DNA of 64,000 nt from Ghiorsea sp. Its GTDB lineage: Bacteria > Pseudomonadota > Zetaproteobacteria > Mariprofundales > Mariprofundaceae. The position numbers and the translations under genes are program-made. Location of the stretch: contig JALWRX010000029.1 in assembly GCA_027080505.1 (NCBI GenBank), positions 1 through 64,000 of the forward strand, given 5' to 3'. How positions within the stretch are numbered: the first letter of the stretch is position 1; each line of letters opens with the position of its first letter. Of this stretch, positions 1 through 64,000 are shown piece by piece. The notes beneath the pieces are model-generated. The model saw only the letters and a program-made list of their open reading frames with translations, was not told the origin of the DNA and searched no databases.

Positions 1-254
1 ACCACAGCATCAGCCCAGCGTACCAATTGAATATGCCCCATGCCATGTTGTTCGGTTAAATCAAATAAGCTGGTGTGCACTTTATTGCCCGACAAGGCTT
101 CAAAGGTAAGCGGTGTGACAAACTCTATCGCAGACTTGGTCATCACCACCTGAACATCAGCCCCTTGTTTCATCAGCAAACGCATCAACTCCACAGCGCG
201 GTACACAGCAATGCCACCACCCACACCTAGCAAGATACGTTTGCCTTGTAACAT
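1..254 (-). CDS. coaBC: Phosphopantothenoylcysteine decarboxylase / phosphopantothenate-cysteine ligase, N-terminal fragment (runs off window)
   Basis: Minus-strand translation from CAT at 252-254: MLQGKRILLGVGGGIAVYRAVELMRLLMKQGADVQVVMTKSAIEFVTPLTFEALSGNKVHTSLFD, a typical flavoprotein CoaB/C N-terminus. Confidence 0.85.
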   Translation of the reverse strand, partial: MLQGKRILLGVGGGIAVYRAVELMRLLMKQGADVQVVMTKSAIEFVTPLTFEALSGNKVHTSLFDLTEQHGMGHIQLVRWADAV

Positions 255-257
255 GTG

Positions 258-740
258 TTAAGCCTGCAACTCTTTTAAACGCGCAAACACAGTGGCTACA
301 TGGTCTTTCACCCGAACTTTTCGCCAAGCTTCAACCACCACGCCCTCGGGGTTGATGATAAATGTTGAGCGCTCTACACCCATATATTTTTTGCCATAAT
401 TCATCTTTTCTTGAATCACATCAAAAGCTTTGCAAAAAGCTTCATCAGGGTCAGAAATCAAAGGGAAATTCAAATCATGTTTTTCAGTAAAATTCGTATG
501 CGACTTCAGTGAATCACGGCTCACACCTACAATCGCAGCATCTGCCGCACTAAAGTCAGGTTTGGCATCTCGAAACTCGCATGATTCTGTGGTGCAGCCA
601 GGCGTGTTGTCTTTAGGATAAAAATACACAATCACCCATTGACCCAACTTATCCGCCAATTTGAACTTGGCTTCAGGGTAAATATCCACTTCCAAATCAA
701 GCGGTGCTTTATCCCCTACATTTAATGTGTAATCAGTCAT
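258..740 (-). CDS. bcp: Peroxiredoxin, Bcp/PrxQ type
   Basis: VIVYFYPKDNTPGCTTESCEFRD active-site motif. Confidence 0.93.
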   Translation of the reverse strand: MTDYTLNVGDKAPLDLEVDIYPEAKFKLADKLGQWVIVYFYPKDNTPGCTTESCEFRDAKPDFSAADAAIVGVSRDSLKSHTNFTEKHDLNFPLISDPDEAFCKAFDVIQEKMNYGKKYMGVERSTFIINPEGVVVEAWRKVRVKDHVATVFARLKELQA

Positions 741-804
741 TGTTTCACCTCTACCAACTTTTTGCGTACACTATGCGGCAAACCGTAACCCAAGGACACA
801 AAAA

Positions 805-1761
805 ATGCAGCAACAGAGCATCAAATTTCAACCAAAATCAATGTTTTTAGCCCAACCTCGTGGTTTTTGTGCTGGTGTTGAGCGTGCGATTGAGATTGTA
901 GAACGCTCCATTGAAGTCTTTGGTGCGCCCGTTTATGTACGTCATGAAATTGTGCATAATAAACATGTGGTCAACTGTTTAAAAGATAAAGGTGCGGTGT
1001 TTATCAATGAAGTTAAAGATGCGCCTGATGGTGCAGTGCTTATCTTTTCTGCGCATGGTGTAAGCAAAGCTGTACAAGAAGAGGGTAAACAACGTGGGCT
1101 TCGTGTCATGGATGCAACTTGCCCATTGGTCACTAAGGTACATTTAGAAATCTTACGCCACTATGCCAATGGTGACCAAATTATATTGATTGGTCATGCA
1201 GGTCACCCCGAAGTAGAAGGCACGATGGGTCAAGCACCAGAAGGGGCTGTATTGCTCGTATCAGAGCCTGAAGATGTAGCAACTTTGCAAGTCAACGATG
1301 AAAATAAACTCGCTTTTGTCACCCAAACCACACTAAGCGTAGATGATACCAAAGATGTGATAGCAGCCTTGCAAACCCAATTCCCCAATATCCAAGCACC
1401 CAAAAAAGAAGACATTTGTTATGCTACCAGCAACCGACAAATGGCAGTCAAAGACTTGGCAAAAGTATCCGATGTGATTTTGGTGGTTGGTTCACCCAAT
1501 TCATCGAATAGCAACCGCTTAAGGGAAGTCGCTGAAAAAGAAGGATGTAGCGCATATTTAATTGAAAATGCACAAGCCATCACAGCAACCATGCTTGAAG
1601 GCAAAGCAAATATCGGGATTACAGCAGGTGCATCTGCGCCCGAAGTATTGATTGAAGAAGTCGTCTATCTATTGTCGCAACATGATAAAAGTATCGTCAC
1701 CACCCGTGAAACCGTAGAAGAAAATGTGCATTTCAGTATCCCCAAGGAATTAAAAACATGA
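805..1761 (+). CDS. ispH: 4-hydroxy-3-methylbut-2-enyl diphosphate reductase
   Basis: AQPRGFCAGVERAIEIVE, DATCPLVTKVH, full-length LytB-like protein. Confidence 0.97.
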   Translation: MQQQSIKFQPKSMFLAQPRGFCAGVERAIEIVERSIEVFGAPVYVRHEIVHNKHVVNCLKDKGAVFINEVKDAPDGAVLIFSAHGVSKAVQEEGKQRGLRVMDATCPLVTKVHLEILRHYANGDQIILIGHAGHPEVEGTMGQAPEGAVLLVSEPEDVATLQVNDENKLAFVTQTTLSVDDTKDVIAALQTQFPNIQAPKKEDICYATSNRQMAVKDLAKVSDVILVVGSPNSSNSNRLREVAEKEGCSAYLIENAQAITATMLEGKANIGITAGASAPEVLIEEVVYLLSQHDKSIVTTRETVEENVHFSIPKELKT

Positions 1762-2090
1762 AACAAGCTGATATTAACCTTACCCCCGCTGCCATTGCCC
1801 AGTTTGCCAAGAAATTAAAAGAAGCCAACAAACAGGCTGTACGCCTATCTTTGCGCGAAGCTGGCTGCTCAGGCTTGGAATATGTGCTCGACTTTGAAGA
1901 TAAGGCAGAAGCAGGCGATTTAGCTGCAGAATTTGATGGTTTAACCATCTATATCGCTGAACAGTATTATGATAACGCCATCAAGGGTTTAGAGATTGAC
2001 TACCAAGAAGATATGCTTTCCTCATCATTTGTCTTTAACAACCCCAACAAAAAAGGCGAGTGCGGCTGCGGCAAGTCGTTTACTGCCTAA
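1758..2090 (+). CDS. HesB/IscA-family iron-sulfur assembly protein
   Basis: A-type carrier cysteines: REAGCSGLEYVLDF ... GECGCGKSF; ATGA overlap with ispH stop. Confidence 0.9.
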   Translation: MKQADINLTPAAIAQFAKKLKEANKQAVRLSLREAGCSGLEYVLDFEDKAEAGDLAAEFDGLTIYIAEQYYDNAIKGLEIDYQEDMLSSSFVFNNPNKKGECGCGKSFTA

Positions 2091-2091
2091 A

Positions 2092-4929
2092 CTAAAACGA
2101 ACTACCCAATCTAAAATACGCTTGCTTGCCGCCTATCACATCATCCAAACCTTTGGCGTAACCCAACTGCAAACGAACACGTTGGTTATAAAATACCACC
2201 ATATCTCCACCCAACTCGGCACCTATGCCTGTATAGGTTTTGGCTGTATTAAGGTCATTGCCCACACGGGCTGTATCGACAAAGACTTGCCCAAATAAGC
2301 TGTCTATACCTATGGGTGGTGCCATCAAACCTTTTTCAATTCTAGCTATCGGAAAACGATATTCAGCCGATGCGAGCAACATATTCTGACCTAACAGTGC
2401 AGCATCAGCATAACCTCTTAAACTGTATTGCCGTTGATTGAATGATGCGCTGGCAGGTAGTGGGTCTAACAGGTTGGGAATGATGTTGATATTGTTGTTC
2501 CCTCCCACCGAAAATGGACGTGATGCAGCATCACCAAACCCTGTATCCAAACGCAAGGCTAATACCTGCTCACCACCCAAATCATTAAACTGTCGCCCAG
2601 ACAACATCAACATATTTCCTGTATAAGTACCGCCCAAACCTTTGCCTGATTCTGCAAGCATGGACAACACATAACCTGTCGATGCGCTACTAATACCACG
2701 GGGATAAGTTAAGCGCGTATCATACACCAAAGCAGCCCCCAACAATGTATCCTGAAAGTCTGTATTTAATGCTGAATATTGTGGTGCAAGCCAAGATAAC
2801 GATTGTGAGACATGATTAAGCGCAAGGTGAGCTGTCCACCGCGATTGCTGCTTCAACCATGGGAAAATCAATTCACCATCTAATCGCTGGTTTTCAGTCA
2901 ATGCAATGAGATTATTTTGATTATCAAAGCTGGGAAGCTGCATTTTTTCGGTATGTAGTTTCAACAAGGGATACCAACCATCATAAATATAGTCCAAGTT
3001 GAACACAGGTGATGATACCAACGATTGATAGCCTGCATACAAACTATAATTATGCCGATTCAACACATCTGAACCAAAAATAAACGCACCCAATTCCACC
3101 CCTTGACTGGTCAACGCAAAATTTGGCAACCATGATGTGGGCAGCGCACTATCCCATGCTGAATAAGGCACGGGGTTGCTAATGCTGATGTTTTGCTCGG
3201 GAAATTGAGGGTAGGGGAATACTGTTGTTTGCTTGCTTGAGACAACGGGCTGATGTTGTGGCTCATGAAGTTGATACACATCAAAACCTTGTGCATGGTA
3301 ATCAATACTTAAAAGCGACCCTTGATCATTCATAAATGGTGAAAAAGCACCACCCAACACTTGTGTCAGTTGTGTCGTGTTACCTGAAACGTTGTGTTTA
3401 AAAATATTATACACACCATCATGTTCAGCGGCATACACCATATCAAGGCTATCACCAACAAACCTTGCATCGGTTTCCACCAACATATCATGGGTAATCT
3501 TCGACCAAGATTTTTGCTTCAAATCAAACGTTTCAATATCCCAACCTGAATCTTTACGCCACACCGATGATAACAAGAGTTGCCCATCTGCCGACCAATC
3601 CAAGCCTGATAATGTTTCATCATCTTTACCCTGCCACAACACTTTGAGAAGTTTCCCCTTAGTATCAAGCAGGTGAATGGCATGTTGCCCTCGATAGTTT
3701 TTCACTGCCGCAATTTGCGAGCCATCAGGTGACCATGTGGCAAAGATATAACGCCCGCAGTGGGTCAGTTGTTCACTCACACCATTGGCATCAACTCTGT
3801 ATATATCATAATAACGATTGGCATTATCACATATATCAGGTTGCGTCATGAGTAAACCTGCCTGCTCATGCCAATCTAACCTTGCCCCAGCATTAAGCTC
3901 CAGCAGTGTAGTGGTTTCACCTTGATAGATTTGTTTGAGTTTCGCCCCATTGGCTAAGTTATCACTGACATAAAAGATACGCCCATCATCAGCTTGCAGC
4001 ACTGATGACTTAAAATCGCCTGTTTGTGATAAACGCTTACCTTCATGTAAACCTTGTTGCTTGATTCGTGCAATCTGCGGCTGAAACTTGGCATTCACAT
4101 AAACTTCAAACTCAGCCCAAATCGCTGTCATATCCTTGCCCAATACTTCTTCATACAAATCATTGATGGCAAATGGCAGCCAATGATCTGAATAGGCTTC
4201 TACAATCTTAGGCAAAGTATCTTCACCATAAGTATCGGCAATAAACTGATAAAAATACACCCCATACAAATAACGACTGGTCGCCAAGGGCCAAAGGGTA
4301 TTGAGTTGATTGATTTGTTTCACAGGCTTGATGCCTGCATCCACTTCCATGCGCATCATCATTTGAAAATATGTGCTTTGTCCGCGCCCAATACCCAGCT
4401 TTTTATCCGTTTCATAATACGTCGCCAAACCTTCATGCATCCAAGCAGGCATAAATACATTGGGAAATGCCAAAAACATGCGCCCGAAGACGTTGCGGAT
4501 ATTTTTAGGTCCCCCTCGTGCTTTGTCCAAATGCAAGGTGTGTACAAACTCATGCAAAATTAGTGTTTCCAGCCAGCCTGCGTGGTCTTCCAAGCTGTTC
4601 ACATGATTGGGGCGACTAACAAACAAAGTAATTCGGTTGGATGGAATTGGCATGGCAAAACCATTGCTAGCATCCATTTCATCGCTTAATACAATCTCAG
4701 TTTTTTCTTGGGGATACCAGTTCAGAATAGGGGTTAAACGGGCATACACAGACTCCGCAATTTGCAACGAACGCTTGGCTAAAGCTTGCTCACCTGCATA
4801 AAAATGAATACGAAAATGCGCACTTTCTTGGCTTTTCCAATCTAGGTTAGAAGCATGGTTAATGCCTGCATAAGCCCAGGAAGCACTACAAACCCACAAC
4901 ACCACAATATACAATAAGCAACGCATCAT
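2092..4929 (-). CDS. Secreted/outer-membrane protein: HExxH peptidase-like N-terminus, TolB/PD40-like beta-propeller, BamA-like C-terminal barrel
   Basis: Signal peptide; LILHEFVHTLHLDKARGG zinc motif; repeats such as TWSPDGSQIAAV and DWSADGQLLLSS; C-terminus LRGYADAALLGQNMLLASAEYRFPIARIE...GQVFVDTARVG...LGYAKG. Confidence 0.75.
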   Translation of the reverse strand: MMRCLLYIVVLWVCSASWAYAGINHASNLDWKSQESAHFRIHFYAGEQALAKRSLQIAESVYARLTPILNWYPQEKTEIVLSDEMDASNGFAMPIPSNRITLFVSRPNHVNSLEDHAGWLETLILHEFVHTLHLDKARGGPKNIRNVFGRMFLAFPNVFMPAWMHEGLATYYETDKKLGIGRGQSTYFQMMMRMEVDAGIKPVKQINQLNTLWPLATSRYLYGVYFYQFIADTYGEDTLPKIVEAYSDHWLPFAINDLYEEVLGKDMTAIWAEFEVYVNAKFQPQIARIKQQGLHEGKRLSQTGDFKSSVLQADDGRIFYVSDNLANGAKLKQIYQGETTTLLELNAGARLDWHEQAGLLMTQPDICDNANRYYDIYRVDANGVSEQLTHCGRYIFATWSPDGSQIAAVKNYRGQHAIHLLDTKGKLLKVLWQGKDDETLSGLDWSADGQLLLSSVWRKDSGWDIETFDLKQKSWSKITHDMLVETDARFVGDSLDMVYAAEHDGVYNIFKHNVSGNTTQLTQVLGGAFSPFMNDQGSLLSIDYHAQGFDVYQLHEPQHQPVVSSKQTTVFPYPQFPEQNISISNPVPYSAWDSALPTSWLPNFALTSQGVELGAFIFGSDVLNRHNYSLYAGYQSLVSSPVFNLDYIYDGWYPLLKLHTEKMQLPSFDNQNNLIALTENQRLDGELIFPWLKQQSRWTAHLALNHVSQSLSWLAPQYSALNTDFQDTLLGAALVYDTRLTYPRGISSASTGYVLSMLAESGKGLGGTYTGNMLMLSGRQFNDLGGEQVLALRLDTGFGDAASRPFSVGGNNNINIIPNLLDPLPASASFNQRQYSLRGYADAALLGQNMLLASAEYRFPIARIEKGLMAPPIGIDSLFGQVFVDTARVGNDLNTAKTYTGIGAELGGDMVVFYNQRVRLQLGYAKGLDDVIGGKQAYFRLGSSF

Positions 4930-4954
4930 CTTACCCCTTCCCCTTGGTTCAACC

Positions 4955-6115
4955 TTATGTGTTTTCAGGCAACTTTACTGCAATGATGGTGGTTACCACT
5001 AAAATAAAGCTACCTAACACCATCATGGATGTGGTTGCAGCCACCCCCATACTCACGGCAAAAGTATATACAGTCGTTGCTGTCAACATTGATGCATTTT
5101 CAAAAAAGTGTTGCACCGCAACCGCATGCCCACTGCCCACCGACTTATGTCCAATATCTTGCAATACTGCATTCACTGGCACAACAAACAAACCACCACA
5201 CAAACCTGCAACAAACAACAGCACTCGTGCGATGTTGACATCATCCACCAACATCAAAGCCAAAATACTCAAACCCAAGGCATAAGCTGCAAAACGCACG
5301 CGCTTTAAGTGATGCATGGGTATCAAGCGTGGTGCTAACAATGCACCACAAGCAATACCCAAAGCAATAAACAATGACAATAAGGAAATATCTTCAGTAG
5401 TGGACAATAACAACACCACTGGTGCCCAAGCAATAATAATCAGGCGCAACGATACTGCCGATGCCCAAAATAAACTCACACCCAACGTTGAAAAGCGAGC
5501 TCTAGGGTTGGAAAGTAAAGTAACGACTGTTGCCTTGAAACTACCCAGCGCACCTTTGGCTTCTTTTTGATGTGCAGCAGGAAGTTTGGACATCAATAAC
5601 GCCACTACCGCCGAAACGGCATATAAACTCAACACAAAAAGTAGTGCAATATGGATAGAATAATCAGCAATCTTGGCACCAACCACCGTACCCACCAGAA
5701 TGGCAACAATGGTGCTACCTTCCACCCAACCATTGCCCTTCATGAGGTCTTCCTCGTTGTCCACAAGCTCAGGTAGAATACCATACTTTGCAGGGCTATA
5801 GGTTGCAGCTCCTATACCAACAACAGCATAAGCAACTAAAGGCTCCATACCCAACAGCAAGAGCAATGCACCCACACCTTTAATAATATTGGCTAACATC
5901 AACACTTTGGGTTTGGAATGGGTATCCGCAAATGTACCCACCCAAGGCGCTAACACCACAAATGCCACCAGAAAACAGCCTTGAAGTGCTGGCACATACC
6001 AATCACCTTGCAGTGCGCCTTGCATCACCATGGCAACAGCCACAAACAACATAGCATTGTCTCCCATGGCAGTTAAAAACTGAGCGGTTAACAGTTTACG
6101 AATATCTTTATTCAT
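4955..6115 (-). CDS. lplT: Lysophospholipid transporter LplT-like MFS protein
   Basis: Start MNKDIRKLLTAQFLTAMGDNAM (ORF track start trimmed); polytopic MFS; overlaps 3' end of aas by 8 nt as in aas/lplT pairs. Confidence 0.85.
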   Translation of the reverse strand: MNKDIRKLLTAQFLTAMGDNAMLFVAVAMVMQGALQGDWYVPALQGCFLVAFVVLAPWVGTFADTHSKPKVLMLANIIKGVGALLLLLGMEPLVAYAVVGIGAATYSPAKYGILPELVDNEEDLMKGNGWVEGSTIVAILVGTVVGAKIADYSIHIALLFVLSLYAVSAVVALLMSKLPAAHQKEAKGALGSFKATVVTLLSNPRARFSTLGVSLFWASAVSLRLIIIAWAPVVLLLSTTEDISLLSLFIALGIACGALLAPRLIPMHHLKRVRFAAYALGLSILALMLVDDVNIARVLLFVAGLCGGLFVVPVNAVLQDIGHKSVGSGHAVAVQHFFENASMLTATTVYTFAVSMGVAATTSMMVLGSFILVVTTIIAVKLPENT

Positions 6116-8267
6116 TGCTTGCCAACATTTTTTCAGCCAAAGCTTGTGCTGCGACATAATGGATTTTACCCGTACCCAACAATGGAATTTCAGAGACATA
6201 CAAATATGTTTTAGGCACATTCAATTCATTAATGCCATGCTCTTTAACATATGCCACCAAATCTTTACGGCTTGGAGATTCTAGAGTGCTCATCAACACG
6301 ACTTTCTCACCTTTGCCCGCATCAGGGAATGCCAATGCCACATGCTCATACTCTGGCCAGCAATGTTTACATAGTTCTTCCACGGCAGTGAGTGAAATCA
6401 TTTCGCCAGCTACTTTGGCAAACCGTTTGGCTCTGCCTTGAATATGCACAAAACCTTCATCATCTACTTCAACAATATCACCAGTATCATACCAACCGTC
6501 TTTAGGTGGCACCATTTCACCTGGATTATCGTATAACAAATACCCTTTCATCACATTGGGAGCTTTAACAAATAAACGCCCACCTTTAGGAATACCTGGA
6601 ATATGCTCTAATTTGTATTCAATGCTGGGCATAAAGCGACCCACTGTGCCCAGTTTAAAATACATAGGTGTGTTCACCGATAAGATTGGGCTGGTTTCAG
6701 TTGCACCATAACCCTCAAGAATGCGTACACCAAATTTTTCCATCCACAAATCGCGTGTTTCTTGTTGTAACTTTTCAGCACCTGCCACCGCATATTTCAT
6801 GGTATAAAAATCATAAGGATGGGCATATTTTGCGTATGCTGCCAAGAAAACATTGGTACCAAAAAGAATGGTGGCGTTAATGTCATAAGCCATTTCAGGA
6901 ATAACGCGATAATGCAGCGGTGAAGGGTAAAAGAACGTTTTGATACCATTTAAGGTGGTTAACATGGTACCTGCGGTAAGCCCAAACGAATGAAACATAG
7001 GTAGCGCATTTAAACACACATCGTTTTCATTAAATGAAATGCTTGCCCGTACCTGCTCAACATTGGCTAAAATATTTTGATGTGACAAAACCACGCCCTT
7101 AGGTATGCCTTCTGAACCAGACGTAAACAATACCACTGCTGCATCATCAGGTTTAACATGTTTAATCAGTCTACGAATACCCAAGCTCGGATATTTTGCC
7201 ATCAACAAACCTTTGAGTTTATGGAAAATATTCAGTTTTTCTTTTAAGTCTTCTAAATATACAACTTCAGCTTCTTGCGAAATGGCTACGATAAGTTCAT
7301 CCAACTCTGCTAATTCAATAAACTTCTTCGATGTAATCACCGTGCTCACACTGGCGGTTTTGAGTGCGGCAAGCACAGCTTTCTCACCTGCTGAAAAGTT
7401 CAACATAGCTGGAATAAGCCCTCTTGCTTGCATGGCAAAAAAGGTTAGGAAACAACCATTAGCATTGGGTAACATCAAACCAACATGCTCACCCTTTTGT
7501 AAAGACTTGGGCAACAGTTGTTGTAAAACCATACTGCGTGTAAAAATATCAGCGTAATGTAGCGGTGTGCGCTCCAAATCTTCAATCACCTCATGTTTTT
7601 CACCATGAATCACTGCTGCATCAAGCAAACTATCCCAGAGCCTTTGTTTATAATTCGATGATTGAAATACCATGTCCCGCATAATATCTGCTAGCTGTTC
7701 CCCCGCTTTATGCCTGCGTTCACGGCTACTTATGCCTTCTGGAAACACCATTTTTGTTGGTGGTAAAATCGTTAAAGAAATCTGTGGAAACCAACGCAGT
7801 TTCGCCTGCCCTTGCATACGTGAAAGATGTGAATATTGCGCACCCTGAATACGCACAGGAAGTATGGTTGCATCGGCTTTATCCGCTACCATGCCAGAGC
7901 CTGGATATACCTTCATCAATGAGCCCGTTGAAGTAATCCTACCTTCTGGGAACACCACAACTCTGTGTCCATCTTTGACATGCTGAATCAAGCTTTTCAT
8001 TGCCATAGGGTCGCTATGGTCAATGGCAAAAAGTGATACAATATATTTAACAGGTGCCATCCACCATTTATTATAATATTGCCCATGTATAGCAAAACTC
8101 ACTTTGATGGGTAAAAACAATGTTAATAAAATACCATCCAAGAATGATGTATGGTTTGCCACAATAAGGGTGCGTTCATCAAGGTCTTTAAGATGCTCCA
8201 AACCTGTCACTTTTACCTTAAACACCAGTTTTAATAATACCTTAGCAAAAAACATCAACAATCTCAT
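6108..8267 (-). CDS. aas: Bifunctional acylglycerophosphoethanolamine acyltransferase / acyl-ACP synthetase
   Basis: PlsC motif ANHTSFLDG and VFPEGRIT, then AMP-binding motif VVLFTSGSEGIPKGVVLSHQN. Confidence 0.92.
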   Translation of the reverse strand: MRLLMFFAKVLLKLVFKVKVTGLEHLKDLDERTLIVANHTSFLDGILLTLFLPIKVSFAIHGQYYNKWWMAPVKYIVSLFAIDHSDPMAMKSLIQHVKDGHRVVVFPEGRITSTGSLMKVYPGSGMVADKADATILPVRIQGAQYSHLSRMQGQAKLRWFPQISLTILPPTKMVFPEGISSRERRHKAGEQLADIMRDMVFQSSNYKQRLWDSLLDAAVIHGEKHEVIEDLERTPLHYADIFTRSMVLQQLLPKSLQKGEHVGLMLPNANGCFLTFFAMQARGLIPAMLNFSAGEKAVLAALKTASVSTVITSKKFIELAELDELIVAISQEAEVVYLEDLKEKLNIFHKLKGLLMAKYPSLGIRRLIKHVKPDDAAVVLFTSGSEGIPKGVVLSHQNILANVEQVRASISFNENDVCLNALPMFHSFGLTAGTMLTTLNGIKTFFYPSPLHYRVIPEMAYDINATILFGTNVFLAAYAKYAHPYDFYTMKYAVAGAEKLQQETRDLWMEKFGVRILEGYGATETSPILSVNTPMYFKLGTVGRFMPSIEYKLEHIPGIPKGGRLFVKAPNVMKGYLLYDNPGEMVPPKDGWYDTGDIVEVDDEGFVHIQGRAKRFAKVAGEMISLTAVEELCKHCWPEYEHVALAFPDAGKGEKVVLMSTLESPSRKDLVAYVKEHGINELNVPKTYLYVSEIPLLGTGKIHYVAAQALAEKMLASNE

Positions 8268-8860
8268 ACCTCACCTCCCACAGTGTTAAAACGAACCAAT
8301 AAAGTTTGCACAATGTCTTTAATATTCAAACCATCATCATCCAACTTATTCAACAATGCTAGGGTGCAAATCCCATGCACACCCGCCCATAATGCCCTCG
8401 CCTCTAAAGCAATATCTTTGTCGAACTTATCAGGATAGGCACATTTCAACTGTTCTTCAAGCAAGCGGAACAATTGCGCCCTATGTTTCTGGTATGTTTC
8501 TGGTAGCTCCACACCCTCGGGTAAGCGGTGCTCAAATAAGGTCTGCCAACGGTTGGTTTCTTGCAATGCATAGTCCACATAACGCATCACCATAGCTTCA
8601 ATCGCCGCATGACAATGTGTTGCATCCTGCGCTGCCGAGCGCAATTTTTTCTCTAAAGCGAGTAATGAACGCATATTGACTTCAAAAATAAGCAGGTCCA
8701 TGCTCTTAAATACTTGGTATAATGTCCCCACAGCATAACCCATTTCTTTGGCAATATGCCTTGCATTCATGCCCTGCATACCGTGTTCAACGATACATTG
8801 TTCCGCAACATCAATAGCTAATTGCCTGATTTCTTCTCGCGTATGTTTTCCTCTTGCCAT
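8264..8860 (-). CDS. TetR/AcrR-family transcriptional regulator
   Basis: N-terminal HTH HTREEIRQLAIDVAEQCIVEHGMQGMNARHIAKEMGYAVGTLYQVFKSMDLL. Confidence 0.9.
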   Translation of the reverse strand: MARGKHTREEIRQLAIDVAEQCIVEHGMQGMNARHIAKEMGYAVGTLYQVFKSMDLLIFEVNMRSLLALEKKLRSAAQDATHCHAAIEAMVMRYVDYALQETNRWQTLFEHRLPEGVELPETYQKHRAQLFRLLEEQLKCAYPDKFDKDIALEARALWAGVHGICTLALLNKLDDDGLNIKDIVQTLLVRFNTVGGEV

Positions 8861-8875
8861 AAGACCCTCTCAAAA

Positions 8876-8922
8876 ATGAACACTGTTCATCACTACAGCG
8901 AAGTAAAGTGAACACCGTTCAT
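8876..8922. promoter_or_regulatory. Two candidate TetR operators upstream of the tetR-aas-lplT operon
   Basis: ATGAACACTGTTCAT (8876-8890) and GTGAACACCGTTCAT (8908-8922); same TGAAC-N3-GTTCA dyad, centres 32 bp apart, 16 bp upstream of tetR start. Confidence 0.7.
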
Positions 8923-8936
8923 TTTGTCAAGCGAAA

Positions 8937-8968
8937 AAAGTCAGACCAACCGAAATCAGCCTGACTTT
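8937..8968. terminator. Candidate intrinsic terminator downstream of pheT
   Basis: AAAGTCAG-N16-CTGACTTT with adjacent A/T runs. Confidence 0.6.
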
Positions 8969-8986
8969 CTTATTTCTAAGCGGGTA

Positions 8987-11344
8987 TTATCCGCGAAGTT
9001 CAGCCTTAAACTTCGTAGCCACTGCATCAATCACGGCTTGCATCACCTTGTCCGAATCTTCTTGGGTGAGTGTGCGTTTGGCATCTTGCAACACAAAACG
9101 AATACCCAAGCTCACCTTACCTTCAGGCACACCTTGACCATCATACAAGTCAAAAATAGAGGCATCAACAAACTGCTGCCCACAAGCTTTGCGCACTGTT
9201 TGCAAAATAGCATCCGAAGTCACTCCCTTGTCAAACAAAAAGACCAAGTCACGTTCAATAGATGGGAACTCAGGAATTGGTTGAAACTTGGCTTTTTTAC
9301 CCGTGTGTAATACATCCAAGTTAATCGATGCCACAAACACATCATCGGATAAATCAAATCCATCCGCCAAATCACCATCTACTTTTCCAATGTAACCCGC
9401 TACAGACTTACCAATAAAAATCTTTGCCGTTTGCCCTGCTTGCAAGCCTAAAACACCATCATCTGCCATAAACCGTGCGGTTAAACCACGCCCTTGCAGC
9501 CATGATTCAATCGCACCTTTTAAGTCAAAAAAGTCAGCTTTTCTAGACTTGGCATACCAAGTATCTGGCTGCACATCCCCCGTTATCAACCAAGCCAACA
9601 TATTGGTTTCAGTATGCTCATCAAGCGGACCTGTATAAATACGACCTTGCTCAACCAATGCCACACCTGTCTGCTGGCGGTTCATATTATATTTCGCCGT
9701 GTTCAACAAACTGGGGAACATAGAGCGACGCATCACACTCATGGCTTCTGAAATCGGATTGGGTAGCACCAAGTCTTTATCATCTTCTGCCACAAACAAA
9801 CGTTGCTCTGCCTTGGAAATAAAAGCATAATTAATCACTTGCACAAAACCCAAACGCACCGCATCGGTGATACCAGTATCCACCTTACTTGGTTGAATTG
9901 TCGTCAATGTTGGCATCATGGCTGGGATATTATCAAAGCCAATCACACGCGCATATTCTTCGGAAATATCTTCTGCCAAACGCACATCAGGTCTATGGCT
10001 GGGCACGCTAAAGTTTAAAGTGTCTCCATCATGTTCAATGCCAAAACCCATACGTTCTAACACTGCATCAGCCGTTTTAGGCACTTCAATGCCAAGACGT
10101 GATTCAATACGCTGCATGTTCACTTGAATTTGCGTGTCTTTGATTAAACTATCCGTATCACCCACGACTGTTATCGCACTGACTTGACCACCAAACAAAC
10201 TCACAATCATTTGTGCAACTTGATCCATAGCCACCGCAATCATGGCTGGGTCAACCCCACGCTCAAATCGCATGGAAGAATCCGACACCAAACCACAAGT
10301 GCGGCGGGTAATACTAATACGCGCAGGTCTAAATGCTGCAGATTCCAAAATGATATTGCTGGTTTTATCCGTCACACCCGTAGGCTCTGAACCCATAATG
10401 CCTGCCAAAGCAATCACATGTTTATCATCAGCAATCACCAAGTCTTCATCGTGAAGACTCACATTTTTACCTTCTAAAGATGTAAACGTTTCACCTGCTT
10501 TGGCTGTACGCACAGTGATGTTTCCATCCAGTGTATCTGCATCAAAAGCATGCATGGGCTGACCCAAATCAAGCATGGTATAATTAATCACATCCACCAC
10601 ACCATTGATGGGGCGCAAACCCGCAGCAATCAAACGTGCTTGAAGCCATTCAGGTGAGGCAGAAACTTTTACGCCTTCAATCTTGCAAGCTGTATAAAGC
10701 GGACAATCTTCACTGGCAGCAATAGCAACTGTAGGCGCAGCAACACTATCATCCGTTGCCACCACTTCATCGCCTGGCTCAATCAAAGGCAAGGCATAAT
10801 CAGCCGCCAAATCTCTTGCGATACCCCTTAAACTCATGCAATCACCACGGTTGGGTGTGATGTCCAAATCAAGCACTGCTTCTTCAAGCTCTAAATATTC
10901 ACCGACTTCCTCGCCCACTGGTGCATCTTTAGGCAGAATCAACAACCCATCTGCATCTTCAGCAAGTCCAAGCTCTGCTTCGGAGCAACACATACCAAAG
11001 CTTACTTCACCACGAATTTTACCTTTTTTAATTTTTAAACCATTGGGCAAACTCGTGCCTACAGTGGCAACGGGTACTTTATCACCTGCTTTCATATTGC
11101 TTGCACCGCAAACAATGGATAAATGCTCAACATCACCCAAATCAATTTTGAGCAATTTCAATTTGTCTGCATCAGGGTGTGGTTTCATTTCAACGATATG
11201 ACCCACGCGCACACCTTTGACACCAGCACGTGGTGTTTCAATGCCTTCAACTTCATGACCCAAACGCACCAAATCATCGGCAACCTCTTGGGGTGTTTTT
11301 TCAATAGGACAGTGTTCTTTTAACCAAGAAAATGGAATTTTCAT
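8987..11344 (-). CDS. pheT: Phenylalanine-tRNA ligase beta subunit
   Basis: Start MKIPFSWLKEHCPIEKTPQEVADDLVRLGHEVEGIE; full PheT length. Confidence 0.97.
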   Translation of the reverse strand: MKIPFSWLKEHCPIEKTPQEVADDLVRLGHEVEGIETPRAGVKGVRVGHIVEMKPHPDADKLKLLKIDLGDVEHLSIVCGASNMKAGDKVPVATVGTSLPNGLKIKKGKIRGEVSFGMCCSEAELGLAEDADGLLILPKDAPVGEEVGEYLELEEAVLDLDITPNRGDCMSLRGIARDLAADYALPLIEPGDEVVATDDSVAAPTVAIAASEDCPLYTACKIEGVKVSASPEWLQARLIAAGLRPINGVVDVINYTMLDLGQPMHAFDADTLDGNITVRTAKAGETFTSLEGKNVSLHDEDLVIADDKHVIALAGIMGSEPTGVTDKTSNIILESAAFRPARISITRRTCGLVSDSSMRFERGVDPAMIAVAMDQVAQMIVSLFGGQVSAITVVGDTDSLIKDTQIQVNMQRIESRLGIEVPKTADAVLERMGFGIEHDGDTLNFSVPSHRPDVRLAEDISEEYARVIGFDNIPAMMPTLTTIQPSKVDTGITDAVRLGFVQVINYAFISKAEQRLFVAEDDKDLVLPNPISEAMSVMRRSMFPSLLNTAKYNMNRQQTGVALVEQGRIYTGPLDEHTETNMLAWLITGDVQPDTWYAKSRKADFFDLKGAIESWLQGRGLTARFMADDGVLGLQAGQTAKIFIGKSVAGYIGKVDGDLADGFDLSDDVFVASINLDVLHTGKKAKFQPIPEFPSIERDLVFLFDKGVTSDAILQTVRKACGQQFVDASIFDLYDGQGVPEGKVSLGIRFVLQDAKRTLTQEDSDKVMQAVIDAVATKFKAELRG

Positions 11345-11348
11345 CGAC

Positions 11349-12419
11349 TTAAGCCCCCATCCTACGTAAGAATCGAACATCATTTTCAAAAAACAATCGC
11401 AAATCTGGAATACCATGTTTTAGCATCACCAAACGCTCCACGCCCAAACCAAAGGCAAATCCAGAATATATGCTGCTATCAATGCCCACAGCTTTGAGCA
11501 CATTGGGATGAATCATGCCACTGCCCAACACTTCAATCCAGCCGCTGCCCTTACAAATACGGCAGCCTTTGTGGTTGCAGAATACACAACCAATATCCAC
11601 TTCTGCAGAAGGTTCAGTAAACGGAAAGTAATGCGGACGTAACCGAATCGGCACATCCTTTTCAAAATACGCCGATAAAAAATGTTGTAACACACCTTTT
11701 AAATGCGCAAGCGACACATCTTTATCCACCTTAAAGACTTCAACTTGGTGAAACATGGGTGAATGGGTCACATCATAATCACAACGATAAACACGTCCTG
11801 CCGCCACAACTGCCAACGGCGGTTCACCACCTGCATCTACACAGGCTTGCATAGCACGAATTTGTACGGGAGACGTATGCGTGCGCAATAATTTTGTGTC
11901 GGCTGTGCCTTCAATATCAAAGAAAAAAGTATCGTGATTGGCACGAGCAGGATGTTCTGCAGGAATGTTAAGCGCATCAAAGTTGTGAAATTCATCTTCA
12001 ATTTCAGGGCCTTCTGCCATAGCAAAACCCATTTGCGCAAAAATCGCCGTCATTTCATGCAAACCCTGCTGCACAGGATGAAGCGCACCTGTTTCTGATG
12101 TGCGCCCAGACAAGGTCACATCAATACGCTCTGCATCAATTCTCGCTTCTTTTTCTTTGCTCGCCAATAAGGATTCAGCTTTATCCAAAGCTTCCGCCAA
12201 CACTGATTTCGTAGCGTTCACAAACTGACCGATCACAGGTCTATCTTGCGGAGGCAACTTACCCACACCTTTAAGCACACTGGTCAGCTCACCTTTTTTA
12301 CCCAAATACGCCACGCGCAAGGCTTGCAATGCTTTCAAATCAGCAGCATCCGCGAACAATGCCAGTGCCTTATCTTGCAAATCCTGTAGCTGTGCTTTTA
12401 ATGAATCAATTTCACTCAT
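11349..12419 (-). CDS. pheS: Phenylalanine-tRNA ligase alpha subunit
   Basis: Start MSEIDSLKAQLQDLQDKAL; motifs HPARANHDTFFF, LLRTHTSPVQIRAM, GFAFGLGVERLVMLKHGI. Confidence 0.97.
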   Translation of the reverse strand: MSEIDSLKAQLQDLQDKALALFADAADLKALQALRVAYLGKKGELTSVLKGVGKLPPQDRPVIGQFVNATKSVLAEALDKAESLLASKEKEARIDAERIDVTLSGRTSETGALHPVQQGLHEMTAIFAQMGFAMAEGPEIEDEFHNFDALNIPAEHPARANHDTFFFDIEGTADTKLLRTHTSPVQIRAMQACVDAGGEPPLAVVAAGRVYRCDYDVTHSPMFHQVEVFKVDKDVSLAHLKGVLQHFLSAYFEKDVPIRLRPHYFPFTEPSAEVDIGCVFCNHKGCRICKGSGWIEVLGSGMIHPNVLKAVGIDSSIYSGFAFGLGVERLVMLKHGIPDLRLFFENDVRFLRRMGA

Positions 12420-12501
12420 GTTTATCCTCAACCCTATGCCATCATAGGTTATCAATAGAGGCAGCACTCTACAAAGAAGTTATAAAAAATCATTAGATGA
12501 A

Positions 12502-12535
12502 AAAGGTTGTTTCATCAACCACTACTACAACCTTT
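12502..12535 (-). terminator. Hairpin upstream of pheS (possible attenuator)
   Basis: Minus strand AAAGGTTGT-N16-ACAACCTTTTT. Confidence 0.4.
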
Positions 12536-12556
12536 GAATAACATCATTTTCACATA

Positions 12557-12588
12557 AAAAAGGTCGCTATAAAATCTAGCGACCTTTT
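12557..12588 (-). terminator. Intrinsic terminator downstream of the FG-GAP-like gene
   Basis: AAAAGGTCGCT-ataaaatct-AGCGACCTTTT stem-loop with U-run. Confidence 0.75.
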
Positions 12589-12609
12589 ATCACCATCTTG
12601 ACGGGCTAT

Positions 12610-14739
12610 TTAATACAAATACACGGCTCCTGAAGATGATACCGTATTATCTGTTTGATTACCACCAATGCCTGTGGCTGCGCTATCTTCTTGAAGAGCC
12701 CCCACTGCTAGCGTATTACCATCAGTGCTTAGACTAACTGAAGCACCAAAACGATCATTCGCATCTGTATTGCTTGCTTTGACATAAGCTTGTTGTGTCC
12801 AAGTACCTGCTGTGCGGGTGAACACATACACCGCTCCTGATTGAGCTATAACATTATCGGTATAATAGTTATAACCAATACCTCTGACTAAACTATCTTC
12901 CCCATCAGCTCCTACAGCCAGCGTATTGCCATCACCGCTTAGACTGAGTGACCAACCAAATCGATCATCCAACTCTGCATTGCTTGCTTTGATATAAACT
13001 TGTTGTGCCCAAGTGCCTGCTGTGCGGGTAAACACATACACTGCTCCTGAAGCAAGTGCCGTATTATCCGCTTGATTGCCACCAATGCCTGTGGCTGCGC
13101 TAGCTTCCCTATAAGTCCCTACAGCCAAGGTGTTGCCATTAGAACTAATGCTGAGTGAATAACCAAATTGATCAATTGCCCCTGTATTGCTTGCTTTAAC
13201 ATAGGCCTGTTGTGTCCATGTATTTGCTGTGCGGGTAAACACATACACCGCTCCTGAATCAACTACCGTATTATCCACTTGGTTGCCATCAATGCCTGTG
13301 GCTGCACTATCTTCTTGAAAAGCCCCCACTGCCAGCGTATTACCATCACCACTTAGGCTAACTGAATAACCAAACACATCATTTAATCCTGTATTGCTTG
13401 CTTTAATATAGGCTTGCTGGGTCCAAGTACCTGCTGTGCGGGTAAACACATACACCGCTCCTGATTGAGATACAGTATTATCCGCTTGATTACCGCCAAT
13501 ACCTGTAGCTGCGCTAGCTTCAGCACCAGCCCCCACTGCCAGCGTATTGCCATCGTCGCTTAGGCTAAGTGAATAACCAAAGTAATCACCTGCCTCTGTA
13601 TTACTTGCTTTAACATAGGCTTGCTGTGTCCATATGCCTGCTGTGCGGGTAAACACATACACCGCTCCTGAAGCAAGTGCTGTGTTATCTGCTTGGTTGC
13701 CACCAATGCCTGTGGCTGCGCTACCTTCCCCATAAGCCCCCACTGCCAGCGTATTGCCATCAGCACTTAGGCTGAGTGAATAACCAAAATAATCATACGC
13801 CCCTGTATTGCTTGCTTTAACATAGGCTTGTTGTGTCCAAGTACCTGCTGTGCGGGTAAACACATACACAGCTCCTGAAGCAATTGCCGTATTATCCACT
13901 TGGTTGCCATCAATGCCTGTGGCTGCACTAGCTTCTTGATGAGTTCCCACTGCTAGCGTATTGCCATCGCCGCTTAAAGCAACGGACCAACCAAAACCAT
14001 CCGCCATATCTGTATTGGATGCTTTGACATAAACTGTTGCTGCCACCGAATCAACCACGGCAACCGTTTGATTGGGTGATGCCACACAGGTGGAATTATC
14101 AGCATTGCAAGCCTCAATAATATATTGCTCAGCCACCCAATTGGTTTTATGCACAGGGATTTCAAGGCTAAAAGATGTTGCTGTGCTTGCAATATTGCTT
14201 GCCGCAGGCTCAACCGTAAAACCCGACACACCACTCAAAATGCGATAATGATCCACATTGCTGCCTGCTACCCATGTGAAATTCAAAGATTTCCCACTGA
14301 CTGTCATATTGACGGATGTTGGCGCTGACATCACTATTACGCTACGTGTTATAGGAGTTGCTGCATTACCTGCTGTATCTGTAGCATTATAAGTCAGCGT
14401 ATAAGTTCCACCAACTGAAGTGTCTACTGTGCCCGTAACTGTGGCTATTAGACCTGTATCAACATTGTCTGTCACTGTTGTTCCCGGATCTGTCCATGTA
14501 GAGCCTTGGGCTACTGTATATGAGGCAAGCCCCAATAAATTGATAACAGGAGGTGTTGTATCTGTTGGTGCTGGCGTTGGCGTTGGCGTTGGCGTTGGCG
14601 TTGGCGTTGGCGTTGGCGTTGGCGTTGGCGTTGGAGCTGGTGCTGGTGCTGGAGCTGGTGTACCACCGTCTCCACACCCACTTAATATAAGAAGCAATGA
14701 AGTAATCATGAATAGTTTTATAATTTCTGTTTTGAACAT
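12610..14739 (-). CDS. Lipoprotein with Pro/Thr linker, Ig-like (DUF5011-type) segment and 7 FG-GAP-like repeats (paralog 1)
   Basis: Lipobox LLILSGCGDGG; PAPAPTPTPT linker; DTTPPVINLLGLASYTVAQGSTWTDPGTTVTDNVD; seven units with (D)DxFGxSxSLSxDGNTLAVGA...GAVYVFTRTAGTWTQQAYVKASN. Confidence 0.85.
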   Translation of the reverse strand: MFKTEIIKLFMITSLLLILSGCGDGGTPAPAPAPAPTPTPTPTPTPTPTPTPTPTPAPTDTTPPVINLLGLASYTVAQGSTWTDPGTTVTDNVDTGLIATVTGTVDTSVGGTYTLTYNATDTAGNAATPITRSVIVMSAPTSVNMTVSGKSLNFTWVAGSNVDHYRILSGVSGFTVEPAASNIASTATSFSLEIPVHKTNWVAEQYIIEACNADNSTCVASPNQTVAVVDSVAATVYVKASNTDMADGFGWSVALSGDGNTLAVGTHQEASAATGIDGNQVDNTAIASGAVYVFTRTAGTWTQQAYVKASNTGAYDYFGYSLSLSADGNTLAVGAYGEGSAATGIGGNQADNTALASGAVYVFTRTAGIWTQQAYVKASNTEAGDYFGYSLSLSDDGNTLAVGAGAEASAATGIGGNQADNTVSQSGAVYVFTRTAGTWTQQAYIKASNTGLNDVFGYSVSLSGDGNTLAVGAFQEDSAATGIDGNQVDNTVVDSGAVYVFTRTANTWTQQAYVKASNTGAIDQFGYSLSISSNGNTLAVGTYREASAATGIGGNQADNTALASGAVYVFTRTAGTWAQQVYIKASNAELDDRFGWSLSLSGDGNTLAVGADGEDSLVRGIGYNYYTDNVIAQSGAVYVFTRTAGTWTQQAYVKASNTDANDRFGASVSLSTDGNTLAVGALQEDSAATGIGGNQTDNTVSSSGAVYLY
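14573..14632. repeat. Hexanucleotide tandem repeat (GGCGTT)x10 in the Pro-Thr linker codons
   Basis: Ten uninterrupted GGCGTT units on the plus strand, encoding (Pro-Thr)n on the minus strand. Confidence 0.95.
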
Positions 14740-14855
14740 ATGCGACTCCTAGTTAATAACTTGAAGTGCCAATACTACTTCCTTCATAAGCAGGGTAACC
14801 AGTCGGCAAAAAGGCTTAATCCTTTTGGGTGACTGGTGTGCTCTGTATAGTCATG
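14740..14855 (-). promoter_or_regulatory. Leader copy 1, duplicated upstream of paralog 2; contains a stem-loop
   Basis: Near-identical to 19392-19505 (about 2 mismatches); minus strand CCAGTC-ACCC-AAAAGG-ATTAAG-CCTTTT-TGCC-GACTGG forms nested helices. Confidence 0.75.
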
Positions 14856-14890
14856 GTATAAATTCGCTTTGAATATATCGGGAGTGCTAG

Positions 14891-15505
14891 ATGAAAATAT
14901 TGATTGCTGATGATCATACATTGTTTCGTGAAAGCTTGTGTTTGGTATTGGCACGCTTGAATAATGAACCTCCGCTAATTTTACAGGCAGGTGATACCCA
15001 TTCAGCATTAGCGATTGCAAATAAGCATGATGATATTGATTTGATTCTAATGGATATTGATATGCCAGGAGGCAGTGGTTTGAATGCGATTAGCAGCTTA
15101 CAAACACTCAGACCACATATACCAGTCATTATGATATCAGCGCATGAAGAGCATAGTGCCATTCAAAAAGCGTTGGATTTAGGAGCGAAGGGATTTGTAC
15201 CTAAAAGTACATCAACAGATATACTGCTTGCCGCAGTCACCTTGGTATTATCTGGAGGTATTTATTTACCATCTCAATTACTAACCGCTCTTCCTGAACA
15301 TAATAGTGAAAAACAAAAGCTCACACCAAGACAGATAGAGATACTTCAATTATTGCAACAAGGGGTCCAAAACAAAAATATCGCTTATCAACTGGATTTG
15401 AGCGAATCTACGGTAAAAGTTCATGTGCGCCGTATTTTTACTGCACTAGGCGCAAGAAACCGCAGCCAGGCAGTGAACACTGCACTTCATCTTGGTATAT
15501 TATAA
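14891..15505 (+). CDS. NarL/LuxR-type response regulator
   Basis: Receiver MKILIADDHTLFRESL...LILMDIDMPG...KGFVPKS; C-terminal HTH LTPRQIEILQLLQQGVQNKNIAYQLDLSESTVKVHVRRIFTALGARNRSQAV. Confidence 0.95.
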   Translation: MKILIADDHTLFRESLCLVLARLNNEPPLILQAGDTHSALAIANKHDDIDLILMDIDMPGGSGLNAISSLQTLRPHIPVIMISAHEEHSAIQKALDLGAKGFVPKSTSTDILLAAVTLVLSGGIYLPSQLLTALPEHNSEKQKLTPRQIEILQLLQQGVQNKNIAYQLDLSESTVKVHVRRIFTALGARNRSQAVNTALHLGIL

Positions 15506-15541
15506 AAAGATTTCACCAGCTCGTGATTAAAGGTGGTTGTC

Positions 15542-17278
15542 TTAACACCGAGTGCTGTTCTTGAGAAGAAAAGCCTTTAATGCATCAGGATTGACAGGTT
15601 TATGTAGCAAAGGAAACCCACCTTTTTTTGCTTCTTCGATGCGCTCGGGTGCGGTATCACCAGTGATAATTAACGATGGAATCGTTTGACCCAACAATTG
15701 GCAGACTGCTGCAATCGCTTCTGCACCTGTTTTCTCTTCACGCAAGCGATAATCCACAATCAAAACATCTGGACATCTTTTGGAATACTTTAAGCTATGC
15801 AAGCAATCTTCTTGGGAGCCAAATGTCAGCACATCACAACCCCATACATTCAACAACATCTGCAATCCTTCACGTGCAAGCTTATCATCATCAATAAGCA
15901 CAATGGTTAGGCTTTGCAAGGATGCTATATCCATCGTTGTGAGAGATGTTTCTTCGTTAATAGGGTTTGCATCATGGGCAGATGCAAGGGTGATTGAAAA
16001 GCGTGAGCCTTTGCCCACTTGAGAGCGCAAAGAAATATCTGTACCCATGATATGAGCCAGACGTTGGACAATGGACAAGCCAAGCCCCAAGCCTTTTTCT
16101 CGATCACGTTCAGGGTTCTCTAATTGCGTAAATTCTTGAAATACATCCTCAAACTTATCACTCGGAATGCCGCAACCTGTATCCCATAAATCAATACGCC
16201 AAGCTTCACCCCGTTGGCATACCGCAAGCAGGATTCCACCTCGTTTGGTATGGTGAATCGCATTGCTAAGTAAGTTTGATAGTATCCGGTTCAACATCGT
16301 TGGATCAGCGTGAACAACAGCATCGGTAGGACGCAAGCGAAGTTCGATACCCTTCTGATCAACTTGCACCATGTATGCCATAACCAAGCGATGCAGCAAT
16401 GGTTGAAGCTTGATGGCTTGCATATCAGGCTTCATGGTTCCTGCGTCCAATTTCGAGATGTCGAGTAATTGATCAAGCAAATTATTCATCGCCTGAAAAG
16501 CCTGCTTTGTTTTACCCAAAATTTCTTTTTTCTTGGGCTCATGCTCCATATAATCCAAAGATTCAATAAACAGCCCAAGCGCCTGATGAGGTTGCCGAAG
16601 ATCATGGCTTGCAGCAGCCAAAAAACGTGATTTATCTTGATTAGCTCGTGTTGCATCAGCTGCTTTTTGAGTGAGTTCATCCATCAATGCGATGTTCTTC
16701 AGGTGCAGTGCAATATTGCGTTTGTACATCCGTGCATAACCAAGCCCTAAAATAACCATCATAGGGATGGCTGCAAACAATAGGAGTAGCCCCATGGCAA
16801 AAAACATTTCGTTATTCTGCATCATAAGAAACAGTCCGAATGGAACATTCATGCCCAAAATCCAGCTAATATGGATAGGAAGAAAAGATGCAGATGTCAC
16901 TGCTGACCCAAACCCTGGCATAATCATTAAGGCAACAAGAAAATAGCCCCAACCGATGGACTGTTGATTAAAAGCAAGACATGCACCAATGCTGATGGTA
17001 GCTCCAGCAAGCAGTGAATACAAAGCGATACCCCATCCCCAACGCAGGTAGGATTTAATGTTATTTTTACTATGCTGATGTAAAAAAACATGCACCAAAA
17101 TACCATGCCCCACCGCCACCAATGCTCCCACAACAGACCATATTTGAACATTTAAACGCTCAATGTCGGCGATATACCAAACAAAACCAAGCAATACAAA
17201 AAGACCAGCCCAACCATTGCGAATATTCTCACATACTTGCGATACACTTTCTTTAGCGATGATGTCGTGTGCGTTCAT
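15542..17278 (-). CDS. Membrane hybrid sensor histidine kinase with C-terminal receiver
   Basis: Multiple N-terminal TM segments; SRFLAAASHDLRQPHQALGLF H-box; DTGCGIP and GLGLGLSIVQRLA; receiver VLIDDDKLAREGL...DVLIVDYRL. Confidence 0.93.
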   Translation of the reverse strand: MNAHDIIAKESVSQVCENIRNGWAGLFVLLGFVWYIADIERLNVQIWSVVGALVAVGHGILVHVFLHQHSKNNIKSYLRWGWGIALYSLLAGATISIGACLAFNQQSIGWGYFLVALMIMPGFGSAVTSASFLPIHISWILGMNVPFGLFLMMQNNEMFFAMGLLLLFAAIPMMVILGLGYARMYKRNIALHLKNIALMDELTQKAADATRANQDKSRFLAAASHDLRQPHQALGLFIESLDYMEHEPKKKEILGKTKQAFQAMNNLLDQLLDISKLDAGTMKPDMQAIKLQPLLHRLVMAYMVQVDQKGIELRLRPTDAVVHADPTMLNRILSNLLSNAIHHTKRGGILLAVCQRGEAWRIDLWDTGCGIPSDKFEDVFQEFTQLENPERDREKGLGLGLSIVQRLAHIMGTDISLRSQVGKGSRFSITLASAHDANPINEETSLTTMDIASLQSLTIVLIDDDKLAREGLQMLLNVWGCDVLTFGSQEDCLHSLKYSKRCPDVLIVDYRLREEKTGAEAIAAVCQLLGQTIPSLIITGDTAPERIEEAKKGGFPLLHKPVNPDALKAFLLKNSTRC

Positions 17279-17385
17279 GTTTCAAGTTGACCCTGAACCA
17301 GTAATAATAATGCTGTTTCAGCACAGGCTTGGGAACCAAGCAGCAATATGCCTAACAATAGGGGAAAACATAAAAACACCTTCAT
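17275..17385 (-). CDS. Possible small secreted/membrane peptide (36 aa) overlapping the kinase start
   Basis: MKVFLCFPLLLGILLLGSQACAETALLLLVQGQLET; ATGA overlap with kinase start at 17278. No independent support. Confidence 0.35.
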   Translation of the reverse strand: MKVFLCFPLLLGILLLGSQACAETALLLLVQGQLET

Positions 17386-17457
17386 AGCAGCATTATAGTC
17401 AATACACTTTAAGGATACTAGCATCATACCGCTGATTGACGATGAAATAATAGCCAA

Positions 17458-17490
17458 AAAAGGAAGCCAAATCATTTGGCAACCTTTTAT
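17458..17490 (-). terminator. Intrinsic terminator downstream of FG-GAP-like paralog 2
   Basis: AAAGGAAGCCAAATCATTTGGCAACCTTTT stem-loop. Confidence 0.6.
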
Positions 17491-17522
17491 GGCTGTTGCT
17501 GTTTCACCTATTTATTGGCTTA

Positions 17523-19391
17523 TCAATAAAGGTACACAGCTCCTGAACTAAGTGCCGTATTATCCGCTTGATTGCCGCCAATACCTGTGGCTGCGCTAGC
17601 TTCAAATTTCGCTCCTACTGCTAGCGTGTTACCATCAGTGCTTAGGCTGACTGAAACACCAAACCAATCAAGTGTCTCTGCATTGCTTGCTTTAACATAA
17701 GCTTGTTGTGTCCATGTTCCTGCTGTGCGGGTAAACACATACACTGCTCCTGAACTAAGTGCCGTGTTATCCGCTTGATTGCCACCTATGCCTACAGCAA
17801 CACTATCTTCATTATTAGCCCCCACTGCCAACGTATTGCCGTCAGCACTTAGGCTGACTGAACTACCAAAGTTATCACCCACCTCTGTATTGCTTGCTTT
17901 GATATAGGCTTGTTGTGTCCATGTTCCTGCTGTGCGGGTAAACACATACACCGCTCCTGCATTACTTGCCGTATTATCCGCTTGATTGCCACCAATGCCT
18001 GTAGCTGCGCTAGATTCATTATAAGCCCCCACTGCCAGTGTGTTACCATCAACACTTAGGCTGAGTGAATAACCAAACCAGTCATTAGCCCCTGTATTGC
18101 TTGCTTTGATATAGGCTTGTTGTGTCCATGTATTTGCTGTGCGGGTAAACACATACACCGCTCCTGAATCAATTGCCGTATTATCCGCCTGATTGCCATC
18201 AATACCTGTGGCTGCGCTAGCTTCAGCATAAGCCCCTACAGCCAGCGTGTTGCCATCACCACTTAGGCTAAGTGACCAACCAAAGTAATCATTCGCCCCT
18301 GTATTGCTTGCTTTGATATAGGCTTGCTGTGTCCAAGTGCCTGCTGTGCGGGTAAACACATACACCGCTCCTGAAAAAGCTGCTGTGTTATCTGCTTGAT
18401 TACCACCAATGCCTGTGGCTACGCTAGATTCATTATAAGCTGCCACTGCCAGCGTATTGCCGTCAGCACTTAGGCTGACTGACCAACCAAAGTAATCACC
18501 CCCCCCTGTATTGCTTGCTTTAACATAGGCTTGTTGTGTCCAAGTACCTGCTGTGCGGGTAAACACATACACCGCTCCTGAATCAACTGCCGTATTATCC
18601 GCTTGATTGCCACCTATGCCTGTGGCTGCGCTTGCTTCCCAATCAGCTCCTACTGCCAACGTATTACCATCGGCACTTAGGCTGACTGAAATACCAAATT
18701 CATCACCTCCCTCTGCATTGCTTGCTTTGATATAAGCTTGTTGTGTCCATGTATTTGCTGTGCGGGTAAACACATACACCGCTCCTGAATCAATTGCCGT
18801 ATTATCCGCCTGATTGCCATCAATACCTGTGGCTGCGCTATCTTCACTATAAGCCCCCACTGCTAACGTATTGCCATCACCGCTTAGGCTGACGGAATAA
18901 CCAAAGAAATCACCCGTCCCTGTATTGCTTGCTTTGACATAAACTGTAGCTGCCACTGAATCAATCAGTGCAAGCGTTTGATTGGCTGATGCCACACAAG
19001 TGGAATTATCGGCATTGCAAGCCTCAACAATATATTGCGCAGCCACCCAATTGGTTTTGTGAACAGGTATTTCAAGGCTGTGACTTGTTGCAGTGTTCGC
19101 AATATTACTTGCATAGGAATCTACAGTGAATCCTGAAACACCATCAGGGTTCACCAAAATGCGATAATGATCCACATTGCTACCTGCCACCCAACTAAAA
19201 TTTAATGATTTCCCGCTTACTGTCATATTGACTGATGTTGCTGCGGTTGGTGTTGGTGTTGGTGCTGGTGCTGGTGTTGGTGCTGGAGTTGGTGTTGGTG
19301 CTGGAGTTGGTGTACCACCGTCTCCACACCCACTTAATATAAGAAGCAGTGAAGTAATCATGGCTAGTTTTATGATTTCTATTTTGAACAT
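17523..19391 (-). CDS. Lipoprotein with Pro/Thr/Ala linker and 7 FG-GAP-like repeats (paralog 2)
   Basis: MFKIEIIKLAMITSLLLILSGCGDGGTPTPAP, same repeats as 12610-14739 but without the DUF5011-type segment. Confidence 0.85.
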   Translation of the reverse strand: MFKIEIIKLAMITSLLLILSGCGDGGTPTPAPTPTPAPTPAPAPTPTPTAATSVNMTVSGKSLNFSWVAGSNVDHYRILVNPDGVSGFTVDSYASNIANTATSHSLEIPVHKTNWVAAQYIVEACNADNSTCVASANQTLALIDSVAATVYVKASNTGTGDFFGYSVSLSGDGNTLAVGAYSEDSAATGIDGNQADNTAIDSGAVYVFTRTANTWTQQAYIKASNAEGGDEFGISVSLSADGNTLAVGADWEASAATGIGGNQADNTAVDSGAVYVFTRTAGTWTQQAYVKASNTGGGDYFGWSVSLSADGNTLAVAAYNESSVATGIGGNQADNTAAFSGAVYVFTRTAGTWTQQAYIKASNTGANDYFGWSLSLSGDGNTLAVGAYAEASAATGIDGNQADNTAIDSGAVYVFTRTANTWTQQAYIKASNTGANDWFGYSLSLSVDGNTLAVGAYNESSAATGIGGNQADNTASNAGAVYVFTRTAGTWTQQAYIKASNTEVGDNFGSSVSLSADGNTLAVGANNEDSVAVGIGGNQADNTALSSGAVYVFTRTAGTWTQQAYVKASNAETLDWFGVSVSLSTDGNTLAVGAKFEASAATGIGGNQADNTALSSGAVYLY

Positions 19392-19505
19392 ATGCGACTC
19401 CTAGTTAATAACTTGAAGTGCCAATACTACTTCCTTCATAAGCAAGCTAACCAGTCGGCAAAAAGGCTTAATCCTTTTGGGTGACTGGTGTGCTCTGTAT
19501 AGTCA
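19392..19505 (-). promoter_or_regulatory. Leader copy 2 (see 14740-14855)
   Basis: Same sequence as copy 1 apart from CAGGGTAACC vs CAAGCTAACC. Confidence 0.75.
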
Positions 19506-19518
19506 TGCTACCAACAAA

Positions 19519-19547
19519 AATGGCAGAGTCATTACGACCCTGCCATT
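19519..19547 (-). terminator. Terminator downstream of rplT
   Basis: AATGGCAG-N13-CTGCCATT. Confidence 0.55.
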
Positions 19548-19581
19548 CCTCAATCGAATATCCGACATTTGCCGGAAATAT

Positions 19582-19938
19582 TTATTGAATGTTTGCCTTA
19601 GCCGTTTCTGCAAGCTTCGTAAACGCTTCTGCATCACGAACTGCAATATCAGCAAGAACTTTACGATCCAGTGTGATACCTGCTTGGCTTAAACCAAACA
19701 TGAAACGTGAATAGCTTAAACCATTCAAACGCGCTGCCGCATTGATGCGGACAATCCAAAGGCTACGGAAATCACGTTTTTTAACTTTACGGTCACGGTA
19801 TGCATACTGACGACCTTTATCTACCGCTTGTGTAGCTACACGAAAACAGCTCTTACGACGACCGTAATAACCTTTTGCAGCTTTAATAACTTTCTTATGA
19901 CGAGCATGCGCCTGAACACCTGATTTTACGCGAGGCAT
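19582..19938 (-). CDS. rplT: 50S ribosomal protein L20
   Basis: [51 protein letters not shown]. Confidence 0.98.
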
Positions 19939-19958
19939 ATCTTTCTCCTATTACTAAC

Positions 19959-20156
19959 TTATGCGCCGGGAATCAAACGATTCAAAGCTTTAACATCTGA
20001 TGGTGCAACTAAAGTTGTACCACGGAATCCACGAATACGCTTCGGCGATTTTTTAGTCAAAATGTGTTGAGCGTTTGCTTTATTACGCTTCCATTTGCCG
20101 CTTCCTGTTTTAGAAAAACGTTTTGCAGCACCACTGTGTGTTTTCATCTTAGGCAT
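19959..20156 (-). CDS. rpmI: 50S ribosomal protein L35
   Basis: [48 protein letters not shown]. Confidence 0.98.
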
Positions 20157-20169
20157 TGTGTACCAACCT

Positions 20170-20685
20170 CTATTTCTTCAACGGATTAATGATCATAATC
20201 ATTTGCCGTCCTTCCATGTTAGGCATTTTTTCAGGTTTGCCCAATTCCTTTACTTCTTCAGCAATATGTTCCAATTGCTCACGTCCTTGGCTTGTGTACG
20301 CCATTTCGCGACCACGAAAACGCAAAGACACTTTAACTTTGTTACCAGCTTCCAAGAATTTACGAATATTTCTAAGCTTCACATCCAAATCATGTTGGTC
20401 AGTGGTAGCGCGAACCTTCACTTCCTTGACTTGAATCACATGTTGCTTTTTCTTTGCTTCGTTCGCCTTCTTGCTTTGATCGTACTTATACTTGCCATAA
20501 TCCATAATTTTGCAGACAGGCGGCTTAGCATTGGGTGACATCATAATAAGATCTAACCCAACTTCTTCTGCTTTTGCAATAGCCTCATGGCGTTTTAAGA
20601 CACCAATTTGTTCTCCGTCATGACCAATAACACGAACTTCTGGAGCTTCGATGTCATGATTTACTGCTAATTCTTTCTTGGCGAT
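20170..20685 (-). CDS. infC: Translation initiation factor IF-3, probable ATC start
   Basis: Frame extends upstream of track ATG (20544): [75 protein letters not shown] Shine-Dalgarno just upstream of ATC at 20683-20685. Confidence 0.92.
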
Positions 20686-20729
20686 AAGTACTCTCCTTGC
20701 CAGCTTACTTTATTTTCCCAGCTTCCCTG

Positions 20730-22634
20730 TTACAGGTACTGTTTTTTCATATTTTGCATCTCTGCAATCCATGAATCAACTGATTGTACACCTAAGTTAT
20801 CACCACTTCGGGTACGCACAGATACTGTATTTTCCTCTTTTTCACGCTCGCCAACCACTAAAATGAATGGCACACGCTGCAAAGTGTGGGCGCGCACCTT
20901 ATAGCCGACTTTCTCATTACGCAAGTCCGATTCTACTCTAAAGCCCGCAGCCTGCATTTTTTCAGTGATTTCTTGAACGTAATCCGACTGAGAATCGGAG
21001 ATATTACACACGACAACCTGTGTTGGTGCAAGCCAAAACGGGAATTTGCCTGCATGTTCTTCAATCAAGATACCAATAAAACGCTCTAAGGAGCCCAAAA
21101 TAGCCCTGTGCAGCATCACAGGAACATGTTTTTTATCGTCTGCCCCAATGTATTCCGCATCAAGGCGACCTGGCATAGAAAAGTCCACCTGAATCGTGCC
21201 GCACTGCCAAACACGACCCAAACAGTCCTTCAAAGAAAACTCAATCTTAGGACCATAAAATGCGCCTTCGCCCGGATTTAAACCATATTCAATATCTTTG
21301 GCCTTGAGTGCTTCATGCAAAGAAGATTCTGCCTTATCCCACTGTTCATCTGTACCCACACGTTTTTCAGGGCGGTCAGATAAAAAGATAATGACTTCTT
21401 CAAAGCCAAATTTCTTATATGTCTCATAAACAAGGTCGATAAATACGCCAACTTCATCTTGAATCTGCTCTTCAGCGCAGAAAATATGCGCATCATCTTG
21501 CACAAAATTACGCAAACGCATCAAACCATGCAAAGTACCCGATGGCTCGTTGCGGTGACATGAGCCAAACTCTGCCAAACGCAAAGGCAAATCACGATAT
21601 GAATGTAGATTTTGATTGAACACCTGAATATGACAAGGACAGTTCATGGGTTTAATCGCATACTCACGATTTTCTGTGCTGGTGGTAAACATATCCTCAC
21701 GGAACTTTTCCCAATGCCCAGATTTTTCCCAAAGTTTTCTATCCACCACTTGTGGTGTTTTGATTTCTTGGTAACCGTTGTCACGCATGATGGAACGAAT
21801 TTCATTCTCTACCACTTGCCAAATATTCCAACCTTTAGGATGCCAAAAAATCATACCCGGCGCTTCTTCTTGCAAATGGAATAAATCCAATTGCTTCGCC
21901 AATTTTCTATGGTCACGCTTTTCAGCTTCTTCCAAACGGTGTAAATAAGCTTTTAAATCATCTTTGCTTGCCCAAGCTGTGCCGTAAATGCGGTGAAGTT
22001 GCTCGTTTTCAGCATTACCTTCCCAATATGCACCAGACACCTTCATCAATTTAAAGTGTTTAAGCTTAGAAGTGTTAGGCACATGCGGGCCACGGCAAAG
22101 GTCAGACCATTCGCCTTGTTTATAAAGGCTTACTTCTTCGCCTTCGGGAATGCGTCCAATTAACAAAGCCTTATATTTTTCGCCAATGTTTTCAAAATGT
22201 TGAATTGCATCATCACGCGCCCAAACCTCACGCTCAATCGGAAGTTTACGCTTGGCAATTTCTTTCATTTTCTTTTCAATGATTTTTAAATCTTCAGGCG
22301 TAAATGCGCGTTCAAAAGCAAAGTCATAGTAAAAGCCATCTTCAATCACAGGACCAATGGTCACTTGCGCAGAAGGAAATACTTCCTGCACAGCCATCGC
22401 CAACAAATGCGCTGTTGAATGGCGAATAATATCTAAAGCTTCATCAGATTTTTCAGTAATCAGAGCAACATGATCACCATCAGATAAGGCATGGGATAAA
22501 TCCACCACTTCATCGTTTACTTTCGCAGCAATCACCGCTCGAGCCAAACCTTCACCAATATCTTTGGCTAAATCAAAAGCAGTTGCACCATCATTTAGGG
22601 TTCGTGTAGAGCCGTCTGGCAGTTGGATATTCAT
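20730..22634 (-). CDS. thrS: Threonine-tRNA ligase
   Basis: TGS N-terminus, [63 protein letters not shown]. Confidence 0.98.
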
Positions 22635-22666
22635 AAAAAAGCTCTACTCCTTGCGTGATACAAAAA

Positions 22667-22741
22667 TGGTAGGCTCGGGCGGTTTCGAACCGCCGACCCC
22701 CACCATGTCAAGGTGGTGCTCTACCCCTGAGCTACGAGCCT
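22667..22741 (-). tRNA. tRNA-Val(GAC)
   Basis: AGGCTCG TA GCTC AGGGGTA GAGC A CCACC TTGACAT GGTGG GGGTC GGCGG TTCGAAA CCGCC CGAGCCT A CCA; cloverleaf with anticodon GAC. Confidence 0.95.
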
Positions 22742-22820
22742 GCATTCAATACCCTACTTTGCGTAAGGGTTGCGCATTGTATAAAGACCTTACAACAAGG
22801 CAAGCACTATTCACCGTGGA

Positions 22821-25082
22821 CTATTTGTTTTTTAAGTTAAATACACCCGACCAGCCATCAGGTGGTGGTGTCTGTATATAAGTCTTCAAGCGATTCATCA
22901 TCACTTCATAAAGCCCACACTCAGGGTTCTCCACATACAAAATGGTCATAGCCTGTAGTGCTTCTTCATATTGACCATTCATCATCAAGCTCCAAGCTTG
23001 CTCATAAGCCCTGCTTTCTTGTATTTGCGTTTGACTCACCTCGCTTCGTACACCAATCGGTTGATACAAATCAACAGGTTGAGAGCGACCAACCACGCGC
23101 ACCCTATCAATAAAACGTGCAGACACCTCATTGCGCACCAATACATACGTATCTTTACTCATTAAAATAGGTACACGGTAAACTTTACATACACCTTCAA
23201 GCCGCGCTGCCAAATTCACATGATCGCCCATAATGGTATAATTCATGCTCGATTGTGTTCCCATATTTCCCACAACCATGGGGCCAGAGTTGATACCAAT
23301 ACGCACATGCACTTCAGGCAAACCCTCTTCTTTCCATTCCTCACGCAACAGGGTTAGCTTCTTTTGTTGCTCCAAAGCTGCAACGACACAGCGCACGGCA
23401 TGATCCTCAAGGTCAATGGGCGCACCAAAAAATGAAATAATGGCATCACCTTCATACTTATCGATGGTTCCTTTTTGCGCCAAAAGAATATCACTCATAG
23501 CCGTAAGGTAACGATTTAGAAATGCAACCAACTCTGATGGTGTTAACTTCTCTGAAAAGCTTGAAAATGAAGCAATATCTGAGAAAAAGGCGGTTAAATG
23601 CTTTTCTTCACCACCCAACTTCAAAGCATCAGGATTTTTTGCCAAGTTCTCCACCACAGAAGGTGCTAAATAATGTGAAAAGGCATCATGGATAAAAGCG
23701 CGTTTTCTCGATTCGATAATATAACCAAACAATGCGGTGGGTAATGTTGCCAACAGTACACCTACAATAAGGTAGGTTTCTTGAATCCAAATATTTTGTG
23801 CTGTAAACATCCACTGTGAGAACCCCATAATTAACAAAGGAATACCTATAATACTCACGCCTTGTACTAAAGGTGGTCGGTGGTACACCAAATAACCCGC
23901 CAACATACTCAATAATAAAACAGCTAATAATTCCAAGACTTCTACTGAAGCTTGCCTACGTAACTCTTCACCATTCAAAATATTCGCAATCGCAACAGCA
24001 TGCCCTTCTACCCCAGGAAACACCGAATCAAATGGTGTGGGGCGATAATCGTAAACACCAATGGCTGTCACACCAAAAATAACAATTTTATCTCTAAGTT
24101 CATCACCTTCTAAGCGGTCATATAAAATATCTGCTGCTGAAATATGTTTAAATGTTCGTCCTGGTCCATAGTGATTAAGCAACATGTTACCACGCTCATC
24201 GGTCTGCATAGACAATGGTCCTAAATGCACTTCTTCTACACCAGCCTCCCCCACAACAACCGCCATATCTGGCCAGTCCAAATACATACGCAAAGTTTGC
24301 ATCGCCATACTGGGGTACACAAAGCCGCCCAACTCTGCCATCAACGGAATACGGCGCACCGTGCCATCAGAATCAGGGAAGAAATTGAAAAATCCGATTG
24401 CATCAGCCGTTTGCGTAATACGCGGTAAATTTCCTTCAATACCTGCAATATGCGGCATGCCCAACATCGCTTCTTTGGTAAACCTTGATGTCATTGCTAA
24501 CGACTGCATCAATTCAACTTCGGCAGGCATTTGTTTTAAGACCAACTCAGGCACATCTGCACCTTGCGGATAGAAAAAATAGCCTGGTACCAACTTATCT
24601 TTATATTTCTTAATCACAGCTTCAAGTTCAGCATCCACATCACCCCACTGACGATGCTGTTTTAACCATGTTAAATGATTCAAGGTATAAGGATCATCTG
24701 CTACTGCCGTACTTAAAACACGTATGGCTTCATCTACCTTATTCACCTGTTCTTCTGAGAACACGATATCAAAGCCTAAGGCTTTTGCACCATATTTACC
24801 TACGGCTTTATCAACGACTTGTGCAATAATATCTCGCGACCACGGCCAACGACCCACTTCGGCAAGTGAATTGTCATCCACCGCAATAATAGCAACTCTA
24901 GGGTCTGCAGGAATAGGCCCTCTAGCCTGAAAACGAAAATCCAAAGATTTCATTTCAAATTGTTCTAAGGCACTTGGTTTAATAATGATAAGAGAGAGGG
25001 CAACGCATGACATCAATACAACTAGCGGCATACCCAGCCACTTCGCATATTGCTCAATAAATTTCGTAATGGCCTGAAGCAA
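22821..25082 (-). CDS. CHASE2-domain adenylate/guanylate cyclase
   Basis: N-terminal extracytoplasmic CHASE2-like region (FQARGPIPADPRVAIIAVDDNSLAEVGRWPWSRD), TM segments, cyclase domain LTAFFSDIASFSSFSE...GDAIISFFGAP...GINSGPMVVGNMGT. Confidence 0.92.
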   Translation of the reverse strand: MLQAITKFIEQYAKWLGMPLVVLMSCVALSLIIIKPSALEQFEMKSLDFRFQARGPIPADPRVAIIAVDDNSLAEVGRWPWSRDIIAQVVDKAVGKYGAKALGFDIVFSEEQVNKVDEAIRVLSTAVADDPYTLNHLTWLKQHRQWGDVDAELEAVIKKYKDKLVPGYFFYPQGADVPELVLKQMPAEVELMQSLAMTSRFTKEAMLGMPHIAGIEGNLPRITQTADAIGFFNFFPDSDGTVRRIPLMAELGGFVYPSMAMQTLRMYLDWPDMAVVVGEAGVEEVHLGPLSMQTDERGNMLLNHYGPGRTFKHISAADILYDRLEGDELRDKIVIFGVTAIGVYDYRPTPFDSVFPGVEGHAVAIANILNGEELRRQASVEVLELLAVLLLSMLAGYLVYHRPPLVQGVSIIGIPLLIMGFSQWMFTAQNIWIQETYLIVGVLLATLPTALFGYIIESRKRAFIHDAFSHYLAPSVVENLAKNPDALKLGGEEKHLTAFFSDIASFSSFSEKLTPSELVAFLNRYLTAMSDILLAQKGTIDKYEGDAIISFFGAPIDLEDHAVRCVVAALEQQKKLTLLREEWKEEGLPEVHVRIGINSGPMVVGNMGTQSSMNYTIMGDHVNLAARLEGVCKVYRVPILMSKDTYVLVRNEVSARFIDRVRVVGRSQPVDLYQPIGVRSEVSQTQIQESRAYEQAWSLMMNGQYEEALQAMTILYVENPECGLYEVMMNRLKTYIQTPPPDGWSGVFNLKNK

Positions 25083-25199
25083 GAAGCCCTCCTAGCAGTG
25101 TAAAATCACGCTATTGCAGAGCTTAACGTAGCCGCTCATTCCCTTTTCTTCAAGTTTTCGCTGTAAAAACAGCTTATTACGCACTTAAAAGGGTATATA

Positions 25200-26345
25200 T
25201 TAACGTCCGCTCATTTGACGTAATCTTGCTTTTATTTTGCACAACGCTGTGATTAAAGCATACACAGTTGCTTCATCATGCTCCAAACCAAAACTCACAC
25301 GTAGGCTACTTCTCGCCTGCTGTTCGGGCAAACCCATGGCTAGCAATACATGTGATGGCTCACGTTTACCTGATGAACAAGCAGAACCTGATGCCACAGC
25401 AAAACCCATCAAGTCCATTTGCATGAGTAGTGTTTCACCCTCAAGCCCTGGCACACAAAACATACTGGTATTTGCTGTACGCAGATGTGCTTGTCCAAAA
25501 ATACAAACATCTGGTAACGCCGCAAGCAACTTGCTTTCAAACATATCACGCAAACTTTGAATCGGTGCAAAATCTTGCAAGCCAAGTGCTGTTGCAAAGC
25601 CATAAACGCCAGCAACATTTTCAGTTCCTGAACGGCGACCCCGCTCTTGCCCGCCCCCTATCATCAAGGATTCCAATGACACACCTCGACGCATCACCAA
25701 TGCTCCCACACCACGAGGGCCACCAATTTTATGTGCTGAAAAACTAACAAAGTCAGCATCCAGTTGTTGTAAATTGATTTCAAATTTACCCAAAGCTTGT
25801 ACTGCATCAACAAAAAACGAAATGCCCCGCTCACGACACGCTTTACTCACTTCAAACACTGGCTGAATCACACCCGTTTCATTATTCACCCACATCAAAC
25901 AAGCCAGTTTTGTATCATCCTGACATGCCGCCATAAAGGTTTCCGCATCAATGCGCCCATCTTTATCAGGTTTCACCAAGGTAAACGACCAGTCTGGATA
26001 ACGTTTGCACCACTGCTCCACAGCTTGCAACACGGCGGGGTGTTCAATGGCAGACAATACAATATGCCCAGACGCTGAGCCTGCAATCATACCCTGAATC
26101 ACCATATTATTAGACTCTGTACCACCTGACGTAAAAACAACACTACCCGCATCTACCCCAAAATAATGCGCAATCGTGTCTCGTGCATCATCCAACTTGC
26201 GCCGTGCATTGCGCCCTGCCCAATGTAGGCTGGATGGATTACCAAATGCTGTTTCCACAACATCCTGCATGGCGGCTGTTACTTGCGGCAACTGCGGGCA
26301 TGTAGCATTATAATCAAGGTAAATGTGTTTGTTTTGAAGTGTCAT
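25200..26345 (-). CDS. Cysteine desulfurase (NifS/IscS family)
   Basis: YLDYNATCPQLP, FTSGGTESNNMVIQG, FSAHKIGGPRGVGALVMR, SGSACSSGKREPSHVLLAMG. Confidence 0.95.
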   Translation of the reverse strand: MTLQNKHIYLDYNATCPQLPQVTAAMQDVVETAFGNPSSLHWAGRNARRKLDDARDTIAHYFGVDAGSVVFTSGGTESNNMVIQGMIAGSASGHIVLSAIEHPAVLQAVEQWCKRYPDWSFTLVKPDKDGRIDAETFMAACQDDTKLACLMWVNNETGVIQPVFEVSKACRERGISFFVDAVQALGKFEINLQQLDADFVSFSAHKIGGPRGVGALVMRRGVSLESLMIGGGQERGRRSGTENVAGVYGFATALGLQDFAPIQSLRDMFESKLLAALPDVCIFGQAHLRTANTSMFCVPGLEGETLLMQMDLMGFAVASGSACSSGKREPSHVLLAMGLPEQQARSSLRVSFGLEHDEATVYALITALCKIKARLRQMSGR

Positions 26346-26354
26346 GCGCGCACC

Positions 26355-26807
26355 CTAGTGCTGCATCAAAGTTTTTTCGACTGCCTTTAATGTATCTATA
26401 TAATTTTTATCATCACAAACATCTTGTATGGTGACCGTTTCAAGAAAAAAATTGATATGATGACCCAATGCTGTCCACAGGTTGTGTGTGTCACAGCGGC
26501 TGCCTCGATGACAACCTTCGGTCTCAGACTTGCACATCGTGGTTTGAATGGTTTCATTCACTGCATGCATAATATCTGCAATAGTAATCTCATGGGTTGC
26601 TTTGGCTAAGCGATAACCACCGCCAGGGCCGCGCACCGAATCAACCAAACCACTTTCCCTAAGCTTACGAAACAACTGTTCCAAATAGGACAACGAAATA
26701 AATTGGCGTTCAGAAATAGATGATAATGTAATCGGACCTTCATCTTGATGCCCTGCCAAATCTACCATGGCGGATACTGCGTACCGCCCTTTGCTCGTTA
26801 ATTGCAT
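26355..26807 (-). CDS. iscR: Rrf2-family regulator, IscR-like
   Basis: MQLTSKGRYAVSAMVDLA; Fe-S cysteine region TMCKSETEGCHRGSRCDTHNLW. Confidence 0.93.
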   Translation of the reverse strand: MQLTSKGRYAVSAMVDLAGHQDEGPITLSSISERQFISLSYLEQLFRKLRESGLVDSVRGPGGGYRLAKATHEITIADIMHAVNETIQTTMCKSETEGCHRGSRCDTHNLWTALGHHINFFLETVTIQDVCDDKNYIDTLKAVEKTLMQH

Positions 26808-26851
26808 GATTTACAGACCTCCATGATATATTATTGATGCCGAACATTGCT

Positions 26852-26876
26852 ATACCCGAGCAATATGGTCAAGTAT
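26852..26876. promoter_or_regulatory. Candidate type 1 IscR-binding site
   Basis: ATACCCGAGCAATATGGTCAAGTAT; about 22 of 25 positions fit ATASYYGACTRWWWYAGTCRRSTAT; lies upstream of iscR. Confidence 0.75.
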
Positions 26877-26926
26877 AGCTCGCACCACCTTTTGACCTTA
26901 GCACTCTTAACGGCAACACTTAGCCC

Positions 26927-27997
26927 ATGCGACCTGCAATCATCACTATCAACCTTCAACACTTGGCTTGGAATTATCACCTGCTACAAAAGCATGCGGG
27001 AGAAACCAATATTATGGCAGTAGTGAAAGCCAATGCTTATGGTCATGGGCTACTTACAGTTGCCAACACCTTACATCAACAAGATTGCCGAAGTTTTGCT
27101 GTCACAGATGCCTACGAGGGCGAAACATTACGCAAGGAAATACCATACGATAGTGATATTGTATTATTTTCAGGTGTTTTTGATGCTGAGGATGCAGCTT
27201 TATGTCAAAAATATACACTTACCCCTGTTATCGCACGACCTGAACAACTCACTTTACTTCAGTCTGCGGGATTTACAGGCAAACTATGGCTTAAAGTGGA
27301 TACAGGCATGTCTCGCATTGGTGCCACATCGCTACAAAGCCTCATCAAGAGTATGCCATCTTCCATGCAGTTGGCAGGTATTATGTCTCACCTTGCTTGT
27401 GCTGATGAACCTAAGCACAAGCTTAATCAACAACAAATCGACCAGTTCAAAACCATTCAACAAAGCACACAAGCCCCTGCATACAGTTTATTCAATAGTG
27501 CTGGTCTAATTGCTTTTTCACAACACATTAAAACGGATATTGCCCGACCTGGATTAGCACTTTATGGCATTGAACCCATTACTTCCCAACCCTTAGGGCT
27601 TAAACCCGTGATGCAACTTAGCAGCCAAGTTATGCAAATAAGAAACATCAAAAAAGGGGAAAGCGTATCTTATGGCGCGACATGGTTAGCCCCACAAGAT
27701 ATGCGCATTGCCATTGTTGCATTAGGTTATGCTGATGGTTTACCAAGGTTATTGTCCAACCAGGGGCAAGTATGGGTGAAAGGACAATTATTGCCTATTG
27801 TTGGTCGTGTTTGCATGGACTATTGTATGCTTGCAATAACACAACATGATGTACAAGTGGGTGATGAAGTGGTTTTCTTTGGTTACCACGACAACCAACC
27901 CTCAGCCAACCACGTCGCCACACAATGCCAAACCATCAGTTATGAACTGTTCACACAAATTCCTTCGCGTGTACCGCGAACCTATGTTAAGGAGTAA
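26927..27997 (+). CDS. alr: Alanine racemase
   Basis: MAVVKANAYGHGLLTVA PLP-lysine motif; LWLKVDTGMSRIG; VGRVCMDYCML. Confidence 0.96.
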   Translation: MRPAIITINLQHLAWNYHLLQKHAGETNIMAVVKANAYGHGLLTVANTLHQQDCRSFAVTDAYEGETLRKEIPYDSDIVLFSGVFDAEDAALCQKYTLTPVIARPEQLTLLQSAGFTGKLWLKVDTGMSRIGATSLQSLIKSMPSSMQLAGIMSHLACADEPKHKLNQQQIDQFKTIQQSTQAPAYSLFNSAGLIAFSQHIKTDIARPGLALYGIEPITSQPLGLKPVMQLSSQVMQIRNIKKGESVSYGATWLAPQDMRIAIVALGYADGLPRLLSNQGQVWVKGQLLPIVGRVCMDYCMLAITQHDVQVGDEVVFFGYHDNQPSANHVATQCQTISYELFTQIPSRVPRTYVKE

Positions 27998-28000
27998 ACC

Positions 28001-29950
28001 ATGAGCCAAGATAATATTGAATCTACGTTAGAAGAAACTCGTATATTTCATCCACCAGCATCCGATAGTGCTTTTGCTTCATTGGCAGACAGACAAGCTT
28101 TATGCGATAAATTTGAGGCTGATTTTGAAGGCACTTGGGCTGACTTGGCAAAAAAAGAACTAACTTGGCAAAAGCCATTTTTAACCGTTTTAAACAGTGA
28201 CAAACCACCATTTTATCAATGGTTTGAAGATGGTAATATTAACGTATCTGAAAACTGTATCGATAGGCATGTAGCTAACGGGCTTGGTGAACGCACAGCT
28301 ATTATTTGGGAAGGTGAGCCTGGTGATGTGCGCCATATTTCATACGCAGAACTATTGCGTGAGGTCAGCAAGGCAGCCAATGGTTTAAAAGAGCTGGGTA
28401 TCAACAAAGGTGACCGCGTAGTGATTTATATGCCTATGATTCCTGAAGCTGCATTTGCCATGTTGGCATGTGCACGAATTGGCGCAACGCACTCCGTCGT
28501 CTTTGGTGGTTTTTCCGCTCAAGCCCTTCAAGACCGTATTGAAGATGCAGGGGCAAAGTTGGTGATTACTGCTGATGGTGGTTATCGCCGTGGCAAAGTA
28601 TTTAATCTTAAAGACAGCGTAGATACAGCCACTCAAGAAGGATGTGTAAGCCTTGAACATGTCTTGGTGGTCAAGCGCGGCAACAATGATATTGCTTGGC
28701 ATGAAAAAGATGTATGGTGGCATGAGTTGTGTGATAAACAGTCCGAAAACTGCCAACCCACCACCATTGAAGCTGAACACCCACTATTTATCCTTTATAC
28801 TTCAGGCTCCACGGGCAAGCCCAAAGGTATTGTTCACAGCACTGGTGGTTATCTATTGTGGGCGCATTTAACCATGCAATACAGCTTTGATTTTAGACCT
28901 GAATCGGATGTATTTTGGTGTACGGCTGATGTGGGTTGGATTACAGGACACTCCTATTCAGTGTATGGTCCACTATCCAATGGTGGCACAACCGTGATGT
29001 ATGAAGGCACACCCACTTATCCTGATGCGGGTCGTTTCTGGAAAATTTGCCAAGACCATCAAGTATCTATTTTTTACACCGCACCCACAGCTATTCGTGC
29101 GCTAAACAAAGCAGGTGATAAATTCCCTAATGCTTATGATTTATCCAAGTTGCGCGTACTCGGCACAGTGGGAGAACCGATTAACCCCGAAGCATGGATG
29201 TGGTATCATGAAGTGATTGGTGGTGGTCGTTGCCCCATCGTGGATACATGGTGGCAAACCGAAACAGGTGGACACATGCTTGCACCTATGCCGTTTGCCG
29301 TACCTACCAAGCCTGGCTCTGCCACACTGCCGTTACCCGGTGTGTTTGCTGATATTGTGGATGAAACAGGTGCACCTGTTGCCCAAGGTGGCGGCTTATT
29401 GGTGCTCACCAAACCTTGGCCATCTATGTTACGCGGCATTTGGGGTGATGATGCCCGTTTTGTTGAAACCTACTGGCAGGATTTTGTTGACCAAGGCTAT
29501 TATTTGGCGGGCGATAGCGCACGCAAAGATGAAGATGGTTATTTCTGGATTATGGGGCGCGTGGATGATGTACTGAATGTATCAGGGCATCGTCTGGGCA
29601 CTATGGAAATTGAGTCGGCATTGGTCTCACATGATGCGGTGGCTGAAGCTGCTGTGGTGGGTCGCCCCGATGACATCAAAGGTGAAGGTATTTTTGCTTT
29701 TGTGATTCTTAAAGTGGATGCCAGCGAAACACTGGAACAAGAACTACGCCAACACGTTGCCAAAGAAATTGGTGCCATCGCCAAACCCGATGTCATTCGT
29801 TTTACGGATGTGTTACCCAAAACACGTTCGGGTAAAATTATGCGTCGATTGCTTAGGGACATTGCCGCAGGGCGCGACATCACTTCGGATATTTCTACCT
29901 TGGAAGACCAGTCTGTCATCGCTAAGCTTCAAGGGAAACGCCTATCGTAA
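28001..29950 (+). CDS. acs: Acetyl-CoA synthetase
   Basis: [42 protein letters not shown]-terminal [19 protein letters not shown]. Confidence 0.97.
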
Positions 29951-29994
29951 CTGAACATTCAGTTTACCACGCACCCATTGCCAAACCGTCGGCA

Positions 29995-32433
29995 GTGGGT
30001 CGTGTGTATTTATCTGTCTCTGGCGTATTGCTGCTGCTTTTGATTGCATGGCATTATTCCATTCAAGTCACAGCGCATAACACCGCACGCAATCAAGTCA
30101 CCGCATGGCTACAAAACATGGGCGCAAGTGCAGAACAAGTTGATTTCCGCATGTTGCGTGGTGCATTAACCATTAACAATATCAAAGCAAGCTATTTGGG
30201 TGGCGATGTATTCATTGAACAACTTTTTATCAAAGGTAACCCTGCATCTATCAGCAGCGAACACCCCTTATTACAGCAAGTGGTTATCAAACATGCATCG
30301 TATGATGCAAATGGGCTAAACAAAACATGGCAAGCAGAGCACATCACCTTCCCCGATACACTTGCGCGTATTTTTTATCATGCAAAACGTGTACAGCTTA
30401 TCGAAAGTGACATCCAACATATCTTGGATATGCCTAAACTTTGGGTTGAACAACTCACCATATCTGGCTCAGCCAAGCAACGACATATCACAGCTCAAGG
30501 TTTTTTAGGAGCCACCGCCAACACATGGCAAATGAATAGCATTGTGCCAACCCAAAGCCAACAGCAAACGGGACATATCACTTCGCAATATCACGGCATT
30601 AACAGTGACATAAATTGGACAGGTTTTTGGTTGACGAAAAACCTTAACATACACGTGCAGCAACAGCGTCAAAAAAAATCACTGCAACTCAATATCACCC
30701 AAGAAGATAAGCAATGGAGCACACAGTTTACGGCTCATGATTGGGACATTGTCCGCCCTGACTTGCAAACCAGCATCACAGGGCAAGGTAACATCATCAA
30801 ACAAGGCAAAACATGGCTAATCAACAGCCCCAAACTTAACTTTAACGATACCAGCCTCCAACAATTACAAAGTGAAGTCAGCAAAGGCACAGCACACAAT
30901 ATTCATATCAATACCGCAAAGCAGCAAATCGCCATAAAAAGCCTTCTCATTCAAGATGCTACATTCACCATAGACACATATAGCGCAACCAAGCTCAATC
31001 ATGGCTGGCATATCAACCTCGATAACCTCAGCCTAATTGATCTGCAACCCACATTATTAGTGCAAGGCTCACCCATCACATTCCCTGCACTTAATGGTTA
31101 TGCTAAAATAGAAAATAATCAGCTTGAGTTTGATGTATCAGGAGAAAGTGCCAATGAACAATTCGTACGCATAAAAAGCAAGAAGGATAAAATCTATCTC
31201 ACCGCAAAGAAAGTACCTTTGCGTTTGCTACGAAACCTTCTTCCTCAACCTTTACAAGAAAAGGCTTTAACATTGCAAGGAGACACAAAACTTCAGCTTA
31301 CCATAAAACCTAAACAACAATGGCAAACAACAGGGCAAGTCAACATACGTAATATGTACCTTGCATCAAAGAACCAAGCATTTAAGGCTTCTACATTCGA
31401 TTTACAAATCCAACATGCCAACCTACAAGGTGTCCAACAAGCAACGGCTACTGCCAAGCAATGGGTCATGCAGCTACCACTAACTCCCCGCCAAGCATGG
31501 GAAACACCATCACATTTAGAAGATTGGCTGCGTATTCCTTGGCAACTACAAAGTGTACAACTTCAAAATGGTTACATTAATATCGGTGGTGAACAGCCAT
31601 GGTTTAGCCAAGCCAACCTGCAGATTTCCAACTGGCAAAGCAAGGACACCAGTTTAACTTTTCAAAGTGACTTTGGGCTATCCAAGCTCAACACCACCAT
31701 GCTACTACAACCTGATGCACAACACATGATGCAGTGGAAGAAAGTTCAGTTATCCATACAACATGCAAATCTGTTTACACTATCACCTTGGTTATCTTTT
31801 TCAGGTTTCCCTACACCCAACAAAGGTCAAATCAGCATACAAATGCAAGCAAGCAAAGACCCCAACATTCAAGGAAAAGCTGATATATTATTCAATCACT
31901 TACAATGCACCGCCTTAAATGCACAAAATGACTTCCTGCTACAAGCAACTGGGCAAACAGGACAAGCCATTATTCAACACATCAGCCGCAATCATCAAAT
32001 TGTTTACCACCTCAATTTTCAAGGCAAAGCAACACAAGATTTAGGACAGGTCGTAGGACAAGCTCTATTACAAGCAACCATCAACAAACTTAACCATGCA
32101 AAAAAACCTAAGCTCCATAATGAACAACGCAAAGCTTTAGGCAGTATTCGTATCCATCAAAATGACCCTTTATCCCATAATGAACGGACTCGCTTACGCC
32201 AAATGATAAAACGGACAAAAAGGCATGGCTGGCATGTCGAACTACTACCTGACTTAGGTACTTCTGACCTTACCACGCAGCTCAAAACACAAATCTACCA
32301 AACACAAGCGATGATTAAGCATTTCATGTCCAAACGCGGCATCAAACCACAACATATTTACCTTATCGCCGCCCAAAACAAACATCATAGTACCAGTAGC
32401 ACTGCTTCCATTCATATTCATTTGGTGAAATAA
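29995..32433 (+). CDS. Large membrane-anchored protein, possibly YdbH/AsmA-like
   Basis: One N-terminal TM and long beta-rich repetitive periplasmic region; family call from overall look only. GTG start, uncertain. Confidence 0.5.
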   Translation: MGRVYLSVSGVLLLLLIAWHYSIQVTAHNTARNQVTAWLQNMGASAEQVDFRMLRGALTINNIKASYLGGDVFIEQLFIKGNPASISSEHPLLQQVVIKHASYDANGLNKTWQAEHITFPDTLARIFYHAKRVQLIESDIQHILDMPKLWVEQLTISGSAKQRHITAQGFLGATANTWQMNSIVPTQSQQQTGHITSQYHGINSDINWTGFWLTKNLNIHVQQQRQKKSLQLNITQEDKQWSTQFTAHDWDIVRPDLQTSITGQGNIIKQGKTWLINSPKLNFNDTSLQQLQSEVSKGTAHNIHINTAKQQIAIKSLLIQDATFTIDTYSATKLNHGWHINLDNLSLIDLQPTLLVQGSPITFPALNGYAKIENNQLEFDVSGESANEQFVRIKSKKDKIYLTAKKVPLRLLRNLLPQPLQEKALTLQGDTKLQLTIKPKQQWQTTGQVNIRNMYLASKNQAFKASTFDLQIQHANLQGVQQATATAKQWVMQLPLTPRQAWETPSHLEDWLRIPWQLQSVQLQNGYINIGGEQPWFSQANLQISNWQSKDTSLTFQSDFGLSKLNTTMLLQPDAQHMMQWKKVQLSIQHANLFTLSPWLSFSGFPTPNKGQISIQMQASKDPNIQGKADILFNHLQCTALNAQNDFLLQATGQTGQAIIQHISRNHQIVYHLNFQGKATQDLGQVVGQALLQATINKLNHAKKPKLHNEQRKALGSIRIHQNDPLSHNERTRLRQMIKRTKRHGWHVELLPDLGTSDLTTQLKTQIYQTQAMIKHFMSKRGIKPQHIYLIAAQNKHHSTSSTASIHIHLVK

Positions 32434-32540
32434 GTGTGTTAAAAAATAAAGTGTAAGGAAAAGCTTGCAACACAAGCCCAATCACACTAGAAATCGCCAC
32501 TCTGAAAAAAAGCGGTCTTTTTTTACTGCTTCTTTTGATT

Positions 32541-32616
32541 GGCTCGATAGCTCAGTCGGTAGAGCAAGGGATTGAAAATCCCTGTGTCCCTGGTTCGATT
32601 CCAGGTCGAGCCACCA
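32541..32616 (+). tRNA. tRNA-Phe(GAA)
   Basis: GGCTCGA TA GCTC AGTCGGTA GAGC A AGGGA TTGAAAA TCCCT ... CTGG TTCGATT CCAG GTCGAGCCACCA. Confidence 0.96.
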
Positions 32617-32642
32617 TTACAATGCCTAGCAGAGGGCAATAG

Positions 32643-32674
32643 AAGCCAACATACTTATGTATGTTGGCTTTTTA
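32643..32674 (+). terminator. Intrinsic terminator after tRNA-Phe
   Basis: AAGCCAACATAC-TTAT-GTATGTTGGCTTTTTATTTT. Confidence 0.85.
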
Positions 32675-32889
32675 TTTTCAAATCCTGTATTTAAAAACAA
32701 GACAAGTACACTCAAACTCATTAAGAGCATTGAAACTTTTAGACCATTTATTATCAGTCGAAATAGAATATTTGCGAACATTATTTTCCAATATTGTACA
32801 ACTTATGCAAAAACTGTCGCTAATGAACACAGAAGACTAAACGTTAAGTTTGAAAAAGAGGGGGAAACCAAAAGGTTATCACAAAAAAA

Positions 32890-32911
32890 TGGTGGGCCTA
32901 GCTCTATCGAA
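32890..32911. repeat. Candidate left attachment site (degenerate tRNA-Ala 3' end)
   Basis: TGGTGG-GCCTAGCtctATCGAA vs TGGTGGAGCCTAGCgggATCGAA; about 19 of 23 positions, same orientation as right copy. Confidence 0.6.
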
Positions 32912-32964
32912 TACTCAATGTAAGCATCTAAAAACAAAAATAGTTATTATAAACCACTGTTCAA

Positions 32965-32992
32965 TATACCGTCATATGTACCGTCAATTTAA
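32965..32992. repeat. Left copy of island-end direct repeat
   Basis: TATACCGTCATATGTACCGTCAATTTAA, 26/28 identical to 50641-50668. Confidence 0.85.
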
Positions 32993-33005
32993 AATTGACT
33001 CCACA

Positions 33006-33302
33006 CTACTTATTATTAATCAGCTCCAAGATATCGTTCAATGCTTCTTTTGCATCAGCACTAAGTGACTTATGAGTAACAATCATATTCAAAGCCTCAG
33101 GAAGGCTAATACCTACTTCTTTACAGGCTCTTATAAGTTTCCAATCGTTGAGAACCCTTTTCCCCGACCTGTAACTTGAGACATTTCCCTTGTTGTCATT
33201 TAACCACTCTGCAAGTTCGACATCAGTTGAGAAACCCAATTTCTCTTTTACTTTATCAAACACTTCGTTTACAAACTGTAAGTACTTATCATGCCTCTTC
33301 AT
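33006..33302 (-). CDS. Phage CI-repressor-like HTH protein
   Basis: Start MKRHDKYLQF after AGGAGGAGAA; FSTDVELAEWLNDNKGNVSSYRSGKRVLNDWKLIRACKEVGISLPEAL. Confidence 0.65.
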   Translation of the reverse strand: MKRHDKYLQFVNEVFDKVKEKLGFSTDVELAEWLNDNKGNVSSYRSGKRVLNDWKLIRACKEVGISLPEALNMIVTHKSLSADAKEALNDILELINNK

Positions 33303-33412
33303 TTCTCCTCCTTTTTTCCATAACGAACCATAACTAAAGTTTTCTTCTTGACAACTGTATTTCATGCTCAATAGTTGTTCGTAAGTTTTCACAATGAAAA
33401 CAAGGAGAGCTT

Positions 33413-33613
33413 ATGTCAAAAGAAATAAATCACGAAGAATTGCTACGGCTTCCAGCCGTACTACAAATCATTCCCGTTTCTCGAAGCCATTGGTGGGAAG
33501 GCGTGAAATCTAAGAAATATCCACAGCCCATCAAACTTGGACCAAAAATAACCGTGTGGAAAAGGTCAGATATTCAACAATTGATTTTAGAGCTTTCGGA
33601 GGGGTCAGGATGA
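33413..33613 (+). CDS. AlpA-like phage/island regulatory protein
   Basis: LLRLPAVLQIIPVSRSHWWEGVKSKKYPQPIKLGPKITVWKRSDIQQLI. Confidence 0.8.
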   Translation: MSKEINHEELLRLPAVLQIIPVSRSHWWEGVKSKKYPQPIKLGPKITVWKRSDIQQLILELSEGSG

Positions 33614-33810
33614 CAATCAATCCAATTTCTATCTCAATAAATGAAATCTCATCCCAACCTCAAATAATGAATTTACGGAAGGTATTGGCTGCGTATGCCT
33701 ACCGTTTTTTGTTTAGTACCTACCGCGCTCTGTCACCCGCTTTTTTGAGCGGGTTAAACAGAGCGCGGAACCGCTCCACCACATTATTGATGGAGACACA
33801 GCCATGGTAA
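33610..33810 (+). CDS. Small hypothetical ORF (66 aa) spanning a long inverted repeat; coding status uncertain
   Basis: ATGA overlap with alpA-like gene, but contains the 33723-33768 hairpin. Confidence 0.35.
   Translation: MTINPISISINEISSQPQIMNLRKVLAAYAYRFLFSTYRALSPAFLSGLNRARNRSTTLLMETQPW
33723..33768. repeat. Strong two-stage inverted repeat
   Basis: CCGCGCTCTGT-c-ACCCGCT-tttttg-AGCGGGT-taa-ACAGAGCGCGG (11 bp outer, 7 bp inner stem). Confidence 0.9.
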
Positions 33811-34076
33811 CACGCAGTGAGGCAAGCGCAGGGTTTAATGCAGCAAGTGAAGTGACCAAAATCAAAAGAGCACGTGGCGAAAGGCGTAGAAAAGGTCGAA
33901 ACTATAAGTCAAAGCTTGATCGGTATCGCTCCGAGCTGGTTTCACTTTATCACGCGGGTGCAAGTTGCGAAGATTTAGCTTATTGGCTAAAAACTCAAAA
34001 GAAAGTTTCAGCACATTCAACAACTGTGATGCGCTATTTATATGGGTTACCTGAATTGGTGCGGCGTAATGGTTAG
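33804..34076 (+). CDS. Small basic hypothetical protein, HTH-like C-terminus
   Basis: RARGERRRKGRNYKSKLDRYRSELVSLYHAGASCEDLAYWLKTQKKVSAHSTTVMRYL. Confidence 0.6.
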   Translation: MVTRSEASAGFNAASEVTKIKRARGERRRKGRNYKSKLDRYRSELVSLYHAGASCEDLAYWLKTQKKVSAHSTTVMRYLYGLPELVRRNG

Positions 34077-34965
34077 TTTCCGTTCTTCAAAAAACCAAGC
34101 AGCGCATCTCATTAAGCAAAAATTAGCTCTAAATACGCCTCGACATGGCAATCAGAAAGATGGTTTAATTCACGGTCAAGCTACTGCAGATCGTTACGCA
34201 CAAGCATTGAAAAATGTTTCGGATTGGATGAAGTCCAATAATCTACTGGACGGCTTAACAAACATTACCTCCAATCAAGCCCAGGCATATCTAGATGAAA
34301 GAACTGAACAAATCATGCAAAAAACTTTGAACACAGAAAGACGAGCCTTAGAAACAGTGCTTAATGCAAAGATTCCAGCAGTACGCTCTCTGATTAGTTC
34401 TACCAACAAGCATAAAGGCTACGAACCCAATCAAGTTCATTTGATTATGACACGAATGAAAGAGCATAATACCTTGGCTACCCAAATCGCCCAAGCTTCG
34501 GGTGTTCGAGCCCATGAATTGCTAACACTGCGAGAATCGCATGAAAGAGAGGCATCCACACATCGTGAATGGTCAAAAGAACGCTTTGCTGGTCGTGAAA
34601 ATCAGTATATTTATACTGTCAAAGGAAAAGGCGGCTTAATTCGAGAGGTTTCCATTCCCGAACACCTGCATCAACAATTGCAATCGGTAAGGCTTGAAAA
34701 ACCAAGGATTATGATTGATAGAGGTATTAAATATGAATCTTTTTATACAGTCGGTGGTGGGCAAGCTTGGAGCAAATCTTTCTCCACCCTATCAAAAAAA
34801 GAACTGGGTTGGTCAGATGGCGCTCATGCACTACGCCACAACTATGCTCGTGCGAGGATGGAAGAGCTTCAATCCAGAGGATATAATTATTACCATGCCC
34901 GCAAAATTATTAGCCAAGAGATGGGGCACTTTAGGGGCGATATCACTGAGATTTACTTGAAATAA
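34069..34965 (+). CDS. Second tyrosine recombinase/integrase-like protein
   Basis: ASGVRAHELLTL (Arg I), TVKGKGGLIREV (Lys), HALRHNYARA (HxxR), MGHFRGDITEIYLK (His and Tyr). Confidence 0.8.
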   Translation: MVSFRSSKNQAAHLIKQKLALNTPRHGNQKDGLIHGQATADRYAQALKNVSDWMKSNNLLDGLTNITSNQAQAYLDERTEQIMQKTLNTERRALETVLNAKIPAVRSLISSTNKHKGYEPNQVHLIMTRMKEHNTLATQIAQASGVRAHELLTLRESHEREASTHREWSKERFAGRENQYIYTVKGKGGLIREVSIPEHLHQQLQSVRLEKPRIMIDRGIKYESFYTVGGGQAWSKSFSTLSKKELGWSDGAHALRHNYARARMEELQSRGYNYYHARKIISQEMGHFRGDITEIYLK

Positions 34966-35004
34966 TTTTCACATTAGCATCAATTTCTTGGAGGTTCATA
35001 TTAA

Positions 35005-35685
35005 ATGTTGAACAAATTATTCTCTTTTATTAAAAGTAAGGAACAATCACAAAAAGAAACTTTTGAATATATCTTACAAATTGCCAACAATATCTCACAA
35101 GAGAATCCAAAAGAGTTACTTAATTTAATCAAATTATTGGGACAAAAAACACAAGCCGAACAACTTTTATATATCCTAAAGCATAAAAATGGTCACCATA
35201 TGAGGGCAATAAGCAGAAGGAACATATGGTTTAGCCCATCAACACGCTTTGGGATAGAATCTAAAACGCTTTCTGAAGTGTTTTTACAACTACCCAACAA
35301 TGATAAAATATCATTAGGTGATGATTTAGTAATAACAAACCCTTGGGAAAGAAGTAGAATGCAAGCTGCATTGATTCATCACGGGCAAAGCAGGAATAGA
35401 GGAGCTTGGAAACAGGACAGTAATCATTACACCGTATTATGGAAGCCTCTAAACATTATTTGGGTTGAAAATGGAAACCACTCTATAGCTGCTGGAATTA
35501 TACAGGGTGATGGAACTTTAGTTCCATCTGAAACATACGATATATCACCCATATATGACTACATTAAATGTGATGGAAATCATTTTATCGATATAGAACA
35601 AAACAAAGTAATTGGAAATGTGCGGAATATTGAGTTTGCTGCAATTTTTGAAATAGGCAGACTCCTAAGAGATGTTAATAAATAA
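35005..35685 (+). CDS. Hypothetical protein, unknown function
   Basis: 226 aa ORF preceded by TTGGAGGTTC Shine-Dalgarno-like sequence; conserved-looking segments NPWERSRMQAALIHHGQSRNRGAWKQDSNHYTVLWKPLNIIWVENGNHSIAAGI. Confidence 0.65.
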   Translation: MLNKLFSFIKSKEQSQKETFEYILQIANNISQENPKELLNLIKLLGQKTQAEQLLYILKHKNGHHMRAISRRNIWFSPSTRFGIESKTLSEVFLQLPNNDKISLGDDLVITNPWERSRMQAALIHHGQSRNRGAWKQDSNHYTVLWKPLNIIWVENGNHSIAAGIIQGDGTLVPSETYDISPIYDYIKCDGNHFIDIEQNKVIGNVRNIEFAAIFEIGRLLRDVNK

Positions 35686-35800
35686 ACAGCACCTTAAAGG
35701 TACTAATTATTTTTTCTCTGAGCTTACACCTACAACCAAGCTTAAAAGGTTGATGTCGTTACCAAACTACTACATTGTTCTACTTATTAAAGGAGATACC

Positions 35801-35878
35801 ATGGATTTTATGACTGCAGCAATACTATCAGGCTTTGTATACGGCACATTAAAAAATGGTTTGATGCTTACAAATTAA
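35801..35878 (+). CDS. Putative 25-aa hydrophobic peptide or truncated gene remnant
   Basis: MDFMTAAILSGFVYGTLKNGLMLTN preceded by AAAGGAGATACC. Confidence 0.4.
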   Translation: MDFMTAAILSGFVYGTLKNGLMLTN

Positions 35879-36044
35879 AACCGAACTTGTGTATTCTTAT
35901 GAAAAAGCCCACCCACTCTTGTAAAATACCCATCAAATATGATTCAAAAAATCCACTAAATATTTTTTCACAATGAACATTAAGTTTCACAAATTGAAAA
36001 GTACCCATATTTAAACTACTCTCGCCGTGGGCTGGAGGGCTTAC

Positions 36045-39000
36045 ATGGGTAGTAACGCAAAGTTCAACGAAGACTCAAGAGTAAAAATTCCAACAATTCT
36101 GCACCTAACACGATTAGGCTATGAATACCTCTCGCTTAAAGATGCGAATTGGAATCCTGATACAAATATATTCCCTGACATCTTTCGTGACAGCATTGCC
36201 AAAATAAATCCAAGTATGAATGCGGCAGATATTGACCGCTTGCTTACTGAAATTTCTATCACATTAGACAACGATGATTTGGGTAAAGCCTTTTATGAAA
36301 GGTTAACTCAAAAGTCAGGCATTAAGCTGATCGACTTTGAAGATTTTGATAATAACTCATTTCATGTCGTCACAGAGCTAACCTATAAAAATGGTGATGA
36401 TGAGTTTCGCCCAGATATTATTCTTCTCATCAATGGTATGCCTCTCGCGTTTATCGAGGTCAAAAAACCAAACAATCAAAAAGGTGTGTTGGCTGAACGC
36501 GACAGAATCAATACACGCTTTCAAAACAAAAAATTCCGCCGTTTTGTCAATATCACGCAACTCATGGTCTTCTCAAACAACATGGAATATGACGATGATT
36601 CCCCAGAACCCATTGAAGGCGCATTTTATGCCTCTCCTTCATACCATAAACCTGTGTTCAACTACTTCCGCGAAGAAGAGCATTTAGACCTCGATCGTTT
36701 ATTGAGGCCAGCAGATGAAGCGGTTGAAAACTTTGTGTTAAAAGATACAAACTTAGCGGGCATTAAAGGTAGCCCTGAGTTTTTGACGAACAAAAATCCC
36801 GACTCACCAACCAATCGTATTTGTACATCGCTTTTCAGCCGTGAGCGCTTATCTTTTATCCTTCAATATGCGATTGCCTATGTGAATGAAACCAGCGGCT
36901 TGCAAAAACATATCATGCGCTACCCGCAAATCTTCGCCACAAAAGCGATTGAGAAGAAACTCAATGAGGGTATTCGCAAAGGTATTGTTTGGCATACCCA
37001 GGGTAGCGGGAAAACTGCGCTGGCTTATTACAATGTAAAACACTTAACCGATTATTTCCAAAAGCAGTCGATTATCCCTAAATTTTATTTCATTGTAGAT
37101 AGGCTTGATTTGCTTATTCAAGCGCATAGGGAGTTTACCAGCCGAGGTTTAATCGTTCATACAGTAAGTTCGCGTGATGACTTCGCCAAAGACATTAAAT
37201 CTACAAGCGTGATTCATAACCATTCAGGCAAACTTGAAGTCACAGTGGTAAATATCCAAAAATTCAAAGATGACCCTGATGTAATTAGCACGGATGACTA
37301 TCTGGTGAATATCCAGCGCATCTATTTCTTGGATGAAGTTCACCGCAGTTATAACCCCAAAGGTAGCTTTTTAGCCAACCTTGAGCAGTCGGATAAAAAA
37401 GCCATCAAGATTGGTCTTACAGGTACACCACTACTGGGTGATGAATATAACTCAAAAGCCCTTTTTGGCGATTATATTCACAAGTACTATTACAACGCAT
37501 CCATTGCCGATGGTTATACGTTAAGGCTCATTCGTGAAGAGATTGAGACGAATTATAAGATGACACTTCGCAAAATCCTTGAAGAACTAGAGTTGCAACA
37601 AGGTGATATTGATAAACGCGAACTCTTCGCTCACCATCAATATGTTCAGCCCATGCTCGAATATATTATGGATGATCTTGAAAATAGCAGAGTGGCATTG
37701 GGTGATCATAGCATTGGTGGCATGGTTATTTGTGATAGCTCCAAGCAAGCAAGACAAATGTATGAGATTTTTCAGAATAAGGATTCCAATGTTGTTGATA
37801 TTTCTTCACATACCAAAAGTACCAATCCTCGCATAGATGGTACGCTACCTATGGCAGCAGAACCGCCCAAAGCATATACCGCAACAAAAACAGGAAAGCT
37901 TACATCAGCAGCATTGATTCTTCATGACCATGGCAGCAAGGATGAGCGCAAAGCTTGGGTAGAAGATTTCAAGGCAGGCAAGATTGATATATTGTTTGTT
38001 TACAACATGCTGCTGACTGGCTTTGATGCACCACGCCTTAAAAAATTATACATAGGTCGTCTCATTAAGCGGCATAACTTGCTGCAAGCACTTACCCGTG
38101 TAAACCGCACATACAAAGAGCATCGCTATGGTTATGTGGTGGATTTCGCAGATATTAGCAAGGAATTTGACGCAACGAATCAACTCTATTTTGAGGAGCT
38201 TCAGCAAGAGCTGGGCGATGAAATGGAGCATTATTCCAACTTATTCAAGTCCAAAGAAGAAATTGAACAAGAAATCGAAAGCATTAAAGATATTCTCTGG
38301 GATTTTGACACCGATAATGCCGAGGCTTTCTCACAGCAAATAAGTCAAATTCAAGACAAAAAAGAAGTGCAAGCCATCAAAAAGGCATTGGGTGATGCAA
38401 AAAGCCTGTATAATCTTATTCGTTTGTATGGGCATGATGAGCTTTTGGGTAAAATCGACTTTCAAAAGCTCACAGTGCTCTATCGTGAAGTAAGCAATCA
38501 TTTGGACTTACTGAATCTCAAAGAGAATGTTGAAAGTAGCTCAACCACCAGCAACCTACTCAATGTTGCCCTTGAAGATGTGTTGTTTATGTTCACCAAG
38601 GTGAGCGAAGAAGAGCTGGTATTAGCCGATAAACTGAAAAACACCCTTCGCCAAACCAGAGAAGCCTTGGCTGGCAACTTTGACCAAACAGATCCGAAAT
38701 TTATCAGTTTGAAAGAAGAGTTGGAGCGTTTGTTCAAAAAGAAAAAATTAAGTGAAGTGTCTCAAGAAGAAATGAATGCAAATATTGGCAGCCTAAATAG
38801 CATTTATGATAAAGCAGAAGAACTTAATCGACACAACGCACAACTTAAAGCGAAATACCAAGGCGATGTGAAATATACGCGTATCCATAAACGCCTTGTG
38901 GCACGAGGCATTGCAGAGCATGAACGGCGTATCTTTGAAGCATTAAATGCGGTGAAAGAGCAAGCCGATGACCAAGTTTTACAAAACACGCAGATATTGG

Positions 39001-39161
39001 ACAATGAAAGCTTCTTTGAACGCACAACCATGCCTATGGTGTTCGACCAGTTCAAAAAGCAGCATCATGTTGATATAAGTGCTGACGATGTCCGCTTTAT
39101 CAATAGCCTGCTGGTCAAAGAATATATGAGTGAATTTAATAACGGAGTACAAACGTGGTAA
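36045..39161 (+). CDS. hsdR: Type I restriction enzyme R subunit
   Basis: GIVWHTQGSGKTALAYYNVKHL (Walker A), IYFLDEVHRSYNPKG (DEVH), IGLTGTPLL, N-terminal nuclease FRPDIILLINGMPLAFIEVKKP. Confidence 0.95.
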   Translation: MGSNAKFNEDSRVKIPTILHLTRLGYEYLSLKDANWNPDTNIFPDIFRDSIAKINPSMNAADIDRLLTEISITLDNDDLGKAFYERLTQKSGIKLIDFEDFDNNSFHVVTELTYKNGDDEFRPDIILLINGMPLAFIEVKKPNNQKGVLAERDRINTRFQNKKFRRFVNITQLMVFSNNMEYDDDSPEPIEGAFYASPSYHKPVFNYFREEEHLDLDRLLRPADEAVENFVLKDTNLAGIKGSPEFLTNKNPDSPTNRICTSLFSRERLSFILQYAIAYVNETSGLQKHIMRYPQIFATKAIEKKLNEGIRKGIVWHTQGSGKTALAYYNVKHLTDYFQKQSIIPKFYFIVDRLDLLIQAHREFTSRGLIVHTVSSRDDFAKDIKSTSVIHNHSGKLEVTVVNIQKFKDDPDVISTDDYLVNIQRIYFLDEVHRSYNPKGSFLANLEQSDKKAIKIGLTGTPLLGDEYNSKALFGDYIHKYYYNASIADGYTLRLIREEIETNYKMTLRKILEELELQQGDIDKRELFAHHQYVQPMLEYIMDDLENSRVALGDHSIGGMVICDSSKQARQMYEIFQNKDSNVVDISSHTKSTNPRIDGTLPMAAEPPKAYTATKTGKLTSAALILHDHGSKDERKAWVEDFKAGKIDILFVYNMLLTGFDAPRLKKLYIGRLIKRHNLLQALTRVNRTYKEHRYGYVVDFADISKEFDATNQLYFEELQQELGDEMEHYSNLFKSKEEIEQEIESIKDILWDFDTDNAEAFSQQISQIQDKKEVQAIKKALGDAKSLYNLIRLYGHDELLGKIDFQKLTVLYREVSNHLDLLNLKENVESSSTTSNLLNVALEDVLFMFTKVSEEELVLADKLKNTLRQTREALAGNFDQTDPKFISLKEELERLFKKKKLSEVSQEEMNANIGSLNSIYDKAEELNRHNAQLKAKYQGDVKYTRIHKRLVARGIAEHERRIFEALNAVKEQADDQVLQNTQILDNESFFERTTMPMVFDQFKKQHHVDISADDVRFINSLLVKEYMSEFNNGVQTW

Positions 39162-40789
39162 CACAAGATTTTGAACGCAGAACAAAAGAGCTGATTGATA
39201 GCCTGAAAGGTATTTGTGCATCCTATGGCTTGGGCAATGATGGTAATGAATTCAAAATCATCACGCAGGTTTTCCTGTATAAGTTCCTCAATGATAAATT
39301 CGCTTATGAAGCCAAGAAAATTGAGCCAAGCCTTGCAAAAGCAGAAGACTGGGAAAAAGTCTATGCTGCCATGAGCGCAGACGAGCAAGACATGCTGCAA
39401 ATGCAAATGAGTGCAGACACAGCTCGCCTCAAGCCTGAGCATTTTATTTCATACCTGTTTGAGCAACAAAACACGCCAGACTTTGCCAAACGCTTTGATG
39501 ACACCTTGATTGATATTGCCATCAATAACAACGACATCTTTGCCGTAAAAACCGATGGTGGTTCCAAAGTCACCTTGTTTGACCGTATCAGCGAAAACAT
39601 CACCGACACATCCAAGCGGGATAATTTTTGCCGTGCGCTAATTAACAAGCTGGTGGCGTTTAGTTTTGAAGGCATTTTCACCCAGAAATATGATTTCTTT
39701 GCCACCATCTTTGAATACCTGATTAAGGATTACAACAAAGACAGTGGCGGCAAATATGCCGAGTATTACACGCCCCATGCTGTAGCTAAAATCATGGCTG
39801 CGATTCTTGTGCCTACGGAACAACAAGGAAAAGTGAAGAATGTAAGTTGTTATGACCCATCGGCAGGTTCGGGTACATTGTTGATGAACCTTGCCCATGC
39901 TATTGGTGAGCAGCGATGCAGTATTTTCTCGCAAGATATTTCGCAAAAATCATCCAGCCTGCTGCGCCTGAATTTAATTTTGAATAACTTGGTGCATTCG
40001 ATTCAAAACATTATTCAGGGTAACACCATGCTGCACCCTTATCATAAGGAAGGCAGCGGCTTAAAGAGGTTTGACTACATTGTATCCAATCCACCATTCA
40101 AAATGGATTTCAGTGATTTCCGTGATGATTTGGACAGTAAGGAAAACCATGAACGGTTCTTTGCAGGGGTGCCGAATATTCTAAAAAAAGCTAAAGACAA
40201 AATGGCTATCTACCAGTTGTTCTTGCAACACATCATCTATTCACTCAAACCCAACGGCAAAGCCGCTGTGGTCGTGCCTACAGGCTTTATTACAGCGCAA
40301 TCAGGCATCGATAAGAAAATCCGCCAAAAGCTTGTCGATGAGAAGATGCTGGCGGGTGTGGTGTCCATGCCGAGCAATATCTTTGCAACCACGGGAACCA
40401 ATGTATCCATTGTGTTTATCGACAAAGAAAATCAAGGCGATGTGGTGTTGATTGACGCATCCAACCTTGGCGAAACCATCAAGGATGGGAAAAACCAGAA
40501 AACGGTGCTCACCGAAGCCGAAGAGCAGCAAATCATCAATGGCTTCCTTGCTGTTAAAGGTGCTGATGATTTCTCTGTGGTCGTTTCTTATGAAGATATT
40601 CAAAATAAAAACTACAGCTTAAGTGCGGGTCAGTATTTTGAAGTAAAGATTGAGTATGTGGACATCACCCATGAAGAATTTGAAGCCAAAATGAAAGGGT
40701 TTAGCGATAATCTTGATGCTTTGTTTGATGATTCCAGAACTTTGGAAGTTGAGATTAAAAAGCAGTTGGCTGGATTGAAGTATGAGTAA
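39155..40789 (+). CDS. hsdM: Type I DNA methyltransferase M subunit
   Basis: YYTPHAVAKIMAAIL, SCYDPSAGSGTLLMNLAHAI, FDYIVSNPPFKMDF (NPPF). Confidence 0.96.
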   Translation: MVTQDFERRTKELIDSLKGICASYGLGNDGNEFKIITQVFLYKFLNDKFAYEAKKIEPSLAKAEDWEKVYAAMSADEQDMLQMQMSADTARLKPEHFISYLFEQQNTPDFAKRFDDTLIDIAINNNDIFAVKTDGGSKVTLFDRISENITDTSKRDNFCRALINKLVAFSFEGIFTQKYDFFATIFEYLIKDYNKDSGGKYAEYYTPHAVAKIMAAILVPTEQQGKVKNVSCYDPSAGSGTLLMNLAHAIGEQRCSIFSQDISQKSSSLLRLNLILNNLVHSIQNIIQGNTMLHPYHKEGSGLKRFDYIVSNPPFKMDFSDFRDDLDSKENHERFFAGVPNILKKAKDKMAIYQLFLQHIIYSLKPNGKAAVVVPTGFITAQSGIDKKIRQKLVDEKMLAGVVSMPSNIFATTGTNVSIVFIDKENQGDVVLIDASNLGETIKDGKNQKTVLTEAEEQQIINGFLAVKGADDFSVVVSYEDIQNKNYSLSAGQYFEVKIEYVDITHEEFEAKMKGFSDNLDALFDDSRTLEVEIKKQLAGLKYE

Positions 40790-42026
40790 ACTAACAACAT
40801 ATAAGTTTCATTGCTTATATGAAATGAGTTCGGGTATTTCATCTAAACCTGAGCAAGCTGGGCATGGGTTTCCATTTCTTTCTTTTTCTGCTGTTTTTAA
40901 TAATTACTTTGTACCAGAGGCCTTAAATGACTTGATGGACACCTCAAAAGAGGAGCGTTTAAAGTACTCTATATTAGAAGGAGACATTTTTTTAACACGA
41001 ACAAGTGAAGTAGTGGATGAACTCGCTATGAGTTCGGTTGCACTCAAGGATTATACAGATGCAACCTATAGTGGTTTTTTAAAAAGGTTAAGACCGACTC
41101 AAACTGATATAACATATCATAAATTCATGGCTTTTTACCTGCGCAGTAAGCTATTTCGAAAAACAATGACGAATAATGCGGTGCTTACATTAAGAGCCAG
41201 CTTAAATGAAAATATTTTTTCTTATCTGGACTTAATTTTACCAGAGTATGACGAGCAAGTTAAAATTGGTGATTTACTCTTCTTAATTAGTGAGAAAACC
41301 GAACTCAACAACCGCATCAATGCCGAATTGGAAGCCATGGCAAAAACACTGTATGACTACTGGTTTGTGCAATTCGATTTTCCCGATGAAAACGGCAAGC
41401 CTTATAAATCATCAGGTGGCAAGATGGTGTATAATGAAACCCTTAAGCGTGAAATCCCTGATGGCTGGCAAGATGATTCTTTATGGAATATTGCAGATTA
41501 CTTTAATGGCTTAGCTATGCAAAAACATCGCCCTATATCAAGTGACTACTTGCGAGTCATAAAAATTAAGGAAATGACAGAAGGTTTTTCAGACAAAACG
41601 GAGAAAGCTAAGGCTACAATCCCAAGCAAAGCAGTTGTAAATGATGGGGATGTCCTCTTTTCATGGTCTGCTACGCTATTGGTTCAAATTTGGTCACAAG
41701 GGGTTGGGGCCTTAAATCAGCACATCTTCAAAGTTACTTCAAAAAAATACCCGAAAACTTTTTACTATTACGAGCTGCGGAACTACTTGAACCATTTCAA
41801 GATGATGGCAGAAAAACGAAAAACGACGATGGGACACATCACACAAGAGCACTTAAAACAAAGTAGAATTGTTATTCCCAAAAAAGACTTAATCGAAGTT
41901 ATGGATACTCAATTGAAGCCTATTTTTCAAAAGCAAATGATGCTGGAAAAAGAAAACCAACAACTCACCCAACTCCGTGACTGGCTCTTACCCATGCTGA
42001 TGAATGGACAAGTGACGGTGACATGA
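40782..42026 (+). CDS. hsdS: Type I restriction specificity S subunit
   Basis: Two TRD-like halves with conserved helices (ISEKTELNNRINAELEAMAKTLYDYWFVQFDFP; MLEKENQQLTQLRDWLLPMLMNGQV). Confidence 0.93.
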   Translation: MSKLTTYKFHCLYEMSSGISSKPEQAGHGFPFLSFSAVFNNYFVPEALNDLMDTSKEERLKYSILEGDIFLTRTSEVVDELAMSSVALKDYTDATYSGFLKRLRPTQTDITYHKFMAFYLRSKLFRKTMTNNAVLTLRASLNENIFSYLDLILPEYDEQVKIGDLLFLISEKTELNNRINAELEAMAKTLYDYWFVQFDFPDENGKPYKSSGGKMVYNETLKREIPDGWQDDSLWNIADYFNGLAMQKHRPISSDYLRVIKIKEMTEGFSDKTEKAKATIPSKAVVNDGDVLFSWSATLLVQIWSQGVGALNQHIFKVTSKKYPKTFYYYELRNYLNHFKMMAEKRKTTMGHITQEHLKQSRIVIPKKDLIEVMDTQLKPIFQKQMMLEKENQQLTQLRDWLLPMLMNGQVTVT

Positions 42027-42067
42027 ATTTAAAACTAGCTATGCCATATTGATGAGAAGCATTTGTT

Positions 42068-43132
42068 TCATTGAAACCTTGTAATACCATCTTTTGAAAG
42101 CTCAATAGCCCAATCATATTTGGATTGAGAAGCATTAAAATTGTGTATAACCCAATTTTTATGTATCCCTTCTTGGTAGCGTTTACCAATATCCAAACCT
42201 AATGTAGATTGAACAGATAAAAACAAATGAACTTTTTTACAATTGGGAAGACTTGATAAATGATCAATGATTTTTTGAACCTTTTCAGAGATTTGATGTA
42301 GATTATCTTGGTTTTTTAGCAAGTTTCGCTCTGTTTGAGTATTTGGAGTAAGCATTAATGTATGGTCAGCAATAAACTCTGGAAGCTGGCTCTTTTGAAT
42401 TGGCGTACTGAACCCCAATGCCAAACCGATATTGCCTTTTGAGTCAGGCTTAGGTGTACTCATATCATATTCGGCGAGAGATATAGATTCATACTCATCA
42501 TTTAATAGCCTCCAGTCTCCCCCACTATGAAAGCGGTCATAGTAAACGACTTTGGCACTTACAGCTCTAAAGCAAGCTCCGTATGCAACCAAGAATGGTA
42601 TTCTAGCCAGCCCTCCCAAATAAACCTTGCTACAATCATGATTTAAAATAAACCTTTTATAGATTTGAACCGTAAGCTCCGCATTGTACATTTTGATTTG
42701 ATCCTCAATTGAACCTTGACCTTCTTCAATACCCAATTCAATGACCTCTCTTGAATCAAGCTGTTCAGATTTAGATAGCAACTCATTGGGAAATCTTTTC
42801 GATGTTCCAAGCATTCCCATAATGAGTACCCTTGCTGTTCCCCTTACTTGCTTCTGGAGCTTTATAACATCAACCCAAATTAGCCAGAAGCCTAAAACAA
42901 AACCCACAGTACCAACGAGCATCGAATACATTGAGACATCGCCAGAAGAGAGTTGTAATTGTTGAAAACCTTCAGGAAATATATAGTTAAGAATGAAACC
43001 TCCAACTGAAAATATAGCCAGTGAGCCCACAATAATTTGCGTTCCCATACGGGCAAGAGGAAATGACTTCTTTCTAATGTCAGCGTAATAAAGCAATAGC
43101 CATTTAATTTTATTCCATAAATTAGTCATCAA
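42068..43132 (-). CDS. CBASS effector: two-TM segment plus SAVED domain
   Basis: TM helices IIVGSLAIFSVGGFILNYIF and MLVGTVGFVLGFWLIWVDVI; SAVED-like C-terminus KKVHLFLSVQSTLGLDIGKRYQEGIHKNWVIHNFN. Confidence 0.8.
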   Translation of the reverse strand: MMTNLWNKIKWLLLYYADIRKKSFPLARMGTQIIVGSLAIFSVGGFILNYIFPEGFQQLQLSSGDVSMYSMLVGTVGFVLGFWLIWVDVIKLQKQVRGTARVLIMGMLGTSKRFPNELLSKSEQLDSREVIELGIEEGQGSIEDQIKMYNAELTVQIYKRFILNHDCSKVYLGGLARIPFLVAYGACFRAVSAKVVYYDRFHSGGDWRLLNDEYESISLAEYDMSTPKPDSKGNIGLALGFSTPIQKSQLPEFIADHTLMLTPNTQTERNLLKNQDNLHQISEKVQKIIDHLSSLPNCKKVHLFLSVQSTLGLDIGKRYQEGIHKNWVIHNFNASQSKYDWAIELSKDGITRFQ

Positions 43133-43655
43133 ATTTATATTCTCCTATCAACTCAATTTTGCGCCCAAATCGTCTATTTACTCCTAGCCAAGCCCTTGCG
43201 TGAGTTTGCCCCACAATGAAGAAAAATAATTTATTGCCTTCATATTTAGAATAATTGATCGCATTGAGCCAGTCTGTTTTATCCGTTGGTGAATAAGTTG
43301 GAACTGGTTCAGGGTGACTATGCCATAGCCCAACATATGTAGAATGATGCTTTGATTTCTTCCAAATTGCTCTCACAAGGTCATGGTGAGATTTTGATCG
43401 GTAATATGTGTGTCGTCCTTGTTTGTCTGTTTGTTGAGGTGGTGTTAATTCGTTAATAAGTAGTGCCCCGCCAGAATTTAAATACATGCCTACCAGTACA
43501 CCTCCAGACTCTGGAGTGTTTGGGGTTAGTTGCCGATATGCCCGTAATTTAGTAAGAAGTGAAGAACTGACTCGAACCAAACCAAGATTTTTAATTTCAA
43601 ATGACCACTCTTTATCCACAACATGCCCTGCAACCATCTTCTCTATAGAGTTCAA
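43122..43655 (-). CDS. cap3: CBASS Cap3-like JAB/JAMM isopeptidase
   Basis: TPESGGVLVG ... VGLWHSHPEPVPTYSPTDKTDW (JAMM HxHP..SxxD-like motif). Confidence 0.88.
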   Translation of the reverse strand: MNSIEKMVAGHVVDKEWSFEIKNLGLVRVSSSLLTKLRAYRQLTPNTPESGGVLVGMYLNSGGALLINELTPPQQTDKQGRHTYYRSKSHHDLVRAIWKKSKHHSTYVGLWHSHPEPVPTYSPTDKTDWLNAINYSKYEGNKLFFFIVGQTHARAWLGVNRRFGRKIELIGEYKFDD

Positions 43656-45306
43656 TCTCCTCTTTTAAAGAAATCTTGTTGTACCTGTTAGTAACTTGTA
43701 AACCTGCTTGATTTTCACCTTTCCAGCTCATTGCTTTTGAATGCCAACCAAACAATAAGTGATCTATAGCATGCCTAGAGGCTATTGCTGCTGTTTGCGA
43801 AGAGTCTAAATAGGAAAATGGCGTGAACACCCCCGCACACCCCGTTAAATTCTTTGATACTTTCTGTCCGTTTTCTAAAAGGGCTAGATGACACCTATTA
43901 TTAAAACCACTGTCATCAGAATATAGACACTCAAGACATGATGACCTTAAATCCAGCAATACTGAGTGTCCTCCAATTCCAGCAGCTTCATTCCAACAAA
44001 ATATAACATTATTGATATTGAGTTCTTTAAACTGCCTGTTCATTTGCAAGCTTAACGCAGGCGAGCCAACTGCAACAACCACCAAGTCAGATGACAGTAA
44101 ATCTTTATCTTTGGTCAGGTTGCAAAATAATTGCCGTTTGGGGTTCACAGTAATGTAAGGGAAATCGAGATGCATTAAAGATGCTAATGCATTGACCTTA
44201 CTACGAGTATTAACTTTCCCAGTCTGTTTATCAGGAAGATAGCTTAGAGATAGACCACCCAGGCGGTGCCTGTATATGTTGTCAGCTTCCAAAAGATCAT
44301 GATCAATCAGTGTCAACTCACCTACGCCAGCTTTAGCCAGCATCAAAGCTACTTCTCCACCTACCGATCCACATCCAACAATTGCAACCTTCTTATTTAA
44401 TAAGCTCTTTTCAGCCCCTCCACGCTCAAGTAAATATCCTTTTGTATTTCGAGCAGGCAAAAACAGTTCAATATCCCATCCATCTGACCTTTCCAGTAGT
44501 GGGTGGGGCATTCCTTTTTTTGCAGTAAAGCTCAGTAATAACTGACTCCTCTCTCCAGAACTTCTCGGCATACTAAGGAGCACAAAAAACTGAGCATGAA
44601 TTTTTTCTTTACGCAGAAGCTTATCTAGCTTGGCTTTGTTTCGATCTGACAAGAATTTCTTCAAATCAAAAACATAATTAGCTGATATTTTTGCGTTTGC
44701 CTTCGGTGGCAATACAGGCTCTGAAAGCGGCATATGAATTATTTTAATTACTTGGTTATGCACTTTCTTCAAATTGCTATAATCGTCTTGGTATTCATTT
44801 CTACGGTTATTCAACAGTACAGGTCGCTCTTTTTTCTTCCTGCTATTAGGTTGGAATATATTTAGGTGTGCATATTCGAGAGTATCACTAGCCTCATAAA
44901 ATGAATTAATGGGAGATGCACAGCACTGAAAGTACCCCTCATATTCGTCTGTTAGCTCATCTTTACTGACTTTCAAAATAGCTTCATCAAGAAGATCTAC
45001 TATATTGCACAATAGTGACTTAAGCACTTCAACTGGCTTATGATAATTCCAAAGCAAGGAATCACCTTCAGTGACACAAATAAGTCCTTCAAAATTAACA
45101 TGCGCTAAAGAGCCAATTAGGTCTGTATCCAACAGAACAGCCTTAGGCAATTCGAACGGGAAATTTGTGGGGAATACTAATTTAACATTCCAATCTTTCT
45201 TCCTCCCCTTCAATACAAAGGAGTAGTTCCCATCACTTTTCTCCCAAGAGATTAAATGAGGTGATTTAATCTGGCTAATTACCTCATTTAATTCGACCTC
45301 CATCAT
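43612..45306 (-). CDS. cap2: CBASS Cap2-like E2-E1 fusion (ThiF domain)
   Basis: E2-like N-terminus with FEGLICVTEGDSLLWN; E1/ThiF VAIVGCGSVGGEVALMLAKAGVGELTLIDHDLLEADNIYRHRLGG. Confidence 0.9.
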   Translation of the reverse strand: MMEVELNEVISQIKSPHLISWEKSDGNYSFVLKGRKKDWNVKLVFPTNFPFELPKAVLLDTDLIGSLAHVNFEGLICVTEGDSLLWNYHKPVEVLKSLLCNIVDLLDEAILKVSKDELTDEYEGYFQCCASPINSFYEASDTLEYAHLNIFQPNSRKKKERPVLLNNRRNEYQDDYSNLKKVHNQVIKIIHMPLSEPVLPPKANAKISANYVFDLKKFLSDRNKAKLDKLLRKEKIHAQFFVLLSMPRSSGERSQLLLSFTAKKGMPHPLLERSDGWDIELFLPARNTKGYLLERGGAEKSLLNKKVAIVGCGSVGGEVALMLAKAGVGELTLIDHDLLEADNIYRHRLGGLSLSYLPDKQTGKVNTRSKVNALASLMHLDFPYITVNPKRQLFCNLTKDKDLLSSDLVVVAVGSPALSLQMNRQFKELNINNVIFCWNEAAGIGGHSVLLDLRSSCLECLYSDDSGFNNRCHLALLENGQKVSKNLTGCAGVFTPFSYLDSSQTAAIASRHAIDHLLFGWHSKAMSWKGENQAGLQVTNRYNKISLKEEIELYREDGCRACCG

Positions 45307-46301
45307 GCATTGTTTCCAGTCATGATAATAGGAGCTGTGTTGGATGCTTTTGAATCTTCGACTAAAGGGAAACCATCAAACACCTTTCTTAATAACTTGC
45401 TTGCCTTATGGTCAGAGTCTTCACCTTTTGCTTCCTCTAAAACCTCTAATAATGCATCAAGTTTTTCATAAAATTGATCTGTCTGATTTAGTGTCATCTT
45501 GTAGTATACATTTTTAAATGGCTTTACTGGTAATTCAACTTCAATACTTTTTTTAAAGGACACTGACTCAAGGTCAAAGCTACTGGAAAACCCACTTTTC
45601 ATTGTGCTCACAATATTGATTAGTGCATCAAGGTCATTGTCACATCGATAGCTGAAAGCATTTCTAGCCTGAATAGTTAACCCGATGGACACAGGTGCAG
45701 CATTTCCATCATTAGAAAACTTCTTCGCTTTCCAATTTTTCAGATATCTAACACATCTCCTGAACTGCTCTGCATGTTTACAGTCAGCGGAAACATCCGC
45801 AACCCATTGCTTTAATTCTTTTGGCTCAGATTTATACCATTGTTTTTTTTCAGCATCCTTTCTTCCCCATGCGATGTGGTAGTCCCCGTCATTATCTGAA
45901 TAAATCGCGATATCAACGTGATAACCATCTGAATATTTGACCGTTATACAGGGGGTATTGAATATCACAGTTCGATTGTGCTGACCATTCAACTTTTTAA
46001 ATACCAGTTTCTTTAGTTTATTCGAATCATATTCATCATTGGTGATATCAAAGATGATTCCTACATCAATGTCATAATCACCATCCTTAGGTTTAATGCC
46101 TGTGTTCATAGCATATGAGCCTTGGTCGAACTTGGTGAAGGTTAATTTTTTGTCTGTGCCAGGAACTTTTTCATCTTTCAGCTTCTCTGTAAGTTCGTTA
46201 ATCAACAAATCTCTTTTGTCTCTTAAAGCTTGATTTTCTTCATATGTCCCTAATTTTATTTCATTGTGAAAATCTTCAAATTCTTTTTGTAAAGTAGCCA
46301 T
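45303..46301 (-). CDS. CD-NTase (cGAS/DncV-like nucleotidyltransferase)
   Basis: FDQGSYAMNTGIKPKDGDYDIDVGIIF (GS..DxD) and YHVDIAIY (third Asp). Confidence 0.9.
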   Translation of the reverse strand: MATLQKEFEDFHNEIKLGTYEENQALRDKRDLLINELTEKLKDEKVPGTDKKLTFTKFDQGSYAMNTGIKPKDGDYDIDVGIIFDITNDEYDSNKLKKLVFKKLNGQHNRTVIFNTPCITVKYSDGYHVDIAIYSDNDGDYHIAWGRKDAEKKQWYKSEPKELKQWVADVSADCKHAEQFRRCVRYLKNWKAKKFSNDGNAAPVSIGLTIQARNAFSYRCDNDLDALINIVSTMKSGFSSSFDLESVSFKKSIEVELPVKPFKNVYYKMTLNQTDQFYEKLDALLEVLEEAKGEDSDHKASKLLRKVFDGFPLVEDSKASNTAPIIMTGNNA

Positions 46302-46339
46302 TAAACACTCCTGACATAATTATGTTGAAACCGAACACT

Positions 46340-46360
46340 ACATCATCATTTTGATGATGT
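46340..46360. promoter_or_regulatory. Perfect palindromic operator in the CBASS/WYL intergenic region
   Basis: ACATCATCA-TTT-TGATGATGT (9-3-9), between candidate minus-strand -35 TTGACA (46358-46363) and -10 TAGTGT (46335-46340). Confidence 0.75.
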
Positions 46361-46430
46361 CAATTGTTATAAGGCTATTGATTATTATGATTATGTGCAA
46401 TATGGTTCGCCATAGTTAAATTATGAGGGT

Positions 46431-47297
46431 GTGATGAATAAATTAGATTCAATTAGTGATATTCAGCTAGAAAGAGTAAAGTATATAGATTATTGCGCTT
46501 ATTTCTTGGGCAAGGTTGGTCGTAAAGACTTGCAGCAAAAATTTGGCATTGCCCCAGCAGCAGCTACTCGAGATTTTAACTTGTACAACACAGAGGCTCC
46601 AGACAATCTCACTTATCAACCTAACATCCGCTCATATGTAATCAGTCAAAATTTCAAGCCTATATTCAGTTACACTTCTGATAACACCTTATCAAGGATC
46701 ACTAATGAATTAGCAGATGCTTCAGTTACGCCTGAAAACACCCTTCGTTTAGGGCGAAGTCTTGAAGTAGGTCTTCTATCTAAATTAACCAGAAGCATTT
46801 ATTTAAACAAAGCTATTGAGTGTGTTTACCGCTCTACAAGAAGCGGCGAAAGCACTAAGCAGTTAGTTCCCCATGCTATTTTTGATACTGGTTTGCACTG
46901 GTATGTCCGTGCTTACGACAGAAGCGAAAACAGAAGACATTTTTCCGACTTCTCACTGTCTAGGTTTCTAAAAGTTACTGAATTAGATGCTCCACCAGAA
47001 CAAGGGGAGCTTCAATCTAATGACCATACATATAACAAGTTTGTCACTTTAAAAATAATCCCTCATCCCAATCAAAAGCATCCTAAAACCATTGAGTTTG
47101 ATTATGGCATGAGAGATGGAGTTTTAGAAAAAAAAGTGCGCTCATCACTTGCAGGTTATTTACTGCGACGTTGGAACGTTGATTGTTCACTTAACGAGAA
47201 GCTTTCAGGCAATGAATTTCAGTTATACCTAAAAAACACCTCTGAGATCATGAACCATGCTGATTTATTTTTAGCCCCTGGGTTTAAAAAATCCTGA
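46431..47297 (+). CDS. capW: WYL-domain regulator, CapW-like
   Basis: N-terminal HTH (GRKDLQQKFGIAPAAATRDFNLY), WYL-type domain HWYVRAYDRSENRRHFSDFSLSRFL; divergent from CBASS operon. Confidence 0.8.
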   Translation: MMNKLDSISDIQLERVKYIDYCAYFLGKVGRKDLQQKFGIAPAAATRDFNLYNTEAPDNLTYQPNIRSYVISQNFKPIFSYTSDNTLSRITNELADASVTPENTLRLGRSLEVGLLSKLTRSIYLNKAIECVYRSTRSGESTKQLVPHAIFDTGLHWYVRAYDRSENRRHFSDFSLSRFLKVTELDAPPEQGELQSNDHTYNKFVTLKIIPHPNQKHPKTIEFDYGMRDGVLEKKVRSSLAGYLLRRWNVDCSLNEKLSGNEFQLYLKNTSEIMNHADLFLAPGFKKS

Positions 47298-47690
47298 ATA
47301 GTATTTGTATCAAAATGGAAAGAAACACCTCATTGCTGATTAACAACGCGGGGATGGCTTAAGTTCCCCCGATTCGCCCCCGTATAGTCGGGACTGTTCA
47401 CACTTTCATCTTGCTACCTATTTGGTAACTAACCCATAAAAAATCTTTGCATAGCAAAGCTATCTCATTCCAGCGATGACTGGCTTGGGTTCCTGCTCAC
47501 CCAGGTGGTGCCTGTGGTTTACACATTTCTTATCTCCTTTTCTGTAGTTTAACCAGAAAGAGCGCACCTATCCCCAAAAGGGAAAAGTGAGGCTCCCTCT
47601 TGGTATTTCTCTCCTCACCTGCCTAACTATCGTTAAAAGCAAGCCGAGCCACCAATGGTGTTTGCTCTACCCCGTGAGGTTTTGGGGTTC

Positions 47691-47721
47691 ATCACTGATA
47701 TGATAAATCATGAACAGTGAT
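47691..47721. repeat. Nested inverted repeat in a ~620 bp intergenic gap
   Basis: ATCACTG-at-ATGAT-aa-ATCAT-gaa-CAGTGAT. Confidence 0.7.
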
Positions 47722-47920
47722 AATTTTAATGTGGAGAAGATAGGTTAAACATTTGTGAAATCAACATGTTAGATGCTCAATAAGAAAAAAGGACTGCATA
47801 GGCTCGCATAGGACAAACATACAGCTTTTTGACTTCCCTTAACAAGGCAAGCTTTCATAAATCGCCATTAAAAAGGCAGCTAAAAAGCTGCCTAATTCAA
47901 CACACTTACTTCTAACTAAC

Positions 47921-48991
47921 TTAGTTTTGTCTCAACCTTATAAACAGCAACATAAAGCCTATGAAAAGCATTGGGAAAGGTATTGATGTTGGTGTCAAGC
48001 AACCTCCACCACCTGAGTCAGCGTTGATTGTTGTCGGTGTAGGTGTTGGTGTACTACCACCTGTTCCGCTCGATGTGCTTGTTTGAAGATTTAACCCAGT
48101 GGGTATCGTTATTTGCCCCCAAGCATTTGAGCCCCAAGCAACCACGGTTCCATCTGATTTTAATGCGACTGTATGAAATTTACCAGCATCAATCGCAATC
48201 ACACTCGATAACCCAATAGGTATTGTTGTTTGTCCAAAAGTATTATCTCCCCAGGCAGCAACTGTTCCATCTGATTTCAAAGCCACAGTAAAACCTGCAC
48301 CTGCCTGAACATCAGTCACGCTGGCAAGACCTACTGGTATGGTTATTTGGCCTGCTGTATTACCACCCCACGCAGTTACAAGGCCATCTGTTTTAACAAT
48401 TACCGTATGACCTACTCCTGCTGAAACCTTGGAAACAGAGGTCAATCCCACTGGAACTGATGTTTGTCCTGAATAATTTTGCCCCCACATTGTTATCGTT
48501 GTATCTGATTTTAATGCAATTGAGTCGTGAAAACCTGCTGCAATAGCAGTAACACCTATCAAACCAGCTGGTAATGTTGTCGAACCAAAAACATCTGTTC
48601 CCCATGTTACTACAGTACCATCTGACTTAAGCGCTAACGAATGAGCCGAACCTGCTGCAATAGCAGTCACACCTGTTAAACCAACAGGTACTGATGCTTG
48701 CAGGCTTGCATTTGAACCCCACGCCACAACTGTACCATCTGACTTTAATGCTAAAACATGACTATCGCCAGCAGCAATGGCAACGACACCTGACAAACCA
48801 GCTGGTACTGTTGTTTGACCAAAGCTATTCCCTCCCCACGCAACAAGTGTCCCATCTGCTTTTAATACTATTGTAAAGTCAGCACCTGCGGCTACAGCAG
48901 GCGTTGCTGCCGATGCATATTGTACATTTAACATGGTCATAGTAATTGTAAGCGTTATAAACGAATACTTTCTCAAAAATTTTAATATCAA
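47921..48991 (-). CDS. Secreted RCC1-repeat beta-propeller protein with C-terminal sorting-like tail
   Basis: Signal peptide; repeats GVTAIAAGSAHSLALKSDGTVVTWGTDVFGSTTLPAGL; C-terminus GGGGCLTPTSIPFPMLFIGFMLLFIRLRQN. Confidence 0.88.
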   Translation of the reverse strand: MILKFLRKYSFITLTITMTMLNVQYASAATPAVAAGADFTIVLKADGTLVAWGGNSFGQTTVPAGLSGVVAIAAGDSHVLALKSDGTVVAWGSNASLQASVPVGLTGVTAIAAGSAHSLALKSDGTVVTWGTDVFGSTTLPAGLIGVTAIAAGFHDSIALKSDTTITMWGQNYSGQTSVPVGLTSVSKVSAGVGHTVIVKTDGLVTAWGGNTAGQITIPVGLASVTDVQAGAGFTVALKSDGTVAAWGDNTFGQTTIPIGLSSVIAIDAGKFHTVALKSDGTVVAWGSNAWGQITIPTGLNLQTSTSSGTGGSTPTPTPTTINADSGGGGCLTPTSIPFPMLFIGFMLLFIRLRQN

Positions 48992-49124
48992 TTTAATTCC
49001 CCTAGTTTTTGGTTAAAAATGTCGCATCTCAAAACGGACAAATCGCACTATCTTGAGTAAAAAGTAACACGCACTATAATACCCCATAATAGGGTATTGC
49101 AAGCAGTAATCTATTGTCCCATCC

Positions 49125-49394
49125 ATGGATAGAGATAAGTGGAGTGCCCGACAGGACTTTTTGCAGAAGTCCTTACGTGAACTGAGAAAAGAAAGCCAAC
49201 AAACACAAGTTCAGTTGGCGAAAAAACTAGGTCGCCCCCAAACTTATGTTAGTAAATATGAATTAGGCGAAAGACGACTAGACTTGTTTGAAATCAATGA
49301 TATTTGTAACGCCTGTGATTCAACACTTACTGAATTTATTGCAAGGATTGAACCTCAACTTAAGCGGTACTCTGCACTGAATAAAAAGGTATAA
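49125..49394 (+). CDS. XRE-family HTH protein
   Basis: LRELRKESQQTQVQLAKKLGRPQTYVSKYELGERRLDLFEINDICNA. Confidence 0.88.
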   Translation: MDRDKWSARQDFLQKSLRELRKESQQTQVQLAKKLGRPQTYVSKYELGERRLDLFEINDICNACDSTLTEFIARIEPQLKRYSALNKKV

Positions 49395-50586
49395 CTTGAG
49401 CACCATCACGTAGGCTATCTAAATAATCTGCCCATGATTGCATCATTTTTACCCTTTCTGGTAAATGCCTAGCATGATTATAGGCTTCCTTAATTGCATT
49501 ACCTTCTTTATGCGCCAATTGTCTTTCAATAAAATCAGAATTAAACCCAAGCTCATGCAATAAAGTTGAAGCCATTGCTCTAAAACCATGAGCCGTCATC
49601 GTATGTTTATCATAACCAAGGCGGCGTAAAGTCACGTTAATCGTATTATTACTGATTGGTTGTTTGTTCGTGCGAATTGAAGGGAACACATAACGCCCAT
49701 TGCCTGTAAGGGGTTGAATATCTTTCAAAATAGCAACAGCCTGATTCGAAAGTGGTACTATATGTACTTGCCTCATCTTCATTTTTTCTGCAGCTATCTT
49801 TATTTGTTTGTTTTCAAAATCAATTTCCTTCCACTCTAGGTGCCTAATTTCACCAGGTCTTAAAAAGACATAAGGGGTGAGCATGAGAGCAGCTTTAACA
49901 ACATAAGTGCCTTCAAACCCTTGAATGGCTCTCATCAATTCCCCAGCCTTTCTTGGCTCTGTAATACATGCATAATGTCTTCTTTTCTTATGCTTTAAGA
50001 AGCCTTTAATCATTGTTGTTGGGTCTATTTCAAGCTCATGATGTATCACGCCATAACAAAAGATTTGCGAACACAAAGCTTTAACACGCCTCGCTGTTTC
50101 TTCTGCTCCCCGATCAGCAATGCGTTTCAACGTATCCAATACCATTGATGCTTTTATACTCTTTATCGGCAAGTCTCCTAGCCAAGGAAACACATTTTGC
50201 TCCAAGCTTGTCATCACTTTCGCTGCATAAGCCTCAGATAAATCCTTTGAATATGAAGCAAACCACTCCCTTGCAACTCCTTCAAAAGTTGAAGCTTGAG
50301 ATTCTGCTGTTTTCCTAGCCTCCTCCTGTTTCTTAACTTGAGAAGGGTCAATTCCCTCAGCTAAGAGCTCACGTGCTTGAGTCTTCGCTTTTCTCGCAAG
50401 CTTGGCGGACATATCAGGATAAACTCCGATGGCTAAGGTTTTACGCTTACCACCATAGCGGTAATCAAAGCGCCAATACTTACCTGACTTCAAAACAAGC
50501 AAATATAAACCTTCTCCATCAGTTAATTTTAATTGCTTCCTGCCCTCGGGCACCTTTGCTGCTCGAATTTTCACGTCTGGTAACAT
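49360..50586 (-). CDS. P4-type tyrosine integrase (DUF4102 arm-binding domain)
   Basis: Start MLPDVKIRAAKVPEGRKQLKLTDGEGLYLLVLKSGKYWRFDYRYGGKRKTLAIGVYP after GGAGGTATAT; catalytic LRPGEIRHLEW, HGFRAMASTLL, ERQLAHKEGN..EAYNHA. Confidence 0.95.
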   Translation of the reverse strand: MLPDVKIRAAKVPEGRKQLKLTDGEGLYLLVLKSGKYWRFDYRYGGKRKTLAIGVYPDMSAKLARKAKTQARELLAEGIDPSQVKKQEEARKTAESQASTFEGVAREWFASYSKDLSEAYAAKVMTSLEQNVFPWLGDLPIKSIKASMVLDTLKRIADRGAEETARRVKALCSQIFCYGVIHHELEIDPTTMIKGFLKHKKRRHYACITEPRKAGELMRAIQGFEGTYVVKAALMLTPYVFLRPGEIRHLEWKEIDFENKQIKIAAEKMKMRQVHIVPLSNQAVAILKDIQPLTGNGRYVFPSIRTNKQPISNNTINVTLRRLGYDKHTMTAHGFRAMASTLLHELGFNSDFIERQLAHKEGNAIKEAYNHARHLPERVKMMQSWADYLDSLRDGAQVIPFYSVQSTA

Positions 50587-50640
50587 ATATACCTCCAACC
50601 TTGACGGTATATTTTTGTCCATTGTCATCCAATGATGTTT

Positions 50641-50668
50641 TATACCGTCAAATATACCGTCAATTTAA
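50641..50668. repeat. Right copy of island-end direct repeat
   Basis: TATACCGTCAAATATACCGTCAATTTAA; an inverted partial copy TTGACGGTATA lies at 50601-50611. Confidence 0.85.
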
Positions 50669-50774
50669 GTGTATCTGTAGAAATAGTATAAGACCACATT
50701 AGACAATATGGCAAGAAAAAATCCATTAAACACAAGGTTTAATGGATTTTATTGGACAATATAAAATTTTCAAT

Positions 50775-50850
50775 TGGTGGAGCCTAGCGGGATCGAACCG
50801 CTGACCTCCACACTGCCAGTGTGGCGCTCTCCCAGCTGAGCTAAGGCCCC
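50775..50850 (-). tRNA. tRNA-Ala(GGC)
   Basis: GGGGCCT TA GCTC AGCTGGGA GAGC G CCACA CTGGCAG TGTGG AGGTC AGCGG TTCGATC CCGCT AGGCTCC A CCA. Confidence 0.94.
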
Positions 50851-50925
50851 ATTTTTACCCGATGGACAAATTTCACACCAGCAAAAGTGAGCCGCATTTA
50901 GCCATGTGCTTTGTTTTGTGTCAAT

Positions 50926-52395
50926 ATGCGCCCATCTTATGATTCGAGGTTTGCTGTGAAACTGTTCCAACGCATTTTATCTGCCGATTGTGATACGCCT
51001 GTATCTTTGTTTGCGCGCTTGCGCGGAAATCATGACTGCTTTCTATTTGAAAGCGCGGAGGGCGGCGAGCATTGGGGGCGTTACAGCATCATCGGTTTTG
51101 ACCCTGCGCAAATTGCCATTGAAGAGGAAAATGGGTTAATCATTCAGCATCGTGATGGTAGTGAACAACGCTTTGCCGCAGGCGATATTTTGACCTGGAT
51201 TCGCCACACCGTCATCAACCATGACGTGGTGGATAGCGATAATGATTTGCCATTTACTGGCGGCGCTGTGGGCTACTTTTCTTACGATATCATCCATAGG
51301 TTTGAACCTGGTGTGGAGCAAAAAGTGACGGGGCATCAAGCTGTCGCCGCTTATATGTTGGTGGATAGGTTTGTGGTGTTTGATAATCTCAAAGGCATTG
51401 TGCACCTGTGCGTTTTAGAAGCTTCGCAGGCGGAAGCTGATGTGATTTTAGATGATATTGAAAGCACACTTGCCCATACCGCTGCACCTGCACCATTCCA
51501 TCCGCATATGAATGATGAGCTTGCCTTAGATATTCCACCATCTAACGTCACCCAGCAAGAATATGAAAGCATGGTAGAAACTGCCAAGGAATACATTTTG
51601 GCAGGTGATATTTTTCAGGTGGTGGTCTCACAACGCTTTAGCAAACCGCTGGATGTGGATCCTTTGGCATTGTATCGCGCCATTCGCCATATCAACCCAT
51701 CTCCATATTTATTTTATATGGCGATTCAGGGCGTGACTTTAATTGGTTCGTCACCTGAAATCTTGGTGCGCAAAGAAGGCGACAAAGCCATTGTTCGCCC
51801 TATTGCAGGCACTCGACCACGAGGCAAAACCAAAGAAGAAGATTTGGCTTTGGAAAAAGAATTGTTGGCAGACACCAAAGAGCTTGCAGAACACGTGATG
51901 CTGGTGGACTTAGGGCGCAATGATTTGGGCAGAGTCAGCCAGTTTGGTTCGGTCAAAGTCACCGACTCTATGGCGATTGAACGCTATTCCCATGTCATGC
52001 ATATTGTATCGCAAGTGGAAGGCACGTTGCGTGATGACGTGGATGCACTGGATTTATTGGCTGCCACATTCCCCGCAGGCACATTATCGGGTGCACCCAA
52101 AATTCGCGCCATGCAAATTATTGATGAATTGGAAGGCCAACCACGCGGCCCTTATGGCGGCTGCATTGGTCATATTTCTTTTGGTGGTGAAAATATGGAT
52201 ACTGCCATCATTATTCGTACGGCTGTGATTGAAGATGATGTGCTCAATGTGCAAGCAGGTGCCGGTTTGGTCGCAGATTCTGTGCCTGAAACCGAATACC
52301 AAGAATGTGTGAACAAGGCATCTGCCATGTTCCGAGCTGTGGCGCTCGCTGCGGCACAACCTTCCACCTCACAAAGCAACGGAGAAGCATCATGA
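50926..52395 (+). CDS. trpE: Anthranilate synthase component I
   Basis: [42 protein letters not shown]. The GTG at 50956 (MKLFQRIL) is a plausible alternative start. Confidence 0.96.
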
Positions 52396-52961
52396 GTGCG
52401 GCAACATTAGTCATTGATAACTACGATTCGTTTACATTCAACTTGGTGCAATACTTGGGTGAACTTGGTGATGTGCCGCAGGTGTATCGCAATGATAAAA
52501 TCAGCATTGCGGAAATCGAAGATTTAAAACCCTCGCGTATTCTGATTTCACCCGGCCCTTGCACCCCCGCAGAAGCAGGTGTTTCCAAAGCAGTCATTGA
52601 ACATTTCTCAGGCAAGCTGCCCATTTTGGGCGTATGCCTTGGGCATCAATCCATTGGCGAAGTCTTTGGCGGCAAAGTGATTCGCGCGCCACGTTTGATG
52701 CATGGCAAAGTAAGCCCCATCCACCATGATGAAGCGGGTATATTCAAAGGTTTACCCACTCCGTTTACGGCAACCCGTTACCACTCTTTGATTGTGAATG
52801 AGCCTTTGCCTGATGCGCTCATCCGCACAGCGTGGACAGAAGAAGGCGAGCTCATGGGTTTAAGGCATAAAGAGCATCCAACATTCGGGCTCCAATTTCA
52901 TCCTGAATCTATTTTAACCGAACATGGGCATACCATGCTGAAAAACTTTTTGGAGTTATGA
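52392..52961 (+). CDS. trpG: Anthranilate synthase component II (glutamine amidotransferase)
   Basis: Start [46 protein letters not shown]. Confidence 0.96.
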
Positions 52962-52962
52962 T

Positions 52963-53982
52963 ATGAGCTACAACATCCAACAAGCCATTGCTGAAACACA
53001 AAAAGGCATCCCCTTAAGCAGCGCGCAAGCGGAAACCGTGTTCAACCAAATCATGCAGGGCGAAGCCACACCTGCACAAATCGGCGCATTATTGATGGGG
53101 TTAAGCATGTTAGGCGAAACCCCTGAATTGGTTGCAGGTGCTGCAAGAGCCATGCGCAGTGCGGCGACCAAGATTGCGCCCCAAGCATCAGGTTTACTCG
53201 ATACCTGCGGTACGGGTGGCGATGGCGCATCCACGTTTAATATATCCACCACTGTTGCCATTGTTTTAGCAGCATGCGGCGTACCTGTGGCCAAGCATGG
53301 CAATCGTGCGATTTCTTCCAAGTCTGGCAGTGCGGATGTGTTGGAAGCCTTGGGCGTGAAACTGGATATTTCACCTGAAAAGGTAGCTGATTGCATTGAT
53401 GAAGTCGGTATTGGTTTTCTTTTTGCCCCGCAATGTCATCCAGCTATGAAATATGCAGGCCCTGTACGCCGTGAGATGGGCGTGCGCTCCGTGTTCAATC
53501 TTTTAGGGCCATTGACCAACCCTGCTAACGCTGATTACCAAATCTTGGGCGTGTTTGGTGAAGATAAATTGGATTTGGTGGCAGGTGCATTATCGCAACT
53601 GGGTACCAAACGCGCTTTAATCGTGCATGGTCGCGATGGTTTGGATGAGATTACGACGACAGACATAACCGATGCCGTTTGGGTGGAAGATGGTAAAACC
53701 CACCGCTTTGAAATTGACCCCGCAGCATTTGGTATGCCATATGCCACAGCCAAAGCTTTGCAAGGCGGCGATGCTGCATTTAATGCTGAAGTGATTAAAC
53801 ATATCCTTGCCGGTGTAGAAGGTGCTGGGCGTGATATTGTGCTCTTAAACAGCGCGGCAGCCCTTTGGGTAGCAGGTAAGGTGGCTAGCATTGCTGATGG
53901 GCTTGGCGTTGTTGCCAAAGCTATTGATGATGGCAAAGCGACTGACACTTTGAATGCATTGATTGCATTCACCAATAAATAA
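52963..53982 (+). CDS. trpD: Anthranilate phosphoribosyltransferase
   Basis: [40 protein letters not shown]. Confidence 0.97.
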
Positions 53983-53989
53983 GCTGATT

Positions 53990-54778
53990 ATGAGTTCAAT
54001 ATTAAATAAAATCGCGGCATATAAACGCGAGTGGGTGAAAAGCTGCAAACAAAAAGTCAGCGAACAGGCACTCATCACCCAAGCGAAAGCTATTCAGCCT
54101 CTAGATTATGCAGGTGCTTTAATCGAGCGCATCAGCAAACAAGAAAATGCCGTGATTGCGGAAGTGAAAAAAGCATCACCATCCAAGGGCATTATCCGCG
54201 AAGACTTTCATCCTGTAAGCATTGCCAAGGCTTATGAGCAAGGTGGCGCAACATGTTTATCCGTGCTCACCGATGTGAAATATTTTCAGGGTGATGACCA
54301 GTTCGTGCGCGATATTCGCAAAAACGTGAGTATCCCGATTTTGCGCAAAGATTTTATGCTAGACCCTTACCAAATCATTGAAGCACGCGCCATGGGCGCA
54401 AGCTGTATCCTGCTGATTATGGCGATGATTGAAGATGAGTTGGCGCAGGAATTATGTGCCGCCGCTATTGAATTGGGGCTTTCAGTATTACCCGAAGTGC
54501 ATGATGCTAAAGAGTTGGAACGGGCTATGGATTTAAACACGCCATTGCTTGGTATCAATAATCGTAATCTGCATACCTTTGATATTACCCTGCAAACCAC
54601 ATTGGACTTGCTCACTGAAATACCCAACGAACGCACGGTGATTACCGAATCAGGCATTTTTACCCATGATGATATTCAGCTGATGAACCAACATGATGTC
54701 TATGGCTTTTTAGTGGGCGAATCATTGATGCGCCAAGATGACCCAGGAGCAGCACTACAAACATTGCTGGGCGTGTAA
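53990..54778 (+). CDS. trpC: Indole-3-glycerol phosphate synthase
   Basis: Start [50 protein letters not shown]. Confidence 0.96.
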
Positions 54779-54785
54779 ACGCGCC

Positions 54786-56969
54786 ATGAGTATCACCCTA
54801 CCTCAAGCACCTCGCTCCATACTATCCTACCCCAAATACTGGGCAGAAGCTCATGAAAGCCCCGCCTATCAACTGCCCATGTGCAAAGCGGATATGGACA
54901 AACTTGGCTGGGATAGTTGCGATATTGTGTTGGTAACCGGTGATGCCTATGTGGATTTACCCAGCTTTGGTATGGCAGTCATCGGCAGAGCTTTAGAGGC
55001 GCAAGGTTTTCGAGTTGGTATTATTGCCCAACCTGATTGGAAATCCGCCGATGATTTCAGAGCTTTAGGCAAACCCAATCTCTTTTGGGGTGTAACTGCG
55101 GGTAATATGGACTCTATGGTCAACCGCTATACATCCGAGCGAAAAATCCGCTCTGATGATGCTTATACTGTGGGTGATGTGGGCGGCAAACGCCCTGATA
55201 GAGCCGTTACTGTGTATGCCCAGCGTGTGCGTGAAGCATTTAAAGGTGTACCCGTAGTGATTGGCGGCATTGAAGCCAGCTTAAGGCGCATTGCTCACTA
55301 CGATTACTGGTCAGACAAGGTTCGTCGCTCCGTGCTTATGGATTCCAAAGCGGACATTTTGGTCTATGGCAATGGTGAGCGACAAATCATTGAAATTGCG
55401 CACCGCTTGGCTGCTGGTGAAGACATCAAGGCCATGAAACATATTCGCGGTACAGCCGTGATGATGAATGCCGTGCCTGATGGTTGGCTTGAAATAGATA
55501 GCCATGACATCGATACACCAGGTGCATTGATTCAGCATCCTAACCCTTATGAAATGAAAGGTGCAGACAAGGCTTGTGATGAAAAAGAGCTGCACCGAAC
55601 GCGAGAAAAGGTTAAGCCTGTTTCTATTTTAGATGTTTCAACAAGCCGTGATAAAACGGTCATTCGTATGCCCTCTTATGAAACTGTTGCCGAAGATGAA
55701 GTGCTTTATGCCCATGCTTCGCGCTTGCTGCATTTGGAAACCAATCCGGGCAATGCCCGTGCTTTGATTCAACAGCATGGAAACCGTGAAGTTTGGATCA
55801 ATCCGCCTGCTATTCCTTTAACCACTGAAGAATTGGATAGTGTGTTTGATTTACCTTACTCACGGCTTCCTTATGTGGCTTATGGCGATATCAAAGCCAA
55901 AGAAACCAAGATTCCTGCCTATGAAATGATTAAAAACTCCGTCAACATTATGCGCGGTTGTTTTGGCGGCTGCACGTTTTGCTCCATTACCGAACATGAA
56001 GGGCGCATTATTCAAAGCCGCTCTGAGAAATCTGTACTCAAAGAAGTCGCAGCGATTCGAGATAAAACACCGAACTTTACAGGCGTGATTTCTGATTTGG
56101 GTGGCCCCACTGCCAATATGTACCGCCTGAAATGCAAATCGGCAGAAATTGAAGCATCATGCCGCAGACCATCATGTGTGTTCCCTGATATTTGCAAGAA
56201 TATGGGCACAGACCATAACCCACTGATTCGGCTTTACCGTAAAACACGTGAACTTAAAGGTATCAAACGTGTCTTTATTGCCTCGGGTTTGCGCTATGAC
56301 TTGGCGGTGAAATCCCCTGAATACATCAAGGAATTGGTCACCCATCATGTGGGCGGATATCTGAAAATCGCCCCCGAGCATACCGAAGATGCACCTTTGG
56401 ACAAAATGATGAAACCGGGCATTGGCACATACGACAAATTCAAGTCACTTTTTGAGAAATTCTCCAAAGAAGCAGGCAAAAAGCAGTATCTCATCCCGTA
56501 CTTTATTGCAGCCCACCCTGGCACGACTGATGAAGATATGCTTAGCCTTGCTTTATGGCTTAAGCAAAACAACTACAAAGCCGACCAAGTGCAAGCATTC
56601 CTTCCCTCACCTATGAGTACGGCGGCAGCCATGTATCGCTCTGGGCGAAATCCCCTTAAAGCCATTAGCCGTGTTAAACCACGGTATAAAGAAGAAGTGT
56701 TTGTGCCTAAGCGCAAAAAGCAACGAGATTTACACAAAGCATTCTTGCGTTATCATGATAAAGATAATTGGCCTATGCTTAGAGATGCACTAAAAAAAAT
56801 GGGTCGAAGTGATTTGATTGGTTCGGGTGAACATCAGCTTATCCCTGCCTACCAATCTGCACCACTCAAACAAGGCAGTCGTAAACAAAGCATAAACTTT
56901 CGCACTCAACACAGCCGTGCAGAGCGCAAACCCAAGCAACATCAACCCCACCATCGCAAACGGCGGTGA
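54786..56969 (+). CDS. YgiQ-family radical SAM protein
   Basis: Start [68 protein letters not shown] (CxxxCxxC). Confidence 0.94.
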
Positions 56970-56975
56970 CATAAA

Positions 56976-57008
56976 AAAGACCTTATAAAGCTGTGCCTTA
57001 TAAGGTCT
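56976..57008. terminator. Terminator after ygiQ / bidirectional
   Basis: AAGACCTTATAA-agctgtgcc-TTATAAGGTCTT. Confidence 0.8.
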
Positions 57009-57028
57009 TCAAATATTAAAGTTCTTCG

Positions 57029-57835
57029 TTAAGCCTGTTTTCGTCTGAAGAATAAACCCAAACCCAACAATCCTAACATCATCAAAAGTGGTGTAGGTAA
57101 TGAACCAGAAATACAGCCTTCAAGACCCTCATTGCCTTCTCCACCACCGCGTGGCCCACCACCAGCAGGAACAATAGGTGTTGCTCTATCCACAACAATA
57201 TTAACGTTAGTAGCACTTGGTAAGCCACTCACTGTCACACTGCCATCAGCATTAAAGGTTACAGTGCTCATTAAGGTTGCTGTGGAAGTAGTAAAATCAA
57301 CCTTATAAACTTTGTCACCTGCATTCACTGCACGATTAAAATAAATCTTTGGTGTCGGTGTAAGAGTCGTATTAACCAAGGGAGAAACACCGCCTGCAAT
57401 ACTGTGCCCTGTGGCAAGAGTGATGCTTGCTTGCGTATAAATATCTGTAATTATTGTTTCTGAGACTTGACCACCGCCTACAACGACAACTTTCGTAGAA
57501 GCTGAGCCTTCAGCAGCTTTAGCCAAGGTAAATGGAGAAACCGTATTTAAATTGAAATTGGTGCTAGCACCACTGACTTCTTGTGCATTATTAAAACCAT
57601 CACCATCACTATCGGATAAGGCAAGGTTTGCACCAGTGCGCCAAGTAATTGCCATAGGCAAAGTAGCTGTGCTGGCATTGGTAACACCACCGCGATGACA
57701 AGCCCCGCAGTACACGGATGCACCATTACCTAATGCTCGATTAAGAATTCCTTCATAACCTGGTTGAGCTTGCGCAACAGTTGAGCCTAATAAAACAATC
57801 ACACTCATCAAACTTAATTTTATCATTGTTTTCAC
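57029..57835 (-). CDS. Secreted single-CxxCH protein with Gly-Cys/TM/Arg tail
   Basis: Signal peptide; YCGACHRGG; C-terminus GCISGSLPTPLLMMLGLLGLGLFFRRKQA. Confidence 0.75.
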   Translation of the reverse strand: MKTMIKLSLMSVIVLLGSTVAQAQPGYEGILNRALGNGASVYCGACHRGGVTNASTATLPMAITWRTGANLALSDSDGDGFNNAQEVSGASTNFNLNTVSPFTLAKAAEGSASTKVVVVGGGQVSETIITDIYTQASITLATGHSIAGGVSPLVNTTLTPTPKIYFNRAVNAGDKVYKVDFTTSTATLMSTVTFNADGSVTVSGLPSATNVNIVVDRATPIVPAGGGPRGGGEGNEGLEGCISGSLPTPLLMMLGLLGLGLFFRRKQA

Positions 57836-57887
57836 TGGTTATCTCCTACCAACACAAATCCCTCAAATTTATAGCACAAGCTTAAAA

Positions 57888-58316
57888 TTACTTTATTGAT
57901 ACAGTATGTTGCTTACGCCGAACCACAAAAACCAAACTTAACATTGCCAAAAACATCATCAATGGTGTGGATAGAGAGCTTGTAATGCAGCCAGTAACTG
58001 ATGCTGTGCCAACAGGTGTTGGTGCCGAAAAGACCCAAGTAGATTTTACTGGACCATATGTATTCAAATATATTGCATCAAGTGCGTCCCAACCAGCTTG
58101 CGTACTAGGTCCAGCTTGGCTGGTACCACCTTGAGCCTTCCAATCTATACCTAGTTGCTGAATCGTTCCAGGGCCTCCTGAGTGGCAAGACGCACAAGTG
58201 GCTTGGTTAGTATAATGAGCATTAAATGCATTGTAAGCACCTGTATTTGCACTTGCAACGGTAGAGCCAATACTGAATGCGCCCAATAAAACAGCTAACA
58301 TTGTAATTTTTTTCAT
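57888..58316 (-). CDS. Secreted single-CxxCH protein with Gly-Cys/TM/Arg tail
   Basis: Start MKKITMLAVLLGAFSIG; ATCASCHSGG; GCITSSLSTPLMMFLAMLSLVFVVRRKQ. Confidence 0.75.
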   Translation of the reverse strand: MKKITMLAVLLGAFSIGSTVASANTGAYNAFNAHYTNQATCASCHSGGPGTIQQLGIDWKAQGGTSQAGPSTQAGWDALDAIYLNTYGPVKSTWVFSAPTPVGTASVTGCITSSLSTPLMMFLAMLSLVFVVRRKQHTVSIK

Positions 58317-58407
58317 CTGATTCCTCCATGAATATGTAAAACAAACTGTAAAAAAAAGCCCCTTGAAATACGTATATCCCAAGAGGCTTGATACTACATA
58401 TTAAAAC

Positions 58408-58875
58408 TTAGTCTTTTTTGCGACGAACAAAAAAGCCCAAAGACAACATCGCCAATACCATCATCAATGGTGTTGTTGCCGATGATGCAATACAACCACC
58501 GCCGCTGCTAGACGGAGATGGGGTCGTTGCTGACACTGCAGGGTTCGCTAACGTACCACCTGCTGGTGCATTACCAGCAGCAATAACTGCGCCATTATTA
58601 GGACTCGCCAAACCGCCAGAGTTCATCCCATCTAAAGTTGTCCAATTTGGCATATAAAGTGTCTTGCCACCACCTGCATTTTTAAAATCTGCGCCAAACG
58701 CATTTCGCGCAGTGTTTGCGTTTCCATCTGCTGTTGTATGGCACAATGCACAAGACGTAACAGATGTGCCATAATGAGCATTAAAATTATTTAATGCCGT
58801 AGGTTTTGCACTTGCTGTATTCGCACTCAGGCTCAACGCACCAAGCATCGCTGCTGATAAAATAATTTTTTTCAT
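58408..58875 (-). CDS. Secreted single-CxxCH protein with Gly-Cys/TM/Arg tail
   Basis: MKKIILSAAMLGALSLS; TSCALCHTTADGN; GGGCIASSATTPLMMVLAMLSLGFFVRRKKD. Confidence 0.75.
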   Translation of the reverse strand: MKKIILSAAMLGALSLSANTASAKPTALNNFNAHYGTSVTSCALCHTTADGNANTARNAFGADFKNAGGGKTLYMPNWTTLDGMNSGGLASPNNGAVIAAGNAPAGGTLANPAVSATTPSPSSSGGGCIASSATTPLMMVLAMLSLGFFVRRKKD

Positions 58876-58967
58876 TTCTCTCTCCTGTTAATAAGTCAGT
58901 GTATTAAAATCAATATCTATCAAGCCTAGCATATTGACGCTGAGCATCTGTGACATCAAACACAAGT

Positions 58968-59516
58968 TTAATCATCATCAAGCTCACTCCAATAACCATA
59001 ATTTGGAATCAGAATAGTATCATCATCAAATATACCCTTATCAATCGCTCTATGGCAAGCATCACAATTGATTAAAGACTTCACTTTAGGATTATTTTTT
59101 ACATATTTATCAGGTAAATCCTTATGTTTACGCTTGATATATGGTACTTCCGTAATGCGTAACGGTGTTACATCTTCGGGAATTGAGCGAACGATTTTTG
59201 TTGAGCGTTTATAAAACGAAGTATCTGCAGCGTTATCCACCAAGAACTTAAGCACTTCAACACGATCTTCCTCATCTAGTTCTGCATTTTCACCAAAGTG
59301 ATCTTCCAACGCATCAGGTAACATCAGTTTTTCCCACGAGCGTTTTGGCAACAAGCCCGGGAAATATGCATAATGACATTCTGAACAGCTATCATTGTAC
59401 AAGTCATTCATGACTGGCTTTACACCCTTAAAGCGGAAAAGATTCTCAAAGATATTTCCTGCATATGCCTGACTAGAAAAACCAACAACAGCCATGATTA
59501 ATAATATTTTTTTCAT
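58968..59516 (-). CDS. Diheme cytochrome c (DHC-like)
   Basis: Signal peptide; CSECHYAYFPGLLPKRSWEKLM and CDACHRAIDKGIFDDD. Confidence 0.85.
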   Translation of the reverse strand: MKKILLIMAVVGFSSQAYAGNIFENLFRFKGVKPVMNDLYNDSCSECHYAYFPGLLPKRSWEKLMLPDALEDHFGENAELDEEDRVEVLKFLVDNAADTSFYKRSTKIVRSIPEDVTPLRITEVPYIKRKHKDLPDKYVKNNPKVKSLINCDACHRAIDKGIFDDDTILIPNYGYWSELDDD

Positions 59517-59544
59517 CTGTGAACTCTCTTATTTTATTCTGATA

Positions 59545-60003
59545 TCAATTAAAGCTTTTGAAAAACGCCAAGAAATTACCTTTCTCTTGAGGGGTACATT
59601 CACGCCCATAAGTCCATTTGCAGTTACGCTTGAACCACTTCTTGATTTTCTTTGCTTCTGAAAAACGAGGCACTTGCTCACCTTTACGATTGGTACTCAC
59701 TGCCGAAGGAATCATAGGGGCGATTTCTTTACCCGTCTTGGCATGTTTGCCAGGCTTCGTTAAATCCGTACCATGACAAGTAGAACAACTTCTATCTTTG
59801 ATCATTTCACCCTTCTTCTCATAAGGCATAACCTTGGTCCACATCTTTTTGCCAGCTTCAGCACTAAAATTTGAAGCTCCTTCAGCTTCGTATTTTGCCA
59901 TCATTTCAGGAATAGCACTGCCACCTTCTGCTGCATAACCAATGGTGTTTCCCACCAACGGCGTAATCAATAAAGCTGCTGCTAACATCAATGTTTTTTT
60001 CAT
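59545..60003 (-). CDS. DUF1924/SHP-like c-type cytochrome
   Basis: Signal peptide; SCSTCHGTDLTKPGKHAKTGKEIAPMIPSAVSTNRKGEQVPRFSEAKKIKKWFKRNCKWTYGRECTPQEKGNFLAFF. Confidence 0.85.
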   Translation of the reverse strand: MKKTLMLAAALLITPLVGNTIGYAAEGGSAIPEMMAKYEAEGASNFSAEAGKKMWTKVMPYEKKGEMIKDRSCSTCHGTDLTKPGKHAKTGKEIAPMIPSAVSTNRKGEQVPRFSEAKKIKKWFKRNCKWTYGRECTPQEKGNFLAFFKSFN

Positions 60004-60037
60004 GGGTTGTATCTCCTATACCTTTATTTAATTATTT

Positions 60038-60661
60038 TTACCAAGTTAAGGCAATGCCTGTAATCATTGCAGCACCACCAAACATACCATAGGACGCATG
60101 ATTGGTAGTCACTGAACCGCTCCTAGTGTTATAATCATTCACAGCACTGTTCACTGCCATATAATAACCAATCACACCAAGCGTACCCAACAGTACATGT
60201 AGGTTATCTCGGTCTAACAAGCCATCTTCAAGGTGAAAATCATCCCAGTGCGTCCACAAGCCTGTGCCGATAGCCAATGCGCCAAGCTGCCAAGCTGCTT
60301 TTGCTGCAACAACATGCACATTGCTTTTCAAAGCTGCTGAACCATTATCTTTCTTCACAGAGTCTGAAGTTAAAGCTGCAACTCCGCCCAATGCCATAGA
60401 TGTCAAACCCAGATACATATGCGTTTGATTCCATGTTATCGCTGGTTTCTCAAAAGCTGAGTCAGGAACATTCGGTGTTACGGAGCGTCTCGCAACTGAG
60501 GTAGCATTGTTATCAGCAAGTAAAAATGCACTGCTCATATCCTCAATATTCAAATTTAAATCAGCCAATAAAATATTATTATTTGAATCTTGTGCAGCTG
60601 CTGTTGTTATAGATACAATCAACATTGCTAACACCGCTATCGGTCGAACAATAAAACGCAT
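60038..60661 (-). CDS. Membrane protein with several His residues; possible b561-like partner of the adjacent cytochromes
   Basis: Signal/TM segments; WNQTHMYLGLTSMALGG, NVHVVAAKAAWQLGALAIGTGLWTHW, NLHVLLGTLGVIGYYM, NHASYGMFGGAAMITG. Confidence 0.5.
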   Translation of the reverse strand: MRFIVRPIAVLAMLIVSITTAAAQDSNNNILLADLNLNIEDMSSAFLLADNNATSVARRSVTPNVPDSAFEKPAITWNQTHMYLGLTSMALGGVAALTSDSVKKDNGSAALKSNVHVVAAKAAWQLGALAIGTGLWTHWDDFHLEDGLLDRDNLHVLLGTLGVIGYYMAVNSAVNDYNTRSGSVTTNHASYGMFGGAAMITGIALTW

Positions 60662-60744
60662 AGATCATCCTTTTTCTAAATTTTTATTTATGTTTTTAAT
60701 CACGGTTGCAAACACTAATGAGCAAAACCCTCGCCAAGCAAGTT

Positions 60745-61491
60745 TTAGTTGATGTGATATGCATCACTCTGCGTATAAATACTCAAAAACCACTTACCTT
60801 TCCTAGACATACGTAACTTCCCCCGTACCAATATTTGTTGCCCCAACTTCAAAACCTTGCGCTTGAAATCATGCCTTGAACGCTTAGGCACTGTCACCGT
60901 CAACTTACCAAGCTCAAACCGCCACCCATTTTTATCTATTTTTGTGACAGTACCATGAATCAAACGAAATTGTCCTAATAAACTCATGCGTAATTGTTTC
61001 GGTGTTAACACGCGCCAACGTTTATGGCTCCACATGTTTCGTTTGGCTGCAATGGCATCTTGTTCTACCCGCAATAGCTTCTTTGCTGCACTTATGTTTG
61101 GTGCAAAGGTATACACATGTGCTAGCCCCATCTCCACCAAAGTTGCATTAACCCATGTACCATCTCGTAAATACACATGCGCCAATGTGCGCCCATATTT
61201 ATCTTTCTTTTCTTTGTCAAAGCTAAGGCGAACTTGTTTATCTGCTATCAAAGCAGTCAAAGCATTTTTGGCTTGTTTCCCAAAGGGCTGCGCAGGGCTA
61301 TTATCGTGCCGAATTTCAGGCGTGTTGATGCCTAACAAACGAACTTTTTCACCTTTGGTCGTTTTAAATGTATCCCCATCAACCACCCTTTCCACGGTCA
61401 CCCATCTATCATGTGTAATCCAAGATAATGAGCCTGCAAAACTGGGCTGCACCAACAAAAACAGCACACATAATGCAAGGACACGAAGCAT
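60745..61491 (-). CDS. Secreted thermonuclease-like (SNase/TNase) protein
   Basis: VERVVDGDTFKTTKGEKVRLLGINTPEIRHDNSPAQPFGKQAKNAL; DKYGRTLAHVYLRDGTWVNATLVEMGLAHVY. Confidence 0.9.
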   Translation of the reverse strand: MLRVLALCVLFLLVQPSFAGSLSWITHDRWVTVERVVDGDTFKTTKGEKVRLLGINTPEIRHDNSPAQPFGKQAKNALTALIADKQVRLSFDKEKKDKYGRTLAHVYLRDGTWVNATLVEMGLAHVYTFAPNISAAKKLLRVEQDAIAAKRNMWSHKRWRVLTPKQLRMSLLGQFRLIHGTVTKIDKNGWRFELGKLTVTVPKRSRHDFKRKVLKLGQQILVRGKLRMSRKGKWFLSIYTQSDAYHIN

Positions 61492-62426
61492 TAAGCGTTT
61501 AAACTTCCTATCAAGTCTTGATATGATGCCATTTCATGTTTTATCAAATAATCCGACAAACCATCCAAAACTTTTCGACACAATAGCGGGTCATAAAATA
61601 AACCCGTACCCAAACCCAAAGCCGTAGCACCCGTAATCGCAAACTCCAATGCATCTTTGGGCGTGGTTAAACCACCCTGCCCCAAAATTGGGATATTGTG
61701 TGAATCGGCAACCGCTCGTGTTTGATGAATTTTCCAAAGGGCGACTGGTTTAATTGCAGGTCCTGAAAGACCACCTGAAACATTACCAATCACAGGTGTT
61801 CTGCTTTCGACATCAATCGCCATACCCACCAATGTGTTGATTACTGACAAACCATCCGTACCCGCTTCAATGCAAAGGCGAGCTGTTTCTGCAATATCCG
61901 CATTGTTGGGTGATAACTTGGTAATCAAAGGTTTAGAAGTTTGTGAGCGCATCACTTCCACCACTTTAGCAGCCATACAAGGGTCATTGCCAAAATGAAC
62001 GCCACCTTCTTTGACATTGGGGCAAGAAATATTGATTTCAATTGCCGTTACAGGTGAATCATCATACATGGCAGCCACTTCGGCATAATCATCAAGTGTT
62101 GAACCATTAGCATTCGCCCAAAATTGCGTATCATCGTGGGGTAAATTCGGTAATATTTCATCAATCACATAACGTGTGCCTGGGTTTTGCAAGCCAATCG
62201 CATTGAGCATACCTGATGGTGTTTCATATACCCGATGCGGTGCGTTGCCCATACGTGGCTCAACGGTTGTACCTTTAAGAATCACCGCCCCAACATCTTG
62301 ATTGGAAAAACCTTCAATACGTGTGTATTCCTCACCAAACCCTACACAGCCCGATAGCAAAACCAATGGCGTTTGTAGCTTTAAACCTGCAAATTCAATA
62401 CTTAAATCTGGTGTAGATACGCTCAT
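61491..62426 (-). CDS. pyrD: Dihydroorotate dehydrogenase
   Basis: Start MSVSTPDLSIEFAGLKLQTPLVLLSGCVGFGEEY; INISCPNVKEGGVHFGNDP; LSVINTLVGMAIDVESRTPVIGNVSGGLSGPAIKPVAL. Confidence 0.93.
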   Translation of the reverse strand: MSVSTPDLSIEFAGLKLQTPLVLLSGCVGFGEEYTRIEGFSNQDVGAVILKGTTVEPRMGNAPHRVYETPSGMLNAIGLQNPGTRYVIDEILPNLPHDDTQFWANANGSTLDDYAEVAAMYDDSPVTAIEINISCPNVKEGGVHFGNDPCMAAKVVEVMRSQTSKPLITKLSPNNADIAETARLCIEAGTDGLSVINTLVGMAIDVESRTPVIGNVSGGLSGPAIKPVALWKIHQTRAVADSHNIPILGQGGLTTPKDALEFAITGATALGLGTGLFYDPLLCRKVLDGLSDYLIKHEMASYQDLIGSLNA

Positions 62427-62442
62427 ATTACTTTTTTCCTTT

Positions 62443-62907
62443 TTATGGCAAATACGCTCGAACAGCAGCAGGCACCAATGCATTCACATCTCCACCCATA
62501 CTCGATATTTCACGAATAAAGCTGGATGAGACAAAAGTATATTCTTCTCGAGCCATCACAAAAACCGATTCAATCTCTGCATCCAGTTTACGATTCATGG
62601 CTGCCAATTGAAATTCATATTCAAAATCTGATGCGGCGCGCAAACCACGCAAAATAGCAGTTGCCTGATGTGTTTGCGCCAAATTCACCAGCAAACCATC
62701 AAAACTTAAGGTTTGAATACGCTTTTCATTGGCAAATGTAGCATTCACCATGTCCAATCGTGTTTGCACATCAAACATTGGGCTTTTCTTGGGGCTATCG
62801 GCAACGGCAATAATCACTTTATCAAAAAGTTTTAAACCGCGTTGCACCACATCCACATGCCCCATGGTTATGGGATCAAATGTACCAGGATAAATAGCGG
62901 TCTTCAT
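62443..62907 (-). CDS. coaD: Phosphopantetheine adenylyltransferase
   Basis: MKTAIYPGTFDPITMGHVDVVQRGLKLFDKVIIAVA. Confidence 0.97.
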   Translation of the reverse strand: MKTAIYPGTFDPITMGHVDVVQRGLKLFDKVIIAVADSPKKSPMFDVQTRLDMVNATFANEKRIQTLSFDGLLVNLAQTHQATAILRGLRAASDFEYEFQLAAMNRKLDAEIESVFVMAREEYTFVSSSFIREISSMGGDVNALVPAAVRAYLP

Positions 62908-62909
62908 GC

Positions 62910-63443
62910 TTATATTTCCTTGTTTCCATCAAAAAAGTACAGTGTTGTTTCACTGTATTTACGCGACTGAACAGGCAAAATATCTTGTTTCCATTGCAAA
63001 CGTGAGCGTGATGATTCTTCAATCACCAAGTGTTCATAACTTATGTCTTGTTTAGCTAACCATGCGGGTATTTGTGCAGCAAGCCCTGTGTTGTAAGGCG
63101 GGTCAGCAAAAATCAGGTCAAAATATCGCCCTGTAGGCAAAGCCTTGGGCAATGAAGCCGCTTGAATTGTCCACCCTTCAACACCCCATGATTCTTCAAT
63201 CACTTTCATGGCTTGGCAAGCTGTTCTATTGGATTCGATACTAAGCACATTGCTTGCACCTCGCGACAATGCTTCAAGCCCTATCACACCACTTCCTGCA
63301 AACAAATCTAGTACCGAAGCACCCTGCAATTCACCAAGAATATTAAACAATGCCTCACGCACCCGTGATGGCGTTGGGCGCAAGCCTTCTATATTTGGCA
63401 CACGCATCGTGCGCCCACGCATATTTCCGGCTGTAATTCGCAC
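62910..63443 (-). CDS. rsmD: 16S rRNA (guanine(966)-N(2))-methyltransferase
   Basis: MRITAGNMRGRTMRVPNIEGLRPTPSRVREALFNILG; LDLFAGSGVIGLEALSRGA; IFADPPYN. Confidence 0.96.
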   Translation of the reverse strand: MRITAGNMRGRTMRVPNIEGLRPTPSRVREALFNILGELQGASVLDLFAGSGVIGLEALSRGASNVLSIESNRTACQAMKVIEESWGVEGWTIQAASLPKALPTGRYFDLIFADPPYNTGLAAQIPAWLAKQDISYEHLVIEESSRSRLQWKQDILPVQSRKYSETTLYFFDGNKEI

Positions 63444-63456
63444 TTTAAATTAGGTG

Positions 63457-64000
63457 TTACCACTTACGCTCAAATGAGCTTAGATTCTTTTTCAGGATTG
63501 CTAAGGCATTATCATCGCCAGGTGACAAAGCATCGCAGGTAAAACCAATATCTACTGCAATATTCTGCTCTGTTTCAGGCCAAACCAACGACAAATCCCA
63601 CTCTTGATTGAGACGCTCTGCCCAAGTTTTCGCTTTTTCAGCTTTCGCATTGGGCAACAAGACTGCAAACCGACCTTGCCCCATATCTGCCACAATATCA
63701 TAAGAACGTGTTTTCTCACGAATTAAAATACCTGCTTCCCTTGCCGCACTTTCAGCAAACCAATCAGCATGCCCACGCACCAAAGAAACATAATTTCCAA
63801 TACCAATCACCACCAAACTCAATGGCTGCTGCGCTGCACGGCAGCGATCAACCTCTTGGTTAAACCGCTGGTAAAAGTACTGTTCTGTTTCAAGGTCTGT
63901 AATAGGGTCACGATAAAAATATTGTTTTAAACGCTCACTACGCATTAATGCTGTGTTCACCCGAGCAATCAACTGCATAGGTGTCACTGGCTTCACCAAA
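63457..64000 (-). CDS. Response-regulator/GGDEF protein, C-terminal fragment (runs off window), degenerate GGDEF motif
   Basis: KPVTPMQLIARVNTALMR (receiver C-terminus) then GGDEF fold with DMGQGRFAVLLP in place of GGDEF. Confidence 0.8.
   Translation of the reverse strand, partial: LVKPVTPMQLIARVNTALMRSERLKQYFYRDPITDLETEQYFYQRFNQEVDRCRAAQQPLSLVVIGIGNYVSLVRGHADWFAESAAREAGILIREKTRSYDIVADMGQGRFAVLLPNAKAEKAKTWAERLNQEWDLSLVWPETEQNIAVDIGFTCDALSPGDDNALAILKKNLSSFERKW

Follow-up and report, generated by a model that had tools for sequence, protein, structure and literature searches.

The window analysed here, 64,000 nucleotides of contig JALWRX010000029.1 from Ghiorsea sp. (assembly GCA_027080505.1), contains at positions 57029-58875 three adjacent open reading frames on the minus strand, designated P1, P2 and P3, each of which encodes a signal peptide, a single CxxCH motif, and a C-terminal tail consisting of Gly-Cys, a transmembrane (TM) helix and RRK, just as the sequence-only reading had described. 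The features of the cluster and of its upstream flank are:

56976..57010, minus strand: intrinsic-terminator-like hairpin after P1, at the cluster end; 16-pair stem and T run
57029..57835, minus strand: P1, 268 aa, GTG start; exported; CGACH; beta domain; Gly-Cys/TM/RRK tail
57029..57115, minus strand: P1 sorting-type tail, Cys241 to stop; Cys241 invariant in 16/16 homologs; tail HMM A1 63.2 bits, P1 being one of the model's own rows
57695..57709, minus strand: P1 CxxCH, residues 43-47; invariant in 16/16 homologs
57888..58316, minus strand: P2, 142 aa; exported; CASCH; Gly-Cys/TM/RRK tail
57888..57989, minus strand: P2 sorting-type tail, Cys to stop; JDVT-CTERM 14.7 bits (cut-off 27); tail HMM A1 74.3 bits, P2 being one of the model's own rows
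58182..58196, minus strand: P2 CxxCH, from sequence and short-form alignment
58356..58389, minus strand: intrinsic-terminator-like hairpin between P3 and P2; 15-pair stem and T run
58408..58875, minus strand: P3, 155 aa; exported; CALCH; Gly-Gly-Cys/TM/RRK tail
58408..58494, minus strand: P3 sorting-type tail, Cys128 to stop; JDVT-CTERM 21.2 bits (cut-off 27); Cys128 invariant in 19/19 homologs
58738..58752, minus strand: P3 CxxCH, residues 42-46; invariant in 19/19 homologs
58968..59516, minus strand: DHC-type diheme cytochrome c, next to the cluster on its upstream side; PF09626 115.7 bits; PDB 2fw5/3u99, E about 1e-28
59545..60003, minus strand: SHP-type cytochrome (DUF1924), of an oxygen-binding c-type heme protein family; PF09086 110 bits; PDB 1dw0, E=2.9e-19
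60038..60661, minus strand: 207-aa hydrophobic, His-containing membrane protein; no family reaches its cut-off; same place in a relative, G008

The tail layout of Gly-Cys, TPL(L/M)M, hydrophobic helix and RRK is found in all three proteins, the sequences being EGCISGSLPTPLLMMLGLLGLGLFFRRKQA for P1, TGCITSSLSTPLMMFLAMLSLVFVVRRKQH(TVSIK) for P2, and GGCIASSATTPLMMVLAMLSLGFFVRRKKD for P3. At the other end, all three signal peptides finish in AxA. For P2, an ATG preceded by a GGAGGA ribosome site is taken as the start of translation, in preference to the less likely TTG of the ORF tool. P1 contains, in addition, a calcium-loop-like motif, DSDGDGFNNAQE. The hairpin between P3 and P2 is a possible point of partial termination.

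By alignment, P1, P2 and P3 are paralogs belonging to one family, in a cluster kept across Ghiorsea (Zetaproteobacteria). Almost all sampled Ghiorsea genomes encode orthologs and paralogs built in the same way, so the pattern seen in P1 to P3 is not a product of chance. In the long form, represented by P1 and aligned for 16 homologs, the invariant residues are C43, C46, H47, D75, D77, D79, G80, N83, E86, Y177, G198, and C241; in the short form, which includes P2, P3 and others (19 proteins aligned), they are C42, C45, H46, G127, and C128, and an Ala of the signal peptide is invariant in both alignments. The sequence-only reading had staked itself on conservation of the tail cysteine in orthologs, and that residue is invariant in 35 of 35 full-length homologs. 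The CxxCH motif, its His included, is invariant in the same set (16 long and 19 short). Exactly three cysteines, namely those of CxxCH and the tail Cys, are present in 30 of the 35; since the CxxCH cysteines would be taken by heme, the tail Cys is left as the free one. It is also the sole invariant column among 23 aligned tails, with neighbouring residues that vary. In both full-length alignments the AxA signal peptidase I site is conserved and an N-terminal lipobox is absent, so that any lipid would have to sit on the C-terminal Cys.

The bodies of these proteins match the diheme "GEGP" family (NF041762), which is the family most homologs match, over a shared CxxCH and DxDxDG region, with E-values for the best homologs of about 1e-9 to 1e-8; the Ghiorsea proteins differ in having a single CxxCH, and P3 scores 12.7 bits to that model's cut-off of 300. 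The calcium-loop-like motif, DxDxDGxxNxxE, is found in P1 and many homologs and is invariant in the long subfamily, while only a degraded version remains in P2 and P3 of the window strain. P3 (58408-58875) has lost most of DxDxDG, part of which its G008 ortholog retains. Two further calcium-type motifs, TSP3_bac and Temptin_C, match the bodies weakly. AlphaFold models of P1 and P3, with a Foldseek search of the former, yielded no fold assignment: the P1 model (mean pLDDT 65) shows a beta domain at approximately residues 101-220, with pLDDT about 84-93, and a C-terminal helix, its heme region being poorly modelled, and it returned no Foldseek match at E<=0.001, while the P3 model has mean pLDDT 67. 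A search of solved structures with the P3 family matched cytochromes weakly, around their CxxCH segments (best E=4.1e-5), which does not amount to a family assignment.

The genome to which the window belongs (G000) is 2.03 Mb in 134 contigs and 88% complete; G008 is an essentially complete Ghiorsea relative of about 2.15 Mb. The neighbourhood in G008 is nearly identical: trpD-trpC-ygiQ is followed, on the opposite strand, by a P1-like gene, an extra paralog, a P2-like gene, a P3-like gene, DHC, and SHP, and beyond SHP by the 207-aa membrane protein, a nuclease, pyrD, coaD, and rsmD, all gene names except DHC and SHP having been read from sequence. In another relative, G009, SHP-DHC is followed by three such proteins with tail and CxxCH. 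Adjacent SHP and DHC genes, as in Ghiorsea, are known from Rhodobacter sphaeroides and from many proteobacteria (PMC2909971); the Ghiorsea arrangement differs in the three to four CxxCH genes with tails that follow downstream, and in the 207-aa membrane protein upstream, where CytB might be expected. The protein at 60038..60661 is a possible divergent b-type cytochrome, occupying the place in which SHP operons may carry CytB.

The combination that marks c-type cytochromes, CxxCH in exported proteins (35/35) and an encoded heme attachment system, is present; for heme attachment, the window's genome encodes a cytochrome c maturation protein of ResB type, at 271.9 bits. From this we infer heme loading of P1 to P3. 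The mature cargo would be a small CxxCH protein, presumably with one c-type heme, and often with the calcium-loop motif. Outside of CxxCH and the tail helix, and setting the start Met aside, no Met or His is conserved at 60% or better in the 35 homologs, and with no conserved distal ligand, the sequences do not point to a classical electron-transfer cytochrome. Among Pfam cytochrome c domains, none scores over its cut-off in P1 to P3, the best being Cytochrome_CBB3 at 14.8 bits vs. 27. In the interpretation first offered for this cluster, the sorting tail is well supported by comparison, but the electron-transfer surface chain, for want of both the distal ligand and the domain match, is not established. 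The likely role of the cargo is either alongside the SHP and DHC cytochromes encoded next to it or in redox chemistry outside the cell.

When the tails are compared with HMMs for known C-terminal sorting families, as had been suggested from the sequence, they match JDVT-CTERM (NF033191, cut-off 27 bits) weakly but specifically, and no family cut-off is reached: P3 scores 21.2 bits, P2 14.7, and P1 has no match. Among the 19 short-form homologs, 11 reach E<=0.1 against JDVT-CTERM, and the tail of one relative, in a six-frame search, reaches 27.2 bits. Scores to MYXO-CTERM (TIGR03901, cut-off 20 bits) are 13.1 for P1 and 10.7 for P3. Membership in either family was rejected on these sub-cut-off scores. 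GlyGly-CTERM, a tripartite C-terminal tag linked to surface display by the type II secretion system (T2SS), is similar in plan, but the Ghiorsea tag has Cys as its signature; the GlyGly-CTERM/rhombosortase system was rejected, with rhombosortase (TIGR03902) in 0 of 7 Ghiorsea genomes searched.

The resemblance to JDVT-CTERM and its protease MrtJ (NF033192) lies in the Gly-Cys, hydrophobic helix and Arg-rich end, and in the possession by the genus of an intramembrane glutamic CPBP protease. Canonical JDVT-CTERM proteins coexist with these tails in some Ghiorsea, but their tails read DPLFP where those of P1 to P3 carry TPLMM. MrtJ, moreover, typically shares a two-gene neighbourhood with its client, whereas the conserved Ghiorsea CPBP gene is not adjacent to those of its presumed clients, and no protein in the 16 Ghiorsea genomes scores over the MrtJ cut-off. 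With MYXO-CTERM and myxosortase MrtX the system shares an invariant Cys before the TM helix and basic end, a CPBP protease, and a T2SS; the differences are that MYXO-CTERM belongs to another phylum and has dozens of diverse clients there, vs. the five tail-HMM proteins, all with CxxCH, in G008. For MYXO-CTERM in Myxococcus, cleavage and surface anchoring have been shown experimentally; MrtX cleaves in a Cys-dependent manner, and T2SS has been proposed as the route of its clients to the surface (PMC11980579). The use of CPBP proteases in Cys-type C-terminal sorting is thus known, and the tail described here is best read as a divergent variant of it, not as a listed member.

The tail HMM, A1, was built from 23 tails. 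It matches 15 of 16 Ghiorsea genomes, while the other 62 genomes of the class give a single weak match, in a 37-aa frame. At E <= 1e-4, it finds 14 of 16 Ghiorsea and none of 383 other sampled Pseudomonadota, and among sampled genomes the tail as modelled is restricted to the genus. G008 has five A1 matches, four in the cluster and one in a distant 436-aa protein, and the window's genome has four; all carry CxxCH. The tail proteins share a body as well, so this co-occurrence cannot count as separate evidence that the signal is portable. The census of tail proteins in G008 combined HMM and regex screens, a simple hydropathy screen having missed known members. Tails of similar layout on unrelated bodies do occur outside A1: in the window's genome, on a subtilase with canonical JDVT-CTERM, on proteins with Ig-like repeats, and on an RCC1-repeat protein, and in G008 on a GH16 protein. 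The RCC1-repeat protein is encoded within the window:

47921..48991, minus strand: RCC1-repeat exported protein; PF13540 205.7 bits; Gly-Cys/TM/basic tail GGGGCLTPTSIPFPMLFIGFMLLFIRLRQN on an unrelated body

None of the CTERM models, nor any of the tail models, matches this protein, which by its layout is possibly a further client of the same pathway. Its gene adjoins an integrase-like ORF. The subtilase, on contig C83 (L326, 1691-3892), scores 47.5 bits to JDVT-CTERM; an ORF beside it, on the opposite strand, looks like an apolipoprotein N-acyltransferase, judged from sequence only.

The search for a cognate protease, also called for in the sequence-only reading, yielded a single intact CPBP as candidate in well-covered Ghiorsea genomes, but one that falls below cut-off against MrtJ and was not seen in the window's incomplete assembly. 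This CPBP (Rce1-like) protein, about 215 aa in length, occurs in 13 of 16 Ghiorsea genomes; the three that lack it, the window's own included, are 56-88% complete. Motifs EExxxR and HxxxN are invariant in the aligned sequences (A2). Scores to PF02517 (cut-off 22.4) are 71-76 bits in six well-covered Ghiorsea genomes, the window's own not among them. Five of these have exactly one PF02517 protein; the sixth, G006, has that CPBP plus a split second match that represents a broken MrtJ-like gene. An OmpA-like ORF separates the broken gene (L327, 2422-2661) from that of a large canonical JDVT-CTERM protein nearby. The conserved CPBP scores 43.5 bits to the MrtJ model, with a cut-off of 75, and matches MroQ and other CPBP families equally well. 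In fully read Ghiorsea neighbourhoods the gene order is hslV, CPBP, then DHC-type diheme cytochrome genes. In the window's genome, searches with PF02517 and the CPBP alignment found nothing over cut-off; its contig C102 ends inside the DHC gene of the CPBP locus, with the CPBP site just past that end. The statement that this genome has no protease was dropped, since the conserved site lies beyond the end of C102 and absence is not established.

Co-occurrence of CPBP and tail gives a Fisher table of 12/3/8/55, with p about 1e-6, a value that is descriptive only because the co-occurrence is essentially that of one clade and hence one event. Outside the genus, seven genomes of the class that lack the A1 tail also encode CPBP homologs, several at priA-CPBP-uvrA, which means that the CPBP may have another job. 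The pairing of CPBP with tail is nevertheless likely. The T2SS secretin GspD is encoded in six of six Ghiorsea genomes searched, the window's included, at 577 bits.

We propose, with a probability of roughly 0.6, that P1 to P3 are clients of a Cys-dependent sorting system resembling JDVT-CTERM and MYXO-CTERM, cut by the Ghiorsea CPBP following lipidation of the Cys. The proteins would be exported by Sec via their type I signal peptides and held in the inner membrane by the tail helix, whose RRK end would lie on the cytoplasmic side. Lipidation of the invariant tail Cys would follow, and the single intact Ghiorsea CPBP, an Rce1-like intramembrane protease, would cut off the helix just after that residue. 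The lipid-anchored protein would then pass to the outer surface, with the type II secretion system as the probable route. The mechanism is modelled on MrtX of Myxococcus; we infer lipidation, cleavage, enzyme-client pairing, and surface location.

The tail might instead go uncut, serving as a plain C-terminal anchor, in which case P1 to P3 would be inner-membrane monoheme cytochromes that face the periplasm and pass electrons to DHC and SHP. Stable anchoring needs no more than a signal peptide and a C-terminal TM helix whose cytoplasmic end is basic, and the neighbouring DHC and SHP would be expected in the periplasm. We consider this unlikely, as it leaves unexplained both the JDVT-CTERM match and the one unpaired Cys directly before the helix, unchanged across 35 homologs whose neighbouring positions vary. 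Nor do we think it probable that the tail is sorted as proposed but by some other protease, either an undetected MrtJ or a member of an unrelated family, with the conserved CPBP doing something else. Such an arrangement would accommodate the CPBP homologs in relatives without the A1 tail, an MrtJ score no better than the MroQ score, and the canonical JDVT-CTERM proteins of some Ghiorsea, one of which, in a relative, has the broken MrtJ-like gene nearby; against it, the well-covered, tail-bearing genomes G008, G009 and G007 encode neither a second CPBP nor a rhombosortase.

A third alternative concerns the cargo: CxxCH might carry no heme, and the proteins might be temptin-like or TSP3-like calcium/disulfide domains, for adhesion or matrix structure. 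The invariance of DxDxDGxxNxxE in the long subfamily, the weak TSP3_bac and Temptin_C matches, and the lack, described above, of a conserved distal Met or His and of any cytochrome c domain over cut-off would be expected if so. This reading is nonetheless doubtful in our judgment, given an exact CxxCH with invariant His throughout 35 exported proteins, a genome with ResB-type heme attachment, adjoining genes for c-type cytochromes, and the fact that the family matched by most homologs, with E reaching about 1e-9, is one of diheme proteins.

By these comparisons, what is new is a tail variant restricted to Ghiorsea, the presence of CxxCH in all A1-marked proteins of two genomes, and the linkage of a candidate protease gene to cytochrome genes. 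If the proposed sorting is correct, Cys-type C-terminal sorting would extend to the Zetaproteobacteria, with main clients that are c-type-cytochrome-like. To our knowledge, the surface redox proteins of marine iron oxidizers are poorly known beyond the outer-membrane cytochrome Cyc2. Speculatively, a genus-specific signal and one CPBP, with mainly CxxCH clients, might provide a surface set of lipid-anchored, calcium-binding monoheme proteins that acts with SHP and DHC in extracellular electron uptake or in O2/NO handling. Ghiorsea lives by iron and hydrogen oxidation at hydrothermal vents (PMC10734525).

Elsewhere in the window, a type II CBASS defence locus at 42068-46301 encodes a 2TM-SAVED effector, a JAB protease, an E1-E2 fusion, and a nucleotide cyclase, together with a WYL protein at 46431-47297; type I restriction-modification genes at 36027-42026 adjoin it. 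The integrase-like ORF, at 49360-50628, is a hint that this region is a genomic island. At 12610-14739 and 17523-19391 lie two long ORFs, paralogous and lipoprotein-like, with repeated "GDGNTLAVGA...TQQAYVKASN" units.
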